From Candidatus Cloacimonadota bacterium (GTDB lineage: Bacteria; Cloacimonadota; Cloacimonadia; Cloacimonadales; TCS61): a stretch of 40,868 nucleotides of DNA. Below, in pieces: positions 1-40,868 of the stretch. Each line of letters opens with the position of its first letter. Within the stretch, counting starts at the first letter, position 1. The position numbers were made by a program, and so were the translations under genes. The DNA lies in NCBI GenBank assembly GCA_021734245.1, contig JAIPJH010000015.1:1-40868 (forward strand). Reading direction: 5' to 3'. The notes beneath the pieces were generated by a model. That model saw only the letters and a program-made list of their open reading frames with translations. It ran no database searches and had not been told where the DNA came from.

Positions 1-231
1 TATATCCATTTGTTTATGGTCGCTATTTTTTCGAAACATTACCAATACCTTTTTTCACTTATTTATGGATTCAATATGAAAAAATTCATATTTATTGAAA
101 AGGTTTTTTTTTGATACTTTTTAGAGGGAGCTCAATATTTATTAAAAAATTCTTTCTTTTCATTCAATATTTCTTTCATGTTTTCTAACTTTTCCCCCTG
201 TCAAGGGGGATCAAGGGGGTTAAATCCATCA
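1..231. other. AT-rich non-coding left edge
   Basis: No convincing gene is visible on either strand. The stretch is AT-rich with several short poly-A and poly-T runs. The only clear structure is the hairpin at 194-209, listed separately. It is the 3' flank of the leftward nuclease gene that ends at 232. Confidence 0.6.
194..209 (-). terminator. GC hairpin downstream of the AddB-like gene
   Basis: CCCCCT and AGGGGG form a perfect 6-bp stem around a GTCA loop, 23 bases past the stop codon of the leftward gene. A further GGGGG follows at 214-218. No U-tract follows on the minus strand, so it is either a weak terminator or a member of a dispersed hairpin family. Similar C-run/G-run hairpins occur at 13339-13369 and 15975-15993. 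Confidence 0.4.
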
Positions 232-2922
232 TCACTTCACCAAATCTCGTCTTGTGATCTCAACATGCTCAAATCTGTCAGATTTATCAGCAACAGCAAA
301 ACCATTTTCAAAGATTTCTTCTAAAACGTCAAAAATCTCCTCTTTCAAATCAATTCGTCTATTTAGTTTTCTCATGTCTTTTTGTTCAACGAAAAAGAGG
401 AAAGAGCTGATTTTGTCTTGTAATTCAGGTTGATCGATCAGGTAATAAATTTCTTCATAGAATTGCAGTTGGAGTGCTTTCTTCTGTTGAACACTGCCGG
501 TTTTGAAATCAAAAATATATTTCGAGTTATCGGTATGAATTCGAAGATCGGGACGTCCTTTCAGGCAAACATCCAAATCCTTGATTCGAATGAAATCACG
601 TTCCAGGCTACTTTTATTTTCCGGCAAAACTGTAATTACTTTTTCAGAAAGATGAAGATCATTGTGCAATCGGTAGAAAAAGTTCTCGATACCAGCGGCT
701 AAAATTGGTAGAAAAATTTTGTGAAAATAACGCTCGGAAAAGTTATGTGGAGAAAGATATGTGAAATTTTGGTTATGTTCTAGATAATGCTTTATTGCCT
801 GATCCACATACAATTTTGTATTATAAACAAAATTGTGTTTGAATTTGCTGGAATGATAAACTTCCACCAGTCGTTCAAAAACCAAATTGATAATTTCGTG
901 CGCGATATTTCCGATCAATTTACTGCTGAAATCGTTAGAAATTTCCACTTCCCGCTTCTTTAAATTCGCAACAAACTCCAGATAAAATTCGAAAGGATTA
1001 TTCTTCAATTTCTCCCATTTATAAAAACTCAAACTTAATTTCGTCTGCGGAAATTCAGTTTCATAAAACGGAAAAGAAAAAAAATCATCAGAGATAGAAG
1101 ATTTGTCAGGAAGATTAGTATCAGTAGTATTGAGTAAATTATCAAACAATATTTTTAGCAGGAAGCCTCTTTGTCTTTCAGGATGTTCCTCTACTGAATC
1201 ATTTAGTTTCAATTCTTCCAGGAAAGAACTGATCTCGATATTTTCTTCTAAATTATAACGAGTGAAGATCTTTACATTCCGACTGCTGCATAAGAGTCGA
1301 TAGAAATAATATTTATCACGCAAAGTAATATCTTCGTAGGTTTTTAAACCCAGTTCTTTCCGCTGATTTTCGCTTAAAAGAAATTGTGTATGTTTGCGGT
1401 CGGGAAGAACTCCTTCCACCACATTTAATATGAACATATTTTCAAATTGCAGATTACGTGTATCTTGCAGTGAAGTCAGGTTGTAGCGAGTTGGCTCTTT
1501 TGATTTATTAAGCTTATTTTTTTTTGGTTTCAAATAATCCAGCAGCAATTTTATGAGGTTTGCTGCTTGGTTGGAAGGGAAAACACTTTTCCAATTTTGC
1601 ACCAATCCAATCGATTCGATGGATACGAAATCTGCCAAGGAAGAGTAAAAAACTTCTGCCAGATCAGATTTCGTCTGAAAATCTTCCAGCAGATATTTAA
1701 GGTTGATATTCTCTGAAATAAAACTGATCAAATTTTCGATGGAATTTATTATATCAATTTTCTGTAGAAATTCGAAAATCTGTGAAAAAGTTTCCTTAAA
1801 TTCTGGTTTTCTACCGGTAACAAAATCCAGGTCGATAAATTTGAAATCGTTATCGATCAGCTGGAAAAGCCAGGTTCTGATTTCTTCTCTTTTAGTTTTA
1901 TCGGCAAGAAAATAGCCAAAAATATCATCGGCAGAAACAAGGTTAAAAATATAATTCATCGAAAGCAGGAAAGGATTTCCTTTCTGAATTTTGGAATTTA
2001 ATAGTTGCAAAATATGCTGCCAGAAGCGGTAAAAACGAGTTTGTGAAAAATCTATCTCGTATGATTTTGAAAAAAAATCTGAGGACAGTAAATGAGCATA
2101 AGGTTGACGATTGAATTGAAAATCGATGATCTCAGCTTTTTCTACTTTGCTCAGTTCCACAGCCAAATCCGCGATCATATTTGTTTCATCTTCAGAAGTG
2201 AACACATCAATCTTTTCTTTTATGAAGGGTTTAATATTTTCAGCGTTAAAATCAGGGTTGATTTCCAGTTTTTCCTCATCAAAACAACTCTGTGGAATTT
2301 GAGTTAAAATTGTAGTTTTATCTTCAAATATTTTCAATAATCTTTTTTCAAAATTGGTAAAATAGAATTGGTTTACAACAATAATTTTCTCAAAATCTTG
2401 GGAAATGATCTCGTTTTGTTCACGCATAAAAAGTTGATCTGAAAATCCAATTTCAAAAAGATATTTTGCATAATCAAGTTTCATTTTCTGAAGGTGTCCA
2501 AAGGTGTTTAATTGCCAGTTTCCGGCTGTTTGCTTGCGGTTCAGAACTTCGATAATTTCAGAATCATCCACCTGCTCTTCGCTGATCTCTTCCCAGAAAG
2601 AAAAGAAATTCTGAGCAAGATCGATAAATTGATGATAGGATTTGATCTTGAAGAATTCTTTTTGATCGTTTTGCATTGCTTGATAAAGAGCTAAAGTTCT
2701 TTTTTCCTCTTTCAAAATAGGTTTGTCAGTTAAAAATAGCAATTCTTTCCATTCATCCATTGTCAGAAATTGCTGCGAAGTGAAATCCCAGTTTGGTTGA
2801 TAAAGTTTGAGTGCTTCTTTTTTGCTTTTTCGTGTAGGAAAGAGTAATAGACAATTTTCCGAATCTATTTCCTGGATCGCAGCTTGCAGGATGTTCTGAT
2901 TGAGAGGAATGTATTTGATCAT
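232..2922 (-). CDS. AddB/RecB-like PD-(D/E)XK nuclease family protein, P-loop absent
   Basis: 896 residues. The C-terminal part has a RecB-type nuclease signature: GRPD at 789-792, FDFKTG at 804-809 (D805, K807) and a Q820-F-Y822 motif, which together make a metal-dependent PD-(D/E)XK site. The middle contains NVVEGVLPDRK followed by an LLSENQRKEL-type segment, as in AddB helicase-nuclease subunits. The N-terminus goes directly into the strand LLLFPTRKSKKEA (25-37) that normally follows the Walker A loop, but no GxxGxGKT precedes it. The cysteines that hold a 4Fe-4S cluster in classical AddB are also missing: KNNPFEFYLEF stands where a Cys-Pro motif is expected, and no cysteine follows the nuclease motifs. 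I infer a nuclease/scaffold subunit for double-strand-break end processing. A helicase partner of AddA type would be expected beyond the left edge. No strong ribosome site precedes the ATG. Confidence 0.8.
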   Translation of the reverse strand: MIKYIPLNQNILQAAIQEIDSENCLLLFPTRKSKKEALKLYQPNWDFTSQQFLTMDEWKELLFLTDKPILKEEKRTLALYQAMQNDQKEFFKIKSYHQFIDLAQNFFSFWEEISEEQVDDSEIIEVLNRKQTAGNWQLNTFGHLQKMKLDYAKYLFEIGFSDQLFMREQNEIISQDFEKIIVVNQFYFTNFEKRLLKIFEDKTTILTQIPQSCFDEEKLEINPDFNAENIKPFIKEKIDVFTSEDETNMIADLAVELSKVEKAEIIDFQFNRQPYAHLLSSDFFSKSYEIDFSQTRFYRFWQHILQLLNSKIQKGNPFLLSMNYIFNLVSADDIFGYFLADKTKREEIRTWLFQLIDNDFKFIDLDFVTGRKPEFKETFSQIFEFLQKIDIINSIENLISFISENINLKYLLEDFQTKSDLAEVFYSSLADFVSIESIGLVQNWKSVFPSNQAANLIKLLLDYLKPKKNKLNKSKEPTRYNLTSLQDTRNLQFENMFILNVVEGVLPDRKHTQFLLSENQRKELGLKTYEDITLRDKYYFYRLLCSSRNVKIFTRYNLEENIEISSFLEELKLNDSVEEHPERQRGFLLKILFDNLLNTTDTNLPDKSSISDDFFSFPFYETEFPQTKLSLSFYKWEKLKNNPFEFYLEFVANLKKREVEISNDFSSKLIGNIAHEIINLVFERLVEVYHSSKFKHNFVYNTKLYVDQAIKHYLEHNQNFTYLSPHNFSERYFHKIFLPILAAGIENFFYRLHNDLHLSEKVITVLPENKSSLERDFIRIKDLDVCLKGRPDLRIHTDNSKYIFDFKTGSVQQKKALQLQFYEEIYYLIDQPELQDKISSFLFFVEQKDMRKLNRRIDLKEEIFDVLEEIFENGFAVADKSDRFEHVEITRRDLVK

Positions 2923-2943
2923 TTATAACTCATTGTGATTTGA

Positions 2944-3163
2944 GATTTAAGATCAACGATCTAAGATTTATGATTGATGCTATACTTCTTAATTCTAAAA
3001 TCTCCAATCGGAAATCTGAAATCATCTTTTACTCATAATTGATCTACGATTTAAGATCAACGATCTAAGATTTATGATTGATGTTATATTTCTCAGTTCT
3101 AAAATCTCCAATCGGAAATCGTAAATCATCTTTTCCTCATAATTGATCTGCGATTTAAGATCA
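2944..3163. repeat. Tandem repeat, 104-bp period, two copies plus a stub
   Basis: The unit starts with GATTTAAGATCA at 2944, 3048 and 3152, giving two full 104-bp copies with scattered mismatches and a third start. Each unit is itself rich in permuted GATTTA/GATC/AATC words. It fills the spacer between the DUF554 gene and the AddB-like gene and has no coding potential I can support. The third partial copy runs into the DUF554 stop codon. Confidence 0.9.
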
Positions 3164-3844
3164 TAATAGACTTTTAATCCAAGTCAGCAAAACAATGATC
3201 AATAAAGTCGGCAGCATATTCAGTACTCTGATCTGTTTCAGTTCCAGAATTCTGATTCCTAAACCAATGAGTAGAATTCCACCAACAGATGTGAGATTAT
3301 TAATGTAAAATTCACTGAAATAATTTCCTAAAAGTGCAGTTAGTAAAGTAAGCCCACCTTGATAAATGAGTAGCGGAATCACAGAAAATAAAACACCGAT
3401 TCCCAGAGCTGAGGATAATGCCATTGCTGCAAATCCATCCATCATCGCTTTGGTCAGCAGCAGGTTTGGTTTACCACCCAAACCTTCTTCGATAGCTCCC
3501 AGAATCGTCATCGAGCCCATGCAGAAAAGCAGAAATGCTGTAATTAATCCTTCCGAGAATTTGTCGTTTTTAGATTTCAGTTTAGCTTTTAATTTCTCAC
3601 TCAGATTATCCATCCAGACTTCCAGATTCAAGGCTTCTCCCAGCAAAGATCCGCTGATAATGCTGAGAACGATGATGAGATAGGATTCTGATTTTAGTGC
3701 CATCATCACACCCAGAAAAATGGTGAAAAGTCCGATTCCCTGAAAAGCAACTTCGGTGAATCGTTTGGAAAAACGGGCATGCAAAATCACACCAATAATA
3801 CTGCCAACGATAATTGTGGATACGTTTACTAAAGTTCCTGTCAT
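3161..3844 (-). CDS. DUF554 family membrane protein
   Basis: 227 residues from the ATG at 3844. A GTG eight codons upstream is possible, but the ATG gives the family's usual MTGTLVN start and AAGG lies just upstream. The protein is almost wholly hydrophobic with about six or seven membrane helices. It has the family's glycine-rich segments: IIVGSIIGV near the N-terminus, FCMGSMTILGAIEEGL mid-protein and GGILLIGLGI near the C-terminus. DUF554 proteins are inner-membrane proteins of unknown transport role, so I assign no substrate. The gene stands alone, with the 104-bp repeat downstream and a hairpin-rich repeat upstream. Confidence 0.88.
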   Translation of the reverse strand: MTGTLVNVSTIIVGSIIGVILHARFSKRFTEVAFQGIGLFTIFLGVMMALKSESYLIIVLSIISGSLLGEALNLEVWMDNLSEKLKAKLKSKNDKFSEGLITAFLLFCMGSMTILGAIEEGLGGKPNLLLTKAMMDGFAAMALSSALGIGVLFSVIPLLIYQGGLTLLTALLGNYFSEFYINNLTSVGGILLIGLGIRILELKQIRVLNMLPTLLIIVLLTWIKSLL

Positions 3845-3900
3845 ACTATTTAACCTTAATCCTGTCACACTGAGCTACGTCGAAGTGTCAGGATAATTTG

Positions 3901-3987
3901 AACCTTGCGAAGGTCAAAAAGCAAGAAGTACGAAAACGTCTGGTAGAAAGAACACCAGCATCTTGCAGATGCACTCTTCGCAAGGTT
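3901..3987. repeat. Short inverted-repeat element with nested hairpins
   Basis: ACCTTGCGAAG at 3903-3913 is mirrored by CTTCGCAAGGT at 3975-3985 (coordinates good to a base or two). Inside is a GCATCT/AGATGC hairpin and a CTGGT/ACCAG pair. A related arrangement with TTGCGAA...TTCGCAA ends occurs at about 12003-12073. It looks like a small non-coding dispersed element. The adjoining 3860-3895 segment (TCACACTGAGCTACGTCGAAGTG) is also repeat-like. Confidence 0.6.
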
Positions 3988-3995
3988 ATTTAAGT

Positions 3996-6311
3996 TTATT
4001 TCATTAAAATCATCTTTCTGGTTTCAGCATAATCACCACTCTGTAGGCGATAAAAATATATTCCGCTGGAAACCGGCTTGCCGGAATTATCATTTCCATT
4101 CCAGACGACACTCTGTTCACTCGTTCCTGAACTACCGTTTGGGAATGTAAATATTTTAACTTTCTGCCCTTTAAGGCTGTAAATCTCAATTGTCGCAAAG
4201 TCGGAGCTTTGCGTTACGCTGAAGCTTATTGTTGTGCTTGGATTGAAGGGATTGGGATAATTTCCGATAAGTTTAGTTGAAGGGATTAATTCTTTGTCAG
4301 TTCCTACAAAACTAATACTAAATTGAATAGGGTCAGATTCAAATAAATATTGATAAACTGCAGTTATCCCGATCAAATAATTTTGCCCGTTGATCAAATC
4401 ATAAATGTCATAAGAGAAATCTGTTGTTTCTTCAATCAATTCACCATCTAAATAAATTCTGTAAAAATCGAATGGATATGTACTGCCAGGTTCTGGTGGC
4501 TGCCATGTTAAATGAATGTGATCAGGAAAAATTTCATACGATGCATTAGATGGAGGATTTTGAATATACGTGCCCATATAATAATCTTCAACTATATATG
4601 ACTCTCCTTCTTCATAAACAGCAGAAACACCTGCTACATATAATTGTCCAGGAACCAAGCCGGCATATTCATATTGATAAACATCAGGATCAACTATTGC
4701 TACCAGTACACCATCAAGATAAACGTTATAACCAATTAATGTTGCATTACAAGCTTGGGGAGGTTCCCAGAAAACTATCCATAGAAAAGGGTTCAAAACT
4801 ACATAAGGAGGTTCTAAATATTCTAACGTCATATTCTGAGTGACAGTAGATCCGCTTGTAATTTGGATATCAGTTTCATAAAATCCGAAATAATCCATTT
4901 CCGCTGTCAGTATGTAATTTCCCGGCAGCAGTTCCAACTGATAAAAACCGCTGGCATCCGGATTTGTCGTCGTTGTTCCGGTAGAAATCATTACATCTTC
5001 TACGTTTCCAGTTCCGCCGCTCAAAGTAACAATTCCTTCCACAAAACCGGGATCAACAGCCACTCCTTCCACGATCAGGCCGTAAATATCGTAATATTGA
5101 TTGGCATTTCGGGAATCTTCCCAGGCTACCAGAAAGTCGGTGCCATCGGAAGCTACGCAGGATTCATCCTGGTGATTATCGACTGTGCAGATGGCAAATT
5201 CTGGTTCAGGAATTGTTCCATCAAACTCTACTTTTCTTCCCCACACATCATACCACAATGTTGGATCGCTGGGATCTAATCCAGCAGATAAGTTCATCAC
5301 TTCCTGTTCTGGAGCAATTTCTTTTGTATCGTCATCATAAACCAGGAAATCCTGCTTCCAGGTTACCAGATATTGTCCAGCAGAGGCTGCAATTGCCGGC
5401 CAGCTTCTACCTTCGGAATTCTGAGTGATTGAAATTGGAATATTATCTCCGATCAAGCTGCCGTCGGTTCCCACCAATTGACCGTAAATACTGTCATCAT
5501 TGGTGCTGTCACGTTCATCCGACCAGACAAGCAGATAATTATTTCCGTTATATGCAAATTGTACAAGAAGTTGTTTGGTTGCATTTGTGCATACAGCAAT
5601 ATCATCACCGATCAATGTACCATCTGTTCCCACAAACTGCATAAAAATGTCACGATTACCATTTCGGTCATCATCCCAGGCAACTACATAATTCGTACCA
5701 TTAAAAAGAACATCAGGATAGATCTGAGATACTGTTGTTGCCAATCCTGCTGGGCGAATATCGAAATTTGAACCGATCATACTTCCGTTTGGTGCTACAA
5801 ATTGTCCGCGAATATTTGCTCCCTGATTCGGCATGCCTTCCTGCCACACTACCAGATAATTCGTGCCGTCGAAAGCTACTTTCAAAAAAGAGCAGCTTTC
5901 TGTATTTCCGCTGGAAACAGCAAATTGTCCCCCAGAAGGATTACCATCCTGATCAACAAAAATTCCATAAGCATCGCGAGTGTAATTATAAGGACTGCGT
6001 TGACGTGACCAGGCAAAAAGATAATTTGAACTTCCCCAGGCAAGGTGATGCATGAATGACATTGCGTTGTAAGGCGGAAGAATCTGATGCTCGATCGGAT
6101 CTACTGTACCGTCTGGTGAAACAAATCTTGCCCAGAATTCATATTCATAACTACTGGAACGTTTATCCAGATAAACAGTAAAATATTGTCCGTTAGCAAA
6201 AGATGCTTCGGGATAAGTCTGGCTCCAGGGATTGGTAGCAATACCGAATTCCTGGCCAAGAATAAGATTGGAAACTAATAAAATAAAGAATATAAAAAAT
6301 AATTTTCTCAT
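3996..6311 (-). CDS. Secreted multi-domain protein with C-terminal sorting domain
   Basis: 771 residues. Residues 1-19 are a signal peptide (MRKLFFIFFILLVSNLILG, then QEF). Residues about 25-420 consist of repeats of the type DGTNYLVVWxDxRxxxxDIYGQFVxxDG, probably a beta-propeller or beta-sheet array. A carboxypeptidase-regulatory-like fold follows at about 424-498 (EGIVTLSGGTGNVEDV, then LLPGNYILTA). Two fibronectin-III-like domains lie at about 500-665. The sorting domain is at about 681-771 (YPNPFNPSTTISF, VVWNGNDNSGKPVSSGIYFY, ending KMILMK). This tail is the type A signal of type IX-like export in FCB bacteria. No enzymatic motif is seen, so a surface or adhesive role is inferred. The start has a good site (AAGGAG), and the ATG overlaps the upstream gene's stop by ATGA, indicating translational coupling. 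Confidence 0.88.
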   Translation of the reverse strand: MRKLFFIFFILLVSNLILGQEFGIATNPWSQTYPEASFANGQYFTVYLDKRSSSYEYEFWARFVSPDGTVDPIEHQILPPYNAMSFMHHLAWGSSNYLFAWSRQRSPYNYTRDAYGIFVDQDGNPSGGQFAVSSGNTESCSFLKVAFDGTNYLVVWQEGMPNQGANIRGQFVAPNGSMIGSNFDIRPAGLATTVSQIYPDVLFNGTNYVVAWDDDRNGNRDIFMQFVGTDGTLIGDDIAVCTNATKQLLVQFAYNGNNYLLVWSDERDSTNDDSIYGQLVGTDGSLIGDNIPISITQNSEGRSWPAIAASAGQYLVTWKQDFLVYDDDTKEIAPEQEVMNLSAGLDPSDPTLWYDVWGRKVEFDGTIPEPEFAICTVDNHQDESCVASDGTDFLVAWEDSRNANQYYDIYGLIVEGVAVDPGFVEGIVTLSGGTGNVEDVMISTGTTTTNPDASGFYQLELLPGNYILTAEMDYFGFYETDIQITSGSTVTQNMTLEYLEPPYVVLNPFLWIVFWEPPQACNATLIGYNVYLDGVLVAIVDPDVYQYEYAGLVPGQLYVAGVSAVYEEGESYIVEDYYMGTYIQNPPSNASYEIFPDHIHLTWQPPEPGSTYPFDFYRIYLDGELIEETTDFSYDIYDLINGQNYLIGITAVYQYLFESDPIQFSISFVGTDKELIPSTKLIGNYPNPFNPSTTISFSVTQSSDFATIEIYSLKGQKVKIFTFPNGSSGTSEQSVVWNGNDNSGKPVSSGIYFYRLQSGDYAETRKMILMK

Positions 6312-6628
6312 GATATTTTCTCCTTATATTCATCATTTGAGTCAGGTTGTGAGAATTTCAAATTTTTTATTAAAATAATCAGACAAAAAATAATATCTAA
6401 AATTGCCACAAAGACCGGGACGACAATTGCGACAATTACGCTCTCCAAAATCATTGCATCAGAAACTCCATTGATTATTGCCAGAATTCCTGCGATAATG
6501 AAAAGCAGGATGGTGCAGGCAAAAAATATTATGAAAAAGATGATGATTGTGCTGAGTAAAACTGTTAAATTGTATAATATCAGGTTCTTCCTAAGAAGCG
6601 GTCGGTATAATTTTTCCAGGAAATTCAT
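6308..6628 (-). CDS. Small two-helix membrane protein
   Basis: 106 residues. There is a basic N-terminus (LEKLYRPLLRKN), then hydrophobic segments at about 18-52 and 60-91 and a short charged cytoplasmic-type tail. I do not recognise a family. GAGG lies eight bases before the ATG. Its stop codon overlaps the start of the secreted protein downstream (ATGA at 6308-6311), so the two form an operon. A membrane helper or anchor for the secreted partner is possible but unproven. Confidence 0.72.
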   Translation of the reverse strand: MNFLEKLYRPLLRKNLILYNLTVLLSTIIIFFIIFFACTILLFIIAGILAIINGVSDAMILESVIVAIVVPVFVAILDIIFCLIILIKNLKFSQPDSNDEYKEKIS

Positions 6629-6706
6629 AATTAATCCTCATATTTTTTTTTACATTGCAGGAATTCCATTACATTCTTATCATGTCAAACAAAAACCGAG
6701 GTTGTA

Positions 6707-6726
6707 GGGAGATTCACGAATCTCCC
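6707..6726. repeat. Perfect hairpin in the 6629-6897 spacer
   Basis: GGGAGATT and AATCTCCC form an 8-bp stem with a CACG loop. No T-tract follows directly on either strand. The rest of the 269-base spacer is AT-rich and holds no supported gene. It separates the end of the leftward 2H phosphoesterase operon from the start of the next leftward unit. Confidence 0.6.
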
Positions 6727-6897
6727 GAATAAAGGATATACAAAATGAAATTTAACCATAAGCTCATTCCAGGTTTTTTTTAGAAAACGATATAAACGAT
6801 TCATGGTAGAGATCCGATTGAAAATATATTTTGATATTTTGTTTAAATATTTGAACCTATTTCCAAAACAATGATGATCTGCTAACAATCCGGTGTT

Positions 6898-7431
6898 TTA
6901 CTTTCCTGAATTCCCAATCTCAAACACAGCCAGCTGCTCATTAGGCTTAAAACCCAGAATTCCAATTTTTTCGATTCTTGCTTTGATCGGTAGCTGTAAA
7001 TTATCTATAACTTTTAACGCTTTGGGAATTTGTTTTTCTTCTGCAGCCAAAACCAGCGTGCAGTGTGGAATCCAGTTTTGGGGCAGATAATATGACCATT
7101 CATTTTTAATTTCATCTTGGAAATGAACATGAAAATCCTGATGTAATGCTTTTAATCGATCATCCAGACCGGGCTGCAGAAATACTACTTTTTTTTCTCC
7201 ATGAAACATGCCAACTTGAGTAAGTTTTAAATTAAAAGGTGAAATGCTGGCTGCATATTTTTTTAATCTTTTGATGTAATCGTAAAGGTCGAGTTGATCG
7301 TAGATTGCCAGCGAAATGTGCGGTAATGTATCTTCATCTACAGGTAAACCTGCAAGCAGAAATTTGGTGCGCAGATCGATCAGGGTAGCTGTGCTTTGCT
7401 GGTCAAAATACAACTCAATGGCAAATGGCAT
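6898..7431 (-). CDS. 2H phosphoesterase / 2'-5' RNA ligase-like protein
   Basis: 177 residues from the ATG at 7431, chosen because AGGAAC lies five bases upstream and the protein then begins MPFAIELYFD, the usual first strand of the fold. The frame stays open further upstream but that part overlaps the acetyltransferase. The two catalytic tetrapeptides are intact: PHIS with H38-x-S40 and PHCT with H123-x-T125. Family members act on 2'-5' or cyclic phosphodiester bonds in RNA or nucleotides; the substrate here is unknown. The start overlaps the upstream acetyltransferase gene by 17 bases, and this is the last gene of the five-gene operon. Confidence 0.85.
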   Translation of the reverse strand: MPFAIELYFDQQSTATLIDLRTKFLLAGLPVDEDTLPHISLAIYDQLDLYDYIKRLKKYAASISPFNLKLTQVGMFHGEKKVVFLQPGLDDRLKALHQDFHVHFQDEIKNEWSYYLPQNWIPHCTLVLAAEEKQIPKALKVIDNLQLPIKARIEKIGILGFKPNEQLAVFEIGNSGK

Positions 7432-7894
7432 AAAGTTCCTGAATATCCATCTTATAGATTCTGGATCTTTCAGCGGAAAGATCGAATCCGTCTTCAATTC
7501 TGGTCCAACCGTATTTCTCGTAGTAACCATCATGATCTGTAGTAAGATAAATGGTTTTGTATCCAAGTTTTTTTGCTACATTCTTTCCATGATCCATTAG
7601 CGTAGATCCAAGTTGATTTCCACGATAATCTTTGTCTATAAATAAACAACCTAACCAGGGCCAGAGATCTTGTCGGCTAATCAGATCATTTGTCAAAAGC
7701 GCATAACAGCCGATTATCTTTTCTTCATCCAACATCAGATAGAAGCGGGGAAGAGGTTTGCCGGGAAGTGAGGAATTTTGAATTGCATCTTCATAAAATG
7801 GAAAATTAGATTCATTTCCCCAGATGCCGTGAATATATTTTACAGCTTCTGATATCCCTTTTTCATATTCTTTCACATTGATTATTTTATACAT
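7415..7894 (-). CDS. GNAT family N-acetyltransferase
   Basis: 159 residues. The acetyl-CoA motif A is LGCLFIDKDYRGNQLGSTLM (81-100), where RGNQLG is the pyrophosphate loop. Motif B follows with LTTDHDGYYEKYGW (117-130), typical of GNAT enzymes in which the tail closes over the substrate. AGGAAG precedes the ATG. It sits 18 bases after the Fe-S protein and overlaps the 2H phosphoesterase. The substrate cannot be read from sequence. Confidence 0.88.
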   Translation of the reverse strand: MYKIINVKEYEKGISEAVKYIHGIWGNESNFPFYEDAIQNSSLPGKPLPRFYLMLDEEKIIGCYALLTNDLISRQDLWPWLGCLFIDKDYRGNQLGSTLMDHGKNVAKKLGYKTIYLTTDHDGYYEKYGWTRIEDGFDLSAERSRIYKMDIQELYAICH

Positions 7895-7912
7895 AATTCT
7901 TCCTGAAAAATA

Positions 7913-9043
7913 TTAACCTAAAAGCAATTTCAGCATTTTCATCATTGTTCTGCGTTTTCCAAATTTCTTCTGTAAAATTTTCATGTAAAGTGATGCTGTA
8001 TTTTTGGGAGGAACGGTTTCTTCAGCCTTTTGTTTTAATTTTATTGCTTTGGGAGGGCATGTGGTAACGCACAATCCACAACCAATGCATCTTCCCAGAT
8101 CAATTTCGGCTTTCACATTTTCGATCTTGATCGCTTCCATCTGACAGCGACCTACACATATTGAACAACCTATACAGTTTTCTTTTGTTATTTCTGCGTA
8201 GTAATTCGTGGCAAATAGTTCTGCTGGATTTGGAAATTGTTTTGCAGCGGTTAGAACTCCACAGCAGCAGCCACAACAGATACAGATGCAGAAAGGCTCT
8301 CTTGTATTTCCAGGTTGAAGAACCATACCTTCTCGTTCAGCTCTATCTAAAATTGCCAGGCATTCCTTTTTGGAGATTTCTCGAACCTGTTTTCTGGCAG
8401 CATAGCTTTTACTGCCAAATATCAAACATATCTCGATATTATCTGTGCGTTTACAGTGATTTCCCAGCAGTTCTTCACCTTGTTTGCAGATGCAGTTTGC
8501 TACCTGGATGGGTTTATCAACATTTTGCACGAAACTTCGCATATCATCATAAGTTGCTATTTTATATTCTGGAGCTAAAGCTTTCCAATGTGGAGAAGTT
8601 CTTAGTTGAGGAATTGCAGTTCGATGAAATTCTTCTGCAAAAGCTTCATCAAAATATTCATTCATGTCTTTCATGAATTCTGGAGTAAGTTTATCCACAT
8701 GATATTCAAACATTCCAATAGCCAGCATAGCATTGGAATAACGCCAGGAACCTTCTTTACCTGACCGCTCCAGACATCCTTTCATGAACATTTCATGCAG
8801 ATGATCTGTTATCTCTTTTTCGGTTAACTCAATCTGGAATATATCCTGAAAGCGTCGAAATACTTTTACCGGTCTTTTGGGTGCAAGATTCAAACAACAT
8901 GCAATCCTGGCTTCAATTGGTGTGAACAGGAATTTCAAGATTCTGATTTCTACACCGGAATCTGTTGCCGGCATGCCAATCGGAAAATTATCAAGATGTT
9001 GCTGGAGCCGACGGTAGATCTGTTCGTCAGATATTTTATTCAT
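7913..9043 (-). CDS. Cysteine-rich 4Fe-4S dicluster protein with N-terminal winged-helix-like region
   Basis: 376 residues. The C-terminal third has two ferredoxin clusters: C290-x2-C293-x2-C296-x3-C300 and C319-x2-C322-x2-C325-x3-C329-P. Upstream is a second cysteine region: C184/C186, C197, C206 and a dense FCICICCGCCCG run (251-262), which could bind a further metal centre. Residues 30-110 look like a helix-turn-helix-type domain (TPIEARIACCLNL, EKEITDHLHEMFMKGCLERSG). A redox-linked sensor or electron carrier in anaerobic metabolism is inferred; no catalytic domain is visible. The tail (350-376) is basic and amphipathic, possibly membrane-associated. It lies 24 bases after the DUF6320-like gene and 18 bases before the acetyltransferase, in one operon. 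Confidence 0.85.
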   Translation of the reverse strand: MNKISDEQIYRRLQQHLDNFPIGMPATDSGVEIRILKFLFTPIEARIACCLNLAPKRPVKVFRRFQDIFQIELTEKEITDHLHEMFMKGCLERSGKEGSWRYSNAMLAIGMFEYHVDKLTPEFMKDMNEYFDEAFAEEFHRTAIPQLRTSPHWKALAPEYKIATYDDMRSFVQNVDKPIQVANCICKQGEELLGNHCKRTDNIEICLIFGSKSYAARKQVREISKKECLAILDRAEREGMVLQPGNTREPFCICICCGCCCGVLTAAKQFPNPAELFATNYYAEITKENCIGCSICVGRCQMEAIKIENVKAEIDLGRCIGCGLCVTTCPPKAIKLKQKAEETVPPKNTASLYMKILQKKFGKRRTMMKMLKLLLG

Positions 9044-9067
9044 AATTTGTGCTCATAAATTTACCAA

Positions 9068-9763
9068 TTAAATATGAAAATATTTCTTCAACTCAGAATC
9101 TTTTTTATTTATTCTTAGCTGGAAATATATGAAAAATCCACTTACAGGTAAAATACAGGCAAAAGCGACCAGAGACCAGCTGACCATCAAATTTTCCTGA
9201 TGAAATTTATTTAAGATCACTTCCAAACAAAGCAGGAAAATACCAACTGCTAATGTGCCGACAGATAGTGATAAGAAAGTGGATAATTTAAAGGAACGTA
9301 TCCAGAGAATTACCAGAAGAAAAAGAATGCCGACTACCACAATGATAGGCAGGGCTAAACTGAAAAACCAGGAATATACGGGAATAAATCGATCCAGGAA
9401 CCAGAGGAAAATAAGAAAATTGATTGTTTCCAGGACTACAAGTAGATATGGTTTTTTAATGAGATGATGAATAAGAAAAACAAATAACCAACAGAAAATG
9501 ATCGAGCTCAGAGGAATGCGAGACCAGGTTAGATCTGCACCATAAGCAAAATCTACAGCGGCAACTACAATCGCCCCTGCAGCAGAAAAAAAAGAAAACA
9601 ATTCCATTAAGAATGGACTATGGATTTTTTGCTTCTTTGTAATAGGTGTAACAGCATGCTTTTCTTCATGCACTATTACCTTTTCTCCCAGAGTGGCCTG
9701 GCAAAGCGGACATTTCTTCTTAGTACTTTCTATCTCTACACCACAATTTTTACAAATTGGCAT
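9068..9763 (-). CDS. DUF6320-like zinc-ribbon membrane protein
   Basis: 231 residues. It begins with a short zinc ribbon (C4-x2-C7 and C18-x2-C21, MPICKNCG...KCPLCQ), then a polar linker to about 45, then roughly six hydrophobic helices to residue 218. This layout matches DUF6320 proteins, which in many genomes lie beside alcohol-acetyltransferase-like enzymes, as here (three bases after the stop of 9767-11041). GGGAG lies upstream inside the acyltransferase 3' end, so translation is probably coupled. The function is unknown; a membrane partner of the acyltransferase is inferred from context. Confidence 0.8.
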   Translation of the reverse strand: MPICKNCGVEIESTKKKCPLCQATLGEKVIVHEEKHAVTPITKKQKIHSPFLMELFSFFSAAGAIVVAAVDFAYGADLTWSRIPLSSIIFCWLFVFLIHHLIKKPYLLVVLETINFLIFLWFLDRFIPVYSWFFSLALPIIVVVGILFLLVILWIRSFKLSTFLSLSVGTLAVGIFLLCLEVILNKFHQENLMVSWSLVAFACILPVSGFFIYFQLRINKKDSELKKYFHI

Positions 9764-9766
9764 ATA

Positions 9767-11041
9767 TCAAATCTCCCTTATAGAAACGGAAATCCCATCT
9801 TCCACAAGTTTTGTAAAGAAAAGTCTTTCTAATTCTGTACTTTCAACCACACTGCTAAAATTTATTGTCAGCTCATTTTGATAGGACAGAACAACGCAGC
9901 TCTTCTTTATACCATGATTTGGAACAAGAATGCAATCAAAAGATTTTAAAAATTCTTTTGCTTTATCAGGAATAATAATTTTGCCTAAATTGGAAATTAC
10001 ACCTGAATAGCAATTCTCTCCTAATCTACTGTAAAGCGCTGTTAGATAAATGTCCTTAATAAATAATGGGATTATGCGTATAATGGGATTGAGTTCACCC
10101 CCAACATTGCGCGAAGTCTGTCTGCCAAGTTCTTTGCTGTCTATTTGCATTTGCATACTGTGATGAACTTTTTTCAGAATTTCTTTAAAAGTAAATTCTC
10201 CTAATTTCAAATCCAATTCAGGAGAAACATAAAGTGAGAAATTCCGCATTGTCTGGGAGGGATAGAATTTTCTCATGTTAACAGGTACTTCCAATCTTAT
10301 AATCGAATTCTTCAATTTAAGCGTTTTTGCTTTCTGTTTATAGATATGCATCAAACTAAACATGTAGACGGCTGTTAAATATTCAGTTAAAGATACTTGA
10401 TTTTGACGTGATATAATAATGACATTATCTAATTGGAGTTTACCTGTGATCAATTTAAAACTTTTATCAGAAAATGGTTTATCCGGAATATGGAAAGCTT
10501 TAGGCAGGGCATCTGGCTGAGGAAGGTTTCCTGGAAAAAACTTCCTGTGACTATCTTCAAATTCATTGGCTGAAGGTGCATCATCAGGATGAGGAATACC
10601 CTCTATTCTATCTATTTTTACACCTTCAATCCGCAAGTATTCAAAAACCAGAGCCAGCAAGAATCTAATACCGCCATTGCCGTCGGTAATGATATGGGAG
10701 AAATCCAGAGCAATCGTGTTTTCCCGAATGCAGATCTTGATGAGATGCGCGGTTTTTTGATTAAGATCGAAAGTTGCAGTAGGGATAGGTTCCATTAATT
10801 CTATTGGTGGAACATCTTGATGTCTTTGCAGATAATACCAGAAAAATCCTCGGCGCAAATAAACTTGAAAATACGGACAACGCTCCAGAAGTCTTTCCCA
10901 GGCATATTGCAGAGTTTTCAATTTAATAGGAGAATTTAGAGTAACTGCTAATCTAAATTGAGCTGGAGACTTCTTGTTGGAAGTAGCTGGATAGATCTTG
11001 GCAGCATTATCTAATTTTAACCAATCTTTTTTTTGATCCAT
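9767..11041 (-). CDS. Alcohol-acetyltransferase / condensation-domain-like acyltransferase
   Basis: 424 residues from the ATG at 11041, chosen because GAGAGG sits five bases upstream; a TTG four codons further up is less likely. The active-site motif HxxxDG is present as H116-I-I-T-D120-G121, within LDFSHIITDGNGG. This is the catalytic histidine motif of the BAHD/condensation/AATase superfamily. The opening segment (LDNAAKIYPATSNKKSPAQFRLAV) and the SNLGK near the C-terminus also fit the alcohol acetyltransferase group. It would transfer an acyl group from CoA or a carrier to a hydroxyl or amino acceptor; the acceptor is unknown. It is the first gene of the operon running left to 6898. Confidence 0.82.
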   Translation of the reverse strand: MDQKKDWLKLDNAAKIYPATSNKKSPAQFRLAVTLNSPIKLKTLQYAWERLLERCPYFQVYLRRGFFWYYLQRHQDVPPIELMEPIPTATFDLNQKTAHLIKICIRENTIALDFSHIITDGNGGIRFLLALVFEYLRIEGVKIDRIEGIPHPDDAPSANEFEDSHRKFFPGNLPQPDALPKAFHIPDKPFSDKSFKLITGKLQLDNVIIISRQNQVSLTEYLTAVYMFSLMHIYKQKAKTLKLKNSIIRLEVPVNMRKFYPSQTMRNFSLYVSPELDLKLGEFTFKEILKKVHHSMQMQIDSKELGRQTSRNVGGELNPIIRIIPLFIKDIYLTALYSRLGENCYSGVISNLGKIIIPDKAKEFLKSFDCILVPNHGIKKSCVVLSYQNELTINFSSVVESTELERLFFTKLVEDGISVSIREI

Positions 11042-11223
11042 ATTTCCTCTCAATCTTTAGAATATTAATTTCAAATAGTAGTGTTGGATGTCAAAAGAAA
11101 AGGTAGAAAAAGTTATACGACCTCCATGTATAGGCAGGAAGTAACCTCGAAAATATGTCTTGGATGAATTATCAACAAATACAAATTAAAATATCTATTA
11201 CTTAAAACCTTGTACCTAAAACC

Positions 11224-11877
11224 CTATACCTCTTTCAATAAATGCTTATAATTATTTTTATAGGAATTCACTGCTTTGGATACCGGATAAATTTCCATAT
11301 CATCACTGATATATGGTTTTAAAAGATTCAATAGTTCTTTCTGCTCGTTCTGCTGCAGCCACTTTTCTTCATCTTGCCTGGGAAGGATAACCGGCATGCG
11401 ATCGTGGATTTCTCGCATTATTTCATTTGCTTGCGTTGTGATGATGGAGCAGGTTCTCAGCGAAGAGCCATCGGGATGATGCCACTCTTCCCAGATGCCG
11501 GCAAAAGTAAAAAGTTCACGATCTTTCAAGTGGATAAAATACGGTTGTTTTTCCGGTTTTTTCCATTCGTAAAAGCCATTGGCAGGAATCAGGCAGCGCC
11601 GATAGCGGAAAGCAGCTTTGAAGCTGGGTTTTTGATTGATCGTTTCAGCTCTTGTGTTTATCATTCGGTAACCTATCTTGGGATCTTTGGCCCAGAAAGG
11701 AACTAATCCCCATTTTACAGGTTCCAGAATTTTTTTGCTGTGAACAGTCATTACAATTGGAATGATCTGACCCGGAGCAACATTGAAATTTGATTCCAAT
11801 TCTCCTATTTTATTCAAAATATCTGCATATTCTTTTATTGCGCTAAAACTGCTGTATAACGCAAATCTTCCACACAT
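11224..11877 (-). CDS. SRAP family protein (HMCES/YedK-like abasic-site shield)
   Basis: 217 residues with all SRAP landmarks: catalytic C2 (MCGRF), NTRAET with N74, GFYEW with E104 and H158 in HDRMP. WGLVPFWAKD (56-65) and a long central sheet are typical. SRAP proteins form a covalent thiazolidine link between Cys2 and abasic sites in single-stranded DNA, protecting them at forks. AAGGAG lies seven bases before the ATG, and cleavage of Met1 would expose Cys2. It follows umuD, umuC and dinB in the same direction, fitting the known association of this family with SOS genes. Confidence 0.93.
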   Translation of the reverse strand: MCGRFALYSSFSAIKEYADILNKIGELESNFNVAPGQIIPIVMTVHSKKILEPVKWGLVPFWAKDPKIGYRMINTRAETINQKPSFKAAFRYRRCLIPANGFYEWKKPEKQPYFIHLKDRELFTFAGIWEEWHHPDGSSLRTCSIITTQANEIMREIHDRMPVILPRQDEEKWLQQNEQKELLNLLKPYISDDMEIYPVSKAVNSYKNNYKHLLKEV

Positions 11878-11908
11878 AAAAAAACTCCTTGTAACTCGTT
11901 CTTTGTAA

Positions 11909-11928
11909 CTCGTTCACTCCTGAACGAG
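11909..11928. repeat. CTCGTTC/GAACGAG hairpin
   Basis: A perfect 7-bp stem with a 6-base loop, directly upstream of the SRAP gene, preceded by two copies of GTAACTCGTTC (11891 and 11905). It could shape the SRAP leader or simply be repeat debris. Confidence 0.5.
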
Positions 11929-12002
11929 AAAAGCCCACGGTCAAGAGTGACTCTAACACATGCAACTCGTTCACTTCTTTTCTGTAATAGTGTTCATTAT
12001 CA

Positions 12003-12073
12003 CCATTGCGAAGGTACACACCTCCCGGCTAAAGCCGTACTCCTCTCCAGAGGAGAATTAACCATTCGCAAGG
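12003..12073. repeat. Nested-hairpin dispersed repeat between dinB and SRAP
   Basis: TTGCGAA (about 12006) and TTCGCAA (about 12065) form the outer arms. Inside are a CGGCT/AGCCG hairpin (12026-12037) and a CTCCTCT/AGAGGAG hairpin (12040-12055). The internal segment 12016-12059 is a diverged inverted copy of 13388-13455 (shared words ACACACC, CCCGGC, AAAGC, GTAC and GGAGAATT). It is a non-coding repeat-family member. Confidence 0.65.
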
Positions 12074-12080
12074 TAGCAAG

Positions 12081-13196
12081 TCAATCTCCAACCACCAATT
12101 CCGTTTCTGCAAAGAACGGCAGAACCTGCTGTTTATTTTGCTGATCATGCAGCCACACCAGGTTACTCACACTTAAACCCAAGAGTCTAATACTGCATTT
12201 GGGACCCAAAGTTTCCAGTAGAAGTTTACGTCCCACTTGCAACATCAGTTTGTCGTCATCAAACGGCAACTCAAAAGTCTTGCTTCTACTCACAACGTCA
12301 AAGTTGGCATACTTGATCTTCACCGTCAAAGTTTTTGCTTTAAATTTCTTTTCCTGCATTTTTCCACTGATCTTTTGTGAGATTGTTTTCAGTATGTTCA
12401 GCATCTCTTCCACATCTGTAATATCTTTGGCAAAAGTGCGTTCACATCCTAATGATTTACGAATTCTGCTGGTCGTCACTTTCCGGTTATCGATTCCACG
12501 AACGATGTAATAATAGAAATTTGCGACTTTTCCAAAATGTTTTACAAGTTCCTTAAGAGTTCGTTCTTTAAGATCTTTTCCATTGCGAATTCCCAGGTAA
12601 TTCATCCGTTTTTCGGTTGCTTTGCCGATGCCGTGAAATTTACCGATGGGAAGTTCTTCCAGAACTCTCATCGCTTGCTTTGGAGTGATCACTGTCAAGC
12701 CGTCCGGTTTGTCCATATCGGAAGCGATCTTGGCCAGAAATTTATTGTAGGAAACTCCCGCAGATGCTGTGAGTTTGATTTTCTCAAAAATCTGTTTCCT
12801 GATCTCTCGGGCGATTTCGGTAGCACTTTCTGTATTCATTTTGTTTTCTGTTACATCCAGATAAGCTTCATCGATGGAAACCGGCTCTACCAGATCGGTA
12901 TATTCATAGAAAATTTCTCTCACGATTTCAGCGGCTTCTCGAATTCGATTAAAATCAGGACGAACAAAAATGCCGTGCGGACATAATTTATGAGCCTGAA
13001 AACTGGGCATGGCGGAATGAATTCCGTATTTCCGCGCTTCGTAATTGCAGGTGGAAACCACACCGCGGCTATTTGCCGGTCCTCCACAGATAACCGGTTT
13101 GCCTTTTACTTCGGGATGATCGCGAATATAAACTGCAGCAAAGAAAGCATCCATATCCACGTGGATTATTTTGCGTATTTCAGTTTGTTTTTTCAT
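12081..13196 (-). CDS. dinB: DNA polymerase IV (Y-family translesion polymerase)
   Basis: 371 residues, close to the usual DinB length. The palm carries HVDMDAFFA (D14, D16) and SIDEAYLDV (D109, E110), the metal-binding carboxylates. YEARKYGIHSAMPSF (52-66) is the finger signature and GIGKATEKRMNYLGI the helix-hairpin-helix thumb. The C-terminus ends with QQVLPFF, a plausible sliding-clamp-binding peptide. It performs error-prone bypass synthesis over damaged bases. It lies downstream of umuD and umuC but with a 389-base spacer, so it may have its own promoter; no strong site was identified. Confidence 0.96.
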   Translation of the reverse strand: MKKQTEIRKIIHVDMDAFFAAVYIRDHPEVKGKPVICGGPANSRGVVSTCNYEARKYGIHSAMPSFQAHKLCPHGIFVRPDFNRIREAAEIVREIFYEYTDLVEPVSIDEAYLDVTENKMNTESATEIAREIRKQIFEKIKLTASAGVSYNKFLAKIASDMDKPDGLTVITPKQAMRVLEELPIGKFHGIGKATEKRMNYLGIRNGKDLKERTLKELVKHFGKVANFYYYIVRGIDNRKVTTSRIRKSLGCERTFAKDITDVEEMLNILKTISQKISGKMQEKKFKAKTLTVKIKYANFDVVSRSKTFELPFDDDKLMLQVGRKLLLETLGPKCSIRLLGLSVSNLVWLHDQQNKQQVLPFFAETELVVGD

Positions 13197-13387
13197 TTTG
13201 TCAGCTCACGGATTCACACGGATTATCGCAGATTTGATTTTTCTTTTTTTCTACATTAAAGTTCTTCTTTGTAAGGGGAAAAGACGACGAATGTCGGCAA
13301 AGGGGTTTAGTTAGAATTAGTTCTTGATTTTGCAAACCCCCTTTTGTTCCACCTTCTGAAGGGGGACTTGATTCGTTATTCTGGCGA

Positions 13388-13455
13388 AATTCTCCTTTTA
13401 AGACGCCGTACTTAGCTTGAAGAAGTTGGGGTACAGCTTTTGCCGGGGGGTGTGT
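13388..13455 (-). repeat. Dispersed repeat, copy related to 12016-12059
   Basis: Read on the minus strand it gives ACACACC, CCCGGCAAAAGC, GTACCCC and, further on, GGAGAATT. These are the same words in the same order as the plus-strand copy at 12016-12059, with a longer middle. Two copies flank dinB in opposite orientation. Confidence 0.65.
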
Positions 13456-13489
13456 AAAACGGCGAGATGAAAAGCTATAAATAATTCCA

Positions 13490-13567
13490 CGAGATTCTTC
13501 GATTGTAAAGCTATAGATGCCGCAGAAAGATGATTTTCTGCGAAAATTTATAGATTCCTCAGAAAGA
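13490..13567. repeat. 78-bp dispersed repeat, copy A
   Basis: Matches 14977-15054 over 78 bases with three mismatches. It contains CGCAGAAA...TTTCTGCG, an 8-bp hairpin around GATGA, plus an ATCTATA word on each side. Copy A lies just after the umuC stop codon. Confidence 0.9.
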
Positions 13568-13585
13568 CGGGTTAAATTTTTCATC

Positions 13586-14866
13586 TCAAATTGCCTTTAC
13601 CACGGGAATGTGTTTCCAACTTGTCGTGTAGCTGGGAGTAAGTGCCTGTCGTTTCATCTGCCAGGGTTTCTTGATACCTGATGCAGCGAAAGTAAGTCGA
13701 TGATTTCCCATTTTTTCGTTGATCTCATCCATGCAATCCATGATTATCTTACGTTTATCATCCAGATAGCACGGCTCGAAGAAATCAAGTGGAACCTTGG
13801 TTTGATGCATAATATCAGATATCATTACGCCCGATTTTTTATAATTGTAGCCGGGACGGTAAATACGTTTCATCAGCACAGAAGCAGCATGCAGAAAATC
13901 GGGGGAATAGGCAGAGGGAAGAGGTAGACGGCCGGTAGCATAATTAGCGTATTGAGGTTCGTTTTTAAAGCGGTTGGTGGTGATGAAAACGGTGATCTGC
14001 GAGGCAACCTGGTTTTCTTCCCGCAATTTTTCCACAGCACGCAGGCAATATTCGGCGGTGGCTTCCTGCATATCGCGCAGTTCCGTAACCGATGAGCCGA
14101 ATGATTTGGAAGAGACGATCTCTTTTTTGGGTGGAATATCTTCTTCCAAATCTATGCACGAAATGCCGCGCAGTTCTTTTACCATGCGCAATCCTACAAT
14201 GGTCATTTTCTTTTGTATCCATTTATCCGGTGCTTTAGTAAGTTGGAAGGCATTTTCAATGCCGTTGCGGCGCAGCATTTTGGCATATTGCCTGCCCACT
14301 CCCCAGATATTTTCTACTTCCAGCCAGCGCAAAATCTTATCTTTATCGGGATGATCGGTGATATTGAAAACGCCTTCGATGAACGCATGTTTCTTGGCAA
14401 AACGATTGGCAACTTTGGCCAGCGTTTTGGTTGGCCCAATGCCCACGGAAACCGGCAATCCGGTATGCTGCCGGATCGTGTGTTTGATCTGCCAGCCATA
14501 ATCTGTCAGATCCAAATGCTCAAAGCCTTTTAAAGAAAGAAATGCTTCATCAATGGAATACACTTCCACATCCGGCGAAAAATTGTGCAGCGTTTTCATC
14601 ACACGGTTCGACATATCTCCATACAGCGTGTAATTGGAAGAGAACAGATGAATTCCATGTTTGCGGATAAATCTTTTATCGATCTTGAATGCTGCATCGC
14701 CACGTTTTATTCCCACTTTTTTCAGTTTGGAAGAAAGTGCCACGATGATACCGTCGTTATTGGAAAGAATGCCTACCGGTTTATCGGCCAGGTGCGGATT
14801 GAACACTTTCTCGCAGGAAGCGTAGAAGCTGTTACAATCAACCAGAGCAAAAATATCACGTGCCAT
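13586..14866 (-). CDS. umuC: DNA polymerase V catalytic subunit
   Basis: 426 residues, typical for UmuC. The catalytic carboxylates are D10 in ALVDCNSFYASCE and D106-E107 in YSIDEAFLSL. The SNNDG block (35-39) and VSVGIGPTKTLAKVAN are characteristic of the family. The C-terminal WQMKRQALTPSYTTSW is the DUF4113 tail seen in UmuC. With UmuD' it forms error-prone Pol V for SOS translesion synthesis. It lies downstream of umuD but separated by a 296-base spacer with repeat copy B, unlike the tight umuDC operon of enterobacteria. Confidence 0.96.
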   Translation of the reverse strand: MARDIFALVDCNSFYASCEKVFNPHLADKPVGILSNNDGIIVALSSKLKKVGIKRGDAAFKIDKRFIRKHGIHLFSSNYTLYGDMSNRVMKTLHNFSPDVEVYSIDEAFLSLKGFEHLDLTDYGWQIKHTIRQHTGLPVSVGIGPTKTLAKVANRFAKKHAFIEGVFNITDHPDKDKILRWLEVENIWGVGRQYAKMLRRNGIENAFQLTKAPDKWIQKKMTIVGLRMVKELRGISCIDLEEDIPPKKEIVSSKSFGSSVTELRDMQEATAEYCLRAVEKLREENQVASQITVFITTNRFKNEPQYANYATGRLPLPSAYSPDFLHAASVLMKRIYRPGYNYKKSGVMISDIMHQTKVPLDFFEPCYLDDKRKIIMDCMDEINEKMGNHRLTFAASGIKKPWQMKRQALTPSYTTSWKHIPVVKAI

Positions 14867-15162
14867 TTTTTTAAATTCTCAATGAATATTTATCAATCGT
14901 CATTCTGACGTTTCCTGCACGTTGTTCTTTGGAAGAATCTTTGTTAGTACAAGAAGTGAAGCTAAAAGCAATCCCCCGAGATTCTTCGATGGTAAAGCTA
15001 TAGATGCCGCCGAAAGATGATTTTCTACGAAAATTTATAGATTCCTCAGAAAGAAGTATTTCTTTTTCATCATTTTGACGAATTCTATATGCTGCTCCGA
15101 AGCTTTCATAGCGAGGTTGAATTGAACCATCAGGCAGAAAAAATAAATCTAATAAGATCATT
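14867..15162. other. umuD-umuC spacer
   Basis: This 296-base spacer carries repeat copy B (14977-15054) and, on both sides of it, near-repeat words CGTCATTCTGACG (14898-14910) and CATCATTTTGACGA (15068-15081). An open frame begins right after the umuD stop but lacks a ribosome site and is mostly repeat-derived, so I do not call it. Confidence 0.6.
14977..15054. repeat. 78-bp dispersed repeat, copy B
   Basis: Second copy of the 13490-13567 sequence in the same orientation, with three mismatches. Two of the three fall in the hairpin arms (CGCCGAAA/TTTCTACG), weakening the stem. It lies between umuD and umuC, just as copy A lies between umuC and dinB. Confidence 0.9.
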
Positions 15163-15606
15163 TCACACCGTTTTATGCAGCGAATAAACGACTACACCCC
15201 AAATAACGAATTCCATGTCTTTGGTTATTTCCACTTTTGGATAGTCAGAATTTTCCGGCATCAGATACCACTTATTTTTTTCCTGCCAGAGCCGTTTCAC
15301 AGTCAGTTCTCCATCCACGATGGCGATCACGATCTTCTTGTGAGCTGGTTCCAGTGAACGATCCACGATAAGAATATCGCCGGAAAAAATTCCGGCACCG
15401 GTCATGGAAAAACCATCTACCCGCACGAAATATGTAGCGCTGGGGTGAGCCACCAGAAATTCGTTCAGATCCAGAGTGTCTTCGATGTAATCCTGGGCTG
15501 GAGATGGAAAACCCGCCGGAATACGGTTACCCAGCAGCGGACGCAACAATGTTGTATTTTGCTGGAATCTGCTTAAGAATATAATTCTGTCCGTTTGGAA
15601 GTTCAT
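15163..15606 (-). CDS. umuD: UmuD-like S24 self-cleaving peptidase
   Basis: 147 residues, the UmuD size. The Ser-Lys dyad is S67 in VDGFSMTGAGI and K104 in DGELTVKRLW. The cleavage region GNRIPAGFPSPAQDY carries an Ala31-Gly32 bond and the FPSPA signature right after it. RecA-filament-stimulated autocleavage would give UmuD', which joins UmuC. There is no DNA-binding domain, which separates it from LexA. AGAGG precedes the ATG by about six bases. It is the first gene of the damage-tolerance island, and the palindrome at 15628-15649 lies in its promoter region. Confidence 0.94.
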   Translation of the reverse strand: MNFQTDRIIFLSRFQQNTTLLRPLLGNRIPAGFPSPAQDYIEDTLDLNEFLVAHPSATYFVRVDGFSMTGAGIFSGDILIVDRSLEPAHKKIVIAIVDGELTVKRLWQEKNKWYLMPENSDYPKVEITKDMEFVIWGVVVYSLHKTV

Positions 15607-15627
15607 TAATACCTCTACATTGGACTT

Positions 15628-15649
15628 GTCTCAAAGTATAACTTGAGAC
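15628..15649 (-). promoter_or_regulatory. Palindrome overlapping a -10-like box upstream of umuD
   Basis: GTCTCAA and TTGAGAC are perfect 7-bp arms around 8 bases, 22 bases upstream of the umuD start. On the minus strand a TATACT hexamer lies across its centre, the placement expected for a repressor operator over a promoter. No good -35 hexamer is seen 17 bases upstream. The same region shares TGGACT and GAGACGAGAA with the hairpin at 16151-16173, so it may instead be a member of a dispersed hairpin family. Confidence 0.4.
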
Positions 15650-15974
15650 GAGAACAATGGCTCTGCTTTTTCTTTTCTGCAATTCTCGGCTCACGCTGAA
15701 TCTGTGAGCCAGGTCTTGCAATTATCTCACTTATTACAATTCAATAAATTAACCGGTAAGATAATGTGTCAATAATAAAATTAACTAAAGAGTTAAAAAT
15801 ATGTTTTGGACTAAATTACTTTGACAAAAACCTTCCTTTACAAAATATCACTTTATAGATGTAAAAGGTGTTGGTTCATTTGTCTTGATTGAACCTTGAG
15901 TTGAATCAGATCGTCCTCGATCGTTTTAATCGAAAGAATTCCTCGCTGCTCTGCATCGGGGTTTTCCAAATTTT

Positions 15975-15993
15975 CTCCCCTGTTTGAGGGGAG
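15975..15993. repeat. CTCCCC/GGGGAG hairpin
   Basis: A 6-bp stem with a TGTTTGA loop, followed by a GGCAGTTGCC mini-hairpin and another GGGG run. It has the same style as the hairpin at 194-209 (C-run, TGT-type loop, G-run), suggesting a dispersed repeat family. Confidence 0.5.
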
Positions 15994-16122
15994 ATTCGGC
16001 AGTTGCCGGAGAGGGGTAAATAATGAAAATTCGATTTTCAGCTTGCTGAAATAAATTTAGCGAAATACACCTTGGCTCTGCCACGGTGATAGTCAAATTT
16101 AAGAATTTTCTTTGTTAAATAA

Positions 16123-16173
16123 CTTTCGGGACGAAAGAACAAAATGGTGTGGACTCCTCGAGACGAGAAGTCC
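16123..16173 (+). promoter_or_regulatory. Two tandem hairpins in the ltaE leader
   Basis: Hairpin 1 is CTTTCG-GGA-CGAAAG (16123-16137). Hairpin 2 is GGACT-c-CTCG / CGAG-a-AGTCC (16151-16173), with one mismatch and a 3-base loop. They end 35 bases before the ATG. No T-tract follows, so they are not a typical terminator. A role in leader regulation or RNA stability is possible; repeat origin is equally possible because hairpin 2 resembles the umuD palindrome region. Confidence 0.4.
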
Positions 16174-16208
16174 AACAAACAAATTGAAATTTATAAAAGG
16201 GAAATAAT

Positions 16209-17243
16209 ATGAAGCGAATTATAAAACGTGGTTTTGCCAGCGATAACAATGCCGGCGCACATCCAGCAGTTTTGCAGGCAATGATCGATGCCAACGAAGG
16301 ACATGAAATCGGTTATGGAGATGATTATTTTACAGCGCAAGCAATCGAAGTGATCAAACAGCATTTTGGTGAAGATATTGCAGTTTTTCCTGTTTTCAAC
16401 GGAACAGGAGCAAATGTTCTGAGCCTAAAAAATCTGACGGAATCTTTCAATTCGGTGATCTGTGCGGAAACTTCTCATATCAATGTAGATGAATGCGGAG
16501 CTCCGGAAAAGTTCACCGGCTGTAAACTGCTTCCTGTAGAAACAGAAAACGGCAAACTTATCATCGAAAAGATCAAGAAACACATGCATGGTTTTGGATT
16601 CGAACATCATTCTCAACCGGGAGTGATATCGATAACTCAAGTTTCTGAATTAGGAACAGTTTACACACCATCCGAAATCAAAATCTTGGCAGATTATGCC
16701 CATCAAAATAATATGTATCTGCACATGGATGGCGCACGTCTTTCCAATGCTGCTGCAAGTTTGGGGCTTGGTTTTAAAGAATTTACTGCAGATGCCGGAG
16801 TTGATGTACTTTCTTTTGGTCTTACCAAGAATGGAGCGATCAATGCAGAAGCTGTGATCTTCTTCGATACGGATTTGGTTAAAAATTTTAAATATTACCG
16901 CAAACAAGCCATGCAGCTTGGTTCCAAAATGCGTTTTATGGCAGTTCAATTTGAAGCCTTGCTTTATGGGAATATCTGGAAGGAGAACGCAGAACATGCC
17001 AATAGAATGGCTCAGCTTTTAGCAGATAAAATTTCCGAAATTTCTCAAATTAAAATCACGCAGAAAGTTGAATCAAATGGAGTTTTTGCGATAGTTCCGC
17101 CAGAAATAATTCCAAAATTACAAAAGGAATTTTTCTTTTACATGTGGGATGAACATGATTCCGAAGTGCGCTGGATGACCTCTTTCGATACAACAGAAAA
17201 AGATGTGGAACAGTTTGTGGAGTTGGTTAAGAAATTAGTTTAG
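16209..17243 (+). CDS. ltaE: Low-specificity L-threonine aldolase (PLP enzyme)
   Basis: 344 residues. The PLP lysine is K207 in SFGLTKNGA, the ring-stacking H90 is in ETSHIN, and HMDGARLSNAAASLG (172-186) carries the D174/R177 cofactor contacts. It cleaves L-threonine or allo-threonine to glycine and acetaldehyde. AAGGGA lies seven bases before the ATG. It is the only clear complete gene on the plus strand and appears to be monocistronic, with divergent umuD upstream and a terminator hairpin just past its stop. The aldolase/beta-eliminating-lyase fold is also shared with related lyases, but the KNGA motif and length favour the aldolase. Confidence 0.93.
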   Translation: MKRIIKRGFASDNNAGAHPAVLQAMIDANEGHEIGYGDDYFTAQAIEVIKQHFGEDIAVFPVFNGTGANVLSLKNLTESFNSVICAETSHINVDECGAPEKFTGCKLLPVETENGKLIIEKIKKHMHGFGFEHHSQPGVISITQVSELGTVYTPSEIKILADYAHQNNMYLHMDGARLSNAAASLGLGFKEFTADAGVDVLSFGLTKNGAINAEAVIFFDTDLVKNFKYYRKQAMQLGSKMRFMAVQFEALLYGNIWKENAEHANRMAQLLADKISEISQIKITQKVESNGVFAIVPPEIIPKLQKEFFFYMWDEHDSEVRWMTSFDTTEKDVEQFVELVKKLV

Positions 17244-17280
17244 AAAAAAAACCTTCCAGATTTCGAAAACCTGGAAGGTT
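17244..17280 (-). terminator. Intrinsic terminator of the leftward secreted-protein unit
   Basis: AACCTTCCAG (17250-17259) and CTGGAAGGTT (17271-17280) make a perfect 10-bp stem. On the minus strand the stem is followed by a run of T from the A-tract at 17244-17250, the classic rho-independent form. It lies beyond the stop of the 738-residue secreted protein (17412). For the plus-strand ltaE it directly follows the stop but lacks a plus-strand T-run. Confidence 0.8.
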
Positions 17281-17337
17281 AAATCTACTCTGAAAAGCTC
17301 TCTATCAGAAATTCTTGCATTTGAGACTTTCAGAATT

Positions 17338-17366
17338 TTTCAAGATCAATATAATTGACCTTGAAA
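17338..17366. repeat. Long inverted repeat in the ltaE/secreted-protein spacer
   Basis: TTTCAAG-a-TCAAT and ATTGA-c-CTTGAAA pair over 12 bp with one mismatch and an ATA loop. It lies between the stop of the leftward protein and its terminator, so in that transcript it would form a 3'-UTR hairpin. Confidence 0.6.
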
Positions 17367-17411
17367 GTGCTTAACTGGAAGCCTGTTTGGAAGAAGCCTT
17401 TTCAAGGTTTA

Positions 17412-19628
17412 TTATTTCAACAATAAAACTTTTTTACTTCTTACTTCTTTCCCAACTTTCAATTTCACAAAATAAACTCCGCTGGAAACAGGTCGATTGT
17501 TGTAGTCGGTACCGTTCCAGACAACTACACTTTCACTCGTTCCTAAACTCCCGTTTGGGAACGTAAATGTCTTCACTTTCTGGCCTTTCAAATTATAGAT
17601 ATCTATGTTCGTAAAAAAAGACGTTTGCGTTACGTTAAAACTAATTGTTGTAGTTGGATTAAACGGATTGGGGGAAATATTCAAATCTAATTCTGGTTGG
17701 ATCACGTCATTTCCTATTCCGGTAATTTCAGCCGTCAAAAGATAAGGATCGGTTGGGCTGCCGCAGGTTTCATTGTTCAGGAAATTCATAGTTTCATTGC
17801 AGGTATACACTTCATCGCTTGCTTCATCGTAGATCATGAAGCTTATTTCTTCACCATCGGTATCTCCAACAACAGTAAAATACCAGAAACCAAAATCGTA
17901 ATAAGGTGGATTGGCTGGTTGCCAGGCTGCAATACTTCTGCAATCCGATTCTCCACCCGGTCCAAAAGCTCCGACCATATTATTTCCTGTATTATCAAAT
18001 TCATTACCTTCAAATGTGATCGCAGCCATCACTACCATGGAATATTGAGTTCCGCTGATTACTGACCAATCTGGAATTTCATCGGTATTTGCATTTTCTT
18101 TTTTTTGTTTTGTTAGGATGGCATCTGTTCCACCGTACACCAGAATATCAGAAGCATTCATGTCAATTTTATAACCTTGATTTGGCTCCATCTGCAAAAG
18201 ATCGCCAACCCAACTTCCGGGAGGATTGATATAATTAGCAGTTTGCGATTGACTTTTTACCTGATTTACATTCTGTGCGATAATATACAGAGCATCATCC
18301 AAAGGAATAATTGTGCGTGGATAATAGGCTATCCAATTCCAACTTTCTGTCAAATTGATCGGAGTGTTCACATCAATAGGTTCACCATTCAAAACAAAAT
18401 CGTTAACGGGATTAGTCATATAAACCAGATATGCTTCGCCATCAGTAATCTCTGTTAAATTACCGATCCAGGTTTGAGAAGCTTCAAAATAGGTGGCAGA
18501 TTGCGTTTGATTTTTAACCTGATAAATATTTGCGCCCAACGTTCCAAAAACATTGGAAATCGCTGGATCAATGGGATGTACGTAAAATGAAATCCAGTTC
18601 CAGTATTCTCCCAGATCGATCACTTGATTAATACTGAAATCGATATTCAAAGTATACGGATCTTCCGGAGTTCCCAAAGTTGAGTTATTATCAAAATATA
18701 CAGTTTCCCAGCAATCATAAACTGCAGATGTGGAACTTTCGTAAACTTTAAAGCTGATTTCTTCATTTTGAATATTTCCTACTACAGTAAAAAACCAGTA
18801 TCCATCCCAATATGGCAGATTGGGTTCCTGCCAGACAGCAACTCCACGACAATCATCTTCGCCACCGGGTCCAAAAGCTCCAATATGATTTATTCCATCA
18901 TAAACAATCGGATCGGAACCAAACATAACTTCACACATTATTACCATGCTGTATTGTGTACCGGAAAGTGGTTCCCAATCGATAAGAGTAAAATCGATAT
19001 TTTCAGTATTTTGCCCCTGAATCACTTCTACATCTGTTTGTGTAACTGTATTGTATCCGGAAAGTGAAGCCGTAATATTATATGTTCCAGGCACAGCAGG
19101 AAGTTCATAATATCCGCTGCTGTTGGGATGAACAGAATAAGTTCCATTGGAAACATCAGCATTTTGCAAATCACCGGCCGGCGGTGTTGTGGTGAGTAAT
19201 GAAATAGTTCCTGTTATCAGATTGGAACCGACTGAAAGCAGATAAGGATCGGAGGGAGAACCAATTGTATCATTATCTTGAAAAATAAAAGTCTGATCGC
19301 AATCATAGATTTGATCGGAAGCTTCGTCATAGATTTTAAAGCTGATTTCCTCACCGTTTGTATTACCCACGATATTGAAATACCAGAAGCCCGGATTTCC
19401 TGATTCCCAACCTGCAATATCTCGGCAGTCGCTGATTCCACCAGGGCCAAACGCTGCAGCCATATTCGTTCCTGTACTTTCAAAATAAGAACCATTATAA
19501 AGAATTCTGGCGAATAGTATCATGGAATACTGAGTTCCGGTGATTGGCTGCCAATTGGGTGGATCGGCCGCAAGAAATGTAGACGAAACCAAAAAAAGCA
19601 AAATTATTATAAACTTAAATTTTTTCAT
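17412..19628 (-). CDS. Secreted protein with three cysteine-paired A modules, two B modules and a sorting domain
   Basis: 738 residues with a signal peptide (1-20, ...STFLAAD). Three copies of a roughly 105-residue A module lie at 25-131, 218-327 and 521-631. Each has GTQYSM, then AFGPGGxxDCRxxAxW, WYFxxVG, EEISFxxY and a closing C before a GSPxDPYxL-type turn. Each copy keeps two cysteines at equal positions (C68/C110, C260/C306, C563/C610), suggesting a disulfide. A carboxypeptidase-regulatory-like domain lies at about 138-214. Two B modules (341-417, 426-498) share WNWI, QVKxQxQxAxY and WxGxL. The tail (about 652-738, PNPFNPTTTISF...SSGVYF...VLLLK) is the type A sorting domain. The function is unknown; surface adhesion or a matrix role is inferred. 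The start overlaps the upstream gene by ATGA, so the two are co-translated. Confidence 0.85.
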   Translation of the reverse strand: MKKFKFIIILLFLVSSTFLAADPPNWQPITGTQYSMILFARILYNGSYFESTGTNMAAAFGPGGISDCRDIAGWESGNPGFWYFNIVGNTNGEEISFKIYDEASDQIYDCDQTFIFQDNDTIGSPSDPYLLSVGSNLITGTISLLTTTPPAGDLQNADVSNGTYSVHPNSSGYYELPAVPGTYNITASLSGYNTVTQTDVEVIQGQNTENIDFTLIDWEPLSGTQYSMVIMCEVMFGSDPIVYDGINHIGAFGPGGEDDCRGVAVWQEPNLPYWDGYWFFTVVGNIQNEEISFKVYESSTSAVYDCWETVYFDNNSTLGTPEDPYTLNIDFSINQVIDLGEYWNWISFYVHPIDPAISNVFGTLGANIYQVKNQTQSATYFEASQTWIGNLTEITDGEAYLVYMTNPVNDFVLNGEPIDVNTPINLTESWNWIAYYPRTIIPLDDALYIIAQNVNQVKSQSQTANYINPPGSWVGDLLQMEPNQGYKIDMNASDILVYGGTDAILTKQKKENANTDEIPDWSVISGTQYSMVVMAAITFEGNEFDNTGNNMVGAFGPGGESDCRSIAAWQPANPPYYDFGFWYFTVVGDTDGEEISFMIYDEASDEVYTCNETMNFLNNETCGSPTDPYLLTAEITGIGNDVIQPELDLNISPNPFNPTTTISFNVTQTSFFTNIDIYNLKGQKVKTFTFPNGSLGTSESVVVWNGTDYNNRPVSSGVYFVKLKVGKEVRSKKVLLLK

Positions 19629-20323
19629 TTTACCTCTGTTTTATCATTGGTTTTGTTTTTTCTGGAAACTTCCTCATCCAAAATGAGAGTATCGGAAGAA
19701 GCTGTAACCACATAAAACTTTCTGGTGTATTGTTCAAAATCAAAATCGATCCAGGTGGTATCTGATGTGTGACCAACAAGATTTTCTGAAGATTTTACGA
19801 CATCAACAGTATCATCGGCATAAATGTAATAACTGTTTGCGTTTATTGAAGTTGACCAGGATAATGCTATAATTTCTCTAGTAGAATTGAATGAAATATT
19901 TACGTTTTGTGGAGGTAGAAGTAAGGTGAATTCCGAAGTTAAAGTATATGGATCACTGGGAGAACCAAATGTATCACCATCCTGAAAAATGAAAGTTTGA
20001 TCACAATCATAGATCTGATCGGAAGCTTCATCATAGATTTTGAAGCTAATTTCTTCTCCGTTTGTATTACCCACGATATTGAAATACCAGAAGCCCGGAT
20101 TTCCTGATTCCCAGCCTGCAATTTCTCGGCAATCATCGATTCCACCCGGACCGAAAGCTGCAGCCATATTTGTTCCAGAATTATCAAATGATGAATTATT
20201 GAAGATGATTGTGGTAAAAAGCACCATGGAATATTGAGTTCCAGTTATTTCCTGCCAGTTAGGAGGATCAGCAAAAATATTTAAGCTGATAAAACAGATA
20301 ATAAATATCAGTATTATTTTCAT
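19625..20323 (-). CDS. Exported protein with one A module and a fibronectin-III-like domain
   Basis: 232 residues from the ATG at 20323, which gives a clean signal peptide (MKIILIFIICFISLNIFA). An upstream in-frame ATG would add 19 charged residues before it. No Shine-Dalgarno is evident at either start. The A module spans about 20-128 (NWQEITGTQYSM, AFGPGGIDDCREIAGW, EEISFKIYDEASDQIYDC) with both cysteines. A fibronectin-III-like domain follows (about 136-215), then a charged tail. It lacks the sorting domain of its neighbours, so it may stay periplasmic or pair with the next protein. Its DNA is 56 of 56 bases identical to the first module of the downstream gene over 20058-20113, a sign of recent duplication or conversion. 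Confidence 0.8.
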   Translation of the reverse strand: MKIILIFIICFISLNIFADPPNWQEITGTQYSMVLFTTIIFNNSSFDNSGTNMAAAFGPGGIDDCREIAGWESGNPGFWYFNIVGNTNGEEISFKIYDEASDQIYDCDQTFIFQDGDTFGSPSDPYTLTSEFTLLLPPQNVNISFNSTREIIALSWSTSINANSYYIYADDTVDVVKSSENLVGHTSDTTWIDFDFEQYTRKFYVVTASSDTLILDEEVSRKNKTNDKTEVK

Positions 20324-20365
20324 GATTTTAAATGAAAATTTATAAAATCTCTCTCGAATAGATAA

Positions 20366-20401
20366 TAATTCCCAGACCATATGAATACAGCCTGGGAATT
20401 A
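20366..20401 (-). terminator. Hairpin after the beta-helix protein gene
   Basis: TAATTCCCAG (20366-20375) and CTGGGAATTA (20392-20401) form a 10-bp stem with a 16-base loop, 12 bases past the stop at 20413. On the minus strand it is followed by an AT-rich stretch without a pure U-tract. It may be a partial terminator separating the pilus cluster from the last two genes. Confidence 0.5.
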
Positions 20402-20412
20402 ATTTTAACAAT

Positions 20413-23400
20413 CTATTTCATCAAGAGACATTTACGGATTTCTTCGTGACCGTTCCACTTCAGTTTATAGAAATAAATTCCCGAACTTTGATCGCCGGCA
20501 TTCCAAATGATATCATGGTTTCCAGCAGATTGCTGCCCATTAACCAATGTTTCTACTAACTGGCCTTTTGCATTGAAAATCTGTAGTTGAACTTTTCCGT
20601 CCTGTGGTAAATTATAGGAAATCAAAGTTTCCGGATTGAAGGGATTAGGATGGTTTTGAGCTACCTGGAATCGTTCTGAATTACTTGGAGTTATATTTTG
20701 CTTCTGGAAATTTATCTGGAATAATTCTCTGGGATTTCCGGTGATTTCATTTGGTTGATAAGTGATAGTTTCCTCTGAGAACAGAGTGGAATTCGAAGCA
20801 TTATCGTACAATTTTAATCTTAAATTTTCGATTTCATCTCCGATGATAGTAAAATACCAGAGATCATTTTGCAGTGTTCCAATGCTGTGGCAAAGACCAT
20901 CTTTATCAAAAATTCCAACAGAATAATTTTGATCATCTTTCAATTCTTCACCATTCAAATAAATCGAACTCATCAAGATCATATTGGAATCTGTTCCCGG
21001 CATCAATTGCCAGTTTGCCAGGTTGGAAGGATTAAGTTTGATCAGATTTTCGCGTGTTTCTTCTACATGCGGTGGATAATCCAGGAAAAGCGGATCGTCG
21101 GGTGTTATTTCGTCCGGCCAATAAAGAATGTAGGATATTCCGGGTTGCATGGTTGTAAGATCACCGATCCAACCTCCGTAATAAACAGCAGACTGGGTCT
21201 GAGTTTTGATCATAGTATCATCTACCACGCCGATACTTTCCAATGCTTCTTCCAGGGTCAATTCCGTTTGGGGTAGATAACTTATCCAATTGTAGAATTG
21301 CTGAAGTTGTATTCGATGTGTAAGAGGATTTATTTTTTCGCCGGAAAAGGTGTATCCATTGTATGAATTCAGCATATAAATTTTGTAACCTTCATAGTAG
21401 TTAAGAGAATCCAAACCTCCAAACCAATCGATCATAATCGGATCGTATTGGCCAAAATCGGTTTGAGATTTCACTTGTAAAATATCTGGAACTACTTCCA
21501 GAACATCAAATAAACCATCGATCAAGTAATCTGCTGGTTCCAGATTAAAAGATACCCAATTCCAATTATCCATCAGATCAAATTCCATATCATAAGAGGG
21601 TGAGTCGATTGTGAGATCAACTCCACTGGGATAAATCACGCAATCATCAAAAATAATTTCTTCATTACAATCTAAAATGGTATCGGTTTCTTCATTATAA
21701 AATTTAAACCAGATATTATCCAAGCCACTATCATTATCGCTGACGATGGTAATGTACCAATAACCGCCCAATGGCCAGTAATTTGTCCAGAAGACATGAT
21801 TTCCACCTTCCCAGGTAGCAAGTCCCCGACATTCTTCGATCAGTCCAGTGGCCTGATCATAACCAAACGCTGCTAGCTGATTACTGCCTGTTTTCGACAT
21901 GAATTCTCCATCATAAGTTACTGTGAAATAAGCTGTCATCACGTATTGCGTTCCAGTGATCGGCTGCCAGCCATCAATCAAGGTAAAATTGATATTGGGT
22001 GTCGTCTGGAAAGCAATCACTTGAATATCGCTTAGTATCATGGTCGAATAACCAGACAGGGAAGCGCTGACGTCATATGTTCCATTTAGAATATCTAACG
22101 AGTAAGTACCATCGGCAGCGGGAGAGACCGAAACTGTTCCTGCCGTGATGATAACATTTTCCACGTTTCCGGCACCTCCGAAAAGAGTTACAGTTCCTGT
22201 GATTGTTCCTTCATTCAATACCAGTGGCAGATAAAAATCGATTCCGGTTGTCTGCAGTCCCGATTCTACAACCACATCTTCCTGAATCTGCGTTTCATAG
22301 CCGGGAAGTTCTGCTGTAACATCATAAGTTCCAGGAGTGATTTCCAGAATATATTCGTAATACAAAATTGTACCTGGATTGAAAGGATCTTCTACTGGAT
22401 AGGGATTTGTTATCAGGTTCCCCGCCGATACTTCCACGTTTTCCGGATTTCCGATTCCTTCTACTTCCACCTGACCGACAATTTCTCCAGGTGGTGGTGG
22501 AGAGAGAGTTAAGTTGATTACAACAAGTTCATTTTGAACAACTAAATTATCAAATCCACTCGAACTATAACCAGTCAATGTAGCAACCAGATCATAAGTT
22601 CCAGCCACCAGACTGAGCATATAGTTTCCATCTGCATCAGGATTCGTAGTATAAACAGTTCCGGGTGGAGTAGTTAAGGTAGCAGTTACCAAAACGTCTT
22701 CCACGCTTCCGGTTCCGCCATCCAGTGTTATAGTTCCGGTAATGCCGTTTTGTGCAAAGAAAAAAGCTCCCATATCGGTATTTGTGCCATCGGGATCCAG
22801 GGGACTATTGGGATCACCAGTATCGATACAGGGAGATTTAGTTTCATCGGGAGTGGGGATGTTTGCCCAAGTAAGTGAATAATCTCCGTTGGTTGGATCA
22901 GCAAAAAGCGGATCTTCATCGATACATCCAGTTCCAAAATAACTCTGTCCGGTAGCGGATTCCAAATCGGAATAAGTAGCCGATAACGAGGCAGTCGGTT
23001 CCAGATAGATATTATTTGTTGCATCTCCCCAAACAATAGAATTCAGTATAGTAATGTTAGAATTATAAAGTGCTGCAAGTCCAGAACCTGATTGATTGGC
23101 GACATTGTAGGCGATTGAACAATTTGTAATTTCCGGATTTGAACCGTTGAAAGCTGAAACACCGCCACCGTTCCATTCCGTAAAGTTATCTGCAATAAGT
23201 ACATAGTTCAAGGTAGGATCGGAAGCATAGCAGTTGATTCCTCCACCATCATATTGAGAAACATTATCTGTGATTTCTACATTTTCGAATATAACATCAG
23301 AATAAGATATATACAAACCACCACCAGCACCGGATGCAACATTGTCATAAATTTTTGAATCGTAAATTTCAATATTTGAAGCATTACAATAAATTGCACC

Positions 23401-23877
23401 TCCTGTTGTAGCGGAATTGTTATTAAAATTGCAATTATAAAATTCAGGTACCGAATTGTAACAATAAATTACTCCTCCGCGGTAGTCCGATCCAGATCCA
23501 GTAGCATTACCATATTCAAAATTACAATAATGGAATTGAGAAGGGTCCAGTCCATTTGTGTATGTATCATAAAATCTTAATCCATGCCAACCTTCTGTGG
23601 TATTTAGAGCCGTAAATGTAATTGAATTACCATCAACTCCGTTCGCTAAAATTCGACCATAAACATAGAATTTGTAATATCCGGAAAATTGGATATCGAC
23701 TCCCGCATCGATGACGAGTTGATCTCCACTTGCCAGTTCAATCTCTCCATCGATAATGTAAGGGCTTTCTGCTGCAGTCCAGTCCAGATCTATCAATACT
23801 CCGGCTGGAATGTTTGTTTGTGCTGCCAAAAAGGCAAATGAACAAATAATAATTATTACGCTATAAACTCTTTTCAT
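20413..23877 (-). CDS. Large secreted beta-helix protein with regulatory-like, A and B modules and a sorting domain
   Basis: 1154 residues from the ATG at 23877, chosen for the GGGAGG five bases upstream and the signal peptide it creates (MKRVYSVIIIICSFAFLAA). About 40-325 is a right-handed beta-helix of GGGxY/NNxA-type coils, closed by a choice-of-anchor-Q-like SPCIDTGDPNSPLDPDGT (348-365). Three carboxypeptidase-regulatory-like domains lie at about 378-460, 463-552 and 556-635. An A module (about 637-757) keeps both cysteines (EECRGLATW, LDCNEE). Two B modules (770-845, 860-930) and a degenerate A module (955-1058) with only one cysteine follow. The sorting domain is at 1074-1154 (HPNPFNPETLISY). 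A carbohydrate-binding or adhesive surface role is inferred. It starts 20 bases after the lipoprotein gene. Confidence 0.87.
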   Translation of the reverse strand: MKRVYSVIIIICSFAFLAAQTNIPAGVLIDLDWTAAESPYIIDGEIELASGDQLVIDAGVDIQFSGYYKFYVYGRILANGVDGNSITFTALNTTEGWHGLRFYDTYTNGLDPSQFHYCNFEYGNATGSGSDYRGGVIYCYNSVPEFYNCNFNNNSATTGGAIYCNASNIEIYDSKIYDNVASGAGGGLYISYSDVIFENVEITDNVSQYDGGGINCYASDPTLNYVLIADNFTEWNGGGVSAFNGSNPEITNCSIAYNVANQSGSGLAALYNSNITILNSIVWGDATNNIYLEPTASLSATYSDLESATGQSYFGTGCIDEDPLFADPTNGDYSLTWANIPTPDETKSPCIDTGDPNSPLDPDGTNTDMGAFFFAQNGITGTITLDGGTGSVEDVLVTATLTTPPGTVYTTNPDADGNYMLSLVAGTYDLVATLTGYSSSGFDNLVVQNELVVINLTLSPPPPGEIVGQVEVEGIGNPENVEVSAGNLITNPYPVEDPFNPGTILYYEYILEITPGTYDVTAELPGYETQIQEDVVVESGLQTTGIDFYLPLVLNEGTITGTVTLFGGAGNVENVIITAGTVSVSPAADGTYSLDILNGTYDVSASLSGYSTMILSDIQVIAFQTTPNINFTLIDGWQPITGTQYVMTAYFTVTYDGEFMSKTGSNQLAAFGYDQATGLIEECRGLATWEGGNHVFWTNYWPLGGYWYITIVSDNDSGLDNIWFKFYNEETDTILDCNEEIIFDDCVIYPSGVDLTIDSPSYDMEFDLMDNWNWVSFNLEPADYLIDGLFDVLEVVPDILQVKSQTDFGQYDPIMIDWFGGLDSLNYYEGYKIYMLNSYNGYTFSGEKINPLTHRIQLQQFYNWISYLPQTELTLEEALESIGVVDDTMIKTQTQSAVYYGGWIGDLTTMQPGISYILYWPDEITPDDPLFLDYPPHVEETRENLIKLNPSNLANWQLMPGTDSNMILMSSIYLNGEELKDDQNYSVGIFDKDGLCHSIGTLQNDLWYFTIIGDEIENLRLKLYDNASNSTLFSEETITYQPNEITGNPRELFQINFQKQNITPSNSERFQVAQNHPNPFNPETLISYNLPQDGKVQLQIFNAKGQLVETLVNGQQSAGNHDIIWNAGDQSSGIYFYKLKWNGHEEIRKCLLMK

Positions 23878-23897
23878 GGCTACCTCCCGTGCCAAAC

Positions 23898-25688
23898 TTA
23901 TGGTTTAACTTGGATTATTTTCAATCCTACATTGTCTGTGATATAGGCATAACTTCCCACAACACAGATCGATATTGGTTCACTATTCATTTCTATATTT
24001 CCCAAAATGTCGGGATGATTATAATCACTAGCATCTATAACATAGAAACCTAATTCTTTGTCAACAAAATAAGCAAAACCTTCTTCTGCCCATACTCCAT
24101 AAACATAACCATCAGTATCAATTCTGGATACTTCTGTTGGATTTGTTTGATCTGATACATCAATTATTTTCATGCCGTTTTCACCATCTGCCACATAGGC
24201 ATAATCTCCAACAACATGTATATCAATAAAGCTGCCAGAAGTGTCTTCTTCACCTACTAGAACAGGATTTGCATGGTCTGTGATATCAAATATTTTCAAA
24301 CCTTCAATACCTTCAGCAACATAAGCATAATTTCCACTAACAAATACATCTCTGGCATTTTCAAGATCGTAATTTGCTACTTGATGAAGATCCGAACCGG
24401 CAATATAAATTATTGAAAAACCTGCATTACCTTCTGCAATATAGGCATAATCTCCACTAACAAAAATATTCTTGGGAATTCCCTGCGTGTCTGAATAGCC
24501 GATTAATACGGGTTCAGTGAGACTTGCAATATCAAGTTTGTGAATTCTTCCCGGATCGGTAGGCGTGGAATGTGTAGCTACATACGCAATATTTCCAATG
24601 ACATATGATGATAATGTTCTGTCAGCAAGTTCATAATATCCTAAAACTTCAGGAACATTTGGTTGGAAACAATCAATTACTGCTAAACCATAATATTCAT
24701 CTGAAACAAAGGCAGTCCAATCTGAAAAATAAACTTCCAAGGCATTACCAGGTGTTTGCACTTCCCCAACGATCTGCAGATTGATATTGATCGTATCAAC
24801 TTCGCTATAAACTGAGAAAAGTGTATCCTGAAAAGCCCGAACACGATAATACAGAGTTGCGCATTGAAATTCAATATCATCTACATAGGTTGTTACATTG
24901 CTGTCTACTACAGTATATTCATTATTCCAATCATCATCACCTACTTTTCGGTCTATGGAAAAACCATCCTCACCTGTAGAATTATCAGTCCAATTCAAAC
25001 GGATCTTATCTTCGTCCAGAACAACTGTATACAATCCAGATGGTGAGAGTAGAGTTTGAAATAAACTATCTTGTGCAGAAGGAGAAGTTTCAGACCCGAA
25101 ATATGCCGAAACTCTGTAATAAAGTGTATCAAATAGTGCAGCTTCATCCGTAACTTCTGTCGTGTTCTCGGCCAATTTGAAATATTTGTTATTCCAGTTT
25201 CCATTACCAATTTTCTTATCGACATAATAACCTTCTTCGCCCACGCAGCGATCGAACCAGCTGATCTCTACATTAGATTGATCTACTGTTTCCACTTCTA
25301 CATCGTAGGGTGCAGTATTGGCAGACATGTAGGCATCAGCTTCGGAATACTGCGAAAAAAGTGCTGTTTCCAAATTGTAATAACGAACTTTGTAGGCATA
25401 TACCAGGCTGTCATCTGTTGGAATGTAATCGAAATATTCAAATGTGTCACTATCAACCTGAGCAAAATATTCATCCCAGGGCTCTTCTCCAACTTTTTTT
25501 GCGATAAAGAATTCCAGTGTGTCGCCTTCTGAATTATCGTAAAGCCATGAAATTTTTACTATACCTGTGGAAGTTTTTTCTACCGTTAGATTGTAAGGAA
25601 CATCTCCGGCTACCGGTGCAGTGGCATCTCCGCAACAATACAGCAAAACTGAAATTAGCGGAATAACCAGAATCTTCAGGATTTTCAT
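23898..25688 (-). CDS. LVIVD-propeller protein with fibronectin-III-like repeats, probable lipoprotein
   Basis: 596 residues from the ATG at 25688, with AGGAAG upstream; a GTG two codons earlier is possible. The N-terminus MKILKILVIPLISVLLYCCG has a lipoprotein-like hydrophobic stretch ending in two cysteines (C18, C19), although LLYC is not a canonical lipobox. Three fibronectin-III-like domains occupy about 28-300 (VEISWFDRCVGEEGYYVDKK, IRLNWTDNSTGEDGFSIDRK). Residues about 300-596 are LVIVD repeats (VSGNYAYVAEGIEGLKIFDI, VVGDYAYVADGENGMKIIDV) that should form a beta-propeller. Surface or outer-membrane attachment is inferred. It lies 35 bases after the secretin gene, so it is probably co-transcribed with pilus genes. 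Confidence 0.84.
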   Translation of the reverse strand: MKILKILVIPLISVLLYCCGDATAPVAGDVPYNLTVEKTSTGIVKISWLYDNSEGDTLEFFIAKKVGEEPWDEYFAQVDSDTFEYFDYIPTDDSLVYAYKVRYYNLETALFSQYSEADAYMSANTAPYDVEVETVDQSNVEISWFDRCVGEEGYYVDKKIGNGNWNNKYFKLAENTTEVTDEAALFDTLYYRVSAYFGSETSPSAQDSLFQTLLSPSGLYTVVLDEDKIRLNWTDNSTGEDGFSIDRKVGDDDWNNEYTVVDSNVTTYVDDIEFQCATLYYRVRAFQDTLFSVYSEVDTININLQIVGEVQTPGNALEVYFSDWTAFVSDEYYGLAVIDCFQPNVPEVLGYYELADRTLSSYVIGNIAYVATHSTPTDPGRIHKLDIASLTEPVLIGYSDTQGIPKNIFVSGDYAYIAEGNAGFSIIYIAGSDLHQVANYDLENARDVFVSGNYAYVAEGIEGLKIFDITDHANPVLVGEEDTSGSFIDIHVVGDYAYVADGENGMKIIDVSDQTNPTEVSRIDTDGYVYGVWAEEGFAYFVDKELGFYVIDASDYNHPDILGNIEMNSEPISICVVGSYAYITDNVGLKIIQVKP

Positions 25689-25723
25689 AATCACTTCCTA
25701 TGATTTAACATCATCATTTAAAC

Positions 25724-26911
25724 CTATTGATTTTTAAAAGTTTCTTTTGCTTTGTTGAATTCATCAGTTTCGTGTTGAATTTGATCATCTAAAGATTGCA
25801 TTCTATCCTTTCGCTCGGAAACAGGATCAATTATTTCAGCTTTTAAAACTATGATCATTTCATTTGTATTTACTGAATAACTATTATAACCAAAAATATA
25901 ACGCAATCCAAATAACCACCAGGGAAGATCTTTTAAAATTGGAACTCCGGCTCGTACTGTTTGCCTGTCCGTATCATACAAACCACCGATCACAGTTTCT
26001 TCTCCATCAAACAATAAAACATCTGTTGATGAACTGCTTTTATCGATGATCGTGGTAACAGTACCAGGTGAAGCACTGCTTTTTTCTACGCTTGCAGAAA
26101 GAAAGATAGCTTCTTCGCCATCCCGTTCGATTATGGTTGGAGTTACATTCAAAATAATACCAGTAGAGAAAAACGATTCAGTTGTATTTCCTGCTTCATC
26201 CAGTCTTTTCACCGAGAAATCCTGGCCCACCTGAATGGTTCCGTTTTTGCCTGAAAGTACCGTTACACTTGGCCGGGCAACCACTGAACCTTTTTGATAT
26301 TGTTCCAGGATTCTAAGTAATACATCCAATTGGATATTTACGTTTCCTGTTTGCATGTTATAACTGGTGGCTGCATTGAAAATGTCATCGCTTACACTGT
26401 TTGCACCTTTAAAGTTTACCTGAGCAACAACGTCTCCACCAAACAACGTAGACCAGTCTATTCCGATATCCCTGGACAAAGTTTTATCTGTTTTGAAGAA
26501 AATAGAACTGATTCTTACTTGTTTACTGAGCGGTGTTATTCCCGCTAAAGATTCATCACCAGCAGCTGCTCCTAATTCTTCTTCGATCATTGGATCGGTA
26601 ACCATATAAGAACCAGGTCGTTCCTCCAAGTCCAGATTATGAAGCTGAACGATCAGTTCCAGAGCATCTTTCCAATACAATTTATGAACTGGAATACCAA
26701 CAGCCTCATTATTTGAGCTGGTCGTGATTATCTTCTTGTTTTCAAACTGCAAGGAAATGACTTCAATTGCTCGAAGAGCAGCTACTATGTTCGTATTTCG
26801 GGAAATACTGATCAATTCTTCTGGTTGATAACTCATAGTTTCGTCAATATCTTCCTGTGCAAACAGAGTAAATAAGCAACTAAGTAAAACCATTAATATT
26901 ATTTTTTTCAT
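25724..26911 (-). CDS. pilQ: Compact secretin (type IV pilus outer-membrane channel)
   Basis: 395 residues, much shorter than a typical PilQ or GspD. A signal peptide (1-18) precedes one small N-domain (about 30-105). The secretin core is about 130-365, with VARPSVTVLSGKNGTIQVGQ, the TGIILNVTPTI strand, VLLFDGEETVIGGLY and GVPILKDLPWWLFGLRYIFG, the hallmark C-terminal motif. No AMIN domains are present and only one N-domain is visible. A coiled, charged tail (367-395) could serve as a pilotin-like binding region. It forms the outer-membrane gate for the pilus. It lies three bases after the PilO-PilP-like gene. Confidence 0.88.
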   Translation of the reverse strand: MKKIILMVLLSCLFTLFAQEDIDETMSYQPEELISISRNTNIVAALRAIEVISLQFENKKIITTSSNNEAVGIPVHKLYWKDALELIVQLHNLDLEERPGSYMVTDPMIEEELGAAAGDESLAGITPLSKQVRISSIFFKTDKTLSRDIGIDWSTLFGGDVVAQVNFKGANSVSDDIFNAATSYNMQTGNVNIQLDVLLRILEQYQKGSVVARPSVTVLSGKNGTIQVGQDFSVKRLDEAGNTTESFFSTGIILNVTPTIIERDGEEAIFLSASVEKSSASPGTVTTIIDKSSSSTDVLLFDGEETVIGGLYDTDRQTVRAGVPILKDLPWWLFGLRYIFGYNSYSVNTNEMIIVLKAEIIDPVSERKDRMQSLDDQIQHETDEFNKAKETFKNQ

Positions 26912-26914
26912 AAA

Positions 26915-27796
26915 TTAATCCTCATACTGCCTTAAAATCAAAATATATTCTTTGGGAAGTCCTGTTTTATTTGTAATGAAAACAGCATTCTGATCTTCCC
27001 AGTTTATTCTATCCAAATAACCATAAGCGATCTTATCACCAGGAACTATAACCTGGATCTTGCCGTTTTTATCTAAAATAAATACTTTATCCGGTGTTAA
27101 TCCTATCATTCTACTTGCGTAGATATCTATAAATCTTTCTTCATGAACATCTGGGATTGGGCCATGAATACGAGGAATAAATGGATGATAATCCAGATTT
27201 TTGTATCTAAGATATCGGAAAGGAATGTCATCAACTTCTACGGCATTTTCTTCATAAAAGGCTGTAATTACTAATGAAAAATACACATAATCACTTGGTA
27301 TGTCTTCTTCGGGTTCTACGCCAGATAACCTTATCGATTTGATTATGTAGAGCATGAATTGATTTTCTAATTGATAGATAAATGTATATAAAGATGTAAG
27401 TGCCCCTCGGCCTATTATGGAATAGGAATTAAAATTAGCTGTTTCTCGCTGGCCGCTTTCTACAAATTTAAAATCAAATCGAAGGTCTGGACAGTAATTC
27501 TCGCAGATATCAAGAAGATAAGCATAAGTAATTGTAGGATTGTTGTCCTTTGCGATTAATTTACTTTCGCTTTTCACTCTTCTTTCCAATTCATCCAGAG
27601 ATTGAACAAGAACATCCTGGTCTTTCATGTCAGGGTTTGCTCTTCGTAAATTATCAAGCTGTGCCTGGTTTTCATCAAGTCGATTTTTTATTTCCTTCAT
27701 TTTTTTAGCGGACTGATAGTTATTTATAAATGAAAAGGCAACTACACAAATAAGCAATCCAACTAAAATGAGCGTATTCCTAAGAGCATAAGGCAT
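26915..27796 (-). CDS. PilO-like inner-membrane protein with PilP-like C-terminal domain
   Basis: 293 residues. One membrane helix lies at about 8-25, then a coiled coil (30-80, KKMKEIKNRLDENQAQLDNL) and a ferredoxin-like PilO core to about 180. The C-terminal part (about 228-293: SRMIGLTPDKVFILDKNGK, VPGDKIAYGYLDRINWEDQN) reads like the small beta domain of PilP/GspC, which contacts the secretin. I infer a PilO-PilP fusion linking the inner-membrane platform to the secretin; in most systems these are separate genes. GAGGAG precedes the start. It lies between the PilM-PilN fusion and the secretin. Confidence 0.78.
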   Translation of the reverse strand: MPYALRNTLILVGLLICVVAFSFINNYQSAKKMKEIKNRLDENQAQLDNLRRANPDMKDQDVLVQSLDELERRVKSESKLIAKDNNPTITYAYLLDICENYCPDLRFDFKFVESGQRETANFNSYSIIGRGALTSLYTFIYQLENQFMLYIIKSIRLSGVEPEEDIPSDYVYFSLVITAFYEENAVEVDDIPFRYLRYKNLDYHPFIPRIHGPIPDVHEERFIDIYASRMIGLTPDKVFILDKNGKIQVIVPGDKIAYGYLDRINWEDQNAVFITNKTGLPKEYILILRQYED

Positions 27797-27823
27797 ACTA
27801 AATAACTCCTCGACTTGCTAACA

Positions 27824-29959
27824 TTATTTATTCTCCAATTTGCTCAGTTTATATTTGGCTGCTACAGCAAGCTCGTCTTGTGGATAATCGGCTATTAAAT
27901 TGTTCCAGCTTGCTCTTGCCATATTTTTCTCTCCAAGTTTTTCCCAGCAATTTCCAAGCATCATAAGTGCATCGGGTGCTTTCTTGCCACGTCCCTGGAA
28001 GATTGTTTCGAATACTTCCATTGCTTCATTATAACGTTTTAGAAGATAAAGGCATTCTCCTTTGTAATAGGTTACATTATATGCCAAATTATGATCTGGA
28101 TATTGTCGCAGAAAGTCATTGAAGAGTTTGATTGCAGATTGGTAATCACCAGCAAAATATACATCCAGAGTATGTCTGTATTCTCTTACCACTTGATCAT
28201 CTGAGACTTGTTCCTGCTGCTGAGTTTCAGTTTCGGACACAGTTTTAGTTTCTTCTTCAGTTTCCTGAAGTATTCTTTCGGCATCTTCTTTTTGTTCATC
28301 CGATTGTTGTGAAGTCTGTTTAATTATAAGATCTTCATTCATTCTGATTTCAGTTGCATCAGGATACAGATATGTGATATCGAATTGCCAGAGATTTTGA
28401 TCTTCGATTTGATAGCGGGAAATTGAAGAAATACTTCCTTCAGGGAAAAGTTCAGAAACTTCAAGAATTCCCCTGCGATTAGTAGTATATCCGGTAATTG
28501 AAAAACCCCCATTATCGCTGGCGATATTTTCCAGCCAGCTCAAAGGATTTCTATCTAATGAATTGGAAAAAGTATCCAAAATATAATACCAGATATTTTT
28601 GTTTCCAGAGAGAGCTTTTACTTTTTCAAAGTTTTGTTCCAGAGCGCTCATTTTAGATTTGATCTCATTGAGTTTTGTGATCAAACCCCGATTACGCCGT
28701 AATTCGCTTTCTACGGTGTAGTTATCTTGCTCGTATGTAACGATCTTCTCTTTAATGTTCAAATTTCGAACAGTTCCGGAAAAGGCAAAATAGAAAATTA
28801 GCGCTAAAATTACAAATCCGTGCCAGGCAATCTTAAAGTATTTTTGGTTTTCTATAACCTTGGCAGGTAATAAATTAGATTTAAAAAAATCTTTATTTTT
28901 GGGTTGTAAAGCTTTCCAGGCCAACGAAATTGGAATGGCATATTTTGCAATTACTTCATCTGTAAGATCGTTCTGTCTTGCTTCTGGAATTTTCAGTTTT
29001 GGTAGTTCTAATCTATGAATTTGACCATCATCGGTAGATTTTTCACGGAAGAATTCCAGATCTTCATCCGAAACACGATCTCCCATCAGAATTACATTTT
29101 TGGTGATCTGCATATCCGAGATATCCTGTTCCAGGATCACTTTGGAATAAATAGCCTGTCTTGTTGCAATATCATCACCTTCTGGAACAATGATCGGGAA
29201 GGTTTTGATGTGAACACCTTCCTTCATTACGATACCTACTTTGTATTCGTTGCCAATGTATAAAAGAAGAACGTATTCATCTTCTTTGCATTCGTAGTTA
29301 TGTTTAACTAAATTTATAAGAGCCAATTCATTTGTGTCTACATGATTATAGAAATATCTTTCCTTAGAAAGGCTGAGGTTTATATCTCTCAGGGCATGGA
29401 ACAATTCCAATTTACCACGATGAACAAAAGCTACTCCGGATTTGTTGGGGTTTATAACATAATCGAGTATATAATCTTTGGTTTTAATTTCTTCTGGAGT
29501 CAGCATTTCCTGCTGAAGTTTTTTTCTTAATTTAGATTTGGCATAAGCTGCATCAAAATGAAAATAGGAGATCCTTTCATCATTTGCATTCATCCCGATC
29601 TTGCCTTTTTCCAAAGGATAGACTTGAAGGAAATTCTGCAGCTCTTTTAAACCGGGAAGAGATTCATCTTTTTTTGTTACCAGTTCATCAAGGTCTTCGG
29701 AAGATTCAATATCGGTTGTGACATCTAATTCAAAATCTTCCGTATTCAGATCATCCAGATCAGCAAATTCTGCTTCTTCATCCGGCAATTTACTTATTTT
29801 GTCTTCAACGTCTTCTTCCTGTCGGAAAAAAGGAGTGGAAATAAGTGTTTCTCCAACTTGTTCCAGAATAACATTGTTATCTTTTAAGTTGAGCTGTGCT
29901 ACTTTGATCATCAGCCCATCTTGAAAAACACCAAATGCTATCTTTTCTTTTTTAGCCAT
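27824..29959 (-). CDS. PilM-PilN-like fusion with C-terminal TPR domain
   Basis: 711 residues. About 1-360 resembles the actin-like PilM/GspL cytoplasmic domain (KIAFGVFQDGLMIKVAQL opening, LLLYIGNEYKVGIVM mid-domain), with a long acidic insertion at 48-100. A single membrane helix (376-395) and coiled coil (400-450) begin a PilN-like periplasmic part to about 535. A Q/E-rich linker (546-590) leads to TPR repeats (591-705, YFAGDYQSAIKLFNDFLRQY, LMMLGNCWEKLGEKNMARAS) of the YbgF type. I infer an alignment-complex subunit that also binds partners in the periplasm. It starts 15 bases after pilT and ends 28 bases before the PilO-like gene. Confidence 0.78.
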   Translation of the reverse strand: MAKKEKIAFGVFQDGLMIKVAQLNLKDNNVILEQVGETLISTPFFRQEEDVEDKISKLPDEEAEFADLDDLNTEDFELDVTTDIESSEDLDELVTKKDESLPGLKELQNFLQVYPLEKGKIGMNANDERISYFHFDAAYAKSKLRKKLQQEMLTPEEIKTKDYILDYVINPNKSGVAFVHRGKLELFHALRDINLSLSKERYFYNHVDTNELALINLVKHNYECKEDEYVLLLYIGNEYKVGIVMKEGVHIKTFPIIVPEGDDIATRQAIYSKVILEQDISDMQITKNVILMGDRVSDEDLEFFREKSTDDGQIHRLELPKLKIPEARQNDLTDEVIAKYAIPISLAWKALQPKNKDFFKSNLLPAKVIENQKYFKIAWHGFVILALIFYFAFSGTVRNLNIKEKIVTYEQDNYTVESELRRNRGLITKLNEIKSKMSALEQNFEKVKALSGNKNIWYYILDTFSNSLDRNPLSWLENIASDNGGFSITGYTTNRRGILEVSELFPEGSISSISRYQIEDQNLWQFDITYLYPDATEIRMNEDLIIKQTSQQSDEQKEDAERILQETEEETKTVSETETQQQEQVSDDQVVREYRHTLDVYFAGDYQSAIKLFNDFLRQYPDHNLAYNVTYYKGECLYLLKRYNEAMEVFETIFQGRGKKAPDALMMLGNCWEKLGEKNMARASWNNLIADYPQDELAVAAKYKLSKLENK

Positions 29960-29974
29960 TTCTTATTACTCTCA

Positions 29975-31195
29975 TTAACTGGAATATTGGATTAACTGAT
30001 TCATTCGTTTCGTATTGTTTGCATAATTTAACGCAGTATCTTTGGTGATCTTACCAGTTATGTAATGATTATATAGATCTTGTTCCATGGTAATCATTCC
30101 ACTTTTTTTGCCTTCATTAATCATCTGATAAATTTCACCTATGTTTTTATTTCTAATTGCAGCTTTTACTGAAGAATCAACAGAAAGAACTTCTTTACAC
30201 ATCAGAAGATCACCTTTTTTGGTCGGCACTAATTTCTGAGAGATGATAACTCTGAGTGTATCTGCCAGGCGCATTCTAACTCTTTCCTGTTCTGCTGGTG
30301 GAAATTCTGCAATAATTCTGTGAATACTATCAACAGCATTGCTTGTATGAAGTGTGCTGAAGACTTTGTGTCCACTATCTGTAGCTTCCAGCACTGTTGC
30401 TATTGTCTGGGGATCGCGCATTTCTCCTACAACAATTATATCAGGATCTTGCCGAAAAGCCTGGTGAGTTCCTTTTTGAAATGATTCGACATCATCACCT
30501 ACTTCTCTGTGGCGAACAATACATTTTATTGAATCGTGAACAAATTCGATAGGATTGCTGATGATAACAATATGACCGTGATTAATTTTGTTATTCATAT
30601 CAATAATAGAATCCAAGGTTGTACTTTTGCCGGAACCAGTAATACCTGTTACCAGATACAATCCTGATTTCTCATATTTCAAGTTTAGCTGTCTGTTTAT
30701 TGAATCGGCAAATCCCAGCTCTGTAATATGCATAAGATGATCATTTATTCGGCGAAAATTAGCGACAATCTCATTACATTCAAAATAGACGTTCCCTCGA
30801 AAGCGAGTAGGTTTACTATTACCATTTTCTAAATCGAAACTCATGGAAAAATCGATGTTTTTTTTCTCTAAAAGTGTATAAATTTGATTTTGATTCAATA
30901 TGGCTAGCAGCATACACGTTATTTCATCTTCGGTGTAACGGCCTAATTTTTTGTAGGGATTTTTTAATCCAAAAATTCGCAACCATATAAAACCATTGCA
31001 ACCGGGCCCACCAATATCTATATCGGAAGCTTCATAACTTCTCATTTGTTTCATTAGTGATTTCAAATCATGATAAGCTTCTTCTCTCCAAGATTCGTGT
31101 TTCATCAAGAGCTTGTCTATAGAAGCAGCTCTTTCTGCACCTGATTGAAATCCAGGAATCGAATTTTGCAGCTCAGTTAAAAATGAAAAACCCAT
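29975..31195 (-). CDS. pilT: PilT-like pilus retraction ATPase with altered Asp box
   Basis: 406 residues. Walker A is GITGSGKST (184-192), Walker B is DIIVVGEMRD (252-261, E258), and the His box is STLHTSNA (H283). An N-terminal PAS-like domain of about 170 residues precedes the ATPase core. The family Asp box TIEDPIEFVH is here IISNPIEFVH (211-220): the paired E-D is replaced by S213-N214 while E217 is kept. It would power pilus retraction at the cytoplasmic membrane. GAGG lies four bases before the ATG. It begins a second block after a 154-base gap. Confidence 0.9.
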   Translation of the reverse strand: MGFSFLTELQNSIPGFQSGAERAASIDKLLMKHESWREEAYHDLKSLMKQMRSYEASDIDIGGPGCNGFIWLRIFGLKNPYKKLGRYTEDEITCMLLAILNQNQIYTLLEKKNIDFSMSFDLENGNSKPTRFRGNVYFECNEIVANFRRINDHLMHITELGFADSINRQLNLKYEKSGLYLVTGITGSGKSTTLDSIIDMNNKINHGHIVIISNPIEFVHDSIKCIVRHREVGDDVESFQKGTHQAFRQDPDIIVVGEMRDPQTIATVLEATDSGHKVFSTLHTSNAVDSIHRIIAEFPPAEQERVRMRLADTLRVIISQKLVPTKKGDLLMCKEVLSVDSSVKAAIRNKNIGEIYQMINEGKKSGMITMEQDLYNHYITGKITKDTALNYANNTKRMNQLIQYSS

Positions 31196-31349
31196 ACAAC
31201 CTCAATATAAAACCCTTTCCACCATTTATTTATAACCAATCAGCGTTTATAAAATCTATATGTCAAGACAATAATAATTCTGTTAACATATATATATATA
31301 TAAGAAAACTGATTTTTGTGTTAATTCTTGATAGTTGATGAATAAACAA
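31196..31349 (-). promoter_or_regulatory. AT-rich gap with a probable promoter for pilT
   Basis: On the minus strand a perfect TTGACA (31266-31261) is followed by TATAAA boxes after 9 and 26 bases, neither at the usual 17-base spacing. An (AT)7 tract lies at 31288-31302. An ATAGTTG/CAACTAT hairpin (31331-31353) overlaps the stop of the upstream response-regulator gene. This is the largest break within the pilus cluster, so an internal promoter is likely here, but the exact hexamers are uncertain. Confidence 0.4.
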
Positions 31350-32207
31350 CTATGATGGATTTCCGGACATTAATTTCAGCATTACAATACGCTGCAAAGA
31401 TTTACGCCATTTGAAAAAAGTGCTGTTAATAAGGTTTATCATGAATCTTTTAAGAAGTTTTTCACCTTTGTAGGCAAAGAATTCAAGAAGTTGTTTGCGA
31501 TCGAAATGTCTTACTTTTACTTCGGTTTCTGCCCGTAGAGAAGTAAACGTGGATCCTGCTAAAATGAAGCTTTCTTCGCCACAGGTGTCCCATTTTTGAA
31601 GATAATCTACAATTGTATTGTTCATCCACATGGAAATCTCACCATTTTCCAAAATCAGGATGGAGCCTGCTTCTTCAGTTCCCAATGGAATTTTATCTCC
31701 AACTGAGTATTTTTTCACTCTTCCCAGTGTCATAAAATCTATTTTATCATCAACGGAAAATCCATGAAGTATGATCGGTTCACCTTTGCTAACGCCCTGT
31801 GATCCAGGATCAAAAGCTTTCTGCAGTGGGCCATAAAGGTCATCTGAATATTTGAGACCAGCTTTAACTACTTCGAAAAGTTCATCGGCATTAATGGGTT
31901 TGGAAAGATATTGAAAAGCTCCGGCCTGAGTGGCTTCAACTGCGCCTTCCACGCTGGAAAATCCCGTAAGAATAACTACAACAGCCAATGGTTGTTTCAG
32001 TTTGATCTCCTGCATCAGTTCATAGCCGTTCATCTTGGGCATGGCCATGTCCAACAGGAAGAGATCGAACAATTCCAAATCCATTTTGCGAAGAGCATCT
32101 TCGCCATCAACAGCTTGCGTTACACTGTATCCTTCGTCTTCCAAAAGCTCGGTGCAAAGTTCTCGGATACTAACTTCGTCGTCCACAACCAAGATATTTT
32201 TCTTCAT
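31350..32207 (-). CDS. Response regulator with C-terminal cNMP-binding-like domain
   Basis: 285 residues. The receiver domain (1-125) is intact: D9/D10, phospho-acceptor D53 in LFLLDMAMPKMNG, T81 and K103 in LSKPI. Residues about 145-245 look like a cyclic-nucleotide-binding beta-roll (VKKYSVGDKIPLGTEEAGSI, WDTCGEESFILAGSTFTSLR). The arginine that normally contacts the cyclic phosphate (RxA after the GE motif) is not evident; TFTSLRA stands there. No DNA-binding domain follows, only an amphipathic tail (250-285). It probably acts by protein contact on the pilus machinery. It starts 16 bases after the kinase-like gene. Confidence 0.85.
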   Translation of the reverse strand: MKKNILVVDDEVSIRELCTELLEDEGYSVTQAVDGEDALRKMDLELFDLFLLDMAMPKMNGYELMQEIKLKQPLAVVVILTGFSSVEGAVEATQAGAFQYLSKPINADELFEVVKAGLKYSDDLYGPLQKAFDPGSQGVSKGEPIILHGFSVDDKIDFMTLGRVKKYSVGDKIPLGTEEAGSILILENGEISMWMNNTIVDYLQKWDTCGEESFILAGSTFTSLRAETEVKVRHFDRKQLLEFFAYKGEKLLKRFMINLINSTFFKWRKSLQRIVMLKLMSGNPS

Positions 32208-32223
32208 GTTTTCCTCGTTGAAA

Positions 32224-33138
32224 TTAATCTTCTTTTTTAATATTTTCTCTGGCTTTTTTTACAAGTTCCAACTGCTTCAGTTTTTGAATTGATTCCATTA
32301 GATTATTTATCTTTGTAACAGATTGAGCCATTTGATTTCCAGCTTTTTCCAATTTTTGATCTTTGAATTCGTCTGCTGCCATCAAAACTCTGCGAATAGA
32401 TAGTGAGATCACTGTGAGAGGATTATTGATGTCATGATCAAGATTTGCCAGTTTAGCAGATTCTTTTACCACTAATTTATATTGTTCTTCTTTCAGTCTA
32501 TTCAAAATGATCTTTCGTTGATTTTCGGTAAGAGAGTTTTTAACTTCCAGTAAACTTTCTTCATTTTCTATCATGATATTTGAAATCTTTTTCAGCATAT
32601 CACTAATAAAAGATGAAATAAATGCAATACCTGTAAAAAGGCCACAATAAGAGATCAGAAAAATAGTTTGGGAAGGAATATCGATGTTGAGTGGTTCTCC
32701 ATTTACAGGAGTTAACCAGTCAAAATTATATAAGATCAAAAGAATCAATAAACATGTACTTCCAATCATTGCGGCGAGGATTCCTCCTGACTGTTCGATG
32801 GAAAGACTGGCAGTAATAACAGCTATCAAATAAATCCAGATAAACGGACTGGAAATACCACCGGTAAGATGCACAACCAAAGTTGCAAAAATTATATCAA
32901 GAACGATCTGAATAGCTCCGATCATATTGCTGCTTTTTAAAACCTGCATATGGAAAAGAATATTTAACACACTAATTCCCAGGAAAGTGGCAACAAACAC
33001 TAATACAGGATAGATCTGATTTACTTGACTTACCTGAAGAATTCCTATTGCAAAAAGAATTAGAACAATAAACCAGCGCAGTTTTGACCACCATTTATAC
33101 ATTTGTACTTCGGGATTTACAAAATCTTTCTTTTCCAT
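32224..33138 (-). CDS. Six-helix membrane protein with histidine-kinase DHp region but no ATPase domain
   Basis: 304 residues. Six membrane helices lie at about 20-178 with a RegB/PrrB-like HLTGGISSPFIWIYLI signature (90-105). A coiled linker leads to an H-box LANLDHDINNPLTVISLSIR (230-249, H235) and a second DHp helix to about 290. The protein then ends at 304 with no N, G1, F or G2 box of a HATPase domain. It could be a phospho-transfer or phosphatase partner needing a separate kinase, or a decayed kinase. It lies directly before the response regulator and after the third PilX-like gene, so it is embedded in the pilus operon. Confidence 0.8.
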   Translation of the reverse strand: MEKKDFVNPEVQMYKWWSKLRWFIVLILFAIGILQVSQVNQIYPVLVFVATFLGISVLNILFHMQVLKSSNMIGAIQIVLDIIFATLVVHLTGGISSPFIWIYLIAVITASLSIEQSGGILAAMIGSTCLLILLILYNFDWLTPVNGEPLNIDIPSQTIFLISYCGLFTGIAFISSFISDMLKKISNIMIENEESLLEVKNSLTENQRKIILNRLKEEQYKLVVKESAKLANLDHDINNPLTVISLSIRRVLMAADEFKDQKLEKAGNQMAQSVTKINNLMESIQKLKQLELVKKARENIKKED

Positions 33139-33154
33139 AATTTACTCCAAAAAA

Positions 33155-34060
33155 CTAATCATAAAATATGCTAACAAAATTAAATTGCATTTCGGTAGGG
33201 AAGGTCACAGAACTCAGAAAATCTGAAACAGCTTCTACACTGAATTCAATTACTGGTGAACCGGAAATCACTGTAGCAGAAATTTCGGTTCCGCCTTCCA
33301 CATAAAGCGCGCCTTCCACAGTTAAATTTCCTGTAATCCGCAATTCTCCTGTAACCCATAAAATACCATAAAAAGTACCACCCGAAAAATCTGCATCGCC
33401 GTCTATTACAGTTAAACCTGACCCCGACCAACCTGTAGTAGTAACTTTGAAACTATTACTTGGATCTGAAAATTTTACCCAGGTAATATCGGTGCAGGGA
33501 CTTATGTTATTCGCTGGATCGATATAAAGGTTTGTAGCCAGAGACTCTACATAAGCTTTTGATACACCAAAGATTTCTTCGAAATTTAGAGGTGGATCAC
33601 AGTTTGCATCGACATCTCCCACTACTGCTGCATTTCCCTTTATGATGATATCTCCATTGGCAGAAACTGCCGCTGTTATATTGGCAGGAACATAATTTAC
33701 GACTGCACTGGCACTTTTCTGCACAGTATCATTTCCAGATGGATATGATACATAGGTAGTAACGAAAATTGAATCTCCGGTAATGCTTTCTTTATAATAA
33801 AGGCTGTCAATTGCACCTTCTAAAACATTAAAATTGGAAAAACTGAGAGAAGCTTCTCCATTTACGAAATTTAAAGAACCATCATAGAGTTTTTTTATGC
33901 TGTAATTCAAAGCTTCATTACTGAGAGACTTTGCCTGGATCTTTGCCATGCTGCGCCCTGTATTTTCTGCTGAATCTTCTCTTTTGTCTTTTTGTGCCAA
34001 AGTTAATACTGTAAACGAAACAGCAGCTATCAGCAATGCAATGATTACAACTTTTCCCAT
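33155..34060 (-). CDS. PilX-like pilus-associated protein, paralogue 3
   Basis: 301 residues. It starts MGKVVIIALLIAAVSF, a single N-terminal hydrophobic helix, followed by the conserved AKSLSNEALNY block (43-53) shared by all three neighbours. The C-terminal half has beta-solenoid-like repeats (GSGLTVIDGDADFSGGTFYG, LWVTGELRITGNLTVEGALY), as in PilX-type pilus assembly proteins. It is the most diverged of the three: it lacks the HYYKNP motif of the others. A minor component at the pilus base or tip is inferred. AAGGAA precedes the ATG. Confidence 0.75.
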   Translation of the reverse strand: MGKVVIIALLIAAVSFTVLTLAQKDKREDSAENTGRSMAKIQAKSLSNEALNYSIKKLYDGSLNFVNGEASLSFSNFNVLEGAIDSLYYKESITGDSIFVTTYVSYPSGNDTVQKSASAVVNYVPANITAAVSANGDIIIKGNAAVVGDVDANCDPPLNFEEIFGVSKAYVESLATNLYIDPANNISPCTDITWVKFSDPSNSFKVTTTGWSGSGLTVIDGDADFSGGTFYGILWVTGELRITGNLTVEGALYVEGGTEISATVISGSPVIEFSVEAVSDFLSSVTFPTEMQFNFVSIFYD

Positions 34061-34075
34061 AATTTATTCCTTTTT

Positions 34076-35176
34076 TTAATTATCCCAGCTGATAATTTCT
34101 ACGTTAGTTCCTTCATTCTCAGAAGTTAAAACATAATCATCTTCAATATCTTCATCATAATTAACGGTAGCATTACCAGTTAATTTTACAGTTTTGGAAG
34201 GAGAAGTGTTTACAAAGATGGATCCATTTACGACGCTGTTACCTGTCATTTTAAAGCTTCCGCCTTCTACCCAGATAAGACCGTCGAAACTTGCCTGACC
34301 GGTATCTTTAAAGTTTCCATCAACAATTAAAAGTCCACTTCCAGTCCAACGGCCAGACATGTGAAGAGTATTATTTCCGGTTAGTTCTACATAAGTAATT
34401 CCGTTTATAGGTGAAACTTTTGTGGGTGGATTTTTGTAATAATGATCTGCAATATTTTTATAATAACTCATCACTTCACCAAGATCAGCTTCGATGCTGA
34501 GAGTTGCGTTCTCATTTAAACCACCGTTAATTTCGGCATTGCCTTTTAATGTTACAGATTTACTACAATTAAAAGCATTACCGTTATTTATACTTGTTTC
34601 ACCATCTCCACCCGATGTATAAAGAACTTTTGCCGAACTGTTGTATTGTTTATTTACACCACCAATATTTGAGCTTACGTAGGCAGTAATTGTAACGGTA
34701 GCACTGGATTCCGAATCGTCTTCATTTTCATTTTCTTCGTCTTCTTCCTCTTCTTCGTTACCATTTCCATTTCCATTTCCGTTGCCATTTCCGTTGCCAT
34801 TTCCGTTACCCTTATTTTTGTTACCTCTACCACAGATTAGGGAATTATCCTGCCAGCTAAAAACGATGTCATCATCATCATCATCATTTCCGGAGCTTGT
34901 ATCGATAACATAGACTATGCTGTCGATGGTACCATCAATTACGGTAAAATTGGAGAAAACCTGAGAAACCCGGGCTTGCGTAAGGTCTATTCTTCCTTCT
35001 AAAAGCTGATTGATTCCATATCGAAGAGCTTCATTGCTGAGAGATTTCGCTTTTATGCTTGCCATCCCTTTGGCAATTTGATCAGGTGCTTCAACTTTTC
35101 TGTTATTGATCTGTAAAGCTATCGTAGAAAATATTGCTGTTACTAAAACTATAATAATTACTAAAGTTCTTCCCAT
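34076..35176 (-). CDS. PilX-like pilus-associated protein, paralogue 2, with low-complexity insert
   Basis: 366 residues, with the same plan as its neighbours: MGRTLVIIIVLVTAI helix, AKSLSNEALRYGIN block, HYYKNPPTKVSPINGITYVE and a GSGLLIVDGNFKDTGQASFD solenoid. It differs by an insert of about 60 residues at about 93-155: an Asp run, then Gly-Asn dipeptide repeats, then a Glu/Asp/Asn-rich stretch. The insert probably makes a flexible, acidic, possibly ion-binding loop. The repeat units at DNA level are hexamers, so copy-number change keeps frame. AAGGAG lies eight bases before the ATG. Confidence 0.78.
   Translation of the reverse strand: MGRTLVIIIVLVTAIFSTIALQINNRKVEAPDQIAKGMASIKAKSLSNEALRYGINQLLEGRIDLTQARVSQVFSNFTVIDGTIDSIVYVIDTSSGNDDDDDDIVFSWQDNSLICGRGNKNKGNGNGNGNGNGNGNGNGNEEEEEDEENENEDDSESSATVTITAYVSSNIGGVNKQYNSSAKVLYTSGGDGETSINNGNAFNCSKSVTLKGNAEINGGLNENATLSIEADLGEVMSYYKNIADHYYKNPPTKVSPINGITYVELTGNNTLHMSGRWTGSGLLIVDGNFKDTGQASFDGLIWVEGGSFKMTGNSVVNGSIFVNTSPSKTVKLTGNATVNYDEDIEDDYVLTSENEGTNVEIISWDN
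34761..34814. repeat. Hexanucleotide repeat coding for Gly-Asn
   Basis: Nine consecutive hexamers of CCATTT/CCGTTG/CCGTTA type (plus strand), reading Gly-Asn on the minus strand. A TCA trinucleotide repeat coding for Asp lies at about 34869-34887. Neither is present in the two paralogues. Being multiples of three, length changes would alter loop size and not the reading frame. Confidence 0.85.
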
Positions 35177-35188
35177 AATATATCTCCT

Positions 35189-36076
35189 TTAATTATCCCA
35201 ACTTAAAGTTTCAATTGTATCTGCGCTGGTTCCACCTGGAATGGTTATCAAGCTCGAAACGATAGTTTCATTATATTCTACATAAGAATTTCCCGAAAGC
35301 TTTACGGTGTCTGTCGTGTTAACAAATATTGCACCTTCTACATCACTTTGGCCACTCATCTGAAAACTGCCGCCTTCTACCCACATAACTCCATCAAAAT
35401 CTGCCTGGCCTGTATCTTTAAAATTTCCATCAACTATCAAAATACCATCACCAGACCAGTTGCCAGACATGTGCAGACTTTTGTTACCTGTCAATTCTAC
35501 GTAAGTAATACCAGTAATTGGGGAGATGCTTGTTTTTGGATTTTTATAATAATGATCTGCCATTGCTTTCATTTCTGCCATTGTATGCTCGAAAGTTGAA
35601 ACGAAATTCATAGTTATGTTTTCATTCAAATCGCCCACGATCTCTGCATTTCCTTTCATTGTTACTTCTTTACTGCAATTAAATGCACCGATAGCACTTC
35701 CTGTATCAAGATGGATTTGTGCAGTGCTGGCAAATAATTTTCTTTTTCCAGAAAAGCGAGATGAAACATAAGATATTATTGTAATAGTGTCGGCAGTAGA
35801 ATTCATCTCATATTTTATACTATCTATAGTTCCATCTATTACATCAAAATTTGTAAAAGTTTGAAGGTATTCTGTTTGAGTGAGTGGAATATTGCCTTGT
35901 GATATTTGATTTATTCCATATTTAAGGGCTTCATTGCTGAGGGATTTTGCTTTAATATGAGCTAAACCTTTTGCCACTACTTCTGGTGATTCTTCTCTTC
36001 TATTATTTATGGAAACTGCGATCGTAGCGATTACAACCGTAAGTAATAGAACAGAAATTATCAGTACTCTTCCCAT
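35189..36076 (-). CDS. PilX-like pilus-associated protein, paralogue 1
   Basis: 295 residues. MGRVLIISVLLLTVV N-terminal helix, AKSLSNEALKYGIN block (42-55), HYYKNPKTSISPITGITYVE and solenoid GDGILIVDGNFKDTGQADFD, ending LSWDN. It is close to paralogue 2 outside the latter's insert, including DYNE/VEYNE and SWDN near the ends. No G-FxxxE prepilin cleavage motif is visible; only a Met-Gly precedes the hydrophobic stretch. GAGG lies six bases before the ATG. It is first of the tandem three. Confidence 0.78.
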   Translation of the reverse strand: MGRVLIISVLLLTVVIATIAVSINNRREESPEVVAKGLAHIKAKSLSNEALKYGINQISQGNIPLTQTEYLQTFTNFDVIDGTIDSIKYEMNSTADTITIISYVSSRFSGKRKLFASTAQIHLDTGSAIGAFNCSKEVTMKGNAEIVGDLNENITMNFVSTFEHTMAEMKAMADHYYKNPKTSISPITGITYVELTGNKSLHMSGNWSGDGILIVDGNFKDTGQADFDGVMWVEGGSFQMSGQSDVEGAIFVNTTDTVKLSGNSYVEYNETIVSSLITIPGGTSADTIETLSWDN

Positions 36077-36092
36077 TTTTTACCTCATAAGA

Positions 36093-36689
36093 TCATAAAT
36101 ATAGATTTTTAAAATATTTCCAGATTACTGTGGGATATCTAACTAATCTTTTATCAATATCCGAGCGATAGGTTTCGAAAGAAAAATTAAAATCAAATTT
36201 GGCAGATCTAATAGAATTTAGATTACTGCCAGGACTGGCAATTGCAGTATTGTTTACATCATAATAAGTAATATTCAAAGGAGTTGCCATCCAAAAAGGA
36301 CCGAGAACGGGATTCGACATATCATTGATATAAACATAAAGAGGATAGGAGCTATTAACGGCAGTTTCAGTTAAAATGTAAAATGTACTTACACTGGAAG
36401 TAGTAGTTAACTGACCACGAAATTTAAATGAACTCGAGGTAGCTTCTATAATCGGATCGATGCCACTGGGAACTCCTGCCCCAACTTTGGATAGATAACT
36501 TTCCAAACCAGAATAACTAATACCCCCAATAATTCTTCCACTCAATAGATTTTCAGCCAATTCACTTAAGATCATCTGCTGCTGCATATTATAACTGAGA
36601 GCCTGCATATTCATGATAGCACCGAAAACCATCAACAGAATCAGTCCACCTGTGACAGAAGCACCCAGAGTATCAAGTAAGGCATTCAT
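36093..36689 (-). CDS. Minor-pilin-like membrane-anchored protein
   Basis: 198 residues. One N-terminal hydrophobic helix (about 10-30, GGLILLMVFGAIMNMQ) is followed by an amphipathic helix and a beta-rich domain without cysteines. I do not recognise a named family. Size, topology and position between another pilin-like gene and the PilX-like trio suggest a minor pseudopilin. The stop of the upstream gene is two bases before this start, so translation is likely coupled. Confidence 0.68.
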   Translation of the reverse strand: MNALLDTLGASVTGGLILLMVFGAIMNMQALSYNMQQQMILSELAENLLSGRIIGGISYSGLESYLSKVGAGVPSGIDPIIEATSSSFKFRGQLTTTSSVSTFYILTETAVNSSYPLYVYINDMSNPVLGPFWMATPLNITYYDVNNTAIASPGSNLNSIRSAKFDFNFSFETYRSDIDKRLVRYPTVIWKYFKNLYL

Positions 36690-36691
36690 AA

Positions 36692-37126
36692 TTACATTCC
36701 AATTTCAAAAAATACTTTGCTGAAAGGATTACTTTGAGTTCCAATATATAAAGTGTCTCCGGCAGCTGAAACACAGTTCATACGCACGTCGACTCTGATA
36801 TAAGAAGAATCTGGTGATGAAGTGCTGCCCAAACTATCGGCATAACTTGTAGTAAGATTTACATTGTATATGTTATTGCCAACAGTTTCTGTTGTCTGCA
36901 AACCGTTAAAATTAGTATGAACATCATCAAATTCAATAACAGGACTGCTGCCTAACAACTCCGATTCGATCTGCTGGAAATATCTATCTGCTATTTTCTG
37001 CCCTTGAGTATACAAAATGTTATTGTATACAACTTTGGCATCATCCAGAACAAGATTATACATGTTAAGCATGATAGTAGAAAACAGGGCTAGAGCCAAA
37101 ACTACCATCAGCATTTGATTTCCCAA
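36692..37126 (-). CDS. Minor-pilin-like protein with TTG start
   Basis: 144 residues. It begins at TTG, decided by the strong GGAGGAG six bases upstream; an ATG four codons in has no such site. This start also gives Met-Gly-Asn and then a hydrophobic helix (QMLMVVLALALFSTIML), matching the MG-R/K starts of the PilX-like trio. The rest is a helix plus a beta domain, as in pseudopilins. It is 16 bases after pilB. No classical prepilin cleavage motif is present. Confidence 0.7.
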   Translation of the reverse strand: MGNQMLMVVLALALFSTIMLNMYNLVLDDAKVVYNNILYTQGQKIADRYFQQIESELLGSSPVIEFDDVHTNFNGLQTTETVGNNIYNVNLTTSYADSLGSTSSPDSSYIRVDVRMNCVSAAGDTLYIGTQSNPFSKVFFEIGM

Positions 37127-37142
37127 CTATCTCCTCCAAGTA

Positions 37143-38918
37143 TTAATCTTCAGACGTTGCATAAGCTATTTCTTCCAGCGATGTCAGTCCGTTTCTGATT
37201 CTATCCAAACCAGAATCCAGCATAGAGAGCATGCCTTGACTTTCGGCAATTTCTCTTACCTGGTTTTCATCGATTTCATCTTTGGAATCTACTATAGCTT
37301 TTCTTACTTCCGGTGTAAAATAAAGTGCTTCACAAATATTTACCCGGCCTTTATAACCGCCTGTGCATTTTTTACATCCATTACCTGCTTCAAAGATAAG
37401 TCCTTTATCAAGTTCTTCCTGAGTTATTCCCATTTCTAATGCACCAGGATATTTTTCTTTGGAAAGTGGTTTACGGCATTCAGGACATAATTTTCGAACT
37501 AATCTTTGTGCTACAATAATATTTATGGCATAAGCGAGTAAGAAAGTTTCGACTCCCATTTTAAAAAGACGGGAAATCGCACTAGGTGCATCATTCGTGT
37601 GTAATGTTGAAAATGTTAAGTGGCCAGTATTTGCAAGTTTAACAGCAATATCTGCGGTGATTTTATCACGAATCTCACCCACCATCACTACATCCGGGTC
37701 GTGTCGAAGAATCGATCGAATTGCAGCTTCAAAACTAAACTTTCCTCCGATTTTTAATTGGCGAGCTCCTTTAATATTATATTCCACAGGGTCTTCACAT
37801 GTAAGAACATTTATAGAAGGATCGATAATCTGATATAAAGCCGCCATCAAAGTTGTACTTTTACCAGATCCGGTAGGACCAGTTACCAGAACGATACCTT
37901 TTGATTTACCGATAGCTTTCATGAAATCTGATTCTGCTTGTTCCTGAAAACCTAGTTTACGCAGATCGGTGATAACGTTCCTGTCATCTATTGTACGAAT
38001 TACCACACTTTCAAATCTACGTTCATATTCCGAAGATGTGATGGGAATAATGGAAACACGAAAACGAATAAGGTGATCATCTACAAGACGTTGCATAAAA
38101 CCATCTTGAGCTGTATCACGCTCAAATCGATCAATACCGTTGGCTCGGTCTTTAACCACAGCAGCTATAGCTTCTGGAGAGGTATTTTCCTGGCGATGCC
38201 AGCGGATAAGCTTACCATCAATTCGGAAGAAGAAGTCTACACTGGAACGCTGATAAGGAATTATGTGAATATCACTTGCTCCTTTGCGAACAGCTTCTAT
38301 AAGGGCTCCTTCGAATAAATTGACCAATAAACTTTTATTGATCTCATCATCCAAGGCATATTCATCAACATCTTCTTCAGCCTCTGAAACTTCCTCCAAT
38401 TCCTGTTCTGCTTCCTGTAAAAGTTCCAGAAATTCGTTTTTTTGAGGAGCAATAATATTTATAAGTTCTTCCAATTGAACAAGTTTACAGTAAACGACTT
38501 CATATTTTTTAAATTCGGAGTGAGCTGGAATTTTATCGATTAATTTTTCAGTTGGATCAGCAGAAAGAACAACTAATGTGTTTTTTCTTCCATAGTTGTA
38601 TTGATAGGGAAGAACCTTTCTATAAAGTAGATTTTTTCTAAAATTGTCGTCAAATTTACTCAGAATTTCACGCGTGTGCTTAATCTGCTTTTCAGTAATT
38701 TCATTTGGATTAATCTCTACAGTTCTAAAAGCATATAATTCTGCCAGAAGACCAAAAATAGAGTGATGATCAATCTTGAAATCATGGGCTAAGATTTCTC
38801 CTAATGCACGAGGATTGGGGTCTTCTTCTGCTTGAATGATTAGTGCTTTTTCCAATATTACTTCATCGATTAGACCTTTTTTTAATAATAATTGTCCGAA
38901 TCTTGATTTCTTTATCAT
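37143..38918 (-). CDS. pilB: PilB/GspE-type extension ATPase
   Basis: 591 residues. An N-terminal MshEN/GspE-N-like region (1-155), an acidic linker (165-190), then the ATPase core: Walker A GPTGSGKST (347-355), Asp box CEDPVEY (374-380), Walker B DVVMVGEIRD (409-418, E415), His box STLHTNDA (H440). The tetracysteine zinc module is C478-x2-C481 and C515-x2-C518, typical of PilB/GspE and absent from PilT. It drives pilus assembly at the inner membrane. GGGG lies just before the ATG. It starts 19 bases after pilC. Confidence 0.95.
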   Translation of the reverse strand: MIKKSRFGQLLLKKGLIDEVILEKALIIQAEEDPNPRALGEILAHDFKIDHHSIFGLLAELYAFRTVEINPNEITEKQIKHTREILSKFDDNFRKNLLYRKVLPYQYNYGRKNTLVVLSADPTEKLIDKIPAHSEFKKYEVVYCKLVQLEELINIIAPQKNEFLELLQEAEQELEEVSEAEEDVDEYALDDEINKSLLVNLFEGALIEAVRKGASDIHIIPYQRSSVDFFFRIDGKLIRWHRQENTSPEAIAAVVKDRANGIDRFERDTAQDGFMQRLVDDHLIRFRVSIIPITSSEYERRFESVVIRTIDDRNVITDLRKLGFQEQAESDFMKAIGKSKGIVLVTGPTGSGKSTTLMAALYQIIDPSINVLTCEDPVEYNIKGARQLKIGGKFSFEAAIRSILRHDPDVVMVGEIRDKITADIAVKLANTGHLTFSTLHTNDAPSAISRLFKMGVETFLLAYAINIIVAQRLVRKLCPECRKPLSKEKYPGALEMGITQEELDKGLIFEAGNGCKKCTGGYKGRVNICEALYFTPEVRKAIVDSKDEIDENQVREIAESQGMLSMLDSGLDRIRNGLTSLEEIAYATSED

Positions 38919-38937
38919 ATTCCCCTACATATTAAAA

Positions 38938-40278
38938 TTATGGTCCAGTATTTGGAGATATCATGGCAATTTCAGAAGATACGATAGTCAGCATAGTAAT
39001 AACAATTGCAATGAATATTCCCACAAAAGTTTGGATCGAATCAATCAGAGCCTGCATTTTATAACTGGTTTCTTTTTCATAAAAAGTAGAAATCTGCTGA
39101 GCTGACTGTAAAATATTACCAGATTCAACTCCAGTTTTCAAGCGGCTAAGCGTGCTAGCGTTAAATACTTCGGCTTTTTCCAAAGCAGGAACTAAAGGCA
39201 TACCATCCTTTAACATAAGAGGCAAAGCTATCTCTTTAACTCCCATTTCTATGTATTTATTTCTACATGCTTCAGCAGAAGCAGTTAGCGTTTCAATATT
39301 ATTTTCTGAACCAGAATAAATTGCCCCAAACACCCTGAAAAAGATCTCGATACTACCTTTGTGCAAAAGATGACCGATAACCGGTAATTTTATCAAGAAA
39401 CGATCTCTCCAGATTTCTCCCTTGGGCGTTTTCCACCAAAAAGCGATAATTGCTGCTGGAATTAGAACCAAAAGAAACATCCACCACCAGTTTGCAGCAA
39501 CCCAATCACTCAAATCGAGAGTAGCAGCAGTCATAGGAGGAAGATCAATACCGAATTTTACAAACATCAGAGCAGTTTCAGGAAAGATCTTAACTACATA
39601 ATATCCTACTGCTAAAAGCATTGCAATAACCATGAATGCAGGTTGACCTAAAGCCTGTTTCAAACTTTTACGATATTCAGCATCACGTTCCATGAATTTG
39701 GCTGTTGCATCATATACCTCGGCCATATTACCAGATTTGGTAGCTAATCCCAGCATATATGCAATGAACTTGCCAAACACATCTTCATATCTGGCAAATA
39801 CTTCAGTTCCTTCCTTACCCTTTTTTAATTCACTTTCTATTTTTCGTAAGGTTTCTTTCAAAGTTACATTGCTTTCTTCATCGGCCAGCATGCGCAAAAT
39901 TTTATCGTAGCTCATTTTTTCTTTCAGCAGGAATGAACTCAAGTTTACAAACATCAAAATGCTTTGAAAAGGTGGTTTCAATCTGATGTCGATAAGAGCT
40001 GGTTCTATTTTTGCATTTTGAAAACCAATAGAATTTAAAGCTCGCATTACTTCACCTTTTGTGTATGCCTGTTGTCTACCTTTTACTTTTTTCCCACTGG
40101 GCAGTTTTACTGTATATAAAAATAATTTTTTCTTTTTTATAGATTTTATATCAATCTTGTATTTGTTGGCTATTCTGTTGATTAATTCGGTTGCTTTTTT
40201 CTTGTTTTTGGCAATTACAACTCCCTGCACACCTTTGCCGGAAGCCATAACTCCTTGATATTTATACTCATTTTTCAT
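38938..40278 (-). CDS. pilC: PilC/GspF-type inner-membrane platform protein
   Basis: 446 residues. An N-terminal extension of about 100 residues (YKYQGVMASGKGVQGVV, a usual GspF-style start) precedes two GspF domains (about 108-235 and 315-440). Hydrophobic helices lie at about 216-236, 263-283 and 412-436. ATKSGNMAEVYDATAKFMER and TGVESGNILQSAQQISTFYE are the paired cytoplasmic signature segments. It is the membrane platform on which PilB assembles pilin. It is separated from the pilin gene by an 86-base gap with a perfect palindrome. Confidence 0.95.
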   Translation of the reverse strand: MKNEYKYQGVMASGKGVQGVVIAKNKKKATELINRIANKYKIDIKSIKKKKLFLYTVKLPSGKKVKGRQQAYTKGEVMRALNSIGFQNAKIEPALIDIRLKPPFQSILMFVNLSSFLLKEKMSYDKILRMLADEESNVTLKETLRKIESELKKGKEGTEVFARYEDVFGKFIAYMLGLATKSGNMAEVYDATAKFMERDAEYRKSLKQALGQPAFMVIAMLLAVGYYVVKIFPETALMFVKFGIDLPPMTAATLDLSDWVAANWWWMFLLVLIPAAIIAFWWKTPKGEIWRDRFLIKLPVIGHLLHKGSIEIFFRVFGAIYSGSENNIETLTASAEACRNKYIEMGVKEIALPLMLKDGMPLVPALEKAEVFNASTLSRLKTGVESGNILQSAQQISTFYEKETSYKMQALIDSIQTFVGIFIAIVITMLTIVSSEIAMISPNTGP

Positions 40279-40303
40279 TGAAGAAAAATTCCTTATAGAT
40301 GGC

Positions 40304-40331
40304 GAACATGGGAGACTAGTCTCCCATGTTC
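40304..40331 (-). promoter_or_regulatory. Perfect 28-base palindrome between pilin and pilC
   Basis: GAACATGGGAGACT (40304-40317) is followed at once by its exact reverse complement (40318-40331). The transcript would fold into a 13- to 14-bp stem with a tiny loop, 33 bases past the pilin stop. No U-tract follows, so partial termination or 3'-end protection of pilin mRNA is likelier than full termination. Either would give more pilin than platform protein. Confidence 0.75.
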
Positions 40332-40364
40332 AAATCTAAAATGTTTTAAGTTAAATGTAATTTC

Positions 40365-40757
40365 TTAGTTGTTAACAGTAGTAGCCACAGAACTAGTAGA
40401 TCCTGTAATTGCAATTTGAGCTTGAACGCTAGTAGAACCATCATTTCCTGTTTCACTGCCTGTTCCTACAATTGTAAGTACATCACTGGCAACGCTAAGT
40501 ACAAAAGTACCATTTCCGGTTGTGAGTGTGTTGGTAGATGCATCATAACTATATCCTAACCAATTACCTACATTATCAACATCGGATGACCAGCTTGATC
40601 CACCACCACTATGAGTAGCTGGTGTCTTGTAAAATGCCAGCGCAGAGGCTGCCAGATTGTTAAGATCACCAATTACTGCCTGTCTGTTCGAATTCGTAGC
40701 TTGTGCGTTGAACATTGTAATACCAACTGCCCTCTGTGCCAAGATGACACTGGACAC
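40365..40757 (-). CDS. Pilin-like protein, N-terminal hydrophobic half missing
   Basis: The frame gives 130 residues from a GTG at 40757. VGITMFNAQATNSNRQAV and DLNNLAASALAFYKTP look like the second half of a pilin N-terminal helix and its continuation, followed by a Ser/Gly/Thr-rich beta domain ending TTVNN. The first half of the helix, expected to be about 20 hydrophobic residues with a leader, is absent. Instead SSVILAQRA leads in and a TAG lies a few codons upstream in frame. The break coincides with insertion-like sequence from about 40745. As first gene of the pilus cluster it is the best candidate for the major pilin, probably interrupted or cut by an assembly join. Confidence 0.7.
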   Translation of the reverse strand: MSSVILAQRAVGITMFNAQATNSNRQAVIGDLNNLAASALAFYKTPATHSGGGSSWSSDVDNVGNWLGYSYDASTNTLTTGNGTFVLSVASDVLTIVGTGSETGNDGSTSVQAQIAITGSTSSVATTVNN

Positions 40758-40868
40758 TTTTCTACACTAATTTAGTGTTGAAAAAGGAAGGTGAAAAATG
40801 AAGAAATCGAAGAAGAGAATTATTGAATTTGGCGAATTGGAAGGAGTCCGTAGGACGACTGGAAATTC
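40745..40868 (+). mobile_element. Probable left end of an insertion sequence (partial)
   Basis: TGACACTGGACAC starts near the point where pilin similarity ends. An ACACTAA/TTAGTGT palindrome (40764-40778) and a GGAAGG ribosome site before a plus-strand ATG (40798) follow, the usual order at the upstream end of an insertion sequence. The other end and any target duplication lie outside the window, so this is an inference. Confidence 0.45.
40798..40868 (+). CDS. Partial open frame at right edge, possible transposase start
   Basis: Twenty-three codons are visible (MKKSKKRIIEFGELEGV...), with GGAAGG five bases upstream. The basic start would suit a transposase, but I do not recognise a family from this fragment. 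It contains a GTCC-GTA-GGAC mini-hairpin at 40847-40857. It runs off the window. Confidence 0.4.
   Translation, partial: MKKSKKRIIEFGELEGVRRTTGN

Follow-up and report, generated by a model that had tools for sequence, protein, structure and literature searches.

Three adjacent secreted proteins of a Cloacimonadota contig, referred to here as A, B, and C, carry six copies of a module of approximately 110 residues (three, one, and two copies, respectively) and are the final genes of a type IV pilus operon of about 23 kb, where they follow a secretin and an LVIVD-repeat lipoprotein. The shared module, together with the position of these genes at the end of the pilus operon across the class, suggests a dedicated surface-binding set for the pilus. 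We predict that A, B, and C are surface-binding proteins delivered by the T9SS that serve the type IV pilus, a reading to which we give a probability of about one half and in which the pilus location and the ligand are the parts that we infer. The three genes are called the cassette below, and the window is the whole stretch of 40,868 nucleotides that was analyzed.

The proteins, with their modules and domains, are all encoded on the minus strand. Protein A (17412–19628; 738 aa) opens with a signal peptide, which is followed by module A1 (19230–19556), a CarboxypepD_reg-like domain, A2 (18642–18980), a WNWISF-type region of two repeats, A3 (17730–18071), and a T9SS type-A C-terminal sorting domain (Por_Secre_tail; CTD) at 17427–17678. 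Protein B (19625–20380) is 251 aa as an open reading frame and 232 aa from the ATG of its signal peptide, and holds a single module (19934–20260) and about 100 further residues; a CTD was not found in B. Protein C (20413–23895; 1160 aa, or 1154 aa from an ATG at 23877) runs from a repeat-bearing N-terminal region, which weakly matches POMP/Chlam_PMP, through three CarboxypepD_reg domains, C1 (21613–21972), a WNWxSF-type region, and C2 (20704–21015) to a type-A CTD of its own (20428–20649). Directly 3′ of A, a terminator-like hairpin of 14 pairs followed by a T-run (17250–17280, minus strand) is likely the end of the transcript. A second terminator-like hairpin is located between C and B at 20366–20401, within the extended B open reading frame, and might lower the expression of B and A or set it apart.

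The preliminary description of this region had proposed that one unit recurs six times in the three proteins. Each copy was held out and scored with a profile built from the remaining five, with 2000 shuffles per copy as the control. The held-out copies scored 171 (A1), 123 (A2), 155 (A3), 163 (B), 79 (C1), and 49 bits (C2), and since the best shuffled scores were 8–14 bits per copy, the recurrence is not a matter of chance and the proposed 3 + 1 + 2 arrangement stands. The two cysteines were said to be kept in five copies, and this is what we see: both are present in A1 (Cys 68 and Cys 110 of A), A2, A3, B, and C1, with one extra cysteine in each of A2, A3, and C1, and C2 has the first only. 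The GSPxDPY-type end from the same description is plainly visible in A1, A3, and B (A2 has GTPEDPY) but is missing from C1. GTQYSM, GPGGxxDCR, and WYFT are conserved motifs of the cassette modules. No further full copy was found in the 3.1 Mb genome, where a weak partial match on another contig (C27) was the only other hit.

No significant match to a named family was obtained for the module in Pfam, NCBIfam, PHROGs, or PDB sequence searches. Judging from sequence comparison, the module is a member of a wider family of exported units that has no curated name. Aligned with the generic AAFVxxECRG...FKIYD-type units, the cassette modules match over 102 columns, near full length, at a probability of 99.4% and an E-value of 4.7e-21 (hhalign), in a comparison that is partly dependent because the generic units were gathered using the window's own profile. 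These results agree with two earlier suggestions, that the module is a branch of this widespread unit and that it lacks a named family, as no curated Pfam or NCBIfam model matches either form. The window profile matches the genomes of 27 of 59 relatives, and distant copies are found in MAGs labelled Aminicenantes, Desulfobacterota, and Acidobacteria, where AFGPGGxxDCRG modules without the second cysteine were observed (L108–L124). Related genomes also encode giant exported proteins of 2000–3800 aa in which copies of the generic unit, mostly with the first cysteine only, form arrays (L133, L098–L101), and the array protein of one genome (G021) reaches up to ~6100 aa. With more than 250 distinct copies, this defines an uncurated domain family that is missing from annotation libraries.

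Of the 252 distinct modules in the alignment, 113 carry both cysteines, 124 the first only, 3 the second only, and 12 neither, so the two are not gained and lost together as expected of a disulfide pair. The first cysteine is present in 237 of the 252, including all six window copies, where it lies in CRG, and because about half of these 237 lack the second, the first does not appear to be kept for a bond. It occurs without the second in all 31 TNST-type modules of giant proteins and in 22 of 28 modules from outside the phylum, in classes set by simple patterns and hence rough, suggesting that the first cysteine is an old trait of the family, and that the second is particular to the cassette of Cloacimonadota. 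The idea of a disulfide-bonded branch of a cysteine-free unit therefore fails: the first cysteine is near-constant across the family and usual in the generic unit (in ECRG), which had wrongly been called cysteine-free, and only the second is specific to the cassette. Within the cassette branch, the second cysteine may pair with the first as a disulfide. In a coupling analysis, the Cys-Cys pair ranked around 1500 of 5151, with gap columns dominating and an Neff of ~206, and the result was uninformative.

AlphaFold2 models of modules B (pLDDT 95.0) and C1 (pLDDT 89.4) are both all-β, and the fold of the module is confidently predicted as an Ig-like β-sandwich, which answers the earlier call for a model of a single copy. 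For module B, the top PDB fold matches were starch-binding CBM20/CBM41 domains (1cqy, 8x8k, and 2j72; TM 0.41–0.54, E-values of about 0.01–0.13), and for C1 they were generic Ig domains and not starch-binding domains; no close structural homolog was found among the PDB fold matches of either model. Since the CBM20 matches are weak for B and are not the top matches for C1, carbohydrate binding by the modules is kept as a hint only. Membership of CBM20 was rejected given the absence of a Pfam or NCBIfam match, CBM20 TMq values of at most 0.49 with E-values of 0.009 or worse, and the absence of CBM20 from the top matches of C1. A fold match to a viral protein (A0A0F7L4H0; E-value of 3e-4, TM 0.64) was uninformative, as this protein is uncharacterized.

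The module tree rests on few columns and its bootstrap is not settled; in it, the C1 copies form one clade (support 100/99), an orthologous class in 17 loci, and the C2 copies another (100/100), an orthologous class in 16 loci. The sixth copy, C2, had been called degenerate, but its well-supported clade indicates a conserved orthologous subtype that has not decayed. Module B of the window groups with A1 (99/92), to which it is 83% identical, suggesting B is a recent lineage-specific relative of A1, and the B-type protein of another genome (G001) is placed elsewhere in the tree. Where genes are complete, C always has two modules and A has one to three across the loci, and cassette proteins of 240–266 aa with one module and little besides a CTD are common.

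The genes that precede the cassette, all on the minus strand, include PilB, PilC, a PilT-type ATPase, and a secretin, the set of a type IV pilus. Reading toward the cassette, a PilC-type membrane protein (38938–40278; T2SSF, 446 aa) and a PilB-type ATPase (37143–38918; T2SSE, 591 aa) are followed by five small proteins with hydrophobic N-termini (33155–37126; 301, 366, 295, 198, and 144 aa) that are minor-pilin-like by position and gave no match in Pfam. Three neighbours among these (33155–36076; 301, 366, and 295 aa) have a similar N-terminus, two of them share a VELTGNxxLHMSG-type stretch, and their copy number seems variable across relatives. A PilS-like membrane protein (32224–33138; 6TM_PilS and HisKA), in which no ATPase domain was matched and whose relatives are of equal length, has as its partner a response regulator (31350–32207) whose C-terminus is cNMP-binding-like. 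Next are the PilT-type ATPase (29975–31195; T2SSE family, 406 aa), a putative PilM/PilN-like protein (27824–29959; 711 aa), a protein that is PilO-like by position (26915–27796; 293 aa, one N-terminal TM and a coil, no Pfam match), and the secretin (25724–26911; PF00263, 395 aa). The 711 aa product unites a PilM/PilN-like part with C-terminal TPRs, the number of which differs between relatives. Between the secretin and the cassette is the LVIVD-repeat, β-propeller-like protein (23898–25694), which has a lipobox-like cysteine and adjoins C in linked loci; it matched only PF08309 and PF09826 (LVIVD, Beta_propel), and no PilY1/PilC β-propeller Pfam domain. At the contig end (40365–40868), a pilin-like open reading frame (40365–40757) has no normal prepilin start and is cut or garbled, probably an assembly edge.

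Across two Cloacimonadota families, most genomes that have the module show this order of pilus genes, LVIVD gene, and cassette. The second family (f13) belongs to the same class as the window's genome and a different order, and the arrangement is retained even though sequence identity drops to 40–50%. With this context, the proposed link to a pilus is stronger than could be seen from the proteins themselves; nothing in our analysis supports the surface-layer role suggested alongside it in particular. Apart from incomplete or fragmented ones, genomes of the family have either both the LVIVD ortholog and the cassette or neither. In some same-family genomes without the cassette the pilus operon stops at the secretin, several times with the S24/UmuC genes next that are found beyond A in the window, and the cassette proteins are therefore not needed for the pilus. 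In the order-level relatives whose downstream gene was read, the LVIVD homolog is followed by other large Ig-rich proteins, and the module was not found in the parts of these that were read. In the genome G026 (86% complete), a one-module CTD gene (L056:7155–7919) lies beside the aldolase gene that also neighbours A in the window; the TPR protein of the pilus operon was not found in this incomplete genome.

The T9SS sorting domains of A and C score 32.1 and 34.8 bits against TIGR04183 (cut-off 23 bits), a cut-off that B does not reach. The genome has ~148 matches to Por_Secre_tail-type CTDs, so a CTD inside an operon is not specific by itself. A T9SS translocon is found in the genome: SprA is present, as it is in 50 of 59 relatives with this genome included; PorV is there too, and a PorU-like protein scores 400 bits, slightly below the 420-bit cut-off. 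Cloacimonadota have been listed among the phyla that may have a T9SS (PMC11285876), and a scaffoldin with a conserved C-terminal domain has been described in the phylum (PMC8542988).

If A, B, and C do serve the pilus, they would be made together with it, A and C would cross the outer membrane via the T9SS using their CTDs (B has no sorting domain), and the proteins would remain on the cell exterior close to the pore of the secretin. There, the modules would either attach to a polymer or surface that the cell reaches by means of its pilus or dock onto the pilus. Several points count against this. Modules also occur in giant proteins that are not known to be near a pilus operon, and G026 has its one-module CTD gene despite the missing pilus TPR protein. 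The abundance of CTDs, the pilus operons without a cassette, and the lack of a close structural homolog weigh in the same direction.

The main rival to pilus service is that the modules are structural spacers, Ig-like beads that make surface proteins longer and stiffer, while other parts such as the N-terminal repeats of C and the WNWISF regions do the binding. The Ig-like β-sandwich with its generic fold matches, the alternation of modules with other Ig-like domains, and the long arrays of related units in giant proteins all fit such a role, but the small one-module proteins have little to space, B being a module and about 100 residues, and GTQYSM, GPGGxxDCR, and WYFT are conserved beyond what a spacer seems to require; we regard it as possible, though rather unlikely. 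That the gene order is frozen and without functional meaning, with A–C being ordinary T9SS surface proteins, would suit the many CTDs in the genome, the relatives with a cassette-less pilus operon, and the hairpin that separates C and B. We find this improbable given that the arrangement has held in two families despite the divergence in sequence, that the LVIVD ortholog and cassette come and go together, and that the gene junctions are short or overlapping. It is also conceivable, but highly doubtful, that the operon is a type II secretion-like system with A, B, and C as substrates that leave through its secretin, their CTD not being a T9SS signal. The order secretin-LVIVD-C-B-A would be in keeping with this and PF00437, PF00482, and PF00263 are common to type II secretion and type IV pili, whereas the second T2SSE-family ATPase in the PilT position and the PilS-like and PilM/N-like proteins fit type IV pili better, and the genome's SprA, PorV, PorU-like protein, and wealth of CTD matches argue for the T9SS.

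Returning to pilus service, we tentatively picture a composite organelle in which a type IV pilus would work with adhesins built of a lineage-specific two-cysteine module, delivered by the T9SS and not the pilus, with the LVIVD lipoprotein as an outer-membrane link. If a T9SS-signalled cassette is fixed to a pilus operon in two families, two surface machines that are usually studied apart would be linked. The cassette is a testable candidate for attachment to partners or particles in this uncultured phylum, which is common in both digesters and anoxic sediments. Searches of the open literature gave no paper on the cassette, and one may exist elsewhere.

According to PMC13082233, pilus assembly genes are in almost all digester Cloacimonadota genomes; the passage concerned says nothing of downstream surface proteins. 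The generic unit of giant Cloacimonadota CTD proteins and MAG homologs is close to the cassette modules in its near full-length homology, first cysteine in CRG, and tandem use in large exported proteins, and the cassette branch differs by adding GTQYSM, the GPGGxxDCR loop, a longer W-rich middle, and usually the second cysteine. CBM20/CBM41 have the β-sandwich in common with module B but no sequence similarity to it. Compared to typical T9SS type-A cargo, A and C share the CTD in a genome with the matching translocon proteins, but A–C are encoded within a type IV pilus operon and B is without a CTD. PilY1-type proteins are pilus tip adhesins, and the likeness here is that a propeller-like protein and large surface proteins are encoded with pilus genes; the LVIVD-cassette set differs in that its propeller-like protein does not have the PilY1/PilC Pfam domain and its export is apparently by the T9SS.
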